Source: Chloracidobacterium thermophilum B (GTDB lineage: Bacteria; Acidobacteriota; Blastocatellia; Chloracidobacteriales; Chloracidobacteriaceae). From it: 64,000 nt of DNA. Made by a program: the position numbers and the translations under genes. The first letter of the stretch is position 1, and every line of letters starts with the position of its first letter. The notes below the pieces were generated by a model. That model had not been told where the DNA came from and searched no databases. It was given only the letters and a program-made list of their open reading frames with translations. The DNA is taken from the NCBI RefSeq assembly GCF_000226295.1, contig NC_016024.1, positions 1,719,501 to 1,783,500 of the forward strand. The letters run 5' to 3'. Below, piece after piece: positions 1 through 64,000 of the stretch.

Positions 1-176
1 TACCAGACATCACCACCGGGATGCCCTACGATACCACCAAATCCCGCGCCTGATTTCCAGATGCAAAGCATCCCGGCGGCGGGTTACACTGCCGGACGCA
101 GCCACCGGCGCGCGGCAGCCACGGTTTCACCCGGCCGCGTGCAACCTTGTCCCGGCATCCTACACGGCGCACGGTC

Positions 177-1031
177 ATGAACTTCCTGCGCTTGCTTTTC
201 GATTGCAGCCCCCTGCTCATCGCTACGGCACACGGTTACGGCGCGGCCTGGCTGGCGGTCAGGATGCTCTTTCGCCCGCTCAAGCCGGTTTATGTCTTTG
301 GCTGGAAACTGCCGTTTACGCCGGGACTGCTTCCGGCCGAACGGGAGCGTTTCGTGGATGCCCTGGCCGGCGTCATTGCGGAAAAGCTTCTGACGGCGGA
401 CATCCTGGCGGCTGCCTTCCATGAACTCCGGCTGGACACCGACGTGGAACGGCTCGCCCGCTCGCGCTATGCCGAACGGTCGCAGCCCGACGCCCTGCTT
501 CCGGCCGTCGCCGGGCGCATCACGGAGATGCTGACCACACTCAAAAACTCCTCCGAGGCCAAGTGGCGTATTGCCCACGAACTGCGCGCCGTGGTCATCC
601 GGCGGCTCGAACGCGATTACCACCCGGCCGTCCGCCAGACGGCGACCTTTCTGGTGGGCGATGCCCTGGTGTACCGCATTGTGGACCGCGCTATCAACAA
701 CCTGGCTGACCAGCTCTCCGAAAGTATGGCCATCCGGGAAGTCATGGACGAAGCCCTGCGCCGCCTGCCGGAAGCCATCTTCACCAGCGAGCGCCCCCTG
801 CAACAGCGCATTGCCCAGGACATCGTCCGTCACCTCAGCGAACGCCTCGACATCAAGGGCATCATCAAGCGGCGTTTTGAGACCTTCTCGAATGACATCT
901 TTGAGAGTCTCGTCTATGAAACAGCCGGACGGGAACTGCGGGGCATCATGGTGTTTGGAACGTATGTCGGTTTTGCGGTCGGCGTCCTCCAAACCGGCGT
1001 CAACCTCTGGCGCACTCTGGCCGGTCATTAG
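177..1031 (+). CDS. DUF445 family membrane-associated protein
   Basis: The 284-residue product matches the DUF445 (YheB-like) pattern. It has an N-terminal hydrophobic segment, then a GYGAAWLAVRMLFRP stretch corresponding to the conserved 'wLa(V)(K/R)MLFRP' signature, followed by an FTPGLLPAERERF motif and a long, charged helical region. A second hydrophobic segment (IMVFGTYVGFAVGVLQTGV) lies at the C-terminus, so the protein is probably anchored at both ends. The family has no firmly established function; some members are linked to spore or envelope structure. I chose the ATG at 177 because the frame can also open with a TTG at 147, but that would add ten charged residues before the hydrophobic start. 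It ends 51 bases before a tRNA gene on the other strand. Confidence 0.75.
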   Translation: MNFLRLLFDCSPLLIATAHGYGAAWLAVRMLFRPLKPVYVFGWKLPFTPGLLPAERERFVDALAGVIAEKLLTADILAAAFHELRLDTDVERLARSRYAERSQPDALLPAVAGRITEMLTTLKNSSEAKWRIAHELRAVVIRRLERDYHPAVRQTATFLVGDALVYRIVDRAINNLADQLSESMAIREVMDEALRRLPEAIFTSERPLQQRIAQDIVRHLSERLDIKGIIKRRFETFSNDIFESLVYETAGRELRGIMVFGTYVGFAVGVLQTGVNLWRTLAGH

Positions 1032-1081
1032 CTGCCAGCAGCCACTCCCACGGCACGGCCTCGGCCATACCCGCCGGTGGA

Positions 1082-1155
1082 TGCGCCCGGAGAGACTCGA
1101 ACTCCCAACCCTCAGATCCGAAGTCTGATGCTCTATCCAATTGAGCTACGGGCGC
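1082..1155 (-). tRNA. tRNA-Arg (anticodon UCG)
   Basis: Read on the minus strand, the 74 bases fold as a standard cloverleaf. The acceptor stem is GCGCCCG/CGGGCGC with discriminator A. The D arm has the usual TAGCTCAATTGGATAGAGCA layout and the anticodon stem is TCAGA/TCTGA around the loop CTTCGGA, giving anticodon TCG. The T loop is GTTCGAGTC. The three bases after the discriminator are TCC, so the CCA end is not encoded and must be added by a nucleotidyltransferase; one is encoded at 56569-57897. Confidence 0.95.
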
Positions 1156-1227
1156 AGACGCGGCCGGCGTTCTGCCGTATAGCGCGCCGCGGCCGGGCTT
1201 TTCAAGCGTCTGCCAAGGGAACGGTTT

Positions 1228-1941
1228 TCAGGCTGGGACAGTCGTCGCCAGCGCTGGCGCAGTTTCCAGCGACCGCAATGACCGCCGCAACCCAAGCACC
1301 AGCACCAAATTGGCCACCGTCATCGTGCCCTCGGCAATGCCGTGCAGCCAATCCACATGGGTCAATGACGGCGCGCGATAGACCGTCCGTGCCACAATGC
1401 TTAGGGCAATGGTGACGACGACAAACAGGATGAGCAGCCCGTACCCGACAATCGTCTGGACGTTGAAGGCCGCGCGGTCCCACCGCCGGTTGACCGCCAG
1501 AAAGACCACGAACAGCAGGTAGGCCAATCCGGCCGACTGAATCATTGCGCCCCGCGTCCCGCCATAGGGCAGCCAGGCCCGCGCCAGCAGAAAGCCGCCG
1601 ACAGTCAGCGTCGCCACGGCCGTGGCGGCCAGAACGAACCGTGGGTAGCGCCGCGGCCATTCGCGCAGATGCAGCGCGGCCGTCGCCAGCCCAACACTTC
1701 CGATGAGTGTCAGCAGTTCGTGCGTACGTGGAATCCACATCAGGCTGGTGTTGTCATTGGTGGCATGCCAGGCCAGGACGCACATCCCGGCGCCCCAGTG
1801 CGGCAGCATCGCCACGGCCAGCCGCCGGATGTCTGTCCGGCCCAGCACTGTTCCCAACCGCCACACCAGGGCGATGGCCAGCGTCCACTCGGTCACGCTG
1901 GCAATGTGAATGCCCCATACCGGGGGTGACAGCAAACTCAT
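1228..1941 (-). CDS. Ycf49-like membrane protein, DUF2499 plus DUF3593-like halves
   Basis: This 237-residue multi-pass membrane protein has about six hydrophobic segments. The first ~95 residues match my recollection of DUF2499 (Ycf49-like) proteins of cyanobacteria and plastids: WGIHIASVTEWTLAIALVW, then AMLPHWGAGMCVLAWH with N-D-N and a TLIGS motif. The C-terminal part contains SLTHVDWLHGIAEG followed by a TVANLVLVLG segment, which resembles DUF3593, normally a separate neighbouring gene in cyanobacteria. The function of both families is unknown. The presence of a fused form here suggests a phototroph or a transfer, but I cannot confirm that without a profile search. It is transcribed away from the ABC ATPase gene that starts at 2066. 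Confidence 0.65.
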   Translation of the reverse strand: MSLLSPPVWGIHIASVTEWTLAIALVWRLGTVLGRTDIRRLAVAMLPHWGAGMCVLAWHATNDNTSLMWIPRTHELLTLIGSVGLATAALHLREWPRRYPRFVLAATAVATLTVGGFLLARAWLPYGGTRGAMIQSAGLAYLLFVVFLAVNRRWDRAAFNVQTIVGYGLLILFVVVTIALSIVARTVYRAPSLTHVDWLHGIAEGTMTVANLVLVLGLRRSLRSLETAPALATTVPA

Positions 1942-2065
1942 GGCGGCACCTCCCCACGAACGAAGTGGCCCACAAACGAAGTGGCGGTTGAATCAACCTC
2001 CCGTTTTCACCATACTGCGCCCACCGTACGAAAAGGGCCAGAAATGTTTGCGGGAAAAGCCAGCG

Positions 2066-3004
2066 ATGCGACCGGTCGTTGAAATCGAGCAGCTTTCCAT
2101 GGAGTACGTCACTGGCTTCTGGCGCAACAAGCGCGTCCGGTCACTGGTTGACCTGAGCCTTGAAGTCTATGCCGGCGAAGTCTTCGGGTTTCTCGGCCAC
2201 AACGGTGCCGGAAAGACGACGACGCTCAAAATCCTCATGCGAATTGTCTATCCGACGGGTGGCACGGCGCGGATTCTCGGCTGCCCGCTGGATGACATGA
2301 GCATGCGGCGGCGCATTGGCTACCTGCCGGAGTCGCCGTACTTCTACGACTACCTGACCGGGTGGGAACTGCTTGACTACTTCGGCCGGCTCTGTGGTCT
2401 GGATGCGGCGCAGCGGGCCCGGCGCATTCCCGAAATGCTGGCGCTGGTTGGCATGCAGCATGCCGCCCACCGTCCGCTGCGCAAGTATTCCAAGGGCATG
2501 CTCCAGCGGATCGGCATTGCCCAGGCTATTCTGCACGACCCGGAAGTGGTCTTTCTGGACGAACCGATGACGGGACTTGATCCCATTGGACGGCGGGAAG
2601 TCCGCGACATCATGGCCAACCTGCGGGATCAGGGCAAGACGGTGTTTTTCTCGACGCACATCCTGTCGGATGTCGAGGCGCTCTGCGACCGCGTGGCCAT
2701 TCTCAAGCAGGGCCGCCGCGTGGCCTATGGGACGCTGGCGGAAATTCAGGCGGGCCGGGCGGCCACGCTTGAAATCGTGGCCACGGAGACGACACCCGAA
2801 GCCGTGGCGGCACTGGAGCGTTTTGCGGCCCGCCTTCGCCGGACAGCCGCCGGGTTGCACTGCGAGTTGAAATCAGCCGACCAGGTGGGCGAAGCCGTCG
2901 CCGAGCTGCACCGCCATGGCGGACGCCTGGTTTCCATCATGCCGATCAAATCCGCGCTGGAAGAATTTTTCGTCCGGGACGAAACCCTCAGCGAGACCTT
3001 CTGA
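2066..3004 (+). CDS. ABC transporter ATP-binding protein
   Basis: A 312-residue ATPase of the ABC-2 (drug/polysaccharide/gliding export) type. Walker A is GHNGAGKT at residues 44-51. The Q-loop region is LPESPYFYDYLTG, the signature is YSKGMLQRIGIAQA (an SKGM variant of LSGGQ, common in this subfamily), Walker B is VVFLDEP and the switch histidine lies in FFSTH. The C-terminal 80 residues form the usual accessory domain (EEFFVRDE near the end). The frame is open further upstream, but residues before the ATG at 2066 are not family-like, and GGGAAAAG precedes that ATG. No ABC-2 permease gene lies next to it in this window, so its membrane partner is either elsewhere or not identifiable here. 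Confidence 0.9.
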   Translation: MRPVVEIEQLSMEYVTGFWRNKRVRSLVDLSLEVYAGEVFGFLGHNGAGKTTTLKILMRIVYPTGGTARILGCPLDDMSMRRRIGYLPESPYFYDYLTGWELLDYFGRLCGLDAAQRARRIPEMLALVGMQHAAHRPLRKYSKGMLQRIGIAQAILHDPEVVFLDEPMTGLDPIGRREVRDIMANLRDQGKTVFFSTHILSDVEALCDRVAILKQGRRVAYGTLAEIQAGRAATLEIVATETTPEAVAALERFAARLRRTAAGLHCELKSADQVGEAVAELHRHGGRLVSIMPIKSALEEFFVRDETLSETF

Positions 3005-3005
3005 C

Positions 3006-3030
3006 CGCCGGCCAAAGAGGTTTGCCGGCG
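3006..3030. terminator. Bidirectional hairpin between convergent genes
   Basis: CGCCGGC at 3006-3012 pairs perfectly with GCCGGCG at 3024-3030, and inner AAA/TTT pairs extend the stem after a one-base bulge. It sits exactly between the stops of the convergent ABC ATPase and MscS genes. There is no strong U-tract, so termination by this hairpin is inferred from position and symmetry. Confidence 0.5.
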
Positions 3031-3032
3031 CG

Positions 3033-4526
3033 TCATTCCAGCGCGAACAACCGCTTGATTTGCGCCAGCAACTGCATTGGTTCGTGCTCCACGACCGTTT
3101 CCGGTACAGCCGCCGAACGCGCGGCCTCCAGGCTCAGACGACGCGCCTCCAGACGTTCCGCCAACACCCGGCTGAAGGTCTCCGCCAGGCGGGGATTCGT
3201 TTGCAACAGGTGGCGGAACACGTCCCGGTGAATGGTGCGGACGGTCACTTCCCCCACCGCGCGAACCGTGGCCGAACGCGGCTCGCCAGTCATCAGCGCC
3301 ATTTCGCCAAAGCAGTCGGGAGCACGCACCTGCCCGACTTCCAACCCATCCACTTCAACGCGCACCGTTCCTGCTTCCAGAACGAACAGGGCATCTCCCG
3401 GCTCGCCCTGTCGGACCAGAGCTTCGCCCGGCGCATAGCGCAACAACCGCATTCCCTGGGCAACCACCAGCCGTTCGGATGGTGACAGACAGGCCAGCAG
3501 CGGCACTGTGCTGAGTAACCGTTCTGATGCTTCCACGACCTGCTGCTGCTTCACTTCCGGCGACGTTGGACGCCGCAGCTCAATCCCTGTCATAGGTAGC
3601 GGCAACTCGATTGCTGCCCGGTCAAGGGCATACCACACCCGGTTGCGTACCAGGCTGGCAATGGCTTCGCGCCGGCGGAAGTTCGTAATGAAGTAGCAGA
3701 CGACATACCGGATGGTCGCATTCTCCAGAAAAGCAGATAGGGCCACGAACGGTGGTGGGTCGGAGCAAATCTCCGGGATGTCCTGTATTGCCGCCAGAAT
3801 GGCCGCCCGTACCCGCTCCGGCGGAATGTCGTAGGGGGCCTGCACGTAAACTTTTTGCCTCGCCAGGGAGGATGGCTTCGTATAGGTCACAATCTGGCTT
3901 TTGGCCAGCAGGCTGTTGGGAATGGTCACTTGTTCCCTGTCGAGGGTAAAAATCCTGACGGCGCGCCAGTTGATTTCGACCACTTCGCCAACCCGCTGCC
4001 CGTCGCCGAGTTGAATCCAGTCGCCGACTTCAAAGGGCTGCTGCGCCTGCAAGGTCAACCCGGCCAAAATGTTGCCCAGGGTATCCTGTAACGCCAGACC
4101 GATGATGGCGGTGAACAACGCCGACGTGACCAGCAGCGATGTCAACTGCACTCCGAGCCAACTCAGGGCTAGCAAGCCCACGGCGGCATAGACAATCCCC
4201 TGGATGATGTCGCGGAAAATCCGTTCCGCCGTCAGTCCCAACCGCCGGGCAATCCCGGCATCGAAAAAGGCCAGCACCGACAACCGCCCCAACGCCAAAG
4301 ACAGACCGATAGCCGAGAGGTGACGAAAGAGCGCCGGCGGGGCAAAGCTGGACAGGAAGGCATCTGCCAGCGCCGCCACAACCGCCACGGCCACACACCA
4401 CGCCGGAAAACGGAGCGCCTCCCGTACTTCCGCCGGGGCGGTTTTCCTGATGAACAGCATGGTCAGCGCGGCCGTCAGCACACCAACCACAATCCACCAG
4501 TAATAGGTAAGGTCCGTCGGGTTCAT
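3033..4526 (-). CDS. MscS-type mechanosensitive channel with C-terminal cyclic-nucleotide-binding domain
   Basis: The 497-residue protein has about four N-terminal transmembrane helices followed by the MscS core. The pore-lining helix region is TAIIGLALQDTLGNILAG, and the beta domain contains PFEVGDWIQLGDGQRVGEVVEINWRAVRI with TIPNS, all diagnostic of MscS. Residues ~345-460 form a cNMP-binding domain with the phosphate-binding cassette FGEMALMTGEPRSATVRA. Channels with this architecture gate on tension and may be tuned by cAMP or cGMP; ligand identity cannot be read from sequence. The start at 4526 gives a sensible first helix. It is divergent from the D-amino-acid oxidase gene across 185 bases. 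Confidence 0.92.
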   Translation of the reverse strand: MNPTDLTYYWWIVVGVLTAALTMLFIRKTAPAEVREALRFPAWCVAVAVVAALADAFLSSFAPPALFRHLSAIGLSLALGRLSVLAFFDAGIARRLGLTAERIFRDIIQGIVYAAVGLLALSWLGVQLTSLLVTSALFTAIIGLALQDTLGNILAGLTLQAQQPFEVGDWIQLGDGQRVGEVVEINWRAVRIFTLDREQVTIPNSLLAKSQIVTYTKPSSLARQKVYVQAPYDIPPERVRAAILAAIQDIPEICSDPPPFVALSAFLENATIRYVVCYFITNFRRREAIASLVRNRVWYALDRAAIELPLPMTGIELRRPTSPEVKQQQVVEASERLLSTVPLLACLSPSERLVVAQGMRLLRYAPGEALVRQGEPGDALFVLEAGTVRVEVDGLEVGQVRAPDCFGEMALMTGEPRSATVRAVGEVTVRTIHRDVFRHLLQTNPRLAETFSRVLAERLEARRLSLEAARSAAVPETVVEHEPMQLLAQIKRLFALE

Positions 4527-4711
4527 TTATCTTCCGCCCAGCCTTTCACCGGGGAAGTCTGCGCCCCCGGTTGTAAAGGCCACGGGCCACGGCTGGCAAG
4601 CGCCACACCGCCACGGCAGCGCGATTTCCCCGGCCAGTTTGCGTGACTTTGACTCGCGCCGTCCTGCCGGACATCATCGGTCACTGACATTTTTCAACCG
4701 CTCACCCCACT

Positions 4712-5665
4712 ATGGTTACTTCCCGTTCGGCACTGGTCATCGGCTGTGGCATCTCCGGGCTGGCCTGCGCCCGGCGACTGCAAGCCGCCGGCTACCACGT
4801 CACCATCATCACCCGCGAACAGCCAAAATCCACAACTTCCAACGTCGCTGCGGCGCTCTGGTATCCCTACCGCTGCGCTCCCCGCGAAAAAGCCCTGCCA
4901 TGGTCGAAGGCCACCTTTGAAGAACTCCTGCGCCAGCACCGGGACGGCGTTCCGGGCGTCACCCCGACGACGTTCATCGAGCTTTTCGACCACGACCGCC
5001 CTACACCCTGGTGGGCTGAAGCCACCGGCGGCGTCACCCGTCTCACCGGAAACGACCTGCCGCCCGGTTATGCCGTCGGCTTTGCCGCCACCGTACCGGT
5101 TGTGGAAACACCACTGTATCTCCCCTACCTCGTGGAACAGTTCTCAGCGGCAGGCGGTACACTCCAGCTCGGCGAACTCACCAGTCTGGATGAGGCCTGC
5201 GCTGCGTACCCGCTGGTCATCAACTGCTCCGGTCTGGGGGCACGGACGCTCGCCAATGACCCCGAAGTGTTCCCGATCCGCGGGCAGGTGGTACGGGTTT
5301 CCAATCCCGGCGTACGGCGTGCCCTGACCGATGACGACGGCCCACGCCGCATCAGCTACACGATCCCACGCCAGACGGATGTCATTCTGGGCGGCACGGC
5401 GCTGCCCCACGTCTGGGATACCACTCCCGATGCAGCGACAACCGAAAGAATCTTGCGCCACTGCCGCGAGCTTGAGCCGGCGCTGGCCTCAGCACAGGTG
5501 CTTGAAGTGCGGGTCGGGCTGCGTCCGGGGCGGACGGCCGTCCGCCTGGAACGGGAACACCGTGGCGTGGGCGTCGTCATTCACAACTACGGCCACGGCG
5601 GCGCGGGCTTCACCCTCGCCTGGGGCTGTGCGGACGAGGTGCTTCACCTGGCGCGTGCAACGTAA
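4712..5665 (+). CDS. D-amino-acid oxidase (FAD-dependent, DAO family)
   Basis: This 317-residue flavoenzyme starts with the dinucleotide fold ALVIGCGISGLACARRL (residues ~7-23). It carries VINCSGLGARTL and the PIRGQVVRV segment typical of DAO. The C-terminus has GLRPGRTAVRLE, containing the arginine that binds substrate carboxylate, and HNYGHGGAGFTLAWGCA, a signature shared with eukaryotic D-amino-acid and D-aspartate oxidases. The expected reaction is oxidative deamination of a D-amino acid to the 2-oxo acid, ammonia and peroxide. Length is close to the usual 320-350 residues. There is no obvious peroxisome-like tag and no amino-acid racemase nearby. Substrate preference (neutral or acidic) is not predictable here. 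Confidence 0.85.
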   Translation: MVTSRSALVIGCGISGLACARRLQAAGYHVTIITREQPKSTTSNVAAALWYPYRCAPREKALPWSKATFEELLRQHRDGVPGVTPTTFIELFDHDRPTPWWAEATGGVTRLTGNDLPPGYAVGFAATVPVVETPLYLPYLVEQFSAAGGTLQLGELTSLDEACAAYPLVINCSGLGARTLANDPEVFPIRGQVVRVSNPGVRRALTDDDGPRRISYTIPRQTDVILGGTALPHVWDTTPDAATTERILRHCRELEPALASAQVLEVRVGLRPGRTAVRLEREHRGVGVVIHNYGHGGAGFTLAWGCADEVLHLARAT

Positions 5666-5714
5666 CCTGCCCCCGGCGGCGGGGCTTCACACCGGCTGAC
5701 ACGGCGCGTACGGC

Positions 5715-8700
5715 TTAGCGGATGGCATCGGCACAAACATTGGCATAGCGGCAAAGCTGACACCGCGCGCCGGGTTTGGCCTCGAAGTCGGTTTCGGCAA
5801 ACGTCCGAATCGCCACCAGCTCGCTGATGACCTTGTTGACCGCGTGGGCAGTGGCTTCCTTTCCGGCCTGATTGGCCGGCAGTTCAAACTTCTCATCCGG
5901 GGCCAGAAAGTGCAGCGTGGCGCGTACTTCCTTCACGTTGGGCGTCAGTTCCCACAGCGCCAGGGCGTAGATTTGCAACTGCAAGCGGTACCAGGCGACC
6001 TTTTCAGCCTTTTCCGCCGCAAAGCCTGGGGCTCCGGGCCGGGTCGCAAAGGCATTGGTCTTGAAATCCACCACGTGCGCCGTCACCCCCTGCCCGCCGG
6101 GACGGGGCGTGATCAGCACCTTGTCCATGGCTCCCGTGACCAATGCCGCGTCGCACCGGATGGTGAAGACGCGCTCACTCCAGACTTCGCAGCCGCTGGA
6201 CGGCTCCCGCGCCTGACGCTGTACCGCATCAATTTCCTTCCGAAAGTCGCTTTCGGCATATCGCTTTGCCAGCCACCACACGTCGTCTAGGATGGCCTCG
6301 TCATCAAGCATCACACCTTCCAGCCGTCCCTCCGCCCGCAGCGACGCCACGGCGCGTTGCAGGGCCGCCCGCAGCGCCCGGTTATCGGTATCTTCGGGTT
6401 GCAGGTCCTCGCACAGCCTGTGAACGATGAGACCACGTATGGCCGGCGAAAGCCGCGCCTGCCCCTCCGGGCGTTCGGTATCTTCGACGGGCCGGCGCTC
6501 CAGCCCGGCCTCGTCTTCCAGCGGGTCGAGAAAGCGCGCAAAGTAGTATTGGCGGGGGCAGTGGGCAAAGCTGTTCAACTGGGCCACCGAGTAGTGATAC
6601 TGCCCATGTATGGCTTTCGGGTCAGGCGCAACCGTTTCCAGTTGGTCCTCAAGTTGACGGATAAGTTCCCGGCGTGCCCGTTCGCGCTGCCTGGCATCGG
6701 CTGCCGCCTGCGCGACAAACGCCTCCCGGCTGGATGGTTCCGGGAGCGGGGTTGGGTCTGCATTCCCTGGCACGGCCGGGACGCTGTCCCGCAGGACGAG
6801 AATCCGGGCCGCGTCGAGTTGCACTTCCATCCCGGCAGGCCCCACGTCCGGGGGGGCGCTTCCGGCATCCTCTTCAGGCAGCAGCCACGGACTCAGCCAG
6901 TCCAGAAAACTCTGGACGGAACTGCCTTCCGCATTTCCGGTTTTGGGTCGCGCCGCGGCCGAGAGAATGAGGGCGTCCTGGGCGCGCGTCATGGCCACGT
7001 AAAGCTGGCGCATCCGCTCGAACTGCTCCCGGCGCTCAATCCTTTCCAGCGCCATGCTTTTCAGCGCCGTGGGCCGCCGCCGGCCCAGCATGTCGGGCAC
7101 ATCGAAGCCCAGGCCGCTGTTCCGCTCGAAAACGAACTTCCCGGCGCTTTGCCGCCAGCGGCGTTGCAGGTCCGGCAGGACGACAACCGGAAACTCCAGC
7201 CCCTTGGACTTGTGAATCGTCAGCAGCGCCACGGCGTCAAGACCAAGTTCAAGCTGGGCTTCGGCTTCGCGGGCATCAAGGCGGCGAAACTCGCGGATGT
7301 AGGCGACGAAATCCCGCAGCAGATGCGTCTCGCGGCTGGCAAAGCCCCGGGCCAGCGCCACCAGCTTGTCGAGATTGGACAACCGCTGTGGGCCGTCTTC
7401 GGCTCCGGCGCACACGATGTCATAGCCTGTCCGGCGAATAGCCTGCTCGATGAGGTCAGGCAGCGGCAGGCGGTTCCGTACGGCCAGCAACTCTTCCAGA
7501 ATTTCGACAGCCTCTTCCAGCAGGGCGCGCTGCTCACTGGCAAGTGCGGCCTGTTTCTGTTCGGCTTCGCGGCGCAGTTGGCTGTACAGCGAAACCCACT
7601 GGTCGGACGCATTGGCAGCCGTCCACCGCAGCCACAGCAGGGTTTCATCCGACAGCCCGAACAGCGGCGAGCGCAGTACACCGGCCAGCGCAATGTCATC
7701 CGCGCGATTGTCGAGAAATGCCAGCAGGTTCAGCAGGTCGGAGACCTCCGGGCGTCCGTAGAAGCCGTGTCCGGCGACGACATAGCACGGCACACCGGCC
7801 CGCCGCAGCGCGCGTTCGTAGGTCTTGACATCCGTCAGCGCCCCAAACAGGAAGGCAATGTCGCGGTAGGTCGGCGGCCGGGGCGTCCCCTGCGCGGTAT
7901 TGACCAGCGGGATTTGCTGCTCCACCAGCTCCCGTACGTACCCGGCCAGCCGTTCGGACTCGATGTCACGCAGCGATTCGTCGTACGGCGAGGGCTTCTC
8001 ATCGTCCTTCTTATCGTCCTTGGGCATTTCCGTGTAGAGAAAGACTACCGCTGGCTGCCCTGTGTTGAGCGCCGCGCGAAAGGCCACGCCCGGCTCGTGC
8101 GCCACGAATCCGCTCTGCCGCAGTTCGGCCGGCTGGCTTCCTTCCGGCGCGGCCATGATGCGGCTGAAGATGGCATTGAAAAAATCCACCAGGCGCGGGT
8201 CGCTGCGAAAGTTGACCTCCAGACGGAGATGCTGCCCCCCTTTTGCCGTCACCGAATCAATGGTTTCGTCAAAAACCTCGACTTCCGCCCCACGAAAGGC
8301 ATAGATGGATTGCTTGCGGTCGCCGACGAAGAAAAACGTCCGGTTGCCGCCGCTGGCAGGTTTGGACGTGAGAGCGTCGAGGCCGAGGTCTCCGAGAATA
8401 TCCCGTTGAAGGTGATTCGTGTCCTGAAACTCATCCACCAGAAAGTGCCGGTAGCGTTCCTGGACGCGCCGTCGGATGTCGGCGGACTCCAGCAACTCAC
8501 GCGCCCGCAGTTGCAGGTCCTCGAAATCGAGCGCCGCCGATTCGTTTTTGGCTTTGGTGTAGAGAAACTCCACGCTCCGCAACACTTGGAAGACCGCCTG
8601 CTGGTAGTCCCGCGCACAGACATCGAAATAGATGGCTTCGAGCTGTCCCCCGCCCTGGCTGCGGGTTCCGAGCGACTCCTGCAGCGGTTTGACCGCCTTG

Positions 8701-9566
8701 CCCACATTGCCGTGCGCAGCCGGCAGGGCTTCGCGCAACCGCGCCAGCGTCGCCAGAAATGCCGGCAGCGCGTCCACTGATGGAGCCGCCTGCTGCAACC
8801 CATTGGCTTCCCGGTTCCAGACAGCCAGAAACGCCTCGGCTGCTTCCAGGGTTTTGCCGGTCTTTTTGGCGCGCTTTTCCTCGTCAATGGCCGTTTTCAG
8901 CGCCGCCACATGCTGCTCTACGGACTGCAAGGCGGTTGTGTAATCAGCCAGCGTCAGAGTGTTCTGCGCGGTGATGCGCTCGGCTTCGTCCAGAGGAATA
9001 CCCAGGCTGCGGAGCTGGTTGAACACCTGCTTGAGTTCGGCAATGAGCGTTGCCCGGCCATAAGCCGCCACCAGTTCCGCCACCCGGTCATCACCCTGGT
9101 CAATCGCGCCGGTGACGGCCTGCTGCGCCGCCTGATCGAGCATGACGGCCGCCGTGTATTCATCAAGCGTGGTAAAGGTCGGATCAACTTTAGCAGCAAG
9201 GGGAAACTCGTGCAGCAGCCGCGAACAAAAGCTGTGAATCGTGCCGATGGCGGCGGCTTCAAGCTGGCGCTTGCGCTGCCGCCACAGAAGCTCTGCGCCT
9301 GTCCCCTGACAGGCCACAATCTGCTCCTCAAGGCGCTGCCGGATGCGCTCGCGCATTTCGTTGGCGGCCTTGTTCGTAAAGGTGATGGCTACGATGTTTT
9401 CGACGCCGACACCCGGCTGTTCGAGCAGGTGCAGGAAACGCTCGGTCAGCACGCGCGTCTTGCCGGCGCCCGGGCCGGCCGTGACGACCAGCGGGCGGTC
9501 AAGGACCTCGATGGCCGCCTGCTGGTCATCCGTCAAGCCTGTCGTGGGATTGAGTGTGACAACCAT
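5715..9566 (-). CDS. UvrD/AddA-type helicase-nuclease with Fe-S-type PD-(D/E)XK domain
   Basis: This 1283-residue protein has the SF1A helicase motifs in order: Walker A GPGAGKT at residues 31-37, AITFTNKAA, LVDEFQDTN, VGDRKQSIYAFRGA, LLTIHKSKGLEFPVVV and YVAMTRAQDAL. The C-terminus is a RecB-like nuclease with VVDFKTN as the catalytic D-x-K, bracketed by HCPRQYYF and a terminal CQLCRYANVC, the four-cysteine pattern that binds a 4Fe-4S cluster in AddB and Cas4 proteins. It probably processes double-strand breaks for recombination. The ATG at 9566 starts the family-like sequence; upstream codons are only a duplicated 7-residue unit. No AddB or RecC partner lies next to it. Confidence 0.88.
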   Translation of the reverse strand: MVVTLNPTTGLTDDQQAAIEVLDRPLVVTAGPGAGKTRVLTERFLHLLEQPGVGVENIVAITFTNKAANEMRERIRQRLEEQIVACQGTGAELLWRQRKRQLEAAAIGTIHSFCSRLLHEFPLAAKVDPTFTTLDEYTAAVMLDQAAQQAVTGAIDQGDDRVAELVAAYGRATLIAELKQVFNQLRSLGIPLDEAERITAQNTLTLADYTTALQSVEQHVAALKTAIDEEKRAKKTGKTLEAAEAFLAVWNREANGLQQAAPSVDALPAFLATLARLREALPAAHGNVGKAVKPLQESLGTRSQGGGQLEAIYFDVCARDYQQAVFQVLRSVEFLYTKAKNESAALDFEDLQLRARELLESADIRRRVQERYRHFLVDEFQDTNHLQRDILGDLGLDALTSKPASGGNRTFFFVGDRKQSIYAFRGAEVEVFDETIDSVTAKGGQHLRLEVNFRSDPRLVDFFNAIFSRIMAAPEGSQPAELRQSGFVAHEPGVAFRAALNTGQPAVVFLYTEMPKDDKKDDEKPSPYDESLRDIESERLAGYVRELVEQQIPLVNTAQGTPRPPTYRDIAFLFGALTDVKTYERALRRAGVPCYVVAGHGFYGRPEVSDLLNLLAFLDNRADDIALAGVLRSPLFGLSDETLLWLRWTAANASDQWVSLYSQLRREAEQKQAALASEQRALLEEAVEILEELLAVRNRLPLPDLIEQAIRRTGYDIVCAGAEDGPQRLSNLDKLVALARGFASRETHLLRDFVAYIREFRRLDAREAEAQLELGLDAVALLTIHKSKGLEFPVVVLPDLQRRWRQSAGKFVFERNSGLGFDVPDMLGRRRPTALKSMALERIERREQFERMRQLYVAMTRAQDALILSAAARPKTGNAEGSSVQSFLDWLSPWLLPEEDAGSAPPDVGPAGMEVQLDAARILVLRDSVPAVPGNADPTPLPEPSSREAFVAQAAADARQRERARRELIRQLEDQLETVAPDPKAIHGQYHYSVAQLNSFAHCPRQYYFARFLDPLEDEAGLERRPVEDTERPEGQARLSPAIRGLIVHRLCEDLQPEDTDNRALRAALQRAVASLRAEGRLEGVMLDDEAILDDVWWLAKRYAESDFRKEIDAVQRQAREPSSGCEVWSERVFTIRCDAALVTGAMDKVLITPRPGGQGVTAHVVDFKTNAFATRPGAPGFAAEKAEKVAWYRLQLQIYALALWELTPNVKEVRATLHFLAPDEKFELPANQAGKEATAHAVNKVISELVAIRTFAETDFEAKPGARCQLCRYANVCADAIR

Positions 9567-9572
9567 CGCTTT

Positions 9573-9614
9573 CACCTGAAAAACCAATACCGGCACCTGA
9601 AAAACCAATGCCGG
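9573..9614. repeat. 21-bp tandem duplication at the 5' end of the helicase-nuclease gene
   Basis: Two adjacent 21-base units beginning CACCTGAAAAACCAAT differ at one base (A versus G). The unit length is seven codons, so the duplication keeps the helicase-nuclease frame open upstream of its likely ATG. It lies in the spacer between this gene and the divergent E1 alpha gene. Confidence 0.85.
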
Positions 9615-9636
9615 GACGGCGCGCCGAAAACAACCG

Positions 9637-9666
9637 TTCGCCGGGCCGAAAGGATTAGGCTATAGT
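9637..9666 (+). promoter_or_regulatory. Possible sigma-70-like promoter for the E1 alpha gene
   Basis: TTCGCC at 9637-9642 and TATAGT at 9661-9666 are separated by 18 bases, about 40 bases before the start codon at 9705. The -10 element is good and the -35 weak. This is inferred from motif and position only. Confidence 0.35.
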
Positions 9667-9704
9667 CCGGCGTTTCATTTCATACTCCGTCCTACTCCCC
9701 TGCT

Positions 9705-10718
9705 ATGTCACCTGAAGTTGTGGAATCACTGCCGGCCACCGTACCGCACCCGTCCCTTTCACGGGAACAACAGCACGAAATTTACCACTACCTCAAGCTC
9801 ACCCGGTTGCTCGAAGAGCGGCTCGTCAACCTGTACCGCCAGACGAAAGTTGTTGGCGGGCTGTATCGTTCGCTGGGTCAGGAAGCCACGGCCGTCGGGA
9901 GCGCCTACGCACTGGACAAGTCACACAACGACATGATTGCCCCGCTCATTCGTGACCTTGGAGCGATGCTGGTCATAGGCGCTACGCCACGGGAACTGCT
10001 CCTGCAATACATGGCCAAGCGCGACAGCCCCACCCGTGGGCGCGACCTGCAGATTCACTTTGCAGATTTACGGCGCGGCTTCATCGGTCCCATTTCACAC
10101 CTGGGCGACATGCTGCCGGTGATGTGCGGCATTGCGTTGGGCTCCCGTCTGCGGCGCGAATCGCGCGTCTGTCTGGTCTATATGGGCGATGGCGCTTCCT
10201 CGACCGGCGCGTTTGCCGAAGGCATGAACTTCGCCGCTGTGCAGCGGCTTCCCGTGGTCGTCATCGTCGAAAACAACGGCTACGCTTACTCAACGCCAAC
10301 CAGCCGCCAGATGGCCGTCGAGCGCATTGTGGACAAAGCCGTGGGTTTTGGCGTCCGGGGTGAACGGGTTGACGGAAACGACGTTCTCGCTGTGTACGAT
10401 GTCACACGGCGGGCTGTCGAGCACGCCCGTGCCGGCGGCGGTGTCACGCTCATCGAGGCCGTCACTTTTCGGATGAAAGGCCACGCCGAGCACGACGACC
10501 AACGCTACGTGCCGAAAGAACTGCTGGCGGCGTGGGCCGCCAAAGACCCTCTGCAACGCTATGAGCGGTATCTGCTCGAAACCGGACTGGCGACGCCGGA
10601 CGAACTGGAAGCCATCACGCAGCGGATTTCCCGGCAACTCGATGACGACGTAGCCTTTGCGGAAGCCAATCCCATGCCCGAACCGGCTTCGGCGCTGCTC
10701 GATGTCTATGCGTCCTGA
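9705..10718 (+). CDS. 2-oxoacid dehydrogenase E1 component, alpha subunit
   Basis: The 337-residue product is the alpha chain of a thiamine-diphosphate-dependent 2-oxoacid dehydrogenase (pyruvate or branched-chain type). The ThDP-binding motif begins GDGASSTGAFAEGMNFAA and ends VENNGYAYSTP. The conserved GPISHLGDMLPVMCGIA segment and the phosphorylation-loop-like FRMKGHAEHDD are also present. It decarboxylates the oxo acid and passes the acyl group to an E2 lipoyl domain. Normally the beta subunit gene follows directly; here a ThyX-like gene follows after 27 bases, so the beta, E2 and E3 partners must be encoded elsewhere. The DDQRYVPKEL sequence after the HAEHDD loop resembles branched-chain or pyruvate enzymes about equally. 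Confidence 0.88.
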   Translation: MSPEVVESLPATVPHPSLSREQQHEIYHYLKLTRLLEERLVNLYRQTKVVGGLYRSLGQEATAVGSAYALDKSHNDMIAPLIRDLGAMLVIGATPRELLLQYMAKRDSPTRGRDLQIHFADLRRGFIGPISHLGDMLPVMCGIALGSRLRRESRVCLVYMGDGASSTGAFAEGMNFAAVQRLPVVVIVENNGYAYSTPTSRQMAVERIVDKAVGFGVRGERVDGNDVLAVYDVTRRAVEHARAGGGVTLIEAVTFRMKGHAEHDDQRYVPKELLAAWAAKDPLQRYERYLLETGLATPDELEAITQRISRQLDDDVAFAEANPMPEPASALLDVYAS

Positions 10719-10745
10719 CCACCATCTGCCACGAAAGGTCTGGTC

Positions 10746-12305
10746 ATGTCCATTGCCCTTCCGTCGCCTTCGTTTCGTTCCGCGCCGCCGCTGGTCAGCC
10801 TGACCAAAGCCTTTCCGACGCCTTTCAAAAACGTCATTGCCACGGCGCGAACGTGCTATTCGGCGCGCGGCATCGTCCGCGACGAAGACATCCAGACCGG
10901 ATTTGAGCCACTGGCGCAGAGCATCTACGAAGCCGGACACCACACGACCTACCAGCACGCCCACTTCCAGTTTGCCCTGGCGAACGTGTCGCGGCAGTTC
11001 ATCTGGAGCTTTCTGCACGCCCATCCGTTTTACAACTCCGAGCAGGTCAGCCAGCGGTACGTGCCGGTCAAACCGGGGACGTACTTCATTCCCGCGCTGT
11101 CTGGCGAGGCGCTGGCCGTGTACGAAGCGGCCATTGCGCGCCAGTTCGACGCCTACCGGACGCTGAGCGAGCGCTTGCAGTTGGTCGTCGCAGCCGAATA
11201 CCGCAAGCTGTTTTCCAAACACGACCCGCAGCACCCCAAAGTACGCCGCAAAATCGAGAAGCGCGCCATGGAGGTCGCGCGGTACGTCCTGCCCGTGGCC
11301 ACCTTTGCCTACCTGTACCACACGGTTTCGGGCATCACGCTGCTGCGCTACTGGCGGCTGTGCGAGCAGTACGACGCACCTGAAGAAACGCGCGCCGTGG
11401 TAGGTGCGATGGTGGCGGCGCTGCTGGCGCACGATCCGCTCTACCAGACGGTGCTGGAAGAACCCCTGCCGCTGGAAGCCACGCTGGAGTTCGACTTTGC
11501 CGGGTGGGGAACCTCTGACGGGCAGCGGCAGGTCTTCCGGCAGGAATTCGATGCGAGCCTGGGCGGGCGGATTTCGCGCCTTGTGGATTGGAAGCCGCAG
11601 AATGAAACCCTGCTGGCGGCGGCCGTCCGGGAAGTTCTGGGACTGCCGGCGGCGGCGCTGTCCGACGATGACGCCGTGGCGCTCGTCCTTGATCCGGCGC
11701 GCAACCGGCTGCTGGGTGAAAAACTCAACCTGACGACGCACGCGAAGCTGACGCGGGCGCTGGCGCATCCGCACTACACTTTCCGCAAGAAGCTGAGCCA
11801 CACAGCGGATTCACAGGACCAACGCCACCGGTTGACGCCCGGCTCGCGCCCCCTGCTGGTCGGACATCTCGACGCCGAGCCGGATTATGAAACCCCGGCG
11901 CTTATTCATCTTGATGAACAACTGGAGCGGTTTTACCGCGAGACCATGGCGCGGACGTGGGAAGCCATCGGACGGCTGAAGGCACTGGGCGTGGCGGCCA
12001 GCGATGCGGCCTATCTGCTCCCCAATGCTGTCTCGATCCGCTTCACGGAGTCGTCTGACCTGCTCAACCTGCACCACAAGCACCGCATGCGGTTGTGTTA
12101 CCTGGCGCAGGAAGAAATCTGGCGGGCGTCAGTCGAAGAAGCCCGGCAGATTCGGGAGGTCAATCCCCGGATTGGGCGCTGGCTGCTTCCGCCCTGTGGT
12201 CAGCGCGCCGCAGCCGGAGTGCGTCCGATCTGCCCGGAGGGCGAGCGGTTTTGTGGCGTCCGCGTGTGGAAGCTCGACCTGATGGACTACCGGCGTACGT
12301 TTTAG
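10746..12305 (+). CDS. Long tandem ThyX-like (FAD-dependent thymidylate synthase family) protein
   Basis: The 519-residue protein is about twice the length of a classical ThyX and appears to hold two ThyX-like halves. The first half contains VSRQFIWSF and NSEQVSQRYVPV, aligning with the ThyX region around the RHR...S..N..S.RY signature but with HAH at the RHR position. The second half has DSQDQRHRL, which keeps RHR but lacks the N-x-x-S-x-RY part, then NAVSIRFTESSDLLNLHHKHRMRLC, a ThyX C-terminal-like segment. The C-terminal GERFCG lies in a cysteine-bearing tail. ThyX makes dTMP from dUMP using methylene-THF and reduced FAD. Whether this split form is active is uncertain. The start is 27 bases after the E1 alpha stop, so co-transcription is likely. 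Confidence 0.72.
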   Translation: MSIALPSPSFRSAPPLVSLTKAFPTPFKNVIATARTCYSARGIVRDEDIQTGFEPLAQSIYEAGHHTTYQHAHFQFALANVSRQFIWSFLHAHPFYNSEQVSQRYVPVKPGTYFIPALSGEALAVYEAAIARQFDAYRTLSERLQLVVAAEYRKLFSKHDPQHPKVRRKIEKRAMEVARYVLPVATFAYLYHTVSGITLLRYWRLCEQYDAPEETRAVVGAMVAALLAHDPLYQTVLEEPLPLEATLEFDFAGWGTSDGQRQVFRQEFDASLGGRISRLVDWKPQNETLLAAAVREVLGLPAAALSDDDAVALVLDPARNRLLGEKLNLTTHAKLTRALAHPHYTFRKKLSHTADSQDQRHRLTPGSRPLLVGHLDAEPDYETPALIHLDEQLERFYRETMARTWEAIGRLKALGVAASDAAYLLPNAVSIRFTESSDLLNLHHKHRMRLCYLAQEEIWRASVEEARQIREVNPRIGRWLLPPCGQRAAAGVRPICPEGERFCGVRVWKLDLMDYRRTF

Positions 12306-12413
12306 GCCCGGCAGACGCGGCCCGGCTTTCGGAAGGCCCGTCGACGCACAGGCTGGCAGGTGAAGCCCGGCAGCGGATGAAGCACCATCACGGCCGCAAG
12401 AAAGTTCCCTTGC

Positions 12414-12442
12414 TTGACAGGCTATGGCCAGACATCTATGTT
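12414..12442 (+). promoter_or_regulatory. Sigma-70-type promoter upstream of the TPR-cdsA-TPR genes
   Basis: A perfect TTGACA at 12414-12419 is followed after 17 bases by TATGTT at 12437-12442, about 40 bases before the ATG at 12481. It lies in the 175-base spacer after the ThyX-like gene, so the downstream genes at 12.5-15.1 kb probably form a separate transcript. Confidence 0.6.
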
Positions 12443-12480
12443 CGGCCACTTGACTTTATATCCAAGGCAAGGACTGTTTC

Positions 12481-13362
12481 ATGGCGATTGGTGTCAAGCT
12501 CACGACCACGCGCAACAAGGAAAAAGCCAAAGCCAAAGCGGCGCAGGCTGCAACGGCCGCGCCGCCGATGACGCCGGAACGCGAAGAACTGCTCCGGCCG
12601 CCAGCGTTTGACCTTTTTCTCCAACGCATCCGCCAGGCGGTTGAAGAAACCGAACTCCCGTTAGGCAAAATCGGACTGGCGCTGCTCATGGTGGTTGTGG
12701 TTTCCGGCGGAGCCTACTGGTTTTACAGCTACAACCAGGCCAAGGGCGAGCAGGCATTTGCCGAGGCGCTGGCGATATACAACGCCGAAGTCAAGGAAGC
12801 GCCAAAGGAAGGTGAGGCAGCCGAAGATGAGCCGCCCGTTCCCGGCAAAAAGACCTACCCGGACGAAAAAACCAAGTACACCGAAGCGGCAGCCGCCTTT
12901 GACAAAGCTGCCGGCTACGCTTCGCAGAGTTTTATGAGCCGCTACTACGCGGCTTTGTGTCGGCTCAAGCTCGACCCGGCCCAGGGCATTCAGGCCCTGC
13001 GGGACCTTTCCGTAACCCCCGGAGCCGTCGGTCAGATGGCCACCCTTGCACTGGCTGATGCGCTGGCCGCCGAAGGCAAGGTGGATGAAGCCATTGCACA
13101 GTATCAGCAACTCCGTGAAAAGTGCGCGCAGGCTGGCAACAATGCCTTGGTTTCGCTGGAGGTCATTGCCTTCGCACTTGGAAAGCTCTACGAAGCCAGG
13201 CAGGACCCGGCGGCGGCCGTCAAAGAGTACGCCATTGCGGCCAAGTCACGGAGCATGGCGCTGCTTGGGCAGCAGGCTTACCAGCGCCTGGCGGCGCTCG
13301 ACCCGGAAATGGCCCGTCAGATGCCCGAACCCAAACAGGGCGGTGAAGACGACACCTTCTGA
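12481..13362 (+). CDS. Membrane-anchored TPR protein (YfgM-like layout)
   Basis: The 293-residue protein has a charged, Lys/Ala-rich cytoplasmic N-terminus and a single transmembrane helix at residues 64-83. An extracytoplasmic helical region follows with weak TPR-like repeats, seen in ALADALAAEGKVDEAIAQYQ and ALGKLYEARQDPAAAVKEY. This layout (short N-tail, one helix, TPR domain) resembles YfgM, the ancillary SecYEG/chaperone partner, but sequence similarity is not strong enough to name it. An acidic, Pro-rich linker (EGEAAEDEPPVPGKK) interrupts the domain. It is 33 bases upstream of cdsA. Confidence 0.7.
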   Translation: MAIGVKLTTTRNKEKAKAKAAQAATAAPPMTPEREELLRPPAFDLFLQRIRQAVEETELPLGKIGLALLMVVVVSGGAYWFYSYNQAKGEQAFAEALAIYNAEVKEAPKEGEAAEDEPPVPGKKTYPDEKTKYTEAAAAFDKAAGYASQSFMSRYYAALCRLKLDPAQGIQALRDLSVTPGAVGQMATLALADALAAEGKVDEAIAQYQQLREKCAQAGNNALVSLEVIAFALGKLYEARQDPAAAVKEYAIAAKSRSMALLGQQAYQRLAALDPEMARQMPEPKQGGEDDTF

Positions 13363-13395
13363 GGCGCTCGCTCCGACGGCGCAGCGCCCTGCCCA

Positions 13396-14217
13396 ATGTC
13401 CAACCTTGCCTGGCGCGTCATCACGGCGCTCATCGCACTGCCGCTGTTGTTCTGGAGTATCTGGCTCCCGACGCCCTTTCTCTTTGTTGGCTTTGTCATT
13501 CTGGCCACGCTGTTCGGGCTGATTGAGTACTTTCACCTCGCCGAAAAACTGGGCTTCATTCCCTTTGTAAGCATTGGCATCTGCGGGCTGCTTGGCGTTC
13601 ACAGTCTGTTCTATGTGCGCGCCACTGAGTTTTTACCGGCGCTGCTGGGGCTGTTGCTCGGTGCCACCATGGTGCAGGGCGTGCTCACGGAACGGGATTT
13701 CAAAAAGTCGCTTCCTTCCCACGCGGCCACGCTGCACGGCGTCGTCTATGTGGGAGTGCTGTGTGGTTTTCTCATCGGCCTCAAGCGGCTTGAACCGCCG
13801 GAACTGGGCAGCCGGTTTCTGACATTTTTCTTCGTGGTCATTATGGCCGGAGACGTTGCGGCGTACTTCGTTGGCCGTGCCTTCGGGCGGCACAAGCTGG
13901 CGCCGCTGGTCAGCCCCGGAAAGACGATTGAAGGCGCCGTGGGCAACGTCGTTGGCAGCCTGGCGGCGGCCGTGGCGGTTCATTACGGGCTGTTTCCGGC
14001 GCTTCCCCTTTCCCACGCCCTGGCTCTGGCTGTTGTCATGAACATTATCGGACAACTCGGCGACCTGTACGAATCGCTTCTCAAACGCGGCGCTGGCACC
14101 AAGGATGCCGCTGCCGTGCTGCCCGGCCACGGCGGGCTGCTCGACCGACTCGACAGTTTGCTCTTCAATGCGCCGGTGCTTTATTACTATGCGCAGTACG
14201 GGCTGCCACCAAGCTGA
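13396..14217 (+). CDS. cdsA: Phosphatidate cytidylyltransferase
   Basis: This 273-residue multi-pass membrane enzyme converts phosphatidic acid and CTP to CDP-diacylglycerol, the precursor of all bacterial phospholipids. The family signature is present near the C-terminus: SLLKRGAGTKDAAAVLPGHGGLLDRLDS, matching S-x-x-K-R-x4-K-D-x2-x2-x-P-x-H-G-G-x-x-D-R. The preceding GDVAAYFVGRAFGRHKLAPLVSPGKTIEG is also diagnostic. About seven or eight hydrophobic segments precede it. Length is typical for the family. It is flanked by two TPR membrane proteins on the same strand rather than by the usual uppS/dxr neighbours. Confidence 0.95.
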   Translation: MSNLAWRVITALIALPLLFWSIWLPTPFLFVGFVILATLFGLIEYFHLAEKLGFIPFVSIGICGLLGVHSLFYVRATEFLPALLGLLLGATMVQGVLTERDFKKSLPSHAATLHGVVYVGVLCGFLIGLKRLEPPELGSRFLTFFFVVIMAGDVAAYFVGRAFGRHKLAPLVSPGKTIEGAVGNVVGSLAAAVAVHYGLFPALPLSHALALAVVMNIIGQLGDLYESLLKRGAGTKDAAAVLPGHGGLLDRLDSLLFNAPVLYYYAQYGLPPS

Positions 14218-14292
14218 GGCAGCCTACATGGATGTTCCGCCAGGGAGCGGCCTGCCGCCCCAGCCCATGCCCCCTGGCTCACAGGACAAAGC

Positions 14293-15114
14293 ATGAAACC
14301 ATCCACTCTGGCGGTTGCCGTGACGTGCCTCGTCATCGGCTTTTTCATCGGATTTGCCTACACCAACAGCCGCAACCGGGAGTTCATCCGCGAGCAGACC
14401 GAAAAAGCGCGGGCGGAAGCCTTTGCCGCCAGCAACCGGACGGCCGGCGGCGCAGCGCCCGATGATGACCTGCACCGCAACCCGAACGTGGAGACGGCGC
14501 TCGCCGAAGCCGCCAGCAAACGGGATGACTTCGACGCCCAAACCCGGCTGGGCATCTTTTTGGCCGAACATGGCCGCATTTCTGAAGCGCGGGAATGCTT
14601 CGAGGCCGCCGTCAAACTCCGCCCGGACGACTGGCAGGCGCTGGCCATTCTGGGACGGTTGCTGGCCGCCGAATCGAAATACCCGGAAGCCATCGCCCGG
14701 TTTGAAGCGGCCTACAAGCTACAACCGAACAACGGGCAGATCGTGGTGGGGCTGGCCAATGCGCTCTTTGACGCCAAACGCTACGAAGACGCCCAGAAGT
14801 GGTACGAAAAGGCGCTCACCCTGACGCCCAGGGATGTCAACGTCATCACCGATCTGGGTTTGACATACTACTTCCGCCGGCCACAGCAGTTGGACAAAGC
14901 GATGGCGTACTTCCGGCAGTCACTCAGCATTGACCCGAACCACACGCTTACGCTTCAGAACTACGCCATTGCCCTGCTCGATGCCAATCGTCCCGAAGAA
15001 GCCAGGCCCATCGTGGAAAAGCTGGAACGACTCGCACCCCAGAACGAAATGCTGCCGGCCATCCGGCAGCGGCTGGCCCAGGCAAACACGACCGGCAACA
15101 TTCCGCCCCACTGA
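14293..15114 (+). CDS. Membrane-anchored TPR protein
   Basis: The 273-residue product has an N-terminal transmembrane anchor (LAVAVTCLVIGFFIGFAYTN, residues ~6-25), a charged linker and at least four consecutive TPR units. Examples are TRLGIFLAEHGRISEARECFEAAVKL, AILGRLLAAESKYPEAIARFEAAYKL and VGLANALFDAKRYEDAQKWYEKALTL. The repeats probably sit on the outer face of the membrane as a protein-docking scaffold. No enzymatic motif is visible. It follows cdsA by 75 bases and converges on the MoxR gene with only 14 bases between stops. Confidence 0.8.
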   Translation: MKPSTLAVAVTCLVIGFFIGFAYTNSRNREFIREQTEKARAEAFAASNRTAGGAAPDDDLHRNPNVETALAEAASKRDDFDAQTRLGIFLAEHGRISEARECFEAAVKLRPDDWQALAILGRLLAAESKYPEAIARFEAAYKLQPNNGQIVVGLANALFDAKRYEDAQKWYEKALTLTPRDVNVITDLGLTYYFRRPQQLDKAMAYFRQSLSIDPNHTLTLQNYAIALLDANRPEEARPIVEKLERLAPQNEMLPAIRQRLAQANTTGNIPPH

Positions 15115-15128
15115 CGGGACGGCCCAAA

Positions 15129-16088
15129 CTAGCGTGGGACAGCCAAGCGCCGGATGATGTCCGTGATGATTTCATCGGGCGTGATGCCATCAATCTCGGC
15201 TTCGGAGCGCAGCACGATCCGGTGCCGTAGCACCGGCAGGGCCACGGCCTTGACATCATCCGGGGTGACGAACGTCCGCCCATCGAGCGCCGCCTGGACT
15301 TTCGCCGTGAGCAGCAACGCCACGGCCGCACGGGGACTGGCCCCCCACGTCAGGTTGGGCGCGGCCGGCGGCCGTGTGGCACGAACGAGATTGACCATGT
15401 AGCGGCGGACGCCTTCCTCAACGACGACATCCCGAACCGCTGCCCGGCACTGAAGAATGACGCTTGAATCCGGCAGGCACTCCAGCGGGAGCACGTCGAG
15501 CCGCCGGGCATTGAAGCCGCTGCTCCAGTTGGAGACCACCTGGACTTCCTCTTCCAGCGAAGGGTAATCCACGAGAATTTTCAGCAGGAAACGGTCTAGC
15601 TGGGCTTCGGGCAGGGGGTACGTGCCCTCGTACTCAATCGGATTCTGCGTGGCCAGCACCATAAACAGCGGCGACATGCGATGGGTTTCGCCATCCACCG
15701 TCACCTGCCGCTCCTCCATGGCTTCAAGCAGCGCCGACTGGGTTTTGGGCGGCGTGCGGTTGATTTCATCCGCCAGCAGCAGGTCGGTGAAAATCGGCCC
15801 CCGGCGAAAGGTGAACACCCCGGTTGCCGTGTTATAGACGTTCGTTCCGGTCACATCAGCCGGCATCAAGTCAGGGGTGAACTGGATGCGGTTGAACCCG
15901 GCCCCGATGACGCGCGCCAGGGTTTTGACAAGCAGCGTCTTGGCTGTGCCCGGTGGCCCTTCGAGCAGAACGTGACCTTCGGCCAGAAGTCCGGTGAGAA
16001 TCTGGTCAATGACGGCGTTTTGCCCAACGATGACAAGACGCAGTTGCCGCCGGATGAACTCGGCGACTTCCTGCACAGATGGCCCCAT
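15129..16088 (-). CDS. MoxR-family AAA+ ATPase
   Basis: The 319-residue ATPase has Walker A GPPGTAKT at residues ~44-51, Walker B LLLADEIN, sensor 1 ATQNP and the MoxR-typical [12 protein letters not shown] and [15 protein letters not shown] segments. MoxR proteins act as chaperone-like ATPases that help mature metal-dependent or von Willebrand factor A-domain protein complexes. The usual companions (DUF58 and VWA-domain genes) are not adjacent; the upstream gene on the same strand, 24 bases away, encodes a Uma2 nuclease. Confidence 0.93.
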
Positions 16089-16112
16089 AAGGTTTCCTTT
16101 CCCAGCCGTGGC

Positions 16113-17006
16113 TCAGGCGCCGTTGGTGTCGAGTCCCAGCTCGCGCAGCCTGGCCGCCAGACGTTGCAAACGGGCTTCAGCGGCTTCCGCCCGCTGGCGT
16201 TCCGCTTCGGCCCGTTGCTGCTCAGCTTCCGCCCGCTGGCGTTCCGCCTCGGCCTGCTGCCACGCTGCCTCCGCCCGTTGCCGCTCGGCTTCCGCCCGTT
16301 GCCGCTCGGCTTCCGCCCGCTGCCGTTCGGCTTCGATCCGTTGCTGCGCCAGGGCCGCTTCCTGGGCAGCTTGCGACAGCCGCTGGAGTTCTTCCCGCAG
16401 GAGGTCTTCGGGCATGGGCGGCGCCAGAATGGTCTCGACCAGCAGGGTCAGTCCGGCCAGAACCCGCGATGCCAGCACATCCCCCGGCTTGAGCACCTGC
16501 TCCTGATAGGTTGTGCCGCCATCGGCCAGATACAGCGCCACAACCTGTTTCCGGCGGCCGTCCACAATCCAGTACTCTGGAATCCGCCGCTGCTCATACT
16601 CGGCGCGCTTGTCGTAGTAATCGTCTTTCCAGTTCTCGCTTGTGACTTCGACGACCAGACGCATCGGCTCGCCGAGTCGTAGGACGGCCGGGCCGCCCTG
16701 CTTCAGCAGACGTTCCCAGTCGTGGCGGTCATACACAGCAATGTCCGGCAGGCGTGATGTGTCTTCCTCGGTCTGGACGCCGGCATTGACGCGCACCACA
16801 TAGGGAAGGTTATGCGCGGCAATGAAACGCATCATCATCGCAGCCAGAAAGCTGATGAGCAGTTCGTGCGCGGCAGTGGCCGTGGGCATAGGAACCAGCA
16901 CCCCGCGCACCAGTTCGTAGCGGGTGTCCGTGCCATCATCAAAACGCAGGTATTCCTCGAAGGACATCCGGCGTTCAACGGGCGGGGCCGAAGGCGCGCG
17001 TGACAT
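16113..17006 (-). CDS. Uma2 family (DUF820) nuclease-fold protein with coiled-coil tail
   Basis: Residues ~14-195 match the Uma2 PD-(D/E)XK fold: MSFEEYLRF near the start, LPDIAVYDR, VVEVTSENWKDDYYDKRAEYEQRRIPEYWIVD with the E and K of the active site, then a short beta region. Residues ~215-285 are a low-complexity coiled coil made of repeated Q-R-A-E-A-E-R heptad-like units. Uma2 proteins are abundant in cyanobacteria and several other phyla, and their biological role is unclear. The start at 17006 gives a short polar leader; Met14 is an alternative start. It probably shares a transcript with the MoxR gene downstream. Confidence 0.85.
   Translation of the reverse strand: MSRAPSAPPVERRMSFEEYLRFDDGTDTRYELVRGVLVPMPTATAAHELLISFLAAMMMRFIAAHNLPYVVRVNAGVQTEEDTSRLPDIAVYDRHDWERLLKQGGPAVLRLGEPMRLVVEVTSENWKDDYYDKRAEYEQRRIPEYWIVDGRRKQVVALYLADGGTTYQEQVLKPGDVLASRVLAGLTLLVETILAPPMPEDLLREELQRLSQAAQEAALAQQRIEAERQRAEAERQRAEAERQRAEAAWQQAEAERQRAEAEQQRAEAERQRAEAAEARLQRLAARLRELGLDTNGA
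16171..16349. repeat. Short tandem coding repeats (21-bp units) in the Uma2 tail
   Basis: The plus strand shows many near-identical copies of a 21-base unit related to CGTTGCCGCTCGGCTTCCGC. On the minus strand they encode Q-R-A-E-A-E-R units. The period is 7 codons and the phase never breaks the frame, so this is an expanded protein repeat. Confidence 0.85.
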
Positions 17007-17041
17007 CGTGCATCATCTCCTCAAAAATATTCTCCGGCAAA

Positions 17042-17066
17042 CCCGGCCCCTTCTCCGAGGGCCGGG
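17042..17066 (-). terminator. GC-rich hairpin after the giant TPR gene
   Basis: CCCGGCCC at 17042-17049 pairs perfectly with GGGCCGGG at 17059-17066. On the minus strand the stem is followed by a short TTT run. It lies just downstream of the giant TPR stop and upstream of the Uma2 gene, a position expected of a terminator. The U-tract is short. Confidence 0.5.
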
Positions 17067-17074
17067 CCTGCTGG

Positions 17075-20000
17075 CTATAAACCTTCACCTACCACATCGG
17101 TAAAGTTCAACTCACTGGTTGGCGTCAAGCCAAACAGGTTCTTCCGCGCCGGTTGCTGCTCAAGACGCCGGCGCACTTCGGCCAAAAGCTGTCTGGCTTC
17201 ATCTGTGGCGGCCGGTGAACTGGCGGACAGCGCGAGCAAAGCCTGGGCAAACGTCATCGCCAGTTCCTCATCCTGCTGCGCCAGTGCCGCCGCCGCCAGA
17301 CGGGACAACAACTGCCGCTGTGCAGCAAGCCGCTGGTCAGCAGCCTCCCGGCTGGCCGATGTGTACGCTGCCGCCGGCCAGGAACCCACCGGCTGCTCAT
17401 AGACCACACCGGCGGACGGCAGTCCGGCGGAAGGCGTTTGCGGGACAAACTGCACATTGCGCGCCAGCGCCAGCGCCATTCCGGTCTGGTTGGCGGCCAG
17501 CGCTGCCCGAATGACCTGCTCCCGATCAGATGAGGCCCCTTCGCGCAGGGCCTGCACGTAGGCCGGGATGGCCTGCCCTGGCCGGTTCGTCCGTTCCAGA
17601 AATTGCCCGTAGGCTTCCCGCGTGCCCGTGGCGTATGGCATTTGCGCCGCCTGCTCAAAGGTTTTCTGGGCCTCGGTCGTACGCCCCAGCGCGTCCTGCA
17701 ACACAGCCAGGCAGGTCAGACTTTCCGCATCAGAGGACGCGCGGGCTTTACCCAACAGCGCCTCACCGACTGCCGGCTGCTGAAGCAGCAGGGCAACCAG
17801 TTGCTGAAGTCCGCGCTGCCGTTCCTCCGCCTTCAACCGGCGGTCCTGAGCAAGTTCATAGAGTTGCGTCGCGGCTGCTCCCAGATCGCCCGTACGCGCC
17901 AGCAGCCGCGCCATTTCAATCCGGTTTTCGGCATCTCCCGGAAGCAGCCGGTAAAGACGCTCACGCCACTTCAGGGCCGGCGCATAAGCCCCATACTTGG
18001 CCGCCAGTGCCGCCGCCTCGGCCAGTACCTGCGGTTCGGGACGGCGCTCAACCAGCCGGGTGAGCTGCCGCAGCGCCGCCTCGGTCTGCCGCCGCATCAA
18101 CTGGGCTTCGATGTAGCCCAACGCAACCCCCAGGCTGTCATCCCGGGCCATCTGCAACTGGTAGCAGGTTTCCAGAAACGCCGTGGCTTCCTCCGCCTTG
18201 CCTTCGTTCAGCAGCAGGTAACAGGCATGTTGCGCCCGCTGAATGGCTCCCGTGTCGTTCGGCGCATCCGGCGTAGCCGCGGCCGGAGCGGCAACAAACG
18301 CTTTCAGACGTTCGACGGCCGCCGCCGTGCGCCCACTGCGTATAGCCACTGCCGCCTGTGCCATGACGAGCCACTCCGGTTCGACCGCGACCGTCTCCGG
18401 CTCGGAAATGTACAGGTCAGGGGGCGCCTCCTCGCGCATTCGCCCGAACAGCGTCTGGCGCAGTGCAACCATGTCGCGCAGCTCCCGCTCCGCTTCGGCG
18501 TAGGCTTTTGAAGCCACCAGCGCCGTTGCCCAGGCCCGCTGTACCTTGGATAGCGCACCGGCAAGGGTGTCGCTGCCAGGGACATCGTCGCTGTACAGGT
18601 CATAGTCGCCACGGGCATAGGCCGTGATGATCTGGTTGGCCAGGCGCTCGCTGGTCAGACGGTACAGCGGCAGCCGCGTCCGCTCCGGCAGGGCCTCGGT
18701 CAGGGTCAACTGCAAGCCAAGGCGGATGTCATCCGGGACCGCTGCCAGAACCCGTACCAGCGCCGGCACGATCAGCGACTCCCGGCCGGACTGACTGCGG
18801 GCCAGCGTGCAAAGCAGCGTCACCAGCGGTTCATAGGTGTCCTCATTGGCGCGCTCCCGCAGCCGGGCAACAAGGTAGGCTTCCACCGGCGGCAGAGCTT
18901 CGTTGAGCAGGTCGTACCGGGCCAGCACTGAGAGAAACGTCAGGTGGGCGGCAAGCTGGTTGCGTCGTCCGGCGAGCATCCGCCGCCACGTCCCCAGGGC
19001 GGCTGTCCGGTTGCCCATTTCATAGAGAGCAGCGCCTTCAGCCGCGATGGCTTCCGGGTCTTCCGGGGCCAGTTCACGCGCCAGCCGCGCATGCTCCAGG
19101 GCTTCGGGATAGCGTTTGCGCGCACACAGAAAATACGCCAGTGCCGTCTGCGCTGATGCCGAACGGGGAGAAGCTTCTGTTTCGGCCACCAGGAAGCGCA
19201 GGGCATCCGCCGCCCGCGAGTCATCCAGAGTCAGCCAGACGCCGTAGTTGCGCGCCGTGCGAAACCAGTCTTCCCCGGTGAGTTCGCGTGCCGGGTCCGG
19301 CTTGCGGTTGGCCTGCTCGCCTATCGGCCGGATACCCAGCACCTGCCGGTACAGGTTTTCGACCTCCGGCGACCGGTTTCGGAAGTAGAGTTCAAGTTGC
19401 GCCAGCCGCGCCTGCTGCCAGGCAACCGGCTGTCCGGCGTTCTCAATGGCCAGCCTTGCCAGTTCCTTCTCGCGCACATGGACGAGAAAGTTGATGAGCT
19501 GGAGCTGATAGGGCGAGTAGCTGGCAGCCAGTTTCCGCATGGTTTGCCGATCGCCCTGCTGGTGCAGCAGCTCCAGCAGCCGCATCACGAGCGGATTTTC
19601 TTCCGTGACAAGCGCACCGGTACGTTGCCGGTAATACTGCTCCAGTACCGTCCGCTCGGCCGCCACATCCCCAACGTTGCGGCAGAAGTCAGCCTTGGCG
19701 GCCGTGAAGTCGAAGGCCCCGGGAAAGCGGGCACGGGCTTCCTCAGCCGTCAACAGGGCAAGCGCCGCCTTGGTGTCCAGACGGGATTCATAGAAGGACA
19801 GCAGCGCCCGCAGTGCATTGACGTAGTTAGGGTCTTCCGCCGACTGCTGTGCCGCGTAGGCGGCATCCTTGCGCCGCAGCAGCGCCTGCTCCGTCGCCCG
19901 GTACAAGCCCAGATTGGCGGTGATGTTGGCCAGACGCTCGAACTCGGCCGACCCGACAACAGCCCGCGTCAGGCGTTGCGTCAGCGCCTCATCCAGTTGG

Positions 20001-23000
20001 GCAAGCTGGGCCGCCGTGGCATAGCCGCGGATGACCTGGGGGAAACGTGACGGCCGCACTGTGTAATCGAGCAGGCCGCGTCCACGCTGGACAACCGCAT
20101 TCTGCGGGGCCTTGGCCAGAGCAGCCTCAAGGGCTTCGAGCCGGCCGAGCGCTGCCACGGCCGATTCACGGTACAGAATGGTCTGCAACCACGCGACCAC
20201 GGCATCCTCATCGAACGTTTCCGTCGGCGGCGACTTCATGACGCGCGCAAAGCCCTCGTCATAAAAGCTGCCGCCCTCGGCAACGGCGCCGGCCGTCAGC
20301 AGGGTCTTTCCGGCGGCAAAATAGACCTGCGCCGACAACTGTTTCCGCCTGGCAAAGGACTCCCGCAGTGCCGCGATGGCGCGTTCGGTCTGGCCCTGTT
20401 CGAGATACACCTCGGCCGTCGCGGCTGCCCAGCGTGGGTTCTGCGGCTCCAGCTCGGCCGCCCGTTTGAGCGTGGCCAGAGCTTCGTCGTAACGCCCCGC
20501 CTGGCGATAAAGCGCCGCCAGGGTACTCCTGAAATCACCCCGCTGCGGCTCGTTGACAATGGCCTTGGCATACTGTTCCGCCGCGCCGCCCAGATTGCCC
20601 TGAAACCGGTAGATTTCCGCCAGAACGACATTCCAGCGGTAGTTGCGGTCCGCCTTGGCAGCCAGTTCGGTGTAGTAGCGCGTCATCCGCTCCAGCAGGT
20701 TCTGCTGCTCGGCATACCGCAGGGCCACCTGCAACCGGGACGAGTCTTCCGGCTCGCGGTTGATGAGTTCGATGTGCTGGTCAACGGCTTCCTGATGCCG
20801 GCCAAGGCGCGTCAATACCTCGATGTAGCCTTTCCGCAGCTCGAACTCATCGGCCCCGGTAGCCAGACTGGCCAGGCCCTGCTGGTACAACGCGGCCAGA
20901 TCGGCATCGCGTTTGGCGTCTGCCAGAAGCCGGGCCAGTTCGGTAAAGGCCTCCGTATCCGTGGGATTGGCCGCATACCATTCGCGCAGCGTCGTCTCAG
21001 CCGCCGCCACCTGACCGCTTTCGCGCTGCCGTCGCGCCAACTGGAGCGTCAGACTTCGCCGGTAGTCGCCGGTGGCGATCTGGCGCGATGCCTGGGCCAG
21101 TGTCACCGCCTTGTCCACAGCCCCCAGCCGCCCGTAAAAGCGTCCCACTTCCTGCACGACACCCAGATTGTTGCGGTAGTCGCGCGCCAGACCGTCCAGC
21201 GTCTGGAGCGCCTCCCCACGCTGGTTGTGGGCTTCAAAAAAGGTTGCCAGTTGCAACCGGTACTTGATGTTTTCACGCTCGTCCCGCGCCAGGGCGACGA
21301 GACGTTCCAGCACTTTCCGCTCATCGGCCGCGCGCCCGGCAGCGCGAAACTCATCCCGGACGGCCTCCAGAAACGGAATTTCCGACCGTCGCGCGGCCTC
21401 ACGCGCCAGCAGGTCAAGTGCAGCATCCTGCCGTTCGGCCCGCTTGAGATAGTCGGCATAGCCAAGGATGAGTTCCGGCGTGTTCTGTTTCGCCAGACGC
21501 GCCTGAAAGGCGGCTTCGATGGCGGCCGCCCCATCCTTGCGGCGGGAAAGCACAACCAGACGCTCGATGGCCGGTTCCCGTTCGGTGCCGCCGCCAACCG
21601 CAGCCATGTATTCGGCCAGTGCCCGCTCGCGCTGCTGCCGCTCCTCATAGAGCGCGCCAAGCTGGTAGGCATAGAGGGTGTCATCGCCGACCCGCTTGCG
21701 CAGGGTTTGCAGTGTTCGGATGGCGTCATCGTAGCGGTAATAGTCCCAGTAGAGCGTCGCCAGTTCCAGGTAGGCTTCAGAATCACCGGGTGCGCGTCGG
21801 ACAATGTTTTCCCAGTGGGCGGCGGCCCCTTCCCAGTCTCCGGCCTCGGCCCGCACTTCCCCGGCCAGTGTCAGAAAGCGGTTTTCAGCCGGATAGACCC
21901 TGGCGAGTGCCGCCCATTGCTGAGCGGCTTCGTCCCGCGCGCCAGGGCGCGTCGCAGCCAGCGAGCGCAGCAGCGTGGCCAGTCGCTCCGCGTAGTAAAC
22001 CTCTCCCGGATAGCGCGTCACGAGTTCACGGTAGGCGTCAACCGCTTCCTCATGACGCGAAAGCCAGAGCGCAGCATCGGCGGCAAACTGCCGGTGACTG
22101 GCGTCATTCTGTGCCCTGGCTTTGGCATAACTGGTCACCAGGCGGTTCTTCTCGGAAAGATAGGCCAGATAGGCGCTGCGCAGCGTCGGGTCGGCAAAGT
22201 AATACTGGGCAGCCAGACGTTCCCACTCGGCCAGGCGGTTCGTTGCCCGGTAGTATTTCAGCAGTCCGCGCACAAAAAACAGGTTCGTGGGAAAGCGGTC
22301 GTGCGCCATGCGGAAGAGTTGCAGGTACAGCCGGGCGTCATTGTTGCCCTCTTCGAGCTGCACATCCTCAAAAAATGCCTGCAAATAGGCGGACAGGTCT
22401 TCGTCGTCGAGTGCTGCTGAAAGCTGTTTCGAGTACTGGGCAAAGGCCGCCTGACGGTCATTGCGGATGAACCACCGCGCCAGACGATGCCGCCAGGTGT
22501 TGTCGCCAAAACGTCGGACGGCCTCCTGATAAGCGCGAAGCTGCTCATCCACCAGACTTTGCTGCCCCAGCCAGCGCAACAACCGTTCGTACAGCCCTTC
22601 TTCACGCGGATGTTTTTTGATTTCACCGTACAGAAAGGTCAGGGTCGGGTTGAGGCGTGGCGGCTTACCCGGCGATGGCTCGTCGGCAGGTTTCTGCGCC
22701 TCGGTCGCAAAACTGGCAATGACCCGCTCCAGCACCGAAGCATAAGTGACGGTTTCTTTCGGCTCGACTGACCGCCCCAGGTAGTCGGTCTGGTAGTCAT
22801 AGTCCTCAAAATCTCGGAACTCATCCGAATCGTCGGTGTCGGTCAGGTCGTGGATGCGATAGGCCGACGACGAAGCCATATCTTCCTGTCTTGGTGTGTC
22901 CGTTGTTGGGACAAACACCCACCGGCGCGTGGAAACCGGCATCAGCGGCGCCCGCTCCGGTTTCCGCGCCGCAAGCCAGTCGAGCAGCGCGATCAGGCGT

Positions 23001-24643
23001 TTGCGTTCGGCATCACGCCGTCCAAGGCGCGCTTCAGCCTCAGCGACCCGCAACGTCACTTCAGGAAAGGTCGGCGCATCTGGAAAGGCACGCAGGAATT
23101 CCTCGCCCAGCCGCACGACGGTCTCGTGTTCGCCCATCGCGGCAAAGGCTTCGAGCAGTTTGGCGTGAAGTGGCGGCAGCCGCCCGGAACGGGGATACTC
23201 GGACTGAAGCGCCGTAAAGAACCGATACGCCAGCGCCCGGTTGAAGTAGGCCGTTGCCGAACGGTTCGCGCGGGCATACTCGCGGGGAATGTTGTTGCCG
23301 GCCAGAATGAGTGACAGGACGCCGTTGAGAAACCCGGCTCCCTGGTCAACCTGGGCGATGTCGGCATACAGGGACAAATCCCCGGCGCTCAGGGTCGTCC
23401 CGACTTCGTTGGCGTCGAGCAGGGCGGCCACGAGTTTGGCCAGCGTCGCCTCCCGCTCCGGCGAGCCGGGATTGGCACCGCCCATGGCGTACAGGGAATA
23501 GAGAAACCGCGCCGCCAGATCATACTGCCCGATGTTGAGACACATAGCCGCCGCACGGTCGAGTTCCTCACGCGGCCAGCCGGTCATCTCACGGCGTTTT
23601 TCGAGCGTGGTCAGGGTCTGTGCGGCTGCGGACAGGTTGCCTTCGTAGGCCAGCACATTGAACAGTCGCGCTGCCGTCCCAAAATCGGACGCCCCCTGAC
23701 GAAAACGCTCCTGGAGCTGGCGGCGGTAGGTGCGATAGCGCCCGTACTGGCGCAACCGTTCATACCAGTCGCTGACGACTGCCCGCGGCCAGAGCGGATC
23801 GAATGCCTGGTCATAGACGGCTACCGCCGCGTCCCGCTGCCCGCGTCTGTCGTAAATGCGCGCCCGCAACTGAAGGAAAAAACGCCTCTCGTCCGGGTAC
23901 TTCGGCTGCCACATATCCAGCGCGCGCAGGGCTTCATCCGCTTTGTCATCCGCCACCAGCCGTTCAAGGTAACGCTTCAGAAAGGTGATGTCTTCGGGAT
24001 GCCGTTCGATGAGCTGCCGATACCAGTCGGCCACATCCACACCGGTCAGAGCGCGTTTTTGAACCAGCTCAGAGACGCGGTCGGCAACGGCCCGGCGCTC
24101 AGCCGCCGAAGGCGTCAGCAAAGCCAGCCGTTGGAGCGTACGGACTTCTTCACTGTAAAGCCCACGCCCGTGGTAAAAGGCCGCCAACCGCCGCAGACCA
24201 TCCGTGCCTTCCGGCCGCAGGTTGGCGTAGCGCGTCATGAGTTGCAGCGCCCTGGGGATGTTGCCCAATCGCTCATTGAGAAAAGCCCCGTAGCGCAACA
24301 GCCGGACATCGGCCGGATACCTGGACTGCAAAGCGGTGATCGCGGCTTCGGCTTCGGCAAACGGCCGGGGGACGAGCGTGGGAACGCCCAGGAAGGTTTC
24401 CGTTGCATAGAGGGCATCCCGCAGTTCGGCTGGCGTCGCCCGCGTGGCATCCGTCGCCGGCGGCGCCGACGGTTGGGATGGCTTTGCGGTCGGCGTCCCG
24501 GCCGGGGATTTCGGACGCGGCCGGTTCTGGGCCCCAACCATCCACCACGCAACGGGCATCACCACCAGCCCCGCCGCAAGAATGACGAACAGAAAGAGAA
24601 AAAACCGCTGCCTGACGGGCTGGGTGGAGCGCGAGCCATCCAT
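17075..24643 (-). CDS. Giant membrane-anchored TPR-repeat protein (2522 residues)
   Basis: The largest gene in the window. A short basic N-terminus (MDGSRSTQPVRQR) precedes one transmembrane helix (FFLFLFVILAAGLVVMPVAWWMVG), then a Pro/Ala/Thr linker, and about 2450 residues of helical repeats with recurrent TPR signatures. Examples are LAALYRQAGRYDEALATLKRAAELEPQNPRWA, LGALYEERQQRERALAEYMAA and ALAYFLCARKRYPEALEHARLARELAPEDPEAI. An acidic, Asp/Glu/Tyr-rich insert lies around residues 600-630. No enzyme domain is visible. The protein should form a very long extracytoplasmic superhelical scaffold. Function is unknown; envelope assembly or polysaccharide export scaffolds are possibilities only. 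It is flanked by terminator-like hairpins, so it is probably monocistronic. Confidence 0.88.
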   Translation of the reverse strand: MDGSRSTQPVRQRFFLFLFVILAAGLVVMPVAWWMVGAQNRPRPKSPAGTPTAKPSQPSAPPATDATRATPAELRDALYATETFLGVPTLVPRPFAEAEAAITALQSRYPADVRLLRYGAFLNERLGNIPRALQLMTRYANLRPEGTDGLRRLAAFYHGRGLYSEEVRTLQRLALLTPSAAERRAVADRVSELVQKRALTGVDVADWYRQLIERHPEDITFLKRYLERLVADDKADEALRALDMWQPKYPDERRFFLQLRARIYDRRGQRDAAVAVYDQAFDPLWPRAVVSDWYERLRQYGRYRTYRRQLQERFRQGASDFGTAARLFNVLAYEGNLSAAAQTLTTLEKRREMTGWPREELDRAAAMCLNIGQYDLAARFLYSLYAMGGANPGSPEREATLAKLVAALLDANEVGTTLSAGDLSLYADIAQVDQGAGFLNGVLSLILAGNNIPREYARANRSATAYFNRALAYRFFTALQSEYPRSGRLPPLHAKLLEAFAAMGEHETVVRLGEEFLRAFPDAPTFPEVTLRVAEAEARLGRRDAERKRLIALLDWLAARKPERAPLMPVSTRRWVFVPTTDTPRQEDMASSSAYRIHDLTDTDDSDEFRDFEDYDYQTDYLGRSVEPKETVTYASVLERVIASFATEAQKPADEPSPGKPPRLNPTLTFLYGEIKKHPREEGLYERLLRWLGQQSLVDEQLRAYQEAVRRFGDNTWRHRLARWFIRNDRQAAFAQYSKQLSAALDDEDLSAYLQAFFEDVQLEEGNNDARLYLQLFRMAHDRFPTNLFFVRGLLKYYRATNRLAEWERLAAQYYFADPTLRSAYLAYLSEKNRLVTSYAKARAQNDASHRQFAADAALWLSRHEEAVDAYRELVTRYPGEVYYAERLATLLRSLAATRPGARDEAAQQWAALARVYPAENRFLTLAGEVRAEAGDWEGAAAHWENIVRRAPGDSEAYLELATLYWDYYRYDDAIRTLQTLRKRVGDDTLYAYQLGALYEERQQRERALAEYMAAVGGGTEREPAIERLVVLSRRKDGAAAIEAAFQARLAKQNTPELILGYADYLKRAERQDAALDLLAREAARRSEIPFLEAVRDEFRAAGRAADERKVLERLVALARDERENIKYRLQLATFFEAHNQRGEALQTLDGLARDYRNNLGVVQEVGRFYGRLGAVDKAVTLAQASRQIATGDYRRSLTLQLARRQRESGQVAAAETTLREWYAANPTDTEAFTELARLLADAKRDADLAALYQQGLASLATGADEFELRKGYIEVLTRLGRHQEAVDQHIELINREPEDSSRLQVALRYAEQQNLLERMTRYYTELAAKADRNYRWNVVLAEIYRFQGNLGGAAEQYAKAIVNEPQRGDFRSTLAALYRQAGRYDEALATLKRAAELEPQNPRWAAATAEVYLEQGQTERAIAALRESFARRKQLSAQVYFAAGKTLLTAGAVAEGGSFYDEGFARVMKSPPTETFDEDAVVAWLQTILYRESAVAALGRLEALEAALAKAPQNAVVQRGRGLLDYTVRPSRFPQVIRGYATAAQLAQLDEALTQRLTRAVVGSAEFERLANITANLGLYRATEQALLRRKDAAYAAQQSAEDPNYVNALRALLSFYESRLDTKAALALLTAEEARARFPGAFDFTAAKADFCRNVGDVAAERTVLEQYYRQRTGALVTEENPLVMRLLELLHQQGDRQTMRKLAASYSPYQLQLINFLVHVREKELARLAIENAGQPVAWQQARLAQLELYFRNRSPEVENLYRQVLGIRPIGEQANRKPDPARELTGEDWFRTARNYGVWLTLDDSRAADALRFLVAETEASPRSASAQTALAYFLCARKRYPEALEHARLARELAPEDPEAIAAEGAALYEMGNRTAALGTWRRMLAGRRNQLAAHLTFLSVLARYDLLNEALPPVEAYLVARLRERANEDTYEPLVTLLCTLARSQSGRESLIVPALVRVLAAVPDDIRLGLQLTLTEALPERTRLPLYRLTSERLANQIITAYARGDYDLYSDDVPGSDTLAGALSKVQRAWATALVASKAYAEAERELRDMVALRQTLFGRMREEAPPDLYISEPETVAVEPEWLVMAQAAVAIRSGRTAAAVERLKAFVAAPAAATPDAPNDTGAIQRAQHACYLLLNEGKAEEATAFLETCYQLQMARDDSLGVALGYIEAQLMRRQTEAALRQLTRLVERRPEPQVLAEAAALAAKYGAYAPALKWRERLYRLLPGDAENRIEMARLLARTGDLGAAATQLYELAQDRRLKAEERQRGLQQLVALLLQQPAVGEALLGKARASSDAESLTCLAVLQDALGRTTEAQKTFEQAAQMPYATGTREAYGQFLERTNRPGQAIPAYVQALREGASSDREQVIRAALAANQTGMALALARNVQFVPQTPSAGLPSAGVVYEQPVGSWPAAAYTSASREAADQRLAAQRQLLSRLAAAALAQQDEELAMTFAQALLALSASSPAATDEARQLLAEVRRRLEQQPARKNLFGLTPTSELNFTDVVGEGL

Positions 24644-24749
24644 ACGCGAATCCTCTGTCGGAGTGAACTTGGTGCTGTGTTACTGCCGGGCCGCGAGGAG
24701 TGAACCACAGGACTTGTACGCCATTGTTACTGAAATCACTCAAGACAGG

Positions 24750-24784
24750 CAAAAGAAAGGCGGCACGCCCTCCGGCGCACCGCC
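24750..24784 (-). terminator. Intrinsic terminator after the aspartic-protease-like gene
   Basis: On the minus strand an 11-bp stem (24759-24769 pairs with 24774-24784, two G-T wobbles) with a 4-base loop is followed by TTTCTTTTG. It lies 40 bases downstream of the stop at 24826 and upstream of the giant TPR gene start. Confidence 0.75.
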
Positions 24785-24825
24785 CTTGGGAGACCTTCCC
24801 CTGATGATGAACGGAAGGCAGGTGT

Positions 24826-26511
24826 TCAGTGGGTTGGCGTCGTGCCGCCGGCTGTCGGCTGCGCCTCGATCTGGCGTCTGACGATGCCGTTTGGAGACGG
24901 TGTGAAGGTGATCTGCTGCTGCCGGAAATCAATCTCGATGCGGCAGTGGCTCAGGAAGTCGCCCCCCAGGATGCCGCTCTGTTCAAAGCCCGATGACTCA
25001 TTGAGACGGCGCATGTCAATGACTGGCAAACGGAGATCATGGCGCACAAGGTCATAAATCCGCATGGCACCAATCGCCAGAACCGGCACTTTTTCGGATG
25101 ACCCGGCCGCGCCGACGATCCGCACACACTGATCGGGAAGAATCTTGGACTGCCAGTTGTGCCGCTCGACGACCGATTGATCCACAACCGAGGCACTGGC
25201 ACCCGAATCCAGGATGAAGTTAAGGATGTGGCCGTCATCGAGCTGTGTCTCAACACTGATGAGTCCGCTTTCCGTCAGGCGGAAAGGCAGACGGGTCGCG
25301 CCATCACCTGCCGGAGCCGGCTGGGACTTGGGCGCTGCATCACGTGGAGTGTAGCGCAAACCCAGAACCCGCTGAGGATAGTCAAGGGTCAGGACAAAAT
25401 CGGCAAGCGTTGACAGTCCCAGAAAGCCGTCCACCCTGGTGCCATGGCTGTTCAGGCTCTGAATGTCACGGAGATAGACCGGCACGGTTTCGATTTTGAT
25501 CGGACCCAGCTCAAGTGACTTCAGCACGCCATACACGATAGGAAACGTCCCACTTCCACCCACGGCCCGGGCCTCCCCTCCGGCGGCCACCGGGCGGATA
25601 CCGAGTTTGGCGGCAGCATCGTTGGAAAGCACACAGGAACTGGCCCCGGTGTCGAGAACGAAGTTGAACGGGCCCTTGCCGTTGATCCGCACGTTGATGT
25701 GCGGCCGCCGCCCGTGGAGTTCAAAGGGAATGAGGGCATCGGCGCGTTCCTGGACGACATTGATGCGTGACGTTCCAAGGTAGGTGTAAAAACGAATCAC
25801 CCCTTCGATCCGCTCACGCCGCTCGGCATCCGTGCGTGGGGCAAGCCGCAGGAAGTTGCGCAGGGAGTCGGCCGCAAAGTGAAAATTCTCCAGCCGGGAG
25901 GCAATCCGCGCCGCCAGCAGGTGATAGTCCGGCTCTTCCGGGCTTTCACTGATGGCGGCCGTGATGAGTTGTGCCGCCAGGGAGAGCTGATTCTCATAAC
26001 AGGCCAACTCGGCAATCCCAGCCATGGCGATGGCATTGTTGCGCTTGAGCGCGAGCGCCTGCTTGAGGGCATCAAAACCATCCCGAAAGTAACCGGAACG
26101 CAGGAGCGCCACACCTGAAATGGCCAGGGCTTCGTCATGTTTCGTGGGCGGCGCAAGCAACGGGCGTACCACATCGTAGGCTTCCGCATGGTGCCGGGTC
26201 TTGATGAGCAGCCAGGCTAGTCCGCAGCGCGCCGAAGCCAGTTCCGCATCAAGGGCCAGCGCCTGGCGGTACACGGCCTCAGCCGCCTCGAAGTCCCCGT
26301 TCCGCGCCAATTTGCGCCCCTGCTTCACGAGGTTGGCCGCCTGGCGACGCGCCTCGGAAGCCTCATCCCCACCCAGGGCTGAAGGCGCGGCCCAGGTCGC
26401 CGTCCCCCAGTGCGTAACGCAAAACGTCAGGCACAGGACGGTTGTCCACCGTACCAGGCTTTCAAAAGCCATCGGCCGCCATAAACGGGTAGCGCGGAGC
26501 AAGCTTCCCAT
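24826..26511 (-). CDS. Secreted TPR protein with two retropepsin-like aspartic protease domains
   Basis: The 561-residue protein starts with a hydrophobic signal-like segment (SLVRWTTVLCLTFCVTHWGTATWAAP) and then has TPR-type helices up to ~residue 240. Two aspartic protease half-domains follow. The first has FNFVLDTGASSCVLS with Asp at ~287 and the second has LNFILDSGASASVVD with Asp at ~435. Each is followed by the expected hydrophobic-Gly region (DGFLGLSTLADF and SGILGGDFLSHCRIEID). The two may pair to form one active site as in pepsin, or dimerise. The start at 26511 is supported by GGGAGG about 9 bases upstream. Substrate is unknown; a periplasmic or outer-surface role is likely. Confidence 0.85.
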   Translation of the reverse strand: MGSLLRATRLWRPMAFESLVRWTTVLCLTFCVTHWGTATWAAPSALGGDEASEARRQAANLVKQGRKLARNGDFEAAEAVYRQALALDAELASARCGLAWLLIKTRHHAEAYDVVRPLLAPPTKHDEALAISGVALLRSGYFRDGFDALKQALALKRNNAIAMAGIAELACYENQLSLAAQLITAAISESPEEPDYHLLAARIASRLENFHFAADSLRNFLRLAPRTDAERRERIEGVIRFYTYLGTSRINVVQERADALIPFELHGRRPHINVRINGKGPFNFVLDTGASSCVLSNDAAAKLGIRPVAAGGEARAVGGSGTFPIVYGVLKSLELGPIKIETVPVYLRDIQSLNSHGTRVDGFLGLSTLADFVLTLDYPQRVLGLRYTPRDAAPKSQPAPAGDGATRLPFRLTESGLISVETQLDDGHILNFILDSGASASVVDQSVVERHNWQSKILPDQCVRIVGAAGSSEKVPVLAIGAMRIYDLVRHDLRLPVIDMRRLNESSGFEQSGILGGDFLSHCRIEIDFRQQQITFTPSPNGIVRRQIEAQPTAGGTTPTH

Positions 26512-26911
26512 GAGAACCAACCTCCCTGAATGAGCAGATGAGACACAACCGAATCCGCGCAAGCACGGGAACTGGGGGGCAGCCCGTTTGCACCATCACC
26601 GGGTTGCTGGAAACCTAAAGCCGAGCCGTCAGACGGAGTCCGCTCTGACCCCAAAAGCCTTGCGATGTAGGAAAAAGAAGCTAAGCCAACGATAAACAGT
26701 GTTTGTTTTGCGTGGGCAGGATTATAGGCTAACCCGCGCCGGTGTGCAAAAAGACGTGGTGCGGCCGTCACTCACCAGACATACCTGACGCCAAGCCCTT
26801 GGGAGCCAGCAGTACGTCTGAATTCCGATTTACCCTCACTGCCAGCGCGACTAGCATAGGAAACCATCCTTCTGTGTCTTGCTCTGAACGGACACCTGCC
26901 CAGCCTGAGCT
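26512..26911. other. 400-base divergent intergenic region
   Basis: This spacer separates the protease-like gene (minus) from the zinc-ribbon gene (plus), so it should hold both promoters. I see the protease gene's ribosome-binding site near 26520 and an inverted repeat GTCAGA (26628-26633) / TCTGAC (26644-26649). I see no convincing -35/-10 pair, small gene or RNA element. Confidence 0.5.
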
Positions 26912-27811
26912 ATGAAGATCATCTGCCCCGAATGTCAAACTGAAGCGGCGCCGGGAATGAAGTTTTGCCGGAACTGCGGCGAAAAGCTCCCTGATCCACT
27001 CTCTTCTGCGCCGACCGTCGCTGGCACGGCCCTGCCACCACTGGACCAAGCAGGAACGGTTGAAAGTCCGGCGGTCGTACCGCCCAAACCACCCGAGGCG
27101 TTCAAAACGGTCGTCGGGCAGGCGGTCACACCGCCCAAGCCACCTGAAGCCTTCAAAACCGTGGCGGGGCCGGCTGTCACACTGCCGAAGCCATCTCCCG
27201 ATGCCCTCAAAACTGTGGGGGGACAGGCCGTTCCGGCTGCCCCAGCCCTATCCCAACCCACATCGCCAGGCCCGGCGGACGCCGGGCAGGAACCGGCAGC
27301 CGACAGCGGCCGGCGCTTTGTGTACCTCATGCTGACGCTGGTGGCGCTGGGCTTTCTGGCCGGACTGGCGCTGTTTTTTGCCGTCTATGTCTTTGGCGAA
27401 AAACCCAGGCCAGCCGTCCCGGCAGCGCGTACCGGCACTGAGTTCCTCGATGCCTCCATCACCCGCATCGAGCTGTGCAGTTTTCGGGTGCTGCCGACCG
27501 AACCTGATGCCTTTGACTTTGAGGCAGCATCCAATGCCTTTCCGGCGGGTATCCGGGCAGTTGCTGTTCGCGTCAGTGGCCGCACCCGCCCTGATGGCGA
27601 CTACCGTGTGGTCTGGCGTCGGCTGGAAACGGCCGCGCCGCTGATGGCCCAGTCCATTCAGTCCCTCACAGAGAACAAGCAGACGGTCCGGCTGCTCTAT
27701 CAGCCGGACGGAATGCCCCTGCCTTCCGGGACTTACCTGGTCGAAATTCAGGATGGTGACCGGCCACTGGCCCGCGCCTATTTCACGATTGGTCTTCCGG
27801 CCAAACCGTAG
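26912..27811 (+). CDS. Zinc-ribbon membrane protein with Pro-rich repeat linker
   Basis: The 299-residue product begins with a zinc ribbon: C5-P-E-C8 and C19-R-N-C22-G. A low-complexity linker follows, with three copies of a 17-18 residue unit (P-K-P-P-E-A-F-K-T-V). A single transmembrane helix (FVYLMLTLVALGFLAGLALFFAVYVFG, ~136-162) leads to an extracytoplasmic C-terminal domain of about 135 residues with beta-rich character (GDYRVVWRRLE, SGTYLVEIQDGDRPLARAYFTIG). The topology puts the zinc ribbon in the cytoplasm and the beta domain outside, a layout seen in many uncharacterised bacterial proteins. No function can be assigned. It converges on the CDF transporter gene. Confidence 0.75.
   Translation: MKIICPECQTEAAPGMKFCRNCGEKLPDPLSSAPTVAGTALPPLDQAGTVESPAVVPPKPPEAFKTVVGQAVTPPKPPEAFKTVAGPAVTLPKPSPDALKTVGGQAVPAAPALSQPTSPGPADAGQEPAADSGRRFVYLMLTLVALGFLAGLALFFAVYVFGEKPRPAVPAARTGTEFLDASITRIELCSFRVLPTEPDAFDFEAASNAFPAGIRAVAVRVSGRTRPDGDYRVVWRRLETAAPLMAQSIQSLTENKQTVRLLYQPDGMPLPSGTYLVEIQDGDRPLARAYFTIGLPAKP
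27080..27235 (+). repeat. Three tandem 51-54-bp coding repeats
   Basis: Units start at 27080, 27131 and 27182. The first two are 51 bases and the third is 54 (one extra codon). They encode the Pro-rich linker of the zinc-ribbon protein. Divergence is greater between the last unit and the first two. Confidence 0.85.
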
Positions 27812-27841
27812 GCCCTGGACGGCAACCGACCCTGCGGACGG

Positions 27842-28504
27842 TCATCCGGGTAAGCTGGTGGGCAGGTCCGTTGTTTGGGCAGGGGACGCTTTGGCCGTGA
27901 TGCGGAGTTCGGCCAGCGCCGCCGAAAGCACCCGTACCGACGAAACGAGCAGCAGAAGCACCAGCCCGCTGGCCACCACGACATCTGGCCACGCCGCCCC
28001 TGTCAGCCACACCAGTGCGGCCGCCACCAGCACCGCCACATTCCCCGCCACATCGTTCCGGGAACAGGCCCAGACGGAACTCATGTTGATGTCTTCCTGG
28101 CGGTGCTGCCACAGAAGCCACAGGCAGGCGCCATTGGCGGCGAGTCCGAGCAGACTGAAGACGCCCATGACCTCAAACAACGGCACGCCCGGATGGAAGA
28201 GCCGGTGGACGATTTGCACCACAACCCCTGCGGCGGCGGCGAAGATGAGTCCACCTTTGAACAGGGCGACGCGCGCCTTGGCGGCCCGGTCACGGGAAAC
28301 CACGTAGAGGCTCAGTCCGTAGGTCAGCGCATCGCCCAGGTTGTCCAGGCTGTCCGCCAGCAGGGCCGTCGAACGGCCATACCACGCCGCACCGACTATC
28401 ACGCCAAACATGAGCGCGTTGATGCCGAGCGTCAGCCACAGCGTACGCCGTTGCCGCGCAGAGCATGGACTGAACGAACTTTCGTGGTGGCAGCAGCTTC
28501 CCAT
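27842..28504 (-). CDS. Cation diffusion facilitator (CDF) family transporter
   Basis: The 220-residue protein has an N-terminal Cys/His cluster (GSCCHHE), then about six transmembrane segments. Metal-site-like motifs are ADSLDNLGDALTYG (D-x-x-x-D in helix 2) and CSRNDVAGN in helix 5. This subfamily lacks the long cytoplasmic C-terminal domain of larger CDF proteins. It exports divalent metal ions (zinc, cobalt, cadmium or iron; specificity not predictable) in exchange for protons. The first 78 codons and 66 bases upstream are duplicated at 32590-32889. Its original upstream neighbour was most likely the ArsA-like gene now at 32845-33969, so the island may have changed its transcription. Confidence 0.88.
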   Translation of the reverse strand: MGSCCHHESSFSPCSARQRRTLWLTLGINALMFGVIVGAAWYGRSTALLADSLDNLGDALTYGLSLYVVSRDRAAKARVALFKGGLIFAAAAGVVVQIVHRLFHPGVPLFEVMGVFSLLGLAANGACLWLLWQHRQEDINMSSVWACSRNDVAGNVAVLVAAALVWLTGAAWPDVVVASGLVLLLLVSSVRVLSAALAELRITAKASPAQTTDLPTSLPG

Positions 28505-28570
28505 GGCAGCCTGTCTCCCGCGCCGTCAGGCAAAGGTGATCGTCAGGGTGTCACCACTGTAGTCAGTGCT
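28271..28570. repeat. Left copy of 300-bp direct repeat flanking the helicase island
   Basis: This stretch aligns without gaps to 32590-32889 (offset 4319) with roughly 20-25 mismatches by eye. It holds codons 1-78 of the CDF gene, the 21-base spacer, and the last 14 codons plus stop of the ArsA-like gene. Homology stops abruptly at both ends. Confidence 0.92.
28526..28570 (-). pseudogene. ArsA-like ATPase gene fragment (last 14 codons)
   Basis: On the minus strand this reads S-T-D-Y-S-G-D-T-L-T-I-T-F-A-stop, matching the C-terminus of the intact ArsA-like protein at 32845-33969 except for its first two residues. Upstream of it the sequence is unrelated island DNA, so this is a remnant left by the duplication. 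Confidence 0.85.
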
Positions 28571-28853
28571 ATACGATAGCAAAGTCTTTATCCGGTCTGC
28601 TCGAGCAAGTGGGAGGCGAGGTGCCACGGGTCAGCGGTAAGGCACCTACGATGCCAAAGCGGTTCACGCTCCGACCAGCACGCGGCAGTCCAAGGCGGCG
28701 ATTTCCCTTGGGGAAGGTGCCATCCCATGGGGACTACCTCAACACCTTCCCCTATCTGGTACGCCTATCTAGTACGCCACAGTCCATCCAGGGAGGCGAA
28801 AGAGGGCAAATTGTGCCTGCTACGTGGATCAGGAGTGAGAAAAAGAGTAAGTC
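28571..28853. other. Left island junction, no gene seen
   Basis: This 283-base stretch runs between the left repeat and the helicase gene. It probably holds the helicase promoter. I see no integrase, transposase or inverted-repeat end. A short open frame crosses it but has no family-like sequence or good start. Confidence 0.5.
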
Positions 28854-31800
28854 ATGCCAAAATCATCAGGAATTAGCTGTTTGTGTATCAGTATTTCTAA
28901 TCGTCCACCAATTCCGATTATGTACGCAAAGCTCTTCAGATTCTGGCAAACCATTGAAGCACTTTCGCCGCAGGGCGCCGATAAGCCTGATGCCTCAAAC
29001 AGGAGCTTCCCTATCTACCGGGTCGAGGACGGAAACCTGCCACCTTGGCTTGATTCATCGCATCTTCGTCGTCCCATTCTAGCCAATAAGGCCTGGCGCT
29101 ATTCGTTGCAGTGTGGACTTTTCGACAGCCTAAAACTGGCCGAGTTGTTGACCACAAGGATCAGTCAGCCTGACGACGTCCTCAATGAGAAACTGAAAGG
29201 CGGTGAAAGCCGGCTGTTTGATCTTGGCTTTGATGACTCTGGCATCCCGATTCCAGAAACGTTTGTGCTTTCGATGGCCTGTTGGGCATCCGGTCAGATT
29301 CTTCAGTTCAATGTTGACATTCTAGAGCAGGGTGGCCAGAACAATCTGGATGACGTCAAGGTGTACGATCACGTGTTGCCGATCAACAGCGGTTATAAGG
29401 GTTTCGACGCCCTGTCCGAGCGGCTGATTGGCTATGTGGCAAAGCAAGCGGCTGTGTTGCAGAAACAAAATCAGAAAGCAACGAAAGAATGGCTGGATCA
29501 TCTCGTCCGTTTCGTGGCTGACAAGTGCTACTTCCCCAAGCACCTTTTTTCTGACCAGCCTACTTATATCGCCAAATGCTTCCAGGTGAAGGTCGAGGGG
29601 AAAACCTCTGCCGGGAAACCCCAGGAAGGTAATGGCCAGCCTGGCGACAAAGCCGGGGATGCTGATGAGAGCAGCACAGCACAAAGCGACGACCTCATCG
29701 GCAAACCCGGCGACAAAGCCAAGGATGTCGTCGGGAGCAGCGCAGCGCAACGCAACGACCTCATCAACAGCTTTTACATCGGTGATCTCACTCTGCTGAA
29801 AAAGGCAGCAGAGACGGAAAACCTTGGCGAAGGCTTACAGGCCTTTCTTGCCCCTCACAACATCAGGCCCATCAATCTGCGCACGCCGGAAGGTGTCCGA
29901 ACTTCTCTGGAAATGCTTTCGCCCGAACGGATGCCTCGCGGGTGCTGGCCTTCCGATCATCCGCTGGTTTTCAGCCAGCAGCTCGCCGTCAATGAAATCT
30001 GGCGCAGGCTGGCAAAAGAACCGGGGCTTTTTGCCGTCAATGGCCCTCCAGGGACAGGGAAGACGACTCTGCTACGCGACATCGTGGCTGCGGTGATAGT
30101 AGAACGCGCCGCACATTTGGTCGAGGCGGTTAGGAAGAATCGCACATTTAGACAAGAGCAAAACCAAAAGATCGGCGACAGGCTGATTCCTTACTACCCG
30201 TTCGGAGACGCCGTAGCGGGGACTTCCATCGTTGTGGTCTCCGCAAACAACGGAGCAGTCGAGAACGTCTCCTTGGAGCTTCCGTCCATCAACAGTGTGC
30301 CGGATCGGGTGGAAGGGCGCTACTTCACGGAGCTTGCCACTGAGGTGCTCAGGGCGCAGGGGCAGAAAAGCGCCAGCGCGTGGGGGCTTCTTGCTGCCCG
30401 GTTGGGCAACAAGCAAAACCGGACCACGTTCCTTGACAAGTTCTGGTGGGCAGAACCCTGCGGCGCGGAAACCAAAGTCGGGCAGCCATGGAGCGGCGAG
30501 GGATTGCGTTGGCATCTCAACCAAATCAAGTGTGGCAGTCGCCAACCCTCGATGTCATTGGAAGACGCTATCGAGCGGTTCGTGCAGGCGCAACACAACG
30601 AGAAGAAAGCCAGACAGAAGCTGATCGACGCAGCAGACATTCCGAAGCAAATCCAGAAAAAACAGGAAACGTATGATAAAGCCTTGCTTGAACTACAACG
30701 ACTTGCTGACGAGGAGGCAGAGTCGCAGCACCTTGCGTATGAAATGGATAAGCGCATTCTCCTCCTTGACACAGAGAATAACAAGCTGGGGAGTCAAATA
30801 TGCGAAGTCGAGGAAAGACTCACCAAACATGATAACGAAAAGCCCGGGTTCCTGACTTGGCTGTTAACACTCGGTCGCTCGCATCGTGACTGGCGGAAAC
30901 GGAAAGAGATGATCGTCGCCGAACACGACAATCTTCTCAAAAAGCAAGGCCTTCTGATGCAGCACAAGAGGGATGCCGAAGCAATTCGTGACAAAGCACG
31001 TGCAACCCTCGCCAAACTTGCTCGACACAAAGCATCGAAACGTGCAATGGCGAACAACTTGTGCAAAGAGATTAGGGACTTGCAAAGAAAGCTGGCAAGC
31101 ACTAAAGCGGAATTGGGTAAGCACTGGGTCGATCAGAACTGTGATAATGATGCCCGAGAGAAGTCCTCTCCCTGGATGACCGAGGAGTGGCGTCTGGCAC
31201 GGGAAGCGCTTTTCCTGGCGGCACTTGACCTGCACAGGGCGTTTATCGAGAACAACGCCGACGAGATGATCACAAACCTCAATCTTGTCAGTGACTGGTT
31301 GAGCGGAAAATCCCTCCCAGAGCAGATGGCTCGCACGGCGCTCGATACACTGTGCCTCGTGACGCCCGTGATCTCGACAGCTTTTGCTTCTGTCCCAAGG
31401 ATGTTTGCCGACATCGGCCGGGAAGGGATCGGTTGGCTGCTGATTGATGAAGCTGGACAGGCTTTGCCCCAACACGCGGCAGGAGCTATCTGGCGGGCGA
31501 AACGCACGATCGTCGTAGGCGATCCCAACCAGCTTGAACCAGTCATCACGGTGCCTTCTTCTGTGGAGGAAGCACTTGCCGATCACTACAAGATCAAAAA
31601 GCCCTGGTGGCCGACGATGACATCGGTTCAACGCATGGCTGATCAAGCGACGGACATCGGCACATCGCTAGAAGACCCCCTTGGGGACAAACTTTGGGTG
31701 GGCTGTCCGCTGCGTGTGCACCGGCGCTGTGATGAACCGATGTTCTCGATCAGCAACCACATCGCTTATGGCGGGATGATGGTCTTTGGCAAACCTCCCT

Positions 31801-32306
31801 CGTCAGCATCCAATCTTCCCCCCAGTTGCTGGATCGATGTGCACGGTTCCAGAAACCAGCGCCACTGGATCGAAGAAGAGGGAGAGGTAGTCAACAGCTT
31901 GGTCTGTTTGCTGTTGAAGCAATTTGGCATCGAGCGTGAGGACATATTCCTTGTCTCACCCTTCAAGGACTGCGCCAGGAAGCTGTCCGAAATCGGACAG
32001 CAGTTTCGTCTCGATTCAAAAAAGGTGGGTACTGTGCATACCTCTCAGGGCAAGGAGGCTGATGTGGTTATTCTGGTGCTCGGCGGCGATCCGAGTAGAC
32101 CCGGAGCGAAAGACTGGGCCGCATCCAAGCCGAACCTGCTCAACGTGGCTGTAAGTCGCGCAAAGAAGCGTCTTTACGTGATTGGGAACGCCGCAGAATG
32201 GAAAAAGCGATGCTTTTTCAAGCAAGCAGTTGAAAAGTTAGGCACAAAGACTTTTCAAGAGTTCGTGAGTCAAGTCCAAAGTGGGTCAGATAAAAAAGCC
32301 CCTTGA
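28854..32306 (+). CDS. Large SF1 (Upf1/DNA2-like) helicase of a genomic island
   Basis: The 1150-residue protein has a poorly characterised N-terminal ~380 residues, then the helicase core. Walker A is GPPGTGKTTLLRDIV. A long coiled coil (~residues 580-770, rich in Glu, Lys, Leu and Gln) is inserted in the core. Then follow LLIDEAGQALPQHAAGA, VVGDPNQLEPV (motif III), GTVHTSQGKEADVVILVLGG (motif V) and LLNVAVSRAKKRLYVIG (motif VI). The DEAG-Q motif and the coiled-coil insertion place it with Upf1-like SF1B helicases. No nuclease motif is evident. The start at 28854 follows a weak AAAAAGAG; Met23 (28920) is an alternative. Base composition looks lower in GC than its neighbours. Large lone helicases in islands are often anti-phage, which is inference here. 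Confidence 0.85.
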   Translation: MPKSSGISCLCISISNRPPIPIMYAKLFRFWQTIEALSPQGADKPDASNRSFPIYRVEDGNLPPWLDSSHLRRPILANKAWRYSLQCGLFDSLKLAELLTTRISQPDDVLNEKLKGGESRLFDLGFDDSGIPIPETFVLSMACWASGQILQFNVDILEQGGQNNLDDVKVYDHVLPINSGYKGFDALSERLIGYVAKQAAVLQKQNQKATKEWLDHLVRFVADKCYFPKHLFSDQPTYIAKCFQVKVEGKTSAGKPQEGNGQPGDKAGDADESSTAQSDDLIGKPGDKAKDVVGSSAAQRNDLINSFYIGDLTLLKKAAETENLGEGLQAFLAPHNIRPINLRTPEGVRTSLEMLSPERMPRGCWPSDHPLVFSQQLAVNEIWRRLAKEPGLFAVNGPPGTGKTTLLRDIVAAVIVERAAHLVEAVRKNRTFRQEQNQKIGDRLIPYYPFGDAVAGTSIVVVSANNGAVENVSLELPSINSVPDRVEGRYFTELATEVLRAQGQKSASAWGLLAARLGNKQNRTTFLDKFWWAEPCGAETKVGQPWSGEGLRWHLNQIKCGSRQPSMSLEDAIERFVQAQHNEKKARQKLIDAADIPKQIQKKQETYDKALLELQRLADEEAESQHLAYEMDKRILLLDTENNKLGSQICEVEERLTKHDNEKPGFLTWLLTLGRSHRDWRKRKEMIVAEHDNLLKKQGLLMQHKRDAEAIRDKARATLAKLARHKASKRAMANNLCKEIRDLQRKLASTKAELGKHWVDQNCDNDAREKSSPWMTEEWRLAREALFLAALDLHRAFIENNADEMITNLNLVSDWLSGKSLPEQMARTALDTLCLVTPVISTAFASVPRMFADIGREGIGWLLIDEAGQALPQHAAGAIWRAKRTIVVGDPNQLEPVITVPSSVEEALADHYKIKKPWWPTMTSVQRMADQATDIGTSLEDPLGDKLWVGCPLRVHRRCDEPMFSISNHIAYGGMMVFGKPPSSASNLPPSCWIDVHGSRNQRHWIEEEGEVVNSLVCLLLKQFGIEREDIFLVSPFKDCARKLSEIGQQFRLDSKKVGTVHTSQGKEADVVILVLGGDPSRPGAKDWAASKPNLLNVAVSRAKKRLYVIGNAAEWKKRCFFKQAVEKLGTKTFQEFVSQVQSGSDKKAP
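29643..29774 (+). repeat. 66-bp tandem duplication inside the helicase gene
   Basis: Two units starting at 29643 and 29709 both begin GGCGACAAAGCC and encode the related 22-residue segments G-D-K-A-x-D...S-S-x-A-Q-x-x-D-L-I. The period keeps frame. The units have diverged at several positions, so the duplication is not recent. Confidence 0.85.
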
Positions 32307-32589
32307 TCATCAGGCAGACTGGATCGCGTGCCTGAGAGCACTGTGGCTTACATCGCCCTGCCGTGCATGGCGGTGCCCACTTCCCGGCAATGCCTGCTTT
32401 GTTGAAGCAGGTCGTCAGAGTGTTGTGATTGACCAAGCGGTCATAGTCTGGTCAGTTCGTCACCGGGTAGCGACACTTCCCCCTCCATCGTCGCGGACAC
32501 TTTTGGTCTCGTTGTTATTGTCATTCTCATACGCTCGTTGCTTCAGCAGACCCGATTGACGGAAAATTATTCACCAGTACCACATGGCG
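32307..32589. other. Right island junction, no gene seen
   Basis: Downstream of the helicase stop there is a small hairpin (CCTGCTT 32393-32399 / AAGCAGG 32405-32411) without a U-tract and no recognisable coding sequence. The boundary with the right repeat is at 32590. No transposase remnant was seen. Confidence 0.5.
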
Positions 32590-32823
32590 GCGCGCCTTGG
32601 CTATGCGGTCACGGGAAACCACGTAGAGGCTCAGTCCGTAGGTCAGCGCATCGCCCAGGTTGTCCAGGCTGTCCGCCAGCAGGGCCATCGAACGGCCATA
32701 CCACGCCGCACCGACTATCACGCCAAACATGAGCGCGTTGATGCCGAGCGTCAGCCACAGCGTACGCCGTTGCCGCGCGGAACAGGGGTTGAACGCACCT
32801 TCGTCGTGGCAGCAGTTTCCCAT
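32590..32823 (-). pseudogene. Truncated CDF transporter gene (first 78 codons)
   Basis: Reading MGNCCHDEGAFNPCSARQ and onward, it tracks the intact CDF protein at 27842-28504 through the DSLDNLGD metal motif and then runs into unrelated sequence after codon ~78. The open frame continues to 32527 by chance. With only about two membrane segments it cannot be a working transporter. Confidence 0.9.
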
Positions 32824-32889
32824 AGCAGCCTGTCTCCCGCACCGTCAGGCAAAGGTGATCGTCAGGGTATCGCCGCTGTAATCGGCGCC
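32590..32889. repeat. Right copy of 300-bp direct repeat flanking the helicase island
   Basis: Partner of 28271-28570. This copy joins the intact ArsA-like gene to a truncated CDF gene. Mismatches cluster in the CDF start region and in the ArsA C-terminal codons, several of them silent. Confidence 0.92.
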
Positions 32890-33969
32890 AACGGCTTCCT
32901 TGCTCCAGACTTCGGTTGGCAGCGGGATATTCCGCTTGAAATGACCAATTTCAAGCACAAGCTCACCGGCCCGGGTAACAAGGTCAAGGCGATCCAGCTC
33001 CAGGTTGGGAAGCCTGAGTTTGAGAACGTATTGACCATCGGTGGTGTTTTCCAGGGTCATCAGTGGCGCTGGCAATGCCCGCTCAAGTGGATCGCGCGTT
33101 TGGAAAAGATGTTCGGCCAGCGCCGTCAATGCTGGCAGCCCAATCGGCTCTTCGGTTTGGTCAGGGACTTCAACCACCGGCAACCCGGCAGACTTTTGCG
33201 CCAAGACATCCAATGCAGCTTTTTGGGCCGGCACTTCTTTGCGGACACGGTTGACGAAGATACTTTCCACCGGACATTCGTACAGGTGATGGTACGTCAC
33301 CAGACGAAGGCCGTCCGTCACCGCCAGCCGTTCCGGGCGCGTCACCAGACGGTGCGAGGTCACTTCCGGGTTGGTGAGCGCCGCCCGCATTTCGCCTACC
33401 CGGCGGCTCACTTCCGGGAGCATGTCCATCGGATTCCGGCTGGGGAAAAGGGACTGCATCACGGGTGTCGCCACCAGCGCCAACCGCCGATACCAGGTCT
33501 CAATGCTCGAAAGTATCCACTTGAGACCTTCCGGGCCGGCCAACAGGGTCATCATCCCGGCCGTGGGCGGTGTATCCACCACCACGACCTCATACTGCCC
33601 TTCGCGGCTGGCCCGCCAGATTTCCGTCATCGCCGTCAGTTCTTCGAGCGCCGGGAACAGGAGCACTTCCTGCACATAAGCCGACTTGCCCGTGCCGATT
33701 CCGCGCAGAATGGTGGCCACGTAGTCCTGTACTTCGTGCCACTGGCTACGCAACTCGGCCAGGGCGCTGACTTCACGCGCCTCCAGGTTGGGAGCAACCG
33801 AAGTAGGTGTATGCCCAACCGTCGTGCCAAGTACATCGCTGAGGTTATGTCCGGCGTTGACGCTCATCAGGAGCGTTTTGTGCCCCCGGGCGGCACAGGC
33901 CACGGCCGTGGCGGCTGACAGCGTCGTTTTTCCAACGCCCCCTTTGCCAAAGTACGTCACAATCCGCAT
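32845..33969 (-). CDS. ArsA/GET3-like ATPase with C-terminal Hsp20-like domain
   Basis: The 374-residue protein opens with the deviant Walker A GKGGVGKTT at residues 8-16, preceded by MRIVTYF. VVVVDTPPTAGMM is the switch II-like segment. The C-terminal ~80 residues (YVLKLRLPNLELDRLDLVTRAGELVLEIGHFKRNIPLP) form the Hsp20-like beta-sandwich known from bacterial ArsA homologues. These ATPases may target membrane proteins or bind metalloids; the arsenite-binding cysteines of true ArsA are not obvious here. The start at 33969 places the P-loop at the normal position. The next gene downstream was once the CDF transporter (stop to start 21 bases), implying an ancestral two-gene unit. Confidence 0.85.
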   Translation of the reverse strand: MRIVTYFGKGGVGKTTLSAATAVACAARGHKTLLMSVNAGHNLSDVLGTTVGHTPTSVAPNLEAREVSALAELRSQWHEVQDYVATILRGIGTGKSAYVQEVLLFPALEELTAMTEIWRASREGQYEVVVVDTPPTAGMMTLLAGPEGLKWILSSIETWYRRLALVATPVMQSLFPSRNPMDMLPEVSRRVGEMRAALTNPEVTSHRLVTRPERLAVTDGLRLVTYHHLYECPVESIFVNRVRKEVPAQKAALDVLAQKSAGLPVVEVPDQTEEPIGLPALTALAEHLFQTRDPLERALPAPLMTLENTTDGQYVLKLRLPNLELDRLDLVTRAGELVLEIGHFKRNIPLPTEVWSKEAVGADYSGDTLTITFA

Positions 33970-34243
33970 ACACTCGGAACCTGCTTGTACGGTGAGCTTT
34001 TCGTCGCTGGCGGCAACGATATGTGGTTTGGGACTGAAACGCCACACGTCAGTGCAAGCTTTCAACTGCCTGATAGGCTTTTCTCAGCAGGTGCAAGTAC
34101 CCTGCACAGTCGGGCTTGCCGCCTGACGTGGTTTTTTGCGGCTTGCAGAGAGTGCCCGGACAGCATCTCCCGAACCAAAGAGCGCATTGTCCACCGTTTC
34201 AGGCTAAAGTCTTTTCTTCAACCTTGCCACGCAACCAACATGG

Positions 34244-35071
34244 ATGCCCACCCTTGCCGTCATCATCATCGCCCGCAATGAAGCCGCCCGGTTGCCGGCG
34301 GCGCTGGATTCCGTTGCCTGGGCGGAGGAACGCATCGTCGTTGTGGATACAACGACCACCGATGCCACGGCCGAAGTCGCCACAGCACACGGTGCACGGG
34401 TGGCCTGGCATCCCTTCACCGGCTATGCCGCACAGCGCAACTTTGGCGACACCCTGACCACCTGCGACTGGATTTTCTGCCTCGACGCCGACGAACGCGC
34501 CACGCCGACGCTGCACAAAGCCATTCACACGGCGCTGCACACACCATCGCCCTGCGTAGCCTTCACCGTCCGGCGGCGCAACCGCTACCTTGGGCAGTGG
34601 GTGCGGTACAGCGGCTGGTATCCCGACCGCCAGTTACGGCTCTACCGACGCGGTGCCGGGCAATGGTGCGGTGAATTCATTCACGAGTCCTTCAAGCCAA
34701 CGGGACCGGTCGGCCACCTCGACGCGGACATCGAGCACGACGCCATCACCTCCCTTGCGGACCACCACGCCAAAATGAACCATTACACCGACCTAGCCGC
34801 CCGGGCACTGCTGGCTGCCGGGCAGCGGGTTCCGTTCTGGAAGCTGTTTTTCTGGCCGCCAGCCACCTTTTTCAAAACCTATTTCCTGCGCCTGGGCTGT
34901 CTCGACGGCTTTCCGGGCCTGTGCATTGCCTGGTTTGCCGCGCATTACGTGTTTTTGAAGTACGCCAAGGCCCGCGCCCTTGCTGCCGCACCGCCCACGC
35001 CGGATAACCCGGCGCTGGAAAACCCGGCACAGACGCCGGAAGACGCCACCCACGCGGACTTGCCTCACTGA
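34244..35071 (+). CDS. Family 2 glycosyltransferase (WaaE/KdtX-like)
   Basis: The 275-residue enzyme begins with the GT2 nucleotide-sugar fold TLAVIIIARNEAARLPAALDSVAWAEERIVVVD. It has WIFCLDADERATP (the acidic sugar-nucleotide site), YPDRQLRLYRRGAGQW and EFIHESF, characteristic of the WaaE-like subfamily that adds sugars to lipopolysaccharide core. A hydrophobic segment near the C-terminus (FFWPPATFFKTYFLRLGCLDG) suggests membrane association. Acceptor and sugar are not known. The ATG at 34244 is chosen because the sequence then begins directly with the family strand. The stop overlaps the convergent permease gene by 7 bases. Confidence 0.85.
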   Translation: MPTLAVIIIARNEAARLPAALDSVAWAEERIVVVDTTTTDATAEVATAHGARVAWHPFTGYAAQRNFGDTLTTCDWIFCLDADERATPTLHKAIHTALHTPSPCVAFTVRRRNRYLGQWVRYSGWYPDRQLRLYRRGAGQWCGEFIHESFKPTGPVGHLDADIEHDAITSLADHHAKMNHYTDLAARALLAAGQRVPFWKLFFWPPATFFKTYFLRLGCLDGFPGLCIAWFAAHYVFLKYAKARALAAAPPTPDNPALENPAQTPEDATHADLPH

Positions 35072-36510
35072 ACCGGAGCATTGTTGACATGCTGTTCGGT
35101 TGTGCGCTGGCGCATCTGGCGGCAATTGAATCCGTAGAGCGGCAACCCAAGAGCAATGATGCCCAGACCAATCCCGGATGAAACCGGATTGGTCGCCAGC
35201 GTGTTGACGATGAGCCACCCGGCCACGCCGAGAAACACCAGCGGCACAACGGGATACCCCAGCGTCCGGTAGGGACGCACCACCTGCGGCTGCGTCCGGC
35301 GCAACACGAATACCCCGGCCGTGACGAGGCCGTAAAACACCCAAGACGCAAAGACGACATAATCCGTCAACTGGTCAAACGTGCCGGACACCGCCAGAAC
35401 GCAGGCCCAGAGTCCCTGCGCCAGCATGGCCCAGGCTGGCACGGCCGCCCGGTTGAGCTGCCCGAAGCGGGCAAAAAACAGGCCGTCCCGCGCCATGGCG
35501 TAGGGCACCCGCGCGTTGGTCAGAATAGAACCGTTGAGCGCACCCAGGCTCGACAGCACGAACGCCACGGACACCAGCCGGGCCCCGCCGTCGCCAAAGA
35601 ATGTCTGGGCGGCTCTGGTCGCCACCGGCGGCGCTTCCGGGTAGGCCGTGGAGTTGGCCGTGGCAATGGCGCTCATCGGCAGGGCGTAGCAGTACGCCAG
35701 GTTGGCCAGGCCATACACCGTCAGCACGATCAGCATGCCGAAGATGAGCGCCCGTGGGATGTTCCGTTCGGGATGCTGCACCTCGCCGGCCGCCATCGGC
35801 AGGTTGTTCCAACCATCGAACGCCCACAGCGCCGCCAGCATGGCCGCCCCGAAGGTTGTGACGTTGACTGTTGCCGGCACATCAGAGTCCCAGACGTTGG
35901 ACCATTTCCCGGTCGGCGAGCCAAGCAGAATACCGCCCACAATGGCGACGATGGCGCCGACCTTGACGGCCGTCAGTACGGATTGCAGCCGCCCCCCAAC
36001 CACGACACCCAGACTGTTGAGCAGTGAAAACAAGGCAATCGCGCCAATGGCGATGAGCTGGCGCGGCCCGAACTGCCAGGCCATATCAGCCCCGAAAAGG
36101 CGGAATGTCGTGACATACCAGGGACGGCCATAGTCCACGACCCCGCCCAGGAAAATGGCAAATCCCACGCCGTAAATGGCTATCGAACCGGCCGCAGCCA
36201 CAGCAAACCGCATCCAGCCGTAGAGAAAGGCCAGCCAGTCGCCATAAGCGGCGCGCAGAAACACATACTCGCCGCCAGCGCGTGGCAGCATTGCGCCCAG
36301 TTCGGCGTAGGTGAGCGCGCCGGCCAGAGAGAGCAAACCGGCAGCCACCCAGGCGGCCAGCACGGCCAGTGGTGAACCGAGTGCCTGTCCCATCACGGCC
36401 GTCTTGAGAAAAACACCCGTTCCGATGATCGTCCCAACGGTCAGCGCCAGCGCGTCGGTCAGGGTCAGTCCACGCCGGAGTTGTGGTTCGTCGGTCGGTA
36501 CAGAAGCCAT
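35065..36510 (-). CDS. APC-superfamily amino acid permease
   Basis: The 481-residue protein has about 12 transmembrane segments. The first contains LTLTDALALTVGTIIGTGVF, the substrate-binding G-x-I-I-G-x-G motif of LAT/APA-type permeases. The AELGAMLPRAGGEYVFLRAAYG segment and the ALWAFDGWNNLPMAAGEVQHPERNIPRAL segment are also typical. Import or exchange of neutral amino acids is expected. The open frame extends much further upstream, but that part lies antisense to the aminopeptidase gene. The start at 36510 (MASVPTDEPQLRRG) gives the usual short N-tail. It is divergent from the M1 aminopeptidase gene, which could feed it with amino acids. Confidence 0.9.
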   Translation of the reverse strand: MASVPTDEPQLRRGLTLTDALALTVGTIIGTGVFLKTAVMGQALGSPLAVLAAWVAAGLLSLAGALTYAELGAMLPRAGGEYVFLRAAYGDWLAFLYGWMRFAVAAAGSIAIYGVGFAIFLGGVVDYGRPWYVTTFRLFGADMAWQFGPRQLIAIGAIALFSLLNSLGVVVGGRLQSVLTAVKVGAIVAIVGGILLGSPTGKWSNVWDSDVPATVNVTTFGAAMLAALWAFDGWNNLPMAAGEVQHPERNIPRALIFGMLIVLTVYGLANLAYCYALPMSAIATANSTAYPEAPPVATRAAQTFFGDGGARLVSVAFVLSSLGALNGSILTNARVPYAMARDGLFFARFGQLNRAAVPAWAMLAQGLWACVLAVSGTFDQLTDYVVFASWVFYGLVTAGVFVLRRTQPQVVRPYRTLGYPVVPLVFLGVAGWLIVNTLATNPVSSGIGLGIIALGLPLYGFNCRQMRQRTTEQHVNNAPVQ

Positions 36511-36642
36511 AGTTTCAGGGCGGACAGCCCGACGCCGGCGATGAAGCCGCTGCCGGTTGAGCCAGCCTCCGTCAGGGATTACAAAGTTGTGACGACAAAG
36601 GTATGGTGTTGCCACCTTATCCCGCTTCCAAAAGAAAGCAAC

Positions 36643-38589
36643 ATGTTCCCGGCCCGCATGACTGCCTGCTCCCTCGCCAGCTTCCTGCTCCTTGGACTCG
36701 TGACGCTGTGGCCACTCCGGCCGGTCGCCATGGCCCAACGGGCGGACCCGGAAGCCCCGCCCGCCCAGTGGACACGCATCAGTGATTTCGATACGCAGCA
36801 CCTGGCGCTGGACCTGCGTTTCGACTGGCCAACCGAAACCGTCCACGGCACGGCGCGGTTGACGTTCAAGCCTGTCCGGTCGGATTTCCGCCGCCTCACG
36901 CTCGATGCCGGGCAGCCGATGACTGTTCTCGAAGTCGCTACGGAAAGCGGTGCAAAGCTGGACTTCCAGCACGACAAAGCGGCCGAAAAACTCACGATTT
37001 CGCTCGACCGAGGCTATGGGCGAAGCGATACCGTGACACTGGTCATCACCTATCAGGCCCGGGCGACACCGCCCACCGGCGGACTCTTCGGCGTGTTTGG
37101 CACGGGACTGACATTTCTGCGCCCGACCTCGACGGCTTCCAAACGCCGGTATCAAATCTGGTCCCAGGGTGAGACCGAATACAATCGCAACTGGTTTCCC
37201 TGTTTTGACTTTCCCAGTGACAAGTTCACCTCGGAAGTCCGCGCCACGGTTGAAACACCCTACACGGTCATCAGCAACGGGCGGCTGGTTTCGGATACAG
37301 ACAACGGCGACGGTACGCACACCGTCCACTGGCGGATGGAACAGCCGCATGCCAGTTATCTGCTCTCGATTGCCATCGGGCAGTACCGCGTCATCACCAA
37401 CGAGTACGACGGCATTCCGATGCAATCCTACGTCTATCCTGACCGGTACGCCGACGCCCGGCGCGCCTTCGCCAACCTGCCGCGCATGATGGCGTTTCTT
37501 TCGACCGAAACAGGCATCCGCTACCCTTATGCCAAATATGCCCAGACGATGATTGCCGAGTTTGGCGGCGGCATGGAAAACATCACGACGACCCACCTGG
37601 CCGATAACCTGCTCCCCCGCGCCCATGAGGAACTCGATAACATCGAAGCCCTGCAGGCTCACGAACTGGCCCACCAGTGGTTCGGCAATCTGGTGACGTG
37701 CCGGGACTGGTCGGAAATCTGGCTGAGCGAAGGTTTTGCCACCTATTTCGAGGCGCTCTACATGGGGGAGCGGTTTGGGACGGCCCGGCTGCGGGCCATC
37801 CTGGCCGAACACCACGCCACGTATCACCAGGCCTGGAATGAAGGGCTGCGGCGGCCCATGGTCACCCGGCAGTTCGCCCACCCGGACCAACTCTTTGACG
37901 CCTACGCCTATTCACGCGGCGCGCTGGTGCTCGACATGCTGCGGTTTGTCGTCGGCGACGAAGCCTGGCGCGAAGGCATCCGGCACTACCTGCAACGGCA
38001 CCAGTTCCAGAACGTCGAAACCGGCGACTTCCGGCGGGCGATGGAAGAAGCCAGCGGTATGGGGCTTGACTGGTTCTTTGACCAGTGGGTGTACCGCATG
38101 GGACATCCGGTGTTTGAAGTCACCCATCGTTACGACGCCGACCGGCGGCAACTTACCGTGAAGGTTTGCCAGGTGCAGAAGCTGGAGCCGGCATCCCGAC
38201 ACGTGCAGACGGAGTATTTCCGCACCCCAGTTGAAGTGGAGATCGTCTCGGCCCAGGGACGCCGGCAGACTGTCCGGTGGTTTGTCGAAGCCCAGGCCGA
38301 GCAGGAATTTTCACTCCTGCTTGACGCTGCGCCACGGGCGGTTCGCTTTGATCCGCAGCACCGCCTGATTCGGGAAGTCGTCGGCGAAACAGCGCCGCTC
38401 CGGGAAGTAGCGGGTGTGGGATGGTGGGGCTGTCAGCACCGGCACCAGCACTGGTATCAGCCGGGGCTGTCGGCCACGGCCGTGACACATCGGCGATGCA
38501 ATCCATTGCTGAGTCGTGTAGTCTTTTCCCACAGGCATTCCCAGCACTGCGAGGACGAGGGCCATGAGCGAAACGACTTCACTCGATGA
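36643..38589 (+). CDS. Secreted M1 family zinc aminopeptidase
   Basis: The 648-residue protein starts with a signal peptide (MFPARMTACSLASFLLLGLVTLWPLRPVAMAQ). The exopeptidase motif is FGGGMENITTTH (GGMEN). The zinc site is HELAHQWFGN with the third ligand in SEIWLSEGFATYFE. A catalytic tyrosine is present in FDAYAYSRGALVLDML. It removes N-terminal residues from peptides outside the cytoplasm. The start at 36643 is chosen because the signal peptide follows directly. The last ~60 residues after LIREVVGE are His/Arg-rich and unlike the family, and the frame overlaps the next gene by 26 bases, which suggests a lost original stop or a C-terminal frameshift. Confidence 0.9.
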   Translation: MFPARMTACSLASFLLLGLVTLWPLRPVAMAQRADPEAPPAQWTRISDFDTQHLALDLRFDWPTETVHGTARLTFKPVRSDFRRLTLDAGQPMTVLEVATESGAKLDFQHDKAAEKLTISLDRGYGRSDTVTLVITYQARATPPTGGLFGVFGTGLTFLRPTSTASKRRYQIWSQGETEYNRNWFPCFDFPSDKFTSEVRATVETPYTVISNGRLVSDTDNGDGTHTVHWRMEQPHASYLLSIAIGQYRVITNEYDGIPMQSYVYPDRYADARRAFANLPRMMAFLSTETGIRYPYAKYAQTMIAEFGGGMENITTTHLADNLLPRAHEELDNIEALQAHELAHQWFGNLVTCRDWSEIWLSEGFATYFEALYMGERFGTARLRAILAEHHATYHQAWNEGLRRPMVTRQFAHPDQLFDAYAYSRGALVLDMLRFVVGDEAWREGIRHYLQRHQFQNVETGDFRRAMEEASGMGLDWFFDQWVYRMGHPVFEVTHRYDADRRQLTVKVCQVQKLEPASRHVQTEYFRTPVEVEIVSAQGRRQTVRWFVEAQAEQEFSLLLDAAPRAVRFDPQHRLIREVVGETAPLREVAGVGWWGCQHRHQHWYQPGLSATAVTHRRCNPLLSRVVFSHRHSQHCEDEGHERNDFTR

Positions 38590-39217
38590 GCAACTCAGTC
38601 AGCTCGAAACCGAAATCCGCCGTCTCAAAATCGAGTTTGACATCTTTTTCAATGGGGGACGGGAGCGCCCGCCTTACGACACCAAGCACCGCATTGACAA
38701 GATGGTGAAGCGAATCGAGGAAAACAAATCGCTGCGGTTTCAGCAACGGTTTCGCTTCAATCAAATCCTGGCGCGTCTGTCAGCTTTTCAGCGGCTCTGG
38801 GACCGCACCGTGAAAGACCGGGAAGAAGGACGTGACCTGCGTACGCAGTATCTGGTGAACTTCCGTGAAAACGAGGAGCGCCGCCGCGAAGAGTTCAGCG
38901 AAGCCATTGACGAACTCGATGTGGATGCCGTGTTCAGTGATTTCAGAAACAACCCGCTGCCGCCACGTTTTGAACCCACTACGGTACAGATTGGCCGCAA
39001 CGTGTCGCAGGAACAGCAGGAATCCAACATCCGCAAGCTTTACGAAAGTCTCCAGCACGCCAAGCGCACGGTGGGTGAGCCGATCACCACGAGTTATGAG
39101 CAGTTCCGGCAGGTCATTGTCCAGAACACCCAGAAACTGTGCGCCGAACGCCAGACGGATCAAGTGCACTTCACCGTGGACATCGTTGACGGCAAAGTGA
39201 AGTTCAAAGCCAAATAA
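38564..39217 (+). CDS. MXAN_5187 C-terminal-domain-like coiled-coil protein
   Basis: The 217-residue, highly charged protein is largely alpha-helical. LETEIRRLKIEFDIFFNG, RPPYDTKHRIDKMVKRIEE, LRFQQRFRFNQILARLSAFQRLWDRTV match my recollection of the MXAN_5187_C family, a domain found in Myxococcus and other bacteria near kinases. The C-terminus ends in a short beta-like segment (VHFTVDIVDGKVKFK). It is cytoplasmic, with no signal or membrane segment. It starts inside the tail of the M1 gene and precedes the Ser/Thr kinase gene by 26 bases, so it is probably part of that signalling unit. Its function is unknown. Confidence 0.7.
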   Translation: MSETTSLDEQLSQLETEIRRLKIEFDIFFNGGRERPPYDTKHRIDKMVKRIEENKSLRFQQRFRFNQILARLSAFQRLWDRTVKDREEGRDLRTQYLVNFRENEERRREEFSEAIDELDVDAVFSDFRNNPLPPRFEPTTVQIGRNVSQEQQESNIRKLYESLQHAKRTVGEPITTSYEQFRQVIVQNTQKLCAERQTDQVHFTVDIVDGKVKFKAK

Positions 39218-39243
39218 CTCCTTTTCTCTGCAACACGGCACCC

Positions 39244-41406
39244 ATGGCCAAGCAACCTGAGTTGACATCCGATGCCATCGAGCAAACCCGCCTTGCGGCA
39301 TCAGCCGGCGCTCTGACGGGGGAGCTGACTGACCAAACCCAAGTCTCTGTCACAGAAACTGGTGCCGGGGCGCAAACTGACCTGGTGGTGGAGCACACCA
39401 TCCAGCTTGGCACAGGGCCGGTGGACCAGCGGGAAACCGCCCGGGCCCAGCCGCCTTCCACTCAACCCGTCGGCATGGAGACAACCTCTCCTCCAAGACA
39501 ACGTCCGGTCGAAGGGCTGGCTATCGGGCAACGCTTCCAGGGCAAGTACGAAATCCTCCGGCTGCTTGGCGTCGGCGGCATGGGGCGGGTCTATAAGGCA
39601 CGTCACTGCGAACTCGATACGCTTGTCGCCATCAAAATCATGGTCGGCAGCCTGTCGAGTGACCGTGAAGCCATCGAGCGTTTCAAGCGTGAGGCCCGGG
39701 CAATGGCGCGCGTCCAGCATCCCAATGCCGTACGGGTGCTCGATTCCGGCGTCGAGCAGGGGGATTGCTACCTCATCATGGAGTTCCTCGAAGGCGAAAC
39801 GCTCCGGGAACACATGACGCGCCTGCGCCAGCAGGGCACATCCCCTTCGCTGGAAACCATCATCCGCTACGCCGAACAGGTTTTTGCCGTGCTGGAGTTC
39901 ATGCACCGGCAAAACATCACGCACCGCGACCTCAAACCCGACAACATCTTTCTGGCCCGCACGCCTGACGGAGAAGAAATCGTCAAGGTGCTCGACTTCG
40001 GGATTGCCAAAATCCAGACCGCAACCGTGGTCGGCATGACGACCGAGGGTACGATGATGGGCACACCGCGCTACATGTCCCCGGAACAGTGCCGTGGGGC
40101 GGCCATTGACGGACGTGCGGACATCTACTCCATGGGCGTCGTGCTCTACGAAATGCTGGCCGGTCAACCACCCTTCGACGGCGACACGGCCATTGCCGTC
40201 GCCCTCAAACACGTCAATGAGCCGCCACCCCCACTGCGGGAACTCAACCCCAACGTTCCCGAAGCCGTGGCCGCCGTCATCCACCGCGCCCTTGAAAAAT
40301 CGCCCAGTCAACGTTTCCGCACGGCGCAGGAATTTTCGCAGGCGCTTCTGAAAGCCGCCGGACTGGCACCGGCACAGCCGGGATTACCGGCGGCCGTCGC
40401 CCCTTCCCTTGGGATTCCGAGCGAGGACGTGCCTACGCTGAAGCGACCGGCCGACAGCGGGGACACGCGCCCCTACGGCAGCGGTCTGCCGCTGGACGAA
40501 GGTGCGGCCAAGCGGCCCAACTGGTTCCTTGCCGCCGCCGCCGGCATCATTGTCTTGGGACTGATCGTTGTCGGTGTACAACTGTCTTGGCAATCTGTGT
40601 CCCAGCCGGCTTCACCTGTTACATCCCCGTCCCCAAGTGCCCCGGCAGCGCCCAAGGTGCTGGAAAACTTCATCCTCATTCCGGCGGGAACCTTCACCAT
40701 GGGGCGCGATGCCGGCCCGGACGATTTCACCTCCGACAAGCGCGTGCCGGCGGATGAAACCCCTGCCCACCAGGTCACGGTCCCGGCTTTTTATCTGGCG
40801 AAGTATGAGACGACCAATGCCGAGTACAAACGCTTTGTTGCAGCAACGGGCCACCGGGCACCGCGAAGCTGGAAGCAGGGCAACTATTATCCGCCCGGAC
40901 AGGACGATTTCCCAGTCACAGATATCTCCTGGCAGGACGCGGTAGCCTACTGCGACTGGCTTACGAAGACGAACGGCGAAGGCATTACCTTCCGCCTGCC
41001 TACTGAAGCTGAATGGGAATACGCCGCACGTGGCACAGACGGGCGTCTTTTCCCGTGGGGCAGCTTCTGGCGCGATGGCACCGCCAACACCCGGCAGGCG
41101 AAAGGCACCAACGAGGTACTGCTGCTGCCAGTCAATGTCGAGCCGAACAACACCCGCGACAAAAGCGCCTTTGGCGTCTTTGGCATGGGGGGCAACGTGT
41201 GTGAGTGGACGGCATCCGATTTCGCGCCGTATCCCGGCAGCCCCTACCGCCCGACCGGGCGTGATCTTGAATGCAAGGTGTATCGCGGCGGCCACTTTGC
41301 CTCACCGCTCAGCGATGCCCTCGCCTCCAGCCGCAAATGGACCTTGCCCGACAAAACCCAGGAATTCCTTGGCTTTCGTGTCGCCGCTACCCCGGCGCAA
41401 CCATGA
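39244..41406 (+). CDS. Ser/Thr protein kinase with transmembrane helix and FGE-sulfatase-like domain
   Basis: The 720-residue protein has an N-terminal, Gln/Thr-rich tail. A Hanks-type kinase domain spans ~98-365: GVGGMGRVYKAR glycine loop, VAIK with Lys131, HRDLKPDN, VLDFGIAK, and MSPEQ in place of APE. One membrane helix (WFLAAAAGIIVLGLIVVGVQL) precedes an extracytoplasmic formylglycine-generating-enzyme-like domain (~470-718), with IPAGTFTMG, AVAYCDWL, RLPTEAEWEYAARG and GNVCEWT. The C-terminal stretch YRGGHFASPLSDALASSRK lacks the paired cysteines of active FGE, so this half is probably a ligand or partner sensor. It overlaps the next gene by the ATGA of its stop. Confidence 0.93.
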   Translation: MAKQPELTSDAIEQTRLAASAGALTGELTDQTQVSVTETGAGAQTDLVVEHTIQLGTGPVDQRETARAQPPSTQPVGMETTSPPRQRPVEGLAIGQRFQGKYEILRLLGVGGMGRVYKARHCELDTLVAIKIMVGSLSSDREAIERFKREARAMARVQHPNAVRVLDSGVEQGDCYLIMEFLEGETLREHMTRLRQQGTSPSLETIIRYAEQVFAVLEFMHRQNITHRDLKPDNIFLARTPDGEEIVKVLDFGIAKIQTATVVGMTTEGTMMGTPRYMSPEQCRGAAIDGRADIYSMGVVLYEMLAGQPPFDGDTAIAVALKHVNEPPPPLRELNPNVPEAVAAVIHRALEKSPSQRFRTAQEFSQALLKAAGLAPAQPGLPAAVAPSLGIPSEDVPTLKRPADSGDTRPYGSGLPLDEGAAKRPNWFLAAAAGIIVLGLIVVGVQLSWQSVSQPASPVTSPSPSAPAAPKVLENFILIPAGTFTMGRDAGPDDFTSDKRVPADETPAHQVTVPAFYLAKYETTNAEYKRFVAATGHRAPRSWKQGNYYPPGQDDFPVTDISWQDAVAYCDWLTKTNGEGITFRLPTEAEWEYAARGTDGRLFPWGSFWRDGTANTRQAKGTNEVLLLPVNVEPNNTRDKSAFGVFGMGGNVCEWTASDFAPYPGSPYRPTGRDLECKVYRGGHFASPLSDALASSRKWTLPDKTQEFLGFRVAATPAQP

Positions 41407-42788
41407 GGTTGAAAACCGTCACTCACCTTCTGCATTCCCTGCTCGCATTGCTCACCGTTCTGGCCGTCAGCGGCCCGTCTGCAACGGCCCAGAAAGAAGC
41501 CGGTGTCATCGTCGAGAAAAAAGTCAGGACGGCGAACTATCGCCCCCCTTCCGTCGGGTCGCTCATGGTCGCCAGCAACACCCCAACGGGCGAAGTACTG
41601 CTCAACGGCCAGCCCAGCGGACAGTTGACCGATGCCAGGTTCATGAAGCGGCTCAATCCGGGACGTTATCGGCTTGAAGTCCGTGCCGCCGACTACCTGC
41701 CCTTCTCCCGCGAAGTCACCATCACGGCCGGACGCGCGGAAGCCGTCATTGCCGAACTCAAACCCAACTTCGCCACCCTTTCCCTGCCAAACCTGCGCCT
41801 GCGCCCAACGCCCAAGCCGGCCGTTTTCGTGGACGGCCAACCCCTGGACGAAGGACGGTGGCGGTTGGACGGCCAGCGGCTGGAAGCACGCATCAGCCCA
41901 CCGGGCACACGCACCATCCTGGTCAGGCAGGGAACGCGCGTCGTCTATCGGGGAACCCTCAAACTGGAAGCGGCTGCAGCCAAGGTTGAAGTCGCCGAAC
42001 CGCCGAAAGCCATCCTCCGCATTGAGTCGCTACCTACGGCCCGCGTCTATGCCGACGACGTGTACTGCGGAGATGTTTCAGCCGACGGCACGCTGGTGAT
42101 TGACCAGCTTTCACCCGATGAAACCCACCGGCTGCGCATCGAGGCCGAACGCTACCGGACGTTTGAAACCGACCTCACCGTGACAACCGAGCAACCGACC
42201 CTGCTGCGCGCCCGCCTGGAAGCCATCATCGAGTTTGCAGACAACTTCACCAACCTCTACAAGTGGGACGCCCCGCCCGGTTGGGCCGTGGAAAACCAGC
42301 TTCTGCGTGTCAGTGGCCCGGCATTTGCCGTCGGATTGCCCAAGGATGTTGGTTTTCGCGGCTGTGAAATCAACTTCGACCTGCGGGTGGCCCAGGGCGG
42401 GCGGGCTGCCTGGATCGTACGTGGGCGCGACGAACGCAACGGCTACCTGTTCATCCTGGAGGCCCCAACGCCCACGACGAGCCGGCTCGACACCTATCTC
42501 TATCGCGACGGCGCTATCGGGACGCCGGTGCAAAGCGACCCCCTGCCGCTGCGCTTCGAGGCGCGCAAGTGGAACCGCATTCGCATCGTCGCCCACGACA
42601 ACAAAATCAGCCACCTCATCACCCCCAGTGACAGCCCTGACGAAATCTCAGTGGCGCTGTTCCAGGACCGCGACAAGCTCTTTCCCTACGGTGCGCCGGG
42701 CTTTGTTTCCCTGCCGGACGCGACGTTCTATGTCGGCGGTTTTGTCGTCTGCCCGGAGGGAGCCAACTGTCGCCCCGAAATCAGGTAG
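41403..42788 (+). CDS. Secreted PEGA-domain protein with LamG-like C-terminal domain
   Basis: The 461-residue protein has a signal peptide (MRLKTVTHLLHSLLALLTVLAVSGPSATAQ). At least two PEGA-type surface repeats follow: TPTGEVLLNGQPSG ending LNPGRYRLEVRAADY, and LPTARVYADDVYCG ending HRLRIEAERYRTFE. The last ~190 residues form a beta-rich, concanavalin/LamG-like domain (IEFADNFTNLYKWDAPPGWAV) of the sort that binds glycans or proteins. Translation is coupled to the kinase gene by a 4-base ATGA overlap. It may be the external partner of the kinase's FGE-like domain. No enzymatic residues are evident. Confidence 0.82.
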   Translation: MRLKTVTHLLHSLLALLTVLAVSGPSATAQKEAGVIVEKKVRTANYRPPSVGSLMVASNTPTGEVLLNGQPSGQLTDARFMKRLNPGRYRLEVRAADYLPFSREVTITAGRAEAVIAELKPNFATLSLPNLRLRPTPKPAVFVDGQPLDEGRWRLDGQRLEARISPPGTRTILVRQGTRVVYRGTLKLEAAAAKVEVAEPPKAILRIESLPTARVYADDVYCGDVSADGTLVIDQLSPDETHRLRIEAERYRTFETDLTVTTEQPTLLRARLEAIIEFADNFTNLYKWDAPPGWAVENQLLRVSGPAFAVGLPKDVGFRGCEINFDLRVAQGGRAAWIVRGRDERNGYLFILEAPTPTTSRLDTYLYRDGAIGTPVQSDPLPLRFEARKWNRIRIVAHDNKISHLITPSDSPDEISVALFQDRDKLFPYGAPGFVSLPDATFYVGGFVVCPEGANCRPEIR

Positions 42789-42856
42789 CCAGTGCATCCA
42801 CCAGGCTGTCTCCCCTGGGCAGGCTGTCCCCTGTTGTCATATCCAGGAGGGCGGCA

Positions 42857-42876
42857 GAAACCACAGATGTGGTTTC
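42857..42876. terminator. Near-perfect palindrome between convergent genes
   Basis: GAAACCACA at 42857-42865 is the exact reverse complement of TGTGGTTTC at 42868-42876, with only GA between. In RNA the inner pairs would open to a four-base loop. It lies between the stops of the PEGA and M48-like genes. No U-tract is present, so a bidirectional terminator or a protein-binding site are both possible. Confidence 0.5.
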
Positions 42877-42962
42877 CCAACGTGACAGTGCAGCGCCCGT
42901 GCGATGAGATTGCCCCAAGGCATCGAAAGCCAGAAGGTCAGGCGTGGCAACGGCAACATGTC

Positions 42963-44060
42963 TCATTGACCTCCATTCTTCCCGGAGTGGGCCTTGGCGA
43001 TGTGGGCCAGGCGGGTATCCAGACTCGGTAGCGGGTGAAACACCTGCTGCTTGCGACCGGTGATGTCCGGCTGGGCGCGATTGATTTCTGCCAGTGCGAT
43101 CAGGGTGTCGCGCAACACCTGTGGATCACCACCCTGGGCAAGGTAAAAGTGGTCTGCCGCCAGAACGCTGCGCCGTCCCAGAGCCGGCAGGACAAACAGG
43201 CCGGCAAAGTTCCACCACGTCATGCCAACGGCCAGTGTCAGCAGGTCAGCCAGTCCGCCATTCAGCCCGAAGTTGGTCAGTGCAGCCACAACGGCCAGCC
43301 CGGCAGCGAGCCACAGGCTGGACACCAGAACGCCCAGCGTACGGTGTCCCGTCTGAAGATGCCCCACTTCACGCACGAGCAGGCAGGCCACCTGCTCCGG
43401 GCGCAGCTTGTCAAGCGTCGTCTGGCTTATCCACAACTGCGTCGTTGGCCCCCAGCCGACCAGGCCGCCATTGACGGCTTCATCCGCATCACCGGTGAAG
43501 ACCACCAGTTTGGGTAGCTTTGAGCGTAGCGCAGGCGGCACCGCGTCAACGACCGGCGGCGCGTCAAAGGGCTTCCGGCGCACCACCGGCGGCAGCAGGA
43601 AAGGCTGGAGCAGGGCCAGCACCAGAGAGACGCCGGCCACCAACCCGGCCGCCGCCAGCCACCACCAGCCGGGCAGCCACTGATGCAACTGCCACAGGGC
43701 GGTCAGGCCGAGCACGAACATAACGCCCTGTCCGGTCACGCCGGTCAGATAAGCCATCAGCCAGTGACGCAACGTGCGCTGCGTCATGGCGAAACTGCGT
43801 TCTGCTGCCCAGCCGGTCAAAAGCTCCAGCGGTGCGTTGACGGCGGCGTACAGGACATAAAAGGCCGCCAACCCCAGCACAATCCTCCCGACCGAAGGCT
43901 GGGCCTCGATACCCAACGCACGGGACAGGGCAACGTGTCCCCCGGCCAGGATGAACACCGTGAAAAACATCAGATTCCAGCCAATTGCGCCAATTCCGCT
44001 CCAGAGACGAAAGTCCTGGTAGGCGCGGCCTGCCGTCAGCAAAGCGGTTTGATTCGTCAT
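42963..44060 (-). CDS. M48 (Ste24/HtpX-like) membrane pseudopeptidase
   Basis: The 365-residue protein has the M48 layout: N-terminal membrane helices, a WAAERSFAMTQRTLRHWL segment like the conserved EFQAD/YERKFGFS-region of Ste24 proteins, and further helices. The zinc-binding position reads VREVGHLQTGH, so the first His of HExxH is Arg (residue 230, codon CGT), while the Glu and second His remain. The third ligand motif (usually R-R-x-E-F-x-A-D) reads RRSVLAAD, with Val299 in place of Glu. Two of three zinc ligands are therefore missing, and it should be proteolytically inactive. The start at 44060 excludes an upstream stretch without family character. Confidence 0.8.
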   Translation of the reverse strand: MTNQTALLTAGRAYQDFRLWSGIGAIGWNLMFFTVFILAGGHVALSRALGIEAQPSVGRIVLGLAAFYVLYAAVNAPLELLTGWAAERSFAMTQRTLRHWLMAYLTGVTGQGVMFVLGLTALWQLHQWLPGWWWLAAAGLVAGVSLVLALLQPFLLPPVVRRKPFDAPPVVDAVPPALRSKLPKLVVFTGDADEAVNGGLVGWGPTTQLWISQTTLDKLRPEQVACLLVREVGHLQTGHRTLGVLVSSLWLAAGLAVVAALTNFGLNGGLADLLTLAVGMTWWNFAGLFVLPALGRRSVLAADHFYLAQGGDPQVLRDTLIALAEINRAQPDITGRKQQVFHPLPSLDTRLAHIAKAHSGKNGGQ

Positions 44061-44223
44061 ACGTCGTGGTGTTGCGAGGGGCAACCGGAGTAGCGCCCGG
44101 AGGGAGTCTGTGATGGTGATGCGCCAGTGAGCGGGACGCAACCCGTCTTTCCCGTCCGGTTTCCTGTCCGGCAACCCGGCCGTCCGCGCCGGGCAGGGGC
44201 AGGCGAGAAGACAGATTTTTCCG

Positions 44224-44252
44224 TTGCATCCCGGCGTCGTTCGGCCTAATGT
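44224..44252 (+). promoter_or_regulatory. Candidate promoter of the fad operon
   Basis: TTGCAT at 44224-44229 and TAATGT at 44247-44252 are spaced by 17 bases. Each matches the sigma-70 consensus at only half its positions, but the FadR-like palindrome begins two bases after the -10 element, where a repressor would cover the transcription start. Confidence 0.4.
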
Positions 44253-44253
44253 T

Positions 44254-44273
44254 CTGAATGATGGTTCATTCAG
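44254..44273. promoter_or_regulatory. FadR-type operator palindrome
   Basis: The 20-base sequence CTGAATGA-TGGT-TCATTCAG is a perfect inverted repeat of 8-base arms around TGGT. The arms TGAATGA and TCATTCA with a 4-base spacer are the recalled recognition sequence of Bacillus FadR, a TetR-family fatty-acid degradation repressor. It lies 71 bases before the TetR gene, supporting autorepression and operon control relieved by acyl-CoA. Confidence 0.75.
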
Positions 44274-44343
44274 TGCATCAATCCGGTGCACGCCTTTTGT
44301 CCCACCAAACCTTGTCCCTGTTTCTGGAAAGGCGACTCCACCT

Positions 44344-45012
44344 ATGGCGCGACTCGTGGCCAGCCGTACCGCCGACAAGCCTCCGGCCCCGGCTTCGCGG
44401 GGCGAAAACGGCAAGCATGACACGATTTTACGCGCGGCCGTCACGGTCTTTGCACGCAACGGCTATTTCAACTCGAAAGTGTCGGACGTGGCACGGGAAG
44501 CTGGCGTGGCGGATGGGACGGTCTATCTGTACTTCAAAAACAAGGACGACCTGCTGTTTTCCATCATCACGGAAATGCTGGATTCGTTCATCGTCCACGT
44601 CCGAACGGCGATTGCGCCTCTGAGCAGCCCACTGGCCCAACTGCGCGAAATTGCACGCCTGCACCTCGAAATGCTTGGCCGTGACCGCGACCTCGCCGTG
44701 GTGTTTGAAGTCGAAATCCGGCACTCGACGAAGTTCATGGAGGAGTTTTCGACCAAAAAACTGAGCGAATACCTTGACCTTATCCAGCAGGTCATTGAAG
44801 CCGGCCAGCGGGCCGGCGAGTTTCGTCCTGACATCAACCCGCGCATCGCCACCAAGGTCTTTTTCGGTGCGCTCGACGAAATGGTGACGAACTGGATTCT
44901 AAGTCGTCGCGGCAAGCCCCTGGCGGCAGCCGTCGAGCCGGTTCTGGACATCCTGCTGCATGGTTTTGTGCCCCATCCGGCGTCTGTTACCGCATCACCG
45001 ACCAAGGAGTAG
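44344..45012 (+). CDS. fadR: TetR-family regulator, FadR-like
   Basis: The 222-residue regulator has a polar N-tail and a TetR helix-turn-helix: ILRAAVTVFARNGYFNSKVSDVAREAGVADGTVYLYFKNKDDLL, with the usual helix-turn-helix spacing. The C-terminal ligand domain (FEVEIRHSTKFMEEFSTKKLSEYLDLI) resembles the long-chain acyl-CoA-responsive FadR of Bacillus. The start at 44344 keeps the operator at 44254-44273 in untranslated DNA. Its gene heads the beta-oxidation operon, with 3 bases to the next start. It probably represses the operon until long-chain acyl-CoA binds. Confidence 0.85.
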   Translation: MARLVASRTADKPPAPASRGENGKHDTILRAAVTVFARNGYFNSKVSDVAREAGVADGTVYLYFKNKDDLLFSIITEMLDSFIVHVRTAIAPLSSPLAQLREIARLHLEMLGRDRDLAVVFEVEIRHSTKFMEEFSTKKLSEYLDLIQQVIEAGQRAGEFRPDINPRIATKVFFGALDEMVTNWILSRRGKPLAAAVEPVLDILLHGFVPHPASVTASPTKE

Positions 45013-45015
45013 CCT

Positions 45016-46872
45016 ATGGCTTACGGAACGTCCCCTGCCGTTGCCAAAGTCCCGACGACCCTGTGTGAAGCCTATGCTGCAGCCATCCGCAACCATGCCA
45101 AAGACGATGCCTTTGCCTACAAACACGCCGGGCAGTGGGTCAAGGTCTCGCACGCGGCCTTTGCCGAGCGCGTCCGTAAGGCGCGTGCCGGTTTCCTGGC
45201 GCTGGGCATTCGACGTGGCGACCGGGTAGGGCTGCTTTCTGAAAATCGTCTTGAATGGACGATTACTGACGTGGCACTGCTGAGCTGTGGCGCAGTGGAT
45301 GTACCGATTTACGCCACCTCGACCGGCAGCCAGATTGCCTACATCATCAACGATGCCGGCGCGGAAGCCTTGGTGCTGTCGAACCAGAAACAGTTCGACA
45401 AGGTGGCGGCCGCTATCGGCGAGATGCCCCAACTGAAGTTCATCGTGACGTTCGACCCGATCAACGTCACGGCTCCGCTGCCGTCGCGGGTGAAAGTCCT
45501 CACCTTTGAAGAACTGGCGCAGCTTGGCGACCGTGGCAGCGTGGGTGACTTCCTTGATGAAATGGTCCGTGCGGCCAGTCCTGAAGACCTGGCCACGCTT
45601 ATCTACACCTCTGGGACAACGGGCGACCCCAAAGGCGTCATGCTCACCCACGACAACCTGACGTTCAACCTCGTCGCCAATGTCGAACGGCTGACTGACC
45701 TGGGACCTGAAGATACCGCCCTGTCTTATCTGCCGCTTTCCCACGTCTATGAGCGGACGGTCATGAACGTTTTTGTGTATTCGGGTGTCTCAGTGTATTT
45801 CGCCGAAAGCGTGGACACTGTAGCTCAGAACCTCATGGAAGTGCAGCCGACAGTCATGACGAGCGTCCCCCGTATCTTTGAGAAAATTCTGGCCAGGATT
45901 GAAGAAGAAGGACGCAAGGCCGGCGGACTGAAAACCAAACTGTTCACCTGGGCAATGGAAACCGGCCGGGAATACTCGCGGGCCCTGCACCGGGGGAATG
46001 TCCCCCCGATGCTTTCGCTTCAGTATGACATTGCCTATGCCTTGGTTCTTTCCAAAATCAGAAATAAGATTGCTCCGCGTATCAAGTTTTTTTCTTCCGG
46101 GGGAGCTGCTCTGGCCGAAGATGTTATGCATGCCTTTTCCGGCATGGGACTCACCATCCTGCAGGGCTATGGACTGACAGAGACTTCGCCGGTGATTACC
46201 TCCAACACGAAACATGAAAACCGGCCCGGCACCGTGGGCAAACCCCTCCGTGGCGTCGAGATCAAAATCGCCCCGGACGGTGAGATTCTCACCCGCGGCC
46301 GGCACGTCATGCGTGGCTACTACAACAAGCCGGACAAGACCGCCGAAGTGCTCACCCCGGATGGCTGGTTTCACACGGGCGACATCGGCGAAATTGATGC
46401 CGACGGCTTCCTGCGTATCACTGACCGTAAAAAAGACCTGTTCAAAACGTCGGGTGGCAAATACATCGCCCCGCAACCGATTGAAAATGCTCTGGTGACC
46501 TCCCCCCATATCACCCAGGCGGTAGTGGTTGGCAATGGGCGCAAGTTTCCCGGAGCTTTGATTGTGCCAACCCCTTCCAGTGTTCAAAACCTGGCCCGTG
46601 AGTTGGGACTCACCAATGCCAGTTACGCAGAACTGCTCAAGCATCCCAAGATTCTTGATTTCTACCGTCAGGAAGTGGCACGTCTGACGCCACACCTTGC
46701 CCAGTGGGAGAAAATCAAAAACATTGCCCTGCTCGAAAACGAATTGACTATTGAAGGCGGCGAACTGACGCCGACACTCAAAGTCAAACGACGTGTCGTG
46801 GATGAAAAATACAAGGCTGAAATTGATGCCATCTACGACGAAAAGAACCTGGCCTCGGCCAACCAAAGCTAG
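45016..46872 (+). CDS. fadD: Long-chain acyl-CoA synthetase
   Basis: The 618-residue AMP-forming synthetase activates free fatty acids with ATP and CoA. The adenylation motif LIYTSGTTGDPKGVMLTH and the QGYGLTETSPVITSN core are present, and the C-terminal ITDRKKDLFKTSGGKYIAPQPIE hinge holds the catalytic Lys region. The YLPLSHVYERTVMN segment is typical of the long-chain, FAA1-type branch. AAGGAG lies just upstream of the ATG at 45016, and it follows the fadR-like gene by 3 bases. It supplies acyl-CoA to the enzymes downstream in the same operon. Confidence 0.93.
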   Translation: MAYGTSPAVAKVPTTLCEAYAAAIRNHAKDDAFAYKHAGQWVKVSHAAFAERVRKARAGFLALGIRRGDRVGLLSENRLEWTITDVALLSCGAVDVPIYATSTGSQIAYIINDAGAEALVLSNQKQFDKVAAAIGEMPQLKFIVTFDPINVTAPLPSRVKVLTFEELAQLGDRGSVGDFLDEMVRAASPEDLATLIYTSGTTGDPKGVMLTHDNLTFNLVANVERLTDLGPEDTALSYLPLSHVYERTVMNVFVYSGVSVYFAESVDTVAQNLMEVQPTVMTSVPRIFEKILARIEEEGRKAGGLKTKLFTWAMETGREYSRALHRGNVPPMLSLQYDIAYALVLSKIRNKIAPRIKFFSSGGAALAEDVMHAFSGMGLTILQGYGLTETSPVITSNTKHENRPGTVGKPLRGVEIKIAPDGEILTRGRHVMRGYYNKPDKTAEVLTPDGWFHTGDIGEIDADGFLRITDRKKDLFKTSGGKYIAPQPIENALVTSPHITQAVVVGNGRKFPGALIVPTPSSVQNLARELGLTNASYAELLKHPKILDFYRQEVARLTPHLAQWEKIKNIALLENELTIEGGELTPTLKVKRRVVDEKYKAEIDAIYDEKNLASANQS

Positions 46873-46932
46873 TGAGTCCTGCACTGGCTCACGCCGTGGT
46901 GATGACATTTCGATGACAAAGGACGTGTGACT

Positions 46933-49314
<2,382 letters not shown>

Positions 49315-49354
49315 GCAGTGTCCAGACAACACCTGCTTACCCTGTGGAGGACGT

Positions 49355-49567
49355 ATGGCCCGCACGCCTGAAGAAATCGTCAAGCGTTACAAGGAAGCCA
49401 ACATCTGGCTGCGCCACTGGAAACAACAAATTGGACTTGCCAAAGATGAAGAGCAACGGGAGATGTTTACGCAGTACTACGAAGAGCGCGTCCAGGAAAT
49501 TGCGGCGCTCGAAGAACCCTACCGCGCGGCACTGAAGATACTCAACCAACAGGAGAGCCAACGCTGA
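49355..49567 (+). CDS. Small charged helical protein in the fad operon
   Basis: This 70-residue protein ([27 protein letters not shown] and onward) is mostly alpha-helical and rich in Lys, Glu and Gln. GGAGG lies 4-8 bases before the ATG, a strong ribosome-binding site, so it is very likely translated. It sits between fadN and fadA with short spacers on each side. I do not recognise the family. Possible roles are assembly of the beta-oxidation complex or regulation, but nothing in the sequence proves this. Confidence 0.8.
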
Positions 49568-49595
49568 GCCGCAGTTTTTTCCGAGGTGTTACTTT

Positions 49596-50786
49596 ATGAA
49601 GGAAGCCGTCATTGTTTCTGCCGTCCGCACGGCGGTCGGAAAAGCCAAAAAAGGCGCTCTGGCGCACGTTCGTCCTGATGATTTTGGTGCCGTGGCCATT
49701 CGCGCGGCAGTCGAACGGGCATCCCCGCTCGACCCGGCTGCCATTGACGACGTCTTCTTTGGTTGTGCCATGCCGGAAGCCGAACAGGGCATGAACGTGG
49801 CCCGAATCGCGGCCCTGCGCGCCGGCCTGCCGGTTTCAGTCAGTGCGGTGACGGTCAACCGCTTTTGTGCCTCCGGTTTGCAGACGATTGCGTTTGCTGC
49901 CGACCGCATCCGGGCTGGGGGAGCTGAAGTTATTGTTGCGGGCGGCACGGAGAGCATGTCGCTGGTTCCGATGACCGGTAACAAACTGTCCCCCAACCCA
50001 ACTCTGGTGGACACCTACCCTGATGTGTACCTGAGCATGGGGCTGACGGCGGAAATGGTAGCCCGCAAGTACGACATCTCCCGTGAAGAGGCCGATGCGT
50101 TTGCGTATCGCAGTCACCAGCGCGCCCTTGCTGCTCAGCAGGCCGGGAAGTTTCAGCCGGAAATTGCGCCAGTGACGGTCATCCGCAAGGACCGGGACGC
50201 CCGTGGAAAAACCATCACGACCGAGCGGGTGTTTGATGTAGATGAAGGTCCCCGCCCGGACACGACGCTTGAAGCTCTGGCCAAGCTCAAACCGGCCTTT
50301 CACGTTGCCGGCCAGGTGACAGCCGGCAATGCCTCGCAAACCAGCGATGGTGCGGCGGCTGTCGTGGTGATGTCGGAGACCAAAGCTCAGGAATTGGGGC
50401 TTAAACCTCTTGCCCGCTTCGTGGCCTTTGCCACGGGCGGCGTAGCTCCCGAAATCATGGGCATTGGCCCCGTGGAAGCCATCCCTAAAGCCCTCAAGCA
50501 GGCCGGGCTGACGCTTGATGCCATCAAGCTCATCGAACTCAATGAAGCCTTTGCTGCACAATCGCTGGCGGTCATGAAAGTGCTGGAACTCGACCCCGAA
50601 CGGGTCAACATCAACGGTGGTGCGATTGCTCTGGGGCATCCACTTGGCTGCACCGGTGCCAAGCTGACCACTTCACTTATCTATGAACTGCGTCGCCAGG
50701 GTGGGGGCTATGGGATGGTCACGATGTGCGTCGGTGGTGGCATGGGTGCTGCCGGTATTTTCGAGGTCTTTGCCGAAGCCGCATAA
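49596..50786 (+). CDS. fadA: Acetyl-CoA acyltransferase (3-ketoacyl-CoA thiolase)
   Basis: The 396-residue thiolase has its acyl-accepting cysteine in [10 protein letters not shown] (Cys91), [11 protein letters not shown], the catalytic histidine in [16 protein letters not shown], and the second cysteine in [11 protein letters not shown]. It cleaves 3-ketoacyl-CoA to acetyl-CoA and a shortened acyl-CoA, the last step of each beta-oxidation turn. GAGGTG precedes the start. Length and motif order are standard for thiolase II. It forms the functional partner of FadN. Confidence 0.95.
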
Positions 50787-50813
50787 ACCAAAATGTACCA
50801 AGGAGTTGCTCTG

Positions 50814-51446
50814 ATGATGCGTCACCTCTGGTGCGGGATTCTGTTGGTGACCCTGTGGTTGGCCGGGACGGCAGCCGGAACACACACAGCTTGTGCGCAG
50901 GAAAAAACCGAGCCAAACGCCCGTGCAGCTTCACCACCAGAAGTCGTCAGCGAGGTACTTGGCATTCGTTTCACCAAACCGGACCGGCTGTGGACAGTTC
51001 TCAATGAAGAAGATTCAAGTCTCCCCAAGCTGGTCTGCCTGGCCGAGGAAAGCGATACCTGGTCGCCGCGTTTTGCCGTCTTGGCGCTTCCAAGCATTAT
51101 CATGCCGAATGGTATGGAGGCGCGCCTGCGACAGGTGAAAATAAGTTACGCCGACAATCGCCGCCTTGCTCAATCCCAAGATACAGCCGACATTGCTGCG
51201 TCCCAGCTTCGCATTCTCAAATTTGAGAAGACAACATTTGCCGGCAGAGATGCGATGCTCTTTGTTTACGAAATCAGTGGGGAGAAGAATTACCGCACTG
51301 TTGAGTATGGCTTTTCCTATCAGAATAACTTTTACATTGTCCAGGCAGCAGCTCCGACTGAACTCTGGGAAAAGCCGGAGGGTGCAGCAATGTTTGACCG
51401 CTCTTTCAAGAGCTTTTCTTTTCTGAAGTCTTCATCCCGTAAATAG
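50814..51446 (+). CDS. Secreted protein of unknown function in the fad operon
   Basis: The 210-residue product has a signal peptide (MMRHLWCGILLVTLWLAGTAAGTHTACAQ). The mature part is beta-rich and ends YGFSYQNNFYIVQAAAPTELWEK followed by FDRSFKSFSFL, a layout seen in small secreted proteins of the DUF1795/PsbP-like kind, though I cannot name the family. AAGGAG at 50800-50805 sets the start at 50814. Its position inside a fatty-acid oxidation operon could mean a role in binding or handling lipid outside the cytoplasm, which is speculation. Confidence 0.72.
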   Translation: MMRHLWCGILLVTLWLAGTAAGTHTACAQEKTEPNARAASPPEVVSEVLGIRFTKPDRLWTVLNEEDSSLPKLVCLAEESDTWSPRFAVLALPSIIMPNGMEARLRQVKISYADNRRLAQSQDTADIAASQLRILKFEKTTFAGRDAMLFVYEISGEKNYRTVEYGFSYQNNFYIVQAAAPTELWEKPEGAAMFDRSFKSFSFLKSSSRK

Positions 51447-51468
51447 GCGTTGCTCCTCCCTCAACGCC
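51446..51468 (+). promoter_or_regulatory. Hairpin after the secreted-protein gene
   Basis: GGCGTTG (51446-51452) and CAACGCC (51462-51468) form a perfect 7-bp stem with a 9-base loop, with the first base in the stop codon. It has no U-tract, so it may be a 3' stabilising hairpin or weak attenuator within the operon. Confidence 0.5.
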
Positions 51469-51490
51469 AGCCACCAAAACCTACTGATGA

Positions 51491-51520
51491 TACTTGGCCA
51501 AAGAAGGTCTTGGTCAAGTA
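51491..51520 (+). promoter_or_regulatory. Inverted repeat just upstream of the fadE ribosome-binding site
   Basis: TACTTGGCCAA (51491-51501) pairs with TTGGTCAAGTA (51510-51520), 11 pairs with one G-T wobble and an 8-base loop. It ends one base before GGAAAGGA, the fadE ribosome-binding site. It could be an operator or a translation-modulating hairpin, and it does not match the FadR palindrome. Confidence 0.55.
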
Positions 51521-51538
51521 TGGAAAGGATGTTCACCT

Positions 51539-53359
51539 ATGTCAGCCGCAAGACCTGCCCCTGAAGCCCGAACCACCTATCCGAAGGGTGGTAGCTTTCT
51601 TATCGAAATGGTTTCTCCCCAGGAAGTTTTCACGCCAGAGGACTTCAATGATGAGCAACGCATGATCGCCAAAACAACGGCCGACTTTGTCAACAATGAA
51701 GTCCTGCCAAATATGGAAAAACTGGAAGAACAATACAAAACCGGCGACTTCAGCTTGACAGTCAGCCTGTTGCGCAAGGCAGCCGACATCGGACTCCTTG
51801 CTGGGGACATTCCGGCCAAGTATGGGGGACTCGAACTGGACAAGGTATGCCAGATGCTGGTGTCTGAATTTATTTCGCGTTCGGGTGGCTTCTCAGTGTC
51901 ACTGGGTGGACACACGGGCATCGGCACCTGGCCTATTACCTACTTTGGCACCCCAGAGCAAAAGGCATATTACCTGCCCAAGCTTGGAACTGGTGAGTGG
52001 CTGGCAGCCTATGCTCTTTCCGAACCAGGCAGCGGCTCCGATGCCCTTGGCGCGCGGGCCAAGGCGGTTCTCAATGCCGAGGGAACGCACTACATCCTCA
52101 ATGGCACGAAGATGTGGATTTCCAACGCCGGTTTCGCTGATATCTTCATTGTCTTCTGCAAGGTGGATGGTGAGAAGTTTTCAGCTTTTATTGTCCATCG
52201 GGACTACCCCGGTGTATCAACGGGCAAGGAAGAGAACAAGATGGGCATTCACAGCTCATCCACCCGGCAGCTCATTCTCGAAAATGTCCCGGTGCCAAAG
52301 GAAAACCTGCTTGGGGAAATCGGCAAGGGGCATCTCATTGCGTTCAACTGTCTGAATCTGGGGCGCTACAAACTTGGAGGCGGTGTCGTTGGTGGTGCAA
52401 AATCCATCCTTGAACACACAGCCAAATATGTGATGGAGCGCAAACAGTTTGACCGTCCAATTGGTTCATTTGGTGCCATCAAACATAAAATCGGAGAAAT
52501 GGTAGCCCGCATTTATGCCACGGAGAGTATGTCCTACCGCACAGCCGGGCTCATCCACAACATCCTGGCCGACGTTGATGCTGACGACGTTGATCGCATC
52601 CTCAAGGGCATTGAAGAGTACGCCATAGAGTGTTCGATTATGAAAGTCTATGGCAGCGAAATGCTGGGTTACGTTGCTGATGAGGCGGTTCAGAGCTTTG
52701 GTGGGTACGGCTACTCCGAAGAATATCCGGTAGCCCGTGCCTACCGCGATGCGCGCATCAACCGTATCTTTGAGGGGACGAACGAAATCAACCGCCTTCT
52801 CATTCCCGGCATGCTGCTTAAGCGGAGCATGCGTGGAGAGTTGCCGCTCATGCAGGCGACACAACGCATTCTCGATGAGCTGTTGGCTGGTCCTTCCTTT
52901 GACGAAGAAGACGATGCCCCGCTCTCTAAAGAACGGAAGGCTATTGTGGATGCCAAGAAAATTGCCCTGCTCATTGCTGGCATTGCTGTCCAGAAATACG
53001 GTCAGAAACTGACGGAAGAGCAGGAAGTCCTGATAGCGTTCAGCGATATCGCCATGGATGTCTTTGCCATGGAAAGCAGCTATCTGCGGGCACTCAAGCT
53101 TCACCAGTCGCGCCCGCATGAGACAACCACCCGCGATGCTCTTGCTGCAACGCAGGTCTTTATCAATGATGCTGTCGGACGCATTGAGCTGACTGCCCGA
53201 CGTATCCTGCCGACTATCTCGGAAGGTGACAACCTTCGGATACAACTTGCCGCGATTAAGCGCTTCAGCAAGTATGAAATGGTGGATACGGTTCGGTTGC
53301 GTCGCTACTTGGCAGACCGGGCGTATGAGGTACAGGGCTATCCAGTTTTCACTATCTGA
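51539..53359 (+). CDS. fadE: Acyl-CoA dehydrogenase
   Basis: The 606-residue flavoenzyme does the first oxidation of beta-oxidation. AYALSEPGSGSDALGARAKA is the FAD/substrate signature, MWISNAGFADIFIVFCKV follows, and FEGTNEINRLLIPGMLLKRSM contains the catalytic-Glu region and the E-G-T-x-E-I motif. The extra C-terminal ~150 residues make it a Bacillus FadE-like long form. GGAAAGGA about 10 bases upstream supports the ATG at 51539; a TTG at 51494 is in frame but overlaps the inverted repeat at 51491-51520. It is the last gene of the fad operon and is followed by a terminator. Confidence 0.92.
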   Translation: MSAARPAPEARTTYPKGGSFLIEMVSPQEVFTPEDFNDEQRMIAKTTADFVNNEVLPNMEKLEEQYKTGDFSLTVSLLRKAADIGLLAGDIPAKYGGLELDKVCQMLVSEFISRSGGFSVSLGGHTGIGTWPITYFGTPEQKAYYLPKLGTGEWLAAYALSEPGSGSDALGARAKAVLNAEGTHYILNGTKMWISNAGFADIFIVFCKVDGEKFSAFIVHRDYPGVSTGKEENKMGIHSSSTRQLILENVPVPKENLLGEIGKGHLIAFNCLNLGRYKLGGGVVGGAKSILEHTAKYVMERKQFDRPIGSFGAIKHKIGEMVARIYATESMSYRTAGLIHNILADVDADDVDRILKGIEEYAIECSIMKVYGSEMLGYVADEAVQSFGGYGYSEEYPVARAYRDARINRIFEGTNEINRLLIPGMLLKRSMRGELPLMQATQRILDELLAGPSFDEEDDAPLSKERKAIVDAKKIALLIAGIAVQKYGQKLTEEQEVLIAFSDIAMDVFAMESSYLRALKLHQSRPHETTTRDALAATQVFINDAVGRIELTARRILPTISEGDNLRIQLAAIKRFSKYEMVDTVRLRRYLADRAYEVQGYPVFTI

Positions 53360-53423
53360 TGCTGTTCGACTGTACCGCCTTGCGGTGTTGAGACAAAGAC
53401 CGGCTTGTGGCTGTTGTTTTTTG

Positions 53424-53457
53424 ACGCGGGAGCAGTTTCTGGCTTCCGCGTTTTTTT
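53424..53457 (+). terminator. Intrinsic terminator of the fad operon
   Basis: The arms ACGCGGGAG (53424-53432) and CTTCCGCGT (53443-53451) pair with one G-T wobble. The last T of the stem opens a run of seven T residues (53451-53457). It lies 65 bases downstream of the fadE stop. Confidence 0.88.
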
Positions 53458-53622
53458 GCCGGGTTGCCTCTTGCCACTTGTGCCAACTGACAAAAACCAA
53501 TTGCCGGAACTGGTGCAGTTCTCGTACCGTTTAGGCACAATTGTAAGCTAGGTGGTGATCAATGCCCGGGGGACGCGCCCCCCATTTGGTCTGCCCAAGC
53601 TCCCCAATGAGGAACGCTTCAC

Positions 53623-54726
53623 ATGCTGAGCTGGTTGTGGCTAATGACAGGCTTGTTTGCGTGCCTCCCTATTATTGGGCTGGTCTTGGTGTTGATCCTT
53701 CGAACAGTTGAGGCGCGGCGTGCCGCACAGCAAAGACAGGACTATGAGCGGTATCGTGCACAGCTCCAAGACCTGTATGAGGGCCTAGACCAGGCTCAGT
53801 CGCCTGACAGTATCCTCCCGCTAGCCCAACTGTTCAAAGCTACCACTCGCGACGAAGTGGCAGCCCTCAAACACGTCATCCTTGAGGCCTATGGCACAGC
53901 ACCGGAGTCCACAAAAAAGGCACTTACTCTGCTGTACGAAAGCTTGGGATTTATCGCTGACGACATCCAGGTCATTCACAACGGCTCCTTGGAAGAGCGT
54001 TCGCGGGCCGCTTTCCGTCTTGGGTGGCTGCGGTATCTTCCTGCCCTCGACGCCCTTGAACGAGTTAGCAGACACAGTTCAACCGAATTGCGTTTGGTCG
54101 CGATCTGGGCACTGACAGAAATTGCCGATACCCGGTGCGTCAAACCCGTCGTTATTGCTCTTTCTGAAGCCAACGGCTGGCAGTTAATGCAAGCAGCCAA
54201 CCGCTTGTTGGGGATGCAGCGTGACCTGACTCTGCCTTTGATGGAACTTCTGGATTCGGCCGGAGGCATGCGTGAACGCCGGGAACGTATTATGATGACT
54301 GTCCTTGACCTCATCACTGACTTTGGAAACCGTGCCCAGAAGTACATCAACCCTATTGCTGGACGCCAAGCGGCACTGCGTTTACTGGAAAGCGATTCCG
54401 TCAATCTTCGCACCCGTGCCTTGCGCGCCCTGACAGCCCTTGGGGTCGAGTCTTCCCAAGAAATCGAAAGTATCCTGCGAGCACTCAAAGACAAAGACTG
54501 GGAGGTTCGTGCCGTAGCGGCCCGGGCAGTCGGCGATTTACAAATCCTGGCTGGAATATCGGCTCTCCAAGAAGCTGTAGGTGATCGGGCCTGGTGGGTT
54601 CGGCACAATGCAGCGTATGCCCTTAAAAAGTTGGGAGACGCTGGAGAAGTCGTTCTTCTTCAACTCCTGCAAAGTGATGACCGCTTCACTCGTGAAACTG
54701 TTACCCAAGTTCTACAGGAAAGTTGA
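53623..54726 (+). CDS. Membrane-anchored HEAT-repeat protein
   Basis: The 367-residue protein has one N-terminal transmembrane helix (WLWLMTGLFACLPIIGLVLVLIL), a coiled linker (RRAAQQRQDYERYRAQLQD) and then HEAT/PBS-lyase-like helical repeats. Examples are RSRAAFRLGWLRYLPALDALERVSRHSSTELRLVAIWALTEI and KDKDWEVRAVAARAVGDLQILAGISALQEAVGDRAWWVRHNAAYALKKLGD. Such repeats bind proteins, and no catalytic residues are visible. It is likely a scaffold on the inner face of the membrane. Base composition is already lower in GC than in the upstream genes. It precedes deoC by 29 bases. Confidence 0.82.
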   Translation: MLSWLWLMTGLFACLPIIGLVLVLILRTVEARRAAQQRQDYERYRAQLQDLYEGLDQAQSPDSILPLAQLFKATTRDEVAALKHVILEAYGTAPESTKKALTLLYESLGFIADDIQVIHNGSLEERSRAAFRLGWLRYLPALDALERVSRHSSTELRLVAIWALTEIADTRCVKPVVIALSEANGWQLMQAANRLLGMQRDLTLPLMELLDSAGGMRERRERIMMTVLDLITDFGNRAQKYINPIAGRQAALRLLESDSVNLRTRALRALTALGVESSQEIESILRALKDKDWEVRAVAARAVGDLQILAGISALQEAVGDRAWWVRHNAAYALKKLGDAGEVVLLQLLQSDDRFTRETVTQVLQES

Positions 54727-54755
54727 CTCCTGCCAAAAGGACCACTTGATAACCA

Positions 54756-55424
54756 ATGTTACTTGCAGGCCTTATTGATCACACTTGGCTTAAGCCTGAA
54801 GCTACCAAAGCTGACATTACACGGGTCTGCCACGAAGCACGAGCCCACGGCTTTGCTGCCGTGTGTGTCAATCCTGTTTGGGTTTCCTATGCTGCCCAAA
54901 TACTGACTGGCTGTCATACGGTTGTCTGCACCGTCATCGGCTTTCCTCTGGGGGCAACGACCACTAAAGTCAAAGCCTATGAAGCACAGCAGGCTCTTGA
55001 GAACGGTGCCCGTGAAATAGACATGGTTATCGCCATCGGAAAGCTCAAGGACCAAGATTTTTCATTTGTTGAGACTGACATTCAGGCTGTGGTCAATGTT
55101 ACACATCAGTATCGGGCCCTGTGCAAGGTCATTATTGAAACTGCATTGCTTACCGATGAAGAAAAGGTCCAAGCCTGCAAAATCATTCAGTCGACTGGAG
55201 CAGACTTTGTCAAAACATCAACAGGATTTAGCCAAGGAGGAGCAACAGTAAGTGATGTTATATTACTTCGCCGAAGTGTAGGCGAAGCCATCGGAGTGAA
55301 AGCTGCTGGTGGTATTCGCAGCCGGGAAATAGCTGAACAACTGATTGCTGCTGGGGCGACCCGTATTGGAACAAGTAACGGTATAGCTATCCTTCAAGAT
55401 ACCAAGGTATCCTCCACATACTAA
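54756..55424 (+). CDS. deoC: Deoxyribose-phosphate aldolase
   Basis: The 222-residue class I aldolase splits 2-deoxyribose-5-phosphate to glyceraldehyde-3-phosphate and acetaldehyde. Diagnostic motifs are LIDHTWLKPEAT at the start, VCTVIGFPLGATTTKVKAYEA, GAREIDMVI, and the Schiff-base lysine in FVKTSTGF. The AAGGIRS glycine-rich phosphate site is also present. Length is standard. It is not in a nucleoside catabolic operon here. A weak, distant AAAGGA precedes the start. It converges on the small secreted-protein gene with three bases between stops. Confidence 0.94.
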   Translation: MLLAGLIDHTWLKPEATKADITRVCHEARAHGFAAVCVNPVWVSYAAQILTGCHTVVCTVIGFPLGATTTKVKAYEAQQALENGAREIDMVIAIGKLKDQDFSFVETDIQAVVNVTHQYRALCKVIIETALLTDEEKVQACKIIQSTGADFVKTSTGFSQGGATVSDVILLRRSVGEAIGVKAAGGIRSREIAEQLIAAGATRIGTSNGIAILQDTKVSSTY

Positions 55425-55427
55425 GCG

Positions 55428-55826
55428 CTACTCGGCCGTCTTGTCTCTGAGCAAGGTAACACGAGTAAGCTGGGTAGGTAGAGACTCACGATAGACCACT
55501 TCCAAACGTTGCCCCGGTTTGATGTCAGCCAAGCGAATTTCTTTGCTACGACCTAGAATTGGAAAGCCTTTTTCCGTCCCGATCTTAGCATTCCGTGAAA
55601 CACGGTAGGTGAGTTCATCCCCTGTGATCTCATCAGTTGCTTCAATTGTGTACAGATCGGGATTGACTGACTTTACAATCAGGATTGTCTTTAGATTGCG
55701 CTTTACCTCACTTGCTGTGCGCGGTGCCCTTCCAACACCAACACTCCCTTGTCCAAGTAGGGGCACAGGAGAAACTGAGAGAAAGAGACTTACCAAAATA
55801 ATCAAAGTGACTAAGGATAGTTTCAT
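55428..55826 (-). CDS. Small secreted protein of unknown function
   Basis: The 132-residue product has a signal peptide (MKLSLVTLIILVSLFLSVSPVPLLGQ) and a mature part rich in beta strands: KTILIVKSVNPDLYTIEATDEITGDELTYRVS and IRLADIKPGQRLEVVYRE. These suggest an OB-like or barrel fold of the kind that reads like a DUF5666-type domain, but I cannot name it. Its start is 39 bases from the divergent HAD phosphatase gene, so any promoters must overlap. Confidence 0.65.
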   Translation of the reverse strand: MKLSLVTLIILVSLFLSVSPVPLLGQGSVGVGRAPRTASEVKRNLKTILIVKSVNPDLYTIEATDEITGDELTYRVSRNAKIGTEKGFPILGRSKEIRLADIKPGQRLEVVYRESLPTQLTRVTLLRDKTAE

Positions 55827-55865
55827 TCTTTACCTCTCTGAAAGATTTTGAAGTTCAGTCTGACA

Positions 55866-56543
55866 ATGATAAAAGCTATTATATTTGATTTTGATGGGGT
55901 TATTGCTGACACGGAAGAACTTCACTTCAATTGCCTAAGAAGAATCCTGTCTGAGGAAGGAATTTGGATTGACCGGGAGATGTACAATGAAACCTACCTT
56001 GCTCTTGATGATAGAAGCTGTTTTAGAAAAGCTCTTTCAATAGCCAAGTTAAGAGAGATTCCACCTGAAAAACTTGAAGAATTTATTCATCGAAAAGCTA
56101 GATTACTCCAGTCTTGTCTCACAGAAGTTAAGCTTTTTCCTGGAATTGTCGAGTCAATCAAACAGTTCTCATCAGAAGTATTACTAGGTATTTGTTCAGG
56201 TGCGCTCCGTCAAGAAATTATGTTGGTTTTACAAAAACACTCTTTATTGGAGTATTTCACAGCCATCATTACGGCTGAAGATGTCGAGAATAGCAAACCC
56301 TCGCCAGAAGGCTACTTATTAGCTTTGCAACAGTTACAAGAGAAGTCAGGCATCCCCATCTCAGCTTTGGAGTGTATTGTTATAGAGGATTCAGTAGCTG
56401 GTATAGCAGCCGCTAAAGCAGCATCTATGTACTGTGTTGCTATAACCAATTCCTATCCCAAAGAGAAACTTTATCAAGCCGATCTTATACTTGAGTCAAT
56501 TACAGAATTTTCTCTGAGAAAACTTCAGAATTACCCCAAATAG
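55866..56543 (+). CDS. HAD-family phosphatase/phosphomutase (beta-phosphoglucomutase-like)
   Basis: The 225-residue protein begins with HAD motif I IIFDFDGVIADTEELHF. Motif II is LLGICSGALRQEI, and motif IV is CIVIEDSVAGIAAAKAASM. The helical cap between motifs I and II is typical of class I HAD enzymes that dephosphorylate or isomerise sugar phosphates (GPH, beta-PGM, YcjU-like). The ATG at 55866 is chosen as the one directly before the family start. The sequence is very AT-rich compared with the first 54 kb. Substrate cannot be deduced. Confidence 0.88.
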   Translation: MIKAIIFDFDGVIADTEELHFNCLRRILSEEGIWIDREMYNETYLALDDRSCFRKALSIAKLREIPPEKLEEFIHRKARLLQSCLTEVKLFPGIVESIKQFSSEVLLGICSGALRQEIMLVLQKHSLLEYFTAIITAEDVENSKPSPEGYLLALQQLQEKSGIPISALECIVIEDSVAGIAAAKAASMYCVAITNSYPKEKLYQADLILESITEFSLRKLQNYPK

Positions 56544-56568
56544 ACCGACATTCCTTCCTTTTTCCAGT

Positions 56569-57897
56569 ATGGCAGACTCGTTACCAGCTTGGCTCATTGA
56601 GCTGTGTAAAGACATTAGATCAGTAGGTGGAAAGGCATTTCTTGTAGGAGGCTGTGTCAGAGATAAGCTACTTGGTTATCCTATAAAAGACTATGATATT
56701 GAGGTTTACGGATTACCAAGCGAGCAGCTTAGAGAACTCCTTGAGAAACACGGAAAAGTGAGTACGGTAGGAGAACACTTTGCTGTTTATAAGCTAAAAC
56801 CTAACGTTGAATCGGCTTTTGAAATAGACGTATCACTTCCAAGGCGGGAGTCCAAGCAGGGGTATGGACATCGCGGTTTTTTCATTCAAGGAGATCCTTG
56901 GATGTCCATCCAAGAAGCAGCAAGCAGACGTGACTTTACCATCAATGCTATCCTGCAAGACCCACTTGATGGAAACATAATTGATCCCTGCCAAGGACTT
57001 CACCATCTCAACAGTAGAGAACTACAGGTAGTCAACACAAATACATTCAAAGACGACTCATTGAGAGTTTTACGGGCAGCGCAATTGTCCTCCAGATACC
57101 AACTAAAGATAACCAGTGATACAAAGATTTTATGCCAAGAGATAGACTTAACGGATATTCCAAAGGAACGAATATGGAATGAAGTAAAAAAACTTCTCTT
57201 ACTTTCTCCTCGCCCATCTTTAGGATTCGAGTATTTATTAGAACTTAGGGTTGTTGAACAACTTTTTCCTATGCTATACGAGTTGCAGAGTTCGCTGATA
57301 GGAGAAAACCCATATCCGATGAAGTCAGGCTGGGACTATGTGTTGACTTCACTCGATAGGGGTAAAATGTTTACGGAGGAACTAAGTGAGCCAGAGAAAA
57401 TATCAGTTCTTTTGTCTATAGTTGGAACCAGACTGAGTAATGATAGCCTAACTCGCTTTCTCGACGCCCTTGGCCTCTATGCCTACCAAGGGTATCAGTT
57501 GCGAACTCAGATAATCTTACTAAGCAAAATACACTTACTCCCATACAAGATCTTCCATCAGCTTCAAAAACAAGAGGTATCCACTTTTGCTCTTAGGAGA
57601 ATAGCAAGAATTACTGACCTCAAGCTAGTTATTTGTCTTTCAAAGGCATTGTATCTTGGTGATTCAGAAGAAATGCTAACTTGGCTTGAGGAAAAGTCAG
57701 ATTCAGCTAAAAAACTGCTCTCCCCTATACTTAGAGGACATCATATCCTAAAAATGGGTATGACCCCAGGACCTAAAGTAGGAAAACTACTCCGGCAACT
57801 CCATGAACACCAAATTGATGAGAAGGTCAAGAACTTCGTAGAGGCTCAGCAATTAGCCAAGAGTTTACTTTGTAAAAGAGTTTCTAGTGACTCATAA
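56569..57897 (+). CDS. cca: CCA-adding tRNA nucleotidyltransferase / poly(A) polymerase family
   Basis: The 442-residue class II nucleotidyltransferase has the head motif [26 protein letters not shown] (G-G-x-V-R-D and D-x-D). A second motif [11 protein letters not shown] and the [16 protein letters not shown] region follow, then [18 protein letters not shown], which is characteristic of tRNA CCA-adding enzymes. A HD domain is not obvious. It adds CCA to tRNA 3' ends, needed since the tRNA-Arg gene in this window lacks encoded CCA. No clear Shine-Dalgarno sequence is visible. The gene overlaps convergent accC by 14 bases. Confidence 0.88.
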
Positions 57898-59230
57898 AGG
57901 TTTCAAGGAAGCGAGTAGAAAAACTCCCTGATCTAAAGACTTCACTATCCATAATGCGTTGGTGGAGCGGTATAGTGGTCTTGATGCCTTCTATGATAAA
58001 AGTTTCTAAGGCTCTTTTCATGCGAGAAATTGCTTGGTCTCGATCTGGTGCATGCACAATCAACTTCGCTACCATTGAATCATAATAAGGAGGTACCTTG
58101 TAACCTGAATACACATGGGTATCTACGCGAACACCGGGCCCGCTGGGAATATTGAGGGACGTAATACATCCTGGAGATGGTGTAAACTTTTCTGGATCTT
58201 CGGCATTGATCCGACATTCAATTGCATGCCCTCTAAGATTAATTCTGTCTTGCGAGATAGCTAGTTTCTCTCCAGTTGCTATAAGAATTTGCTCACGTAC
58301 CAAGTCGATACCAGCAACAAATTCTGTTACTGGATGTTCAACTTGTATTCTTGTATTCATTTCCATGAAGTAAAAGTTTAGTGCTTCATCTACAATAAAC
58401 TCTACCGTACCGGCATTTGTGTAGTTTACCCTTTGGCAGGCGCTGAGTGCTGCCTGTCCCATCTGTTCACGCATCTCAGGTGAGACAACTGGACTGGGGG
58501 ACTCTTCTATAAGCTTTTGATTTTTGCGCTGTATCGAGCAGTCCCGTTCACCAAAATGGACCATATTACCATGTTTGTCTGCTAGCACCTGAATCTCAAT
58601 ATGCCGAGGCTTTTCGATATACTTTTCCAAATAAACACCGGGATTCCCAAAAGCTGCCGCAGCTTCCGATTGGGCGGCTTGAAAGGCTGAACGCAATTCT
58701 TCCATCGATCTCACAACACGCATGCCACGCCCCCCGCCGCCGGCCGTTGCCTTGATCATCAAAGGAAATCCAACTTCAAATGCAACAGATTCCGCTGCTT
58801 CTAGCGACTCAAGCACACCATCGCTGCCCGGTATGACTGGTACTCCGGCAGCCCGCATTGTTGCCTTGGCAGTTGCTTTATCCCCCATGGTTCTAATAGC
58901 ACTTGGTGAAGGACCTATGAACGTGATGTTACAGGCTTCACAGACCTCTGCAAAACGGGCATTTTCTGACAAGAATCCATACCCCGGATGAATTGCATCA
59001 GCATCAGTTACTTCAGCCGCACTAATTAGGGCTGGTATGTTCAGGTAACTTTGTTTGGAAGGAGCTGGTCCAATACAAACAGCCTCATCAGCAAAGCGAA
59101 CGTGTAGAGAATCAGCGTCAGCTTGGGAATAGACAGCAACTGTTCTTAATCCAAGCTCTTTACATGCCCATATAATGCGACAGGCTATCTCACCTCGGTT
59201 AGCAATAAGTACTTTTCTAAACAAAGGCAC
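57884..59230 (-). CDS. accC: Acetyl-CoA carboxylase, biotin carboxylase subunit
   Basis: The 448-residue subunit carboxylates the biotin of BCCP using ATP and bicarbonate. It has the ATP-grasp/biotin carboxylase motifs: [13 protein letters not shown] near the start, [13 protein letters not shown] (ATP glycine loop), [26 protein letters not shown]-like [13 protein letters not shown], and [15 protein letters not shown]. Length matches the family (~450). It starts 2 bases after the accB stop, so the two subunits are translated together. The carboxyltransferase genes accA/accD are not in this window. Confidence 0.97.
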
Positions 59231-59232
59231 TG

Positions 59233-59718
59233 TTACTTCCTCTTTAAGGAAAAAAGTGGCTGACCAAACTCTACGGGTTTACCGTTCTCTTGGTGTATTT
59301 TTACAATTTCGCCTGCAACATCTGACTCGATCTCATTCATCAGTTTCATAGCCTCTATAATACAGAGGACAGTACCAGGTAAGACTTGGCTACCTATGTC
59401 GACAAAAGGCTTAGAGTCTGGGCTTGGGGCGCGATAAAAAGTTCCCACAATAGGTGAGTAAATGACATGTAGGTCATCTTCCTTCACTTCTTCTAGATTA
59501 CTAGACGGTGATGTGAAGTCACTAACAGTGGACTTTTCTCCTCGCAAAGGGGTATGCGATTCCGTCAAGGATATGTTAGGAGATGTAGATGCAGATAGGA
59601 TATTTGTCAAATAGGTTGTCTTAATACGAAGCCTTAGACCAGCCTTGTCAATTTCCAACTCGGCAATATTTTTACTGCTAATAAACTCTATAAGCTCTTT
59701 GATTTCTTTTAAGTTCAC
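59233..59718 (-). CDS. accB: Biotin carboxyl carrier protein of acetyl-CoA carboxylase
   Basis: The 161-residue carrier ends with the biotinyl domain. The biotinylated lysine is in [18 protein letters not shown], with [21 protein letters not shown] before it. The N-terminal helical part ([24 protein letters not shown]) is typical, followed by a Ser/Thr-rich linker. Length is normal for this protein. It lies downstream of rplQ on the same strand with an 86-base gap, so it may share the ribosomal alpha transcript or have its own promoter there. Confidence 0.96.
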
Positions 59719-59804
59719 AGACTCAACCTCTCAAAAAATAAGCTTCGACACTTGAAGTAGTACCGAAGCGAATGGGATTCTAGCTGGCGTAGTAGATCGC
59801 CTGC

Positions 59805-60233
59805 CTATTTGCTACCTGGCTCGACAAACTCAATAATAGCTAGCTCTGCATTGTCTCCACGACGACTTCCAAGCTTCAATATGCGCGTGTAGCCGCCTTT
59901 TCTTTCCAAGTAGCGTACTGCAATTACATCGAAAAGCTTGGCTAGCGCAGCAACTCCTGCTGTCCTATCAGAACCATGTTTTGGGCGTCTTGGGTTTGCA
60001 TTCCAATTTTGGTTTCCTGCATGGAAGTAGGCTGCTGCTAGTCGCCGGGCGTGCAAGTCACCTCTCTTACCAAGGGTAACTGCTCGTTCGATAAAGGGGC
60101 GAAGCTCTCTTGCTTTCTGCAAAGTAGTAACCAACCGCTCATTCAGGACCAAGGAGGTGGCAAGATTTCTTAGTAAGGACTTCCTGTGGGCTGATGTACG
60201 TCCTAATTTTCTGTGTGCATTTAGATGCCTCAT
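59805..60233 (-). CDS. rplQ: Ribosomal protein L17
   Basis: The 142-residue product is a standard L17: [28 protein letters not shown] at the start, and a [17 protein letters not shown] segment. A short C-terminal extension ([30 protein letters not shown]) is the conserved end. It is a component of the large ribosomal subunit. The gene follows rpoA by 29 bases in the classical alpha-operon order. Confidence 0.98.
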
Positions 60234-60262
60234 AGCAACTTCTCCGAGAGACAGGTTGTCAC

Positions 60263-61255
60263 CTAATCATTTCTGTAACCTATTATATTGCCATCCTCAT
60301 CAAATATCGCTCCTAGACCAAGTCCCATTGCAGCTAGGATTTCCTTTATCTCATTCAGAGATTTCCTGCCAAAGTTTTTAGTTTTTAGCATTTCTTGCTC
60401 ATTCTTTTGAACAAGTTCTCTTATAGTCTTGATGTCTGCGTTTTTCAAACAATTGTAAGATCTTACACTTAACTCTAACTCCTCAATAGAGCGGTCTAGG
60501 TTCTCATTTTGTACTGGCCTTCGCTCAACTGTCTTAGCCGGTTCTACGTCAACTTCAGTTTCTTCAAAGTTTATGAATATTGACATATGATCCTTGACTA
60601 GCTTGGCAGCTAAGCCAATTGAGTCAGCAGGCTTTATACTCCCATTTGTCCAAACTTCAAGGATTAATTTTTCATAGTCTGTATCTTGCCCAAGGCGGGC
60701 TGATTCAACATTACACCGAACACGCTTAATCGGCGAATGGACTGAGTCAATAGGTATATAACCGATAGCAAGATCCTCATCAAAGTTCCTGTCAGCAGAT
60801 ACGTACCCTCGTCCTATCTTTAATCGCATTTCAATATTGAGTGACCCATTTTCACTGACAGTGGCTATGTAAACGTTACTGTCTAAGACCTCTACCCCTT
60901 CTTCCACTTCGATATTACGAGAATATATCTCGCCTGGTTGATCACACTTGAGACGCAATGTTGAGACCAGTTTTCCGGAAGCCATCTTGAAGGGTATTCT
61001 TTTCAGATTAAGAATAATATCTGTAGCATCCTCAACAACTCCGGGTATTGAAGAGAATTCGTGTAACACCCCTTCAATCTTAACAGCTGTAATAGCTGCT
61101 CCTTCCATAGAAGAGTAAAGAGCGCGCCGGATACTGTTACCAACTGTCGTCCCAAAACCTCTCTCAAAAGGCTGCGCATAAAAACAGCCATATGTCTCGG
61201 TCAGTGTTTCGAGATTACAATCTAGCTTTTTTGGTCGCTGAAACGGCGTCAACAT
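60263..61255 (-). CDS. rpoA: DNA-directed RNA polymerase alpha subunit
   Basis: The 330-residue subunit has an N-terminal dimerisation domain ([30 protein letters not shown]-like region around residue 30) and a C-terminal domain with [44 protein letters not shown], the two helix-hairpin-helix units that bind UP elements and activators. Length is normal. It is located between rpsD and rplQ as in most bacteria. No truncation is seen, so promoter UP-element recognition should be intact. Confidence 0.98.
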
Positions 61256-61288
61256 GGTTCTTACATCACCCAGCGAAGGAATTAGGAG

Positions 61289-61927
61289 TTACTTAGAGTA
61301 CAACTCCACTATCATCTGCTCGTTGACCTGATGGGTAATATCTTCGCGGCGGGGAAGGGCTATAACTCGACCAGATAGGGTATTCTTATCTCCAATTTCT
61401 ATCCAGCTTGGGCGCCCCCTACCGGCAGCAGTTTCAAAGGATTGAAGTATTTGTGGGTTAGATGCACTTTCGTTCTTTATTGAAATAATATCTCCTACTT
61501 TCACTTGGAAAGAGGGTATATTTACCTTCTTACCATTTACTAAAACATGCCCGTGGTTGACTAGCTGCCTTGCAAATGCCCTGGAAGTAGCAAATCCTAT
61601 TCTATAGACTACATTATCTAGTCTCCGCTCTAATAAAATCAATAGGTTCTCTCCTACAATACCTCGTTGACGTGCAGCCATTTCAAAGTAATTTCTGAAT
61701 TGACCTTCAAGCATCCCATATATTCGCTTAACTTTTTGCTTTTCTCGTAACTGCTCACCGTATCCGGTCAGTTTCCCACGCTTTGAGTCTTTGCCGTGCT
61801 GACCCGGCGGGTATGGCCCCCTTTTCTCTATTGCACAAGATGGCTTGTAGCACCGATTGCCTTTGAGAAAAAGTTTTATCCCTTCACGGCGACAAAGACG
61901 ACAAACTGCATCACGGTACCTTGCCAC
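61289..61927 (-). CDS. rpsD: Ribosomal protein S4 (zinc-ribbon form)
   Basis: The 212-residue small-subunit protein begins [31 protein letters not shown], so it keeps the four cysteines (C-x2-C and C-x4-C-like) of the zinc-binding C+ form. The S4 RNA-binding domain is at [41 protein letters not shown]. It nucleates 30S assembly and often represses the alpha operon. It lies between rpsK and rpoA with spacers of about 30-40 bases. Confidence 0.98.
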
Positions 61928-61967
61928 GACTTTTCCTAACCTCCCGAGCTCTTCTTATTGAGAACTG

Positions 61968-62384
61968 CTACACACGCCGTCGTTTGCGAGGACGACATCC
62001 GTTATGTGGAATCGGTGTCACATCTCGGATAAGATGAATCTCTATGCCATTAGCATGTATTGCTCTTATCGCTGACTCACGGCCAGAACCTGGTCCACTA
62101 ACCCTAACTTCACAGGACTGCATCCCTGATTCTTTGGCAAGTAATGCAGCTTTAGCTGCTGCTTGCTGAGCAGCAAAAGGCGTTCCCTTTCTAGACCCTT
62201 TAAAACCAAGCGATCCCGAACTACTAGCGGCTATGAGATTGCCATTTAAGTCGGTTATACTGACTATTGTATTATTGAAAGAAGCTTGAATATGAACAAT
62301 ACCTTTCGGAATGTTCTTTTTCTCTTTTTTCTTGTAGTTCTTCTTCTTTAGAGAACTCTTAGTAGAAGTTGCTTTCTTTGACAT
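61968..62384 (-). CDS. rpsK: Ribosomal protein S11
   Basis: The 138-residue small-subunit protein has a Lys-rich N-terminus ([23 protein letters not shown]) and the conserved body [44 protein letters not shown], and the C-terminal [18 protein letters not shown]. The N-terminal basic tail is slightly longer than usual. It is in the standard rpsM-rpsK-rpsD order. Confidence 0.98.
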
Positions 62385-62414
62385 ACTTCACTCTCTCTAG
62401 GTTTTGTACAGCTA

Positions 62415-62798
62415 CTATTTCTTACCAGGTGCTTTCTTCTTCGCTATTGTAGCTCTACGAGGTCCCTTACGGGTTCGTGCATTTGTGTGTGTCCTTTGCC
62501 CGCGAACTGGAAGCCCTTTCCTGTGACGCAATCCTCTGTAGGACTGAATCTCTACAAGACGCTTAATATCAAGCTGAATCTGCTTTCTTAGGTCCCCCTC
62601 TACAACGACAGAGCTGTCTATAACAGCTCTAATACGACCCAACTCATCTTCAGATAGGTTGCGCATCTTGATGCTAGGATCAACATTCGCTTTTTCTAGT
62701 ATCTTTGCAGACAATGACCTACCTATGCCGTATATATAGGTTAGAGCTATCAGGACACTCTTATTTTCTGGCAGATCGACACCAGCGATACGAGCCAT
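62415..62798 (-). CDS. rpsM: Ribosomal protein S13
   Basis: The 127-residue small-subunit protein begins [26 protein letters not shown] and ends in a basic tail containing [29 protein letters not shown], the conserved S13 C-terminus that contacts tRNA. The helix-two-turn-helix part is present ([17 protein letters not shown]). It is preceded by rpmJ with 22 bases between stop and start. Confidence 0.98.
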
Positions 62799-62820
62799 GC
62801 AACTATCTCCATTCCGTTAA

Positions 62821-62934
62821 TCAACCTTGCTTCTGCTTATGCTTGGGGTTAGTACAAATTACCCGGACGGTTCCAAACCTAATAATTACCTTACAAGACT
62901 TACAGATTTTTTTCACAGATGCTCTTACCTTCAT
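62821..62934 (-). CDS. rpmJ: Ribosomal protein L36
   Basis: The 37-residue product begins [20 protein letters not shown] and ends [12 protein letters not shown], with the zinc ligands of the C+ form (C-x2-C, then C and H). It is a large-subunit protein and is too short to be listed by common minimum-length cutoffs, but sequence, position between infA and rpsM, and spacing all fit. Confidence 0.97.
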
Positions 62935-62956
62935 TGGCTTCTAACTCTCCTTTTTC

Positions 62957-63175
62957 TCACTTGTACCTATAAACAATCCTACCTCTTGTCAAGTCATACG
63001 GTGAAAGTTCAACTAGAACTTTATCACCAGGGAGTATTTTTATAAAATTTTTTCTCATCTTACCAGAAATACGAGCCAGCACAATATGCTTGTTTTCTAG
63101 CTCAACCTTAAAGGTCGCGTTCGGGAGAGCTTCAATAACGAATGCTGACGCCTCAATTGAGTCTTCTTTAGGCAC
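62957..63175 (-). CDS. infA: Translation initiation factor IF-1
   Basis: The 72-residue OB-fold protein begins [72 protein letters not shown] in overall content, with the conserved R-K-(N/Y)-x-I-x-I-x-x-G-D and D-L-T-x-G-R-I-V-Y-R elements. It blocks the ribosomal A site during initiation. Size is standard. It lies 47 bases downstream of map. Confidence 0.97.
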
Positions 63176-63222
63176 AACCCTACCTCACTTGAAATACTTG
63201 GCATCCAATGAGTTTTTAGGTC

Positions 63223-63975
63223 TTACGAAAGGGCTGTAAGAATCAATGGCCCATTAGAGGTAATCGCAACGGTGTGCTCAAAGTGGGCTGAAGGCTTACC
63301 GTCTTTTGTTACAACTGTCCAGCCATCGCTTTCAATTCTCACTCCCGGAGAACCCATGTTAACCATAGGTTCTATAGCTAGGACCCATCCACATCTGAGC
63401 CGAGGACCCGTATTTGGTCTGTGCCCACAATTGGGTACTTGTGGGTCTTCATGCATCCTGCGACCAACACCATGACCGCAAAACTCTCTCACTAGGCTAT
63501 AGCCGTATGACTCAGTGTATGAGTATATTGCATAGGTAATGTCGTATAAACGGTTCCCTTCAATCATTTGCGATATCCCACGATAGAGAGAATTTTCCGT
63601 AACACTTATTAGTTTTTGCATCTCTTTTGCAACATTCCCAACAGGAACAGTAACCGCAGCATCTGCTACATATCCGTCAAAAACAACTCCAGCATCTATA
63701 CTCACAATATCACCTTCTCTTATTAGCGTTTCCTTGGGGATCCCATGAACAACTTGTTCGTTAACGGAAACACAAATGCTTGATGGATATCCTCTATATC
63801 CTTTGAATGGAGAGTAGAGTTTTTTCTTAGATAACCAGCTTTCAGCAATTTCATTCAATCTACGGGTCGTTATGCTGGGAATGGTGTTCTGCTTGAGCAA
63901 GAGTAGGAGCTCAGCTAAGTATCTTCCGGCTGTATGCATCTTTTTTATTTCATGAGATGTCTTAGTTACAATCAT
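63223..63975 (-). CDS. map: Methionine aminopeptidase, type I
   Basis: The 250-residue enzyme removes the initiator methionine. Metal ligands are visible in the family motifs: VSIDAGVVFDGYVADAAVTVPVG, FCGHGVGRRMHEDPQVPNCG, and the C-terminal LAIEPMVNMG and HFEHTVAI. Length fits type I bacterial enzymes. The start at 63975 gives a short, typical N-terminus (MIVTKTSHEIKKMHTAGRYLAELL). It heads the infA-rpmJ-rpsM cluster in the standard order; adk and secY would be expected just beyond the window edge. Confidence 0.97.
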   Translation of the reverse strand: MIVTKTSHEIKKMHTAGRYLAELLLLLKQNTIPSITTRRLNEIAESWLSKKKLYSPFKGYRGYPSSICVSVNEQVVHGIPKETLIREGDIVSIDAGVVFDGYVADAAVTVPVGNVAKEMQKLISVTENSLYRGISQMIEGNRLYDITYAIYSYTESYGYSLVREFCGHGVGRRMHEDPQVPNCGHRPNTGPRLRCGWVLAIEPMVNMGSPGVRIESDGWTVVTKDGKPSAHFEHTVAITSNGPLILTALS

Positions 63976-64000
63976 TAACTAATGCTCTTGCTATTTGGCG

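Follow-up and report, generated by a model that had tools for sequence, protein, structure and literature searches.

The closest described counterparts of the locus analysed here are single-crossover (Campbell-type) integrants at lacZ of E. coli, in which foreign DNA lies between direct repeats of host sequence a few hundred bp long and needs no recombinase of its own (PMC3240628). In that report on conjugation, PCR gave the product that marks a partial lacZ duplication in 56 of 60 clones, and 14 sequenced clones carried lacZ duplications of 109–950 bp; the authors invoke a single crossing-over of a circular molecule shorn of part of its homology (PMC3240628). The microcin H47 island of E. coli is likewise small; it lies in the chromosome between extensive direct repeats that match imperfectly (148 and 144 bp, 76% identity), it has no recombinase genes, and its excision and integration have been shown, also in a recA-deficient background (PMC3191183). 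In Streptococcus pneumoniae, transformation merodiploids are described in which incoming DNA triggers a homology-driven partial duplication (PMC3784515). Our locus differs from the lacZ integrants in that it is natural, has divergent copies, carries no selected marker and involves a circle that we presume; the microcin H47 island is 13 kb long, and the repeats at our locus, in distinction to it, consist of parts of two host genes; and the modelled merodiploids are large and bounded by pre-existing repeats, whereas here 300 bp is duplicated around a foreign insert. Both the mechanism and the gene are of known kinds; literature searches on Chloracidobacterium, Mokosh, illegitimate recombination and integrase-free islands returned analogues and, among the matches listed, no title on this locus.

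The locus lies in a 64,000-nucleotide stretch (the window) of the genome of Chloracidobacterium thermophilum B, a bacterium of hot springs. Two direct repeats, 28271–28570 (copy 1) and 32590–32889 (copy 2), align without gaps at an offset of 4319 bases with 23 mismatches in 300 positions (277 identical), in agreement with the 20–25 mismatches estimated by eye in an earlier, sequence-only reading of this DNA; beyond 28271–28570, identity between the two sides drops to background. The pair is the top repeat family in a repeat search of the window and has an e-value of 1.7e-124 in a BLAST of the window against itself, in which one other repeat, of 72 bases, reaches 1e-10 or better; in a search of the whole genome (40 of 45 candidates scored) the repeat sequence occurs at just these two places. 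Copy 1 contains the first 78 codons of an intact CDF (cation efflux) gene (27842–28504, minus strand; 220 aa; Pfam Cation_efflux, E 1.2e-16; 96% identical to its relative in congener G004), a 21-base spacer and the final 15 codons (counting the stop) of an ArsA gene that is severed at the island (28526–28570, minus strand). Copy 2 contains a dead 5' fragment of the CDF gene, the spacer and the end of an intact gene for an ArsA/GET3-like ATPase with an HSP20-like tail (32845–34065, minus strand; Pfam ArsA_ATPase, E 7.2e-52, and ArsA_HSP20, E 1.1e-15), the start of which, judged by eye, is perhaps an internal ATG at 33969. The dead fragment opens a truncated reading frame of 98 aa (32527–32823, minus strand) that has the 78 CDF codons first and is then derived from the island. 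The content of the repeats, and the position of the intact CDF gene to the left and of the intact ArsA-like gene to the right, are thus as first described.

Comparison with six congeners identifies the event. The ArsA-CDF junction is uninterrupted, with a gap of 1–53 bases, in five of them (G001, G003, G004, G005 and G006); in the sixth, a CDF match was not obtained. The DNA between the repeats (28571–32589; 4,019 bp) matches nothing in the six congeners, so a helicase at this site without flanking repeats, a case raised in the sequence-only reading, occurs in none of them. The host bases on both sides of the island are kept, and 300 are present twice. Because the junction is uninterrupted in the five comparable congeners and the island is absent from all six, the island was acquired in this lineage; its insertion split a conserved ArsA-CDF gene pair, as had been proposed, and left 300 bp of host sequence in two copies. 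Between this genome and G004, identity inside ArsA falls to 68–82% in windows near 33010–33279, in the manner of a recombination tract; we rejected replacement of ArsA by a foreign allele, since the same drop in all congener pairs points to rate variation.

The island contains one long gene. It had been described as some 4 kb of foreign-looking DNA; its departure in composition is mild (GC 0.541, compared with 0.585 across the window, which places it 39th among 240 windows of equal length). In a Pfam scan at 1e-3, the product of the long gene has AAA/helicase domains only and six further island ORFs have no family (the six include those of both non-coding flanks, with small ORFs overlapping the helicase gene left out), so the scan, like the first reading, finds no transposase or integrase. 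The island flanks have no second copy in the genome, just chance matches of 18–35 bases, and Rfam matches over 28000–33200 number three, every one under its gathering score and with an e-value of 2 or more; on these grounds we rejected a transposon, a group II intron or another RNA element. Of the plasmid records, 597 match part of the island (595 of these at 60–80% identity) and none reaches 80% coverage of it; a plasmid origin of the non-coding flanks was rejected for lack of any plasmid match to them. A phage origin of the island was also rejected: its DNA has no phage match at an e-value of 0.01, and one scan of viral contigs with six peptide patterns gave none. In a promoter and terminator scan, sites were no commoner than in shuffled sequences.

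The long gene (28854–32306, plus strand; 1150 aa) encodes an SF1 (UPF1-like, MkoC-like) helicase with Pfam domains AAA_11 and AAA_12 and the motifs GPPGTGKT, DEAGQ, GDPNQ, QGKEAD and NVAVSRA; translation probably begins at the ATG at 28920, close to where the alignments with plasmid homologues set in. The helicase core is related to that of MkoC of Mokosh type II (PADLOC profile, E 2.5e-71, positions 244–944 of 1136), with the match confined to the helicase portion. A PLD-like domain is listed for both Mokosh I and II (PMC10952713). In contrast, the island helicase has no PLD nuclease domain in Pfam at 1e-3, the MkoC profile past 944 is unmatched, and the protein has its own N-terminal domain of about 225 aa and of unknown fold; a single-sequence fold model of the N-terminal 360 residues has a mean pLDDT of 35 and is unusable. 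The helicase would probably serve to defend the cell against phages or against other nucleic acid that invades it.

MkoC-like relatives are located at two other loci in the genus, one on the second contig of this genome (G000 contig 2) and one in G006, the sole congener with a relative, where the gene is at another locus. Neither of these insertions has flanking direct repeats of at least 30 bases; a repeated mechanism, with the 300-bp duplication as a property of the gene family, was therefore rejected. Full-length relatives occur on hundreds of plasmids, most of them conjugative. An example is the stand-alone helicase WP_166689849.1 of conjugative Klebsiella plasmids (annotated as a DEAD/DEAH box helicase; 42.5% identity over 96% of the query), which, like the island helicase, is encoded by a single gene and has no Pfam domains other than AAA/helicase ones, PLD being absent; however, it adjoins plasmid transfer genes, whereas the island helicase is chromosomal and lies between repeats. 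Among 50,697 phage records, protein matches number four, three of them strong (E 4e-107 to 4e-85, 29–33% identity over 70–72%); phage-borne relatives thus exist, and they are silent on the origin of this insertion.

The repeats themselves carry information on how the island arrived. Their mismatches are unevenly spread: four form a block at 28283–28286, one is at 28368 and 18 lie within the last 111 bases (28460–28570). With the 16 edge bases set aside, as in all comparisons over 28287–28570, uniform placement of the remaining 19 mismatches over 284 bases would leave no more than one in the first 173 with a probability of 2.3e-7. Copy 2 and G004 show a similar contrast (8/111 in the fast segment, 3/173 in the slow segment; 18/111 and 1/173 between the copies; Fisher p 0.13); because the between-species contrast is not significantly different, gene conversion, to which the clustering of mismatches had pointed, is a possible but not a required step. 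In these 284 bases the copies differ from one another at 19 positions, copy 1 from G004 at 14 and copy 2 from G004 at 11; judged by these distances, the divergence between the copies is of the size seen between alleles from separate species. A site was taken as informative if three or more of four outgroups share the odd state, and there are just three such sites: G004 goes with copy 2 at 28486 and with copy 1 at 28553 and 28562, and at no site do the two copies go together. Had the duplication been made since the divergence from G004, the smallest of the three distances should be the one between the copies; on this ground, and because no informative site groups them, the pattern of divergence favours two orthologous alleles brought together. 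One crossover at 28487–28549 would make all three sites agree, with reciprocal-hybrid junctions as the product, although the data are few; in the AU test the two copies as sisters are not rejected (p 0.167), and with hybrid sequences again no topology is rejected. The severed ArsA end translates as STDYSGDTLTITFA followed by the stop, its counterpart in the intact gene as GADYSGDTLTITFA followed by the stop; of the seven differences, five are at third codon positions, a bias that is expected if both alleles diverged while coding. Two first-position changes lie beside the edge of this end in copy 1; these are also expected from drift of a dead copy and count against the two-allele view.

From these patterns we put at about even the chances that homologous recombination brought DNA with an MkoC-like helicase gene and a junction allele of a related lineage into the resident ArsA-CDF junction; a circle integrated by one crossover is probably the form that this took. 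The helicase gene would first have been joined to the 300-bp ArsA-CDF junction of another lineage of the same genus. The donor DNA would then have entered the cell, presumably by transformation, and host homologous recombination would have inserted it at the resident junction. The simplest donor would be a 4,319-bp circle (the island and one junction copy) with one crossover; a linear fragment joined end to end would behave in the same way. The expected product runs from intact CDF through a hybrid junction, the island and a second hybrid junction to intact ArsA; this matches the observed order, and the island would need no recombinase of its own. Target repeats that flank the insert, together with retained target bases, are the marks of a Campbell integrant, and both are present here; the relatedness of the donor, the circle and the single crossover are all features that we infer. 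Two points count against this reading: the model does not account for the presence of just 300 bp of junction on the presumed circle, and of the two joints of that circle one or both must be illegitimate. No donor genome or donor circle was found among the six congeners and the plasmid and phage records. The sequence-only reading had offered single-crossover integration or an old tandem duplication; a crossover with a divergent junction fits better, but no tree is rejected and the data are few. That the island is a recombinase-free, one-gene defence unit, a 4.3-kb circle that moves among hot-spring Chloracidobacterium strains, uses a piece of the ArsA-CDF junction as its attachment site and is carried in and out by RecA, seems to us very unlikely.

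Duplication in place is possible but rather doubtful. In this view the insertion event itself would have copied 300 bp of the host junction, either through a repair that bridges sister chromosomes or switches strands between them or through a break with a very long stagger; the copies would then have diverged, with part later made identical again by gene conversion. In its geometry the locus matches a target duplication (host bases kept, 300 bp twice), bridging of sister chromatids by transforming DNA is described as yielding duplications in pneumococcus (PMC3784515), and the sister tree survives the AU test as given above. Against this, the copies differ more from one another than either does from another species, and the informative sites that group them number zero. 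Furthermore, besides the four-base edge block, most of the dead CDF part of copy 2 is almost without decay, with one substitution in 173 nt, whereas the remaining 45 nt of the CDF part (live in copy 1) have nine differences, so an old duplication would also need a later conversion tract.

Unlikely, in our view, is a donor strain that already had the arrangement junction, island, junction and gave it up as linear DNA, with two crossovers in or beyond the repeats and the founding duplication elsewhere. The same hybrid copies would result, and an open pangenome is described for the genus (PMC8245765). ComEC- and DprA-family genes are present in all seven genomes (this one and the six congeners); the same searches are also positive in 10 and 11, respectively, of 14 control genomes, including E. 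coli, so these genes are weak evidence of competence. However, the arrangement is seen in none of the six congeners, and such a donor shifts the question of origin and leaves it unanswered. Least credible is an assembly chimera, the sequence of a minor strain joined to the chromosome through the 173-bp near-identical stretch: the 2011 strain B sequence is described as a pyrosequenced consensus of a non-clonal enrichment (PMC8245765) and the copies resemble alleles of different strains, but a PacBio-resequenced clonal isolate is reported as nearly fully colinear apart from some indels close to 300 kbp in chromosome 1 (PMC8245765), away from the present locus near 1.75 Mb of the contig, and a minor strain would still need the island between two junction pieces.

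With five uninterrupted comparison sites, the locus is a clear natural case of a single accessory gene gained without a recognisable integrase or transposase, and the 300-bp scar of the insertion seems to record two alleles; it thus allows gain by homology to be tested in a genus of thermophilic phototrophs. Many conjugative plasmids, like three different loci of the genus, carry MkoC-like helicases that lack the nuclease domain, and their function therefore merits a test.

The window covers positions 1,719,501–1,783,500 of contig 1 in a genome of two contigs (3,695,372 bases). The sequence-only reading had proposed direct repeats at 28271–28570 (copy 1) and 32590–32889 (copy 2), and the alignment confirms them: at an offset of 4319 the two are ungapped and mismatch at 23 of 300 positions, and identity drops to background directly beyond both edges. 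The pair is the top-ranked direct repeat of the region and by far the longest repeat in the window, and the repeat sequence was found in the genome as just these two copies (40 of 45 candidates scored). At the left edge of copy 2 (32590–32605), 12 matching bases are followed by four consecutive changes (GGCC in copy 1, TATG in copy 2); this block is perhaps a joining scar.

Read along the minus strand, the intact ArsA/GET3-like ATPase gene (32845–34065, minus) is followed by a 21-base spacer and, on the copy 2 side, by a dead CDF piece, that is, the first 78 codons continued by island sequence to a stop (98 residues in total). The island (28571–32589) comes next, then an orphan ArsA end (the last 15 codons, stop included) and a second 21-base spacer, after which CDF is intact (27842–28504, minus). 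ArsA reads into the dead CDF fragment; the intact copy of CDF is located beyond the island, whose coding content is a single long gene (28854–32306, plus) oriented opposite to ArsA and CDF; six other ORFs in the island matched no Pfam family.

A CDF match was found in five of the six Chloracidobacterium congeners searched (G002, without a match, was left out of the junction comparison); in all five, 1–53 bases separate ArsA from the CDF gene downstream, and there is no insert. The two genes are close neighbors in the same direction in these congeners and are probably one transcript. None of the six congeners matches the island DNA at an E-value of 1e-3. Because the five junctions are uninterrupted and the island DNA is unmatched in all six genomes, the insertion would most simply have occurred in this lineage, once it had separated from the nearest congener, G004. 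The event may be a recent one: the dead CDF piece has a stretch of 173 bases with one difference from the live gene, plus the four-base edge block, and the helicase reading frame is intact. The remaining 45 bases of the piece carry 9 differences, which we read as an allele difference, not as age. Within the ArsA gene, a segment at 32996–33265 diverges far faster than the rest in all congener pairs (51–82% identity, measured in 90-column windows).

Host bases were retained at the insertion, and 300 of them are present twice. As the sequence-only reading had noted for transposases and integrases, the island holds no recognizable recombinase (Pfam on the helicase and the six other ORFs); neither of its non-coding flanks occurs a second time in the genome. 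The best explanation for the arrangement is that DNA of a related strain entered by ordinary homologous recombination. Over 28287–28570, a comparison that omits 16 edge bases containing the block of four, the copies differ from each other at 19 of 284 sites and from G004 at 14 (copy 1) and 11 (copy 2); the first distance exceeds the other two, unlike what a fresh duplication would show. Sites were taken as informative when the odd state matches at least three of four outgroups; none unites copy 1 with copy 2; G004 goes with copy 2 at site 28486 and with copy 1 at sites 28553 and 28562. If the incoming and resident junctions recombined by one crossover within 28487–28549, the copies would be reciprocal hybrids, all three informative sites would agree, and the incoming junction would be the one nearer to G004. 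Such a hybrid pattern is what single-crossover integration, one of the two origins proposed from the sequence, would predict, with thin support: the three sites fit the crossover, but AU tests reject none of three trees, either for the observed copies (p 0.167 for copies as sisters) or for hybrid sequences.

Mismatches between the copies cluster strongly in the final 111 bases. A similar contrast of slow and fast stretches is also present between species, so a gene-conversion tract may exist here but need not be invoked. An assembly chimera at this locus is unlikely: the published strain B genome is described as the consensus of a pyrosequenced, non-clonal enrichment, but a clonal isolate sequenced with PacBio is reported to be nearly completely colinear with it, apart from some indels near 300 kbp of chromosome 1 (PMC8245765). 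The low GC of 54001–64000 (down to 0.41–0.49) was rejected as a sign of foreign DNA, since the genes tested there (biotin carboxylase, RNA polymerase alpha, ribosomal protein S4 and M24 peptidase) are ordinary housekeeping genes.

There are precedents. In Escherichia coli, a single crossover is reported to have integrated a circular molecule short of part of its homology; of 60 clones, 56 gave a PCR product diagnostic of duplication, and sequencing of 14 showed partial duplications of 109–950 bp (PMC3240628). Pneumococcal duplications are described as made when transforming DNA bridges sister chromatids (PMC3784515). The microcin H47 island, with imperfect flanking repeats of 148 and 144 bp and, in that account, no recombinase of its own, excises nonetheless, and RecA is not needed (PMC3191183). 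ComEC- and DprA-family genes occur in all seven Chloracidobacterium genomes; because they are also common in control genomes (10 and 11 of 14, respectively), transformation is a plausible entry route, no more.

The island protein has SF1 helicase motifs and the Pfam domains AAA_11 and AAA_12, and it matches PADLOC MkoC, the anti-phage helicase of Mokosh type II, at E 2.5e-71 over profile positions 244–944 of 1136. Mokosh I and Mokosh II are both listed with a PLD-like nuclease domain (PMC10952713); Pfam found none in the island protein. The protein may work like the MkoC helicase core, judging from this match, and we do not file it as Mokosh. Between its N-terminal domain and helicase core, the gene contains two tandem 66-bp units that are 79% alike (29634–29765).

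A second MkoC-like relative, on contig 2 of this genome, is split into two overlapping genes (245 and 788 residues; 7040–10127, minus, in L038, positions 868000–886000 of that contig); by BLAST matches, its flanks are ~170–350 bp apart in G004, G005 and G006 (172 bp in G004). Adjoining it are a 1578-residue DruE-like helicase (57–4793, plus; PADLOC DruE E 7e-67) and a 636-residue DNA/RNA non-specific endonuclease with proprotein-convertase P domains (4911–6821, minus); the region is a possible defence neighborhood. A third relative, in G006 (5160–8459, plus, in L039, bases 1–18000 of its contig C10), is located between genes for an M16 peptidase and an ABC-transporter ATPase (called pstB-like by eye); the spacing of these two genes is 149 bp in this genome and G004 and ~1.9 kb in G005. 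Neither of these two helicase insertions has flanking direct repeats of at least 30 bases.

Relatives were found in at least 5 of 162 genomes of the class (E 1e-20) and at least 3 of 396 sampled genomes of the phylum (E 1e-60), this genome counted in both; these are lower bounds, with some candidates per genome scored. Among 72,556 plasmid records, 633 match at E 1e-30, 524 of them covering 80% or more of the query; in most matches listed, full-length relatives have 41–44% identity over 96%. Of the 633, 548 are from Klebsiella and 575 are typed conjugative; clinical isolates are strongly represented in this collection. One relative is beside a TraG-type transfer gene and another adjoins ccdAB. 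Four phage records match by protein, three strongly. The MkoC-like match and the relatives on conjugative plasmids and phages make a defence role likely.

The insertion is real and its limits are clear; its unusual feature is the 300-bp duplication, the copies of which resemble two alleles. We regard the locus as a good example, not as a new kind of system.
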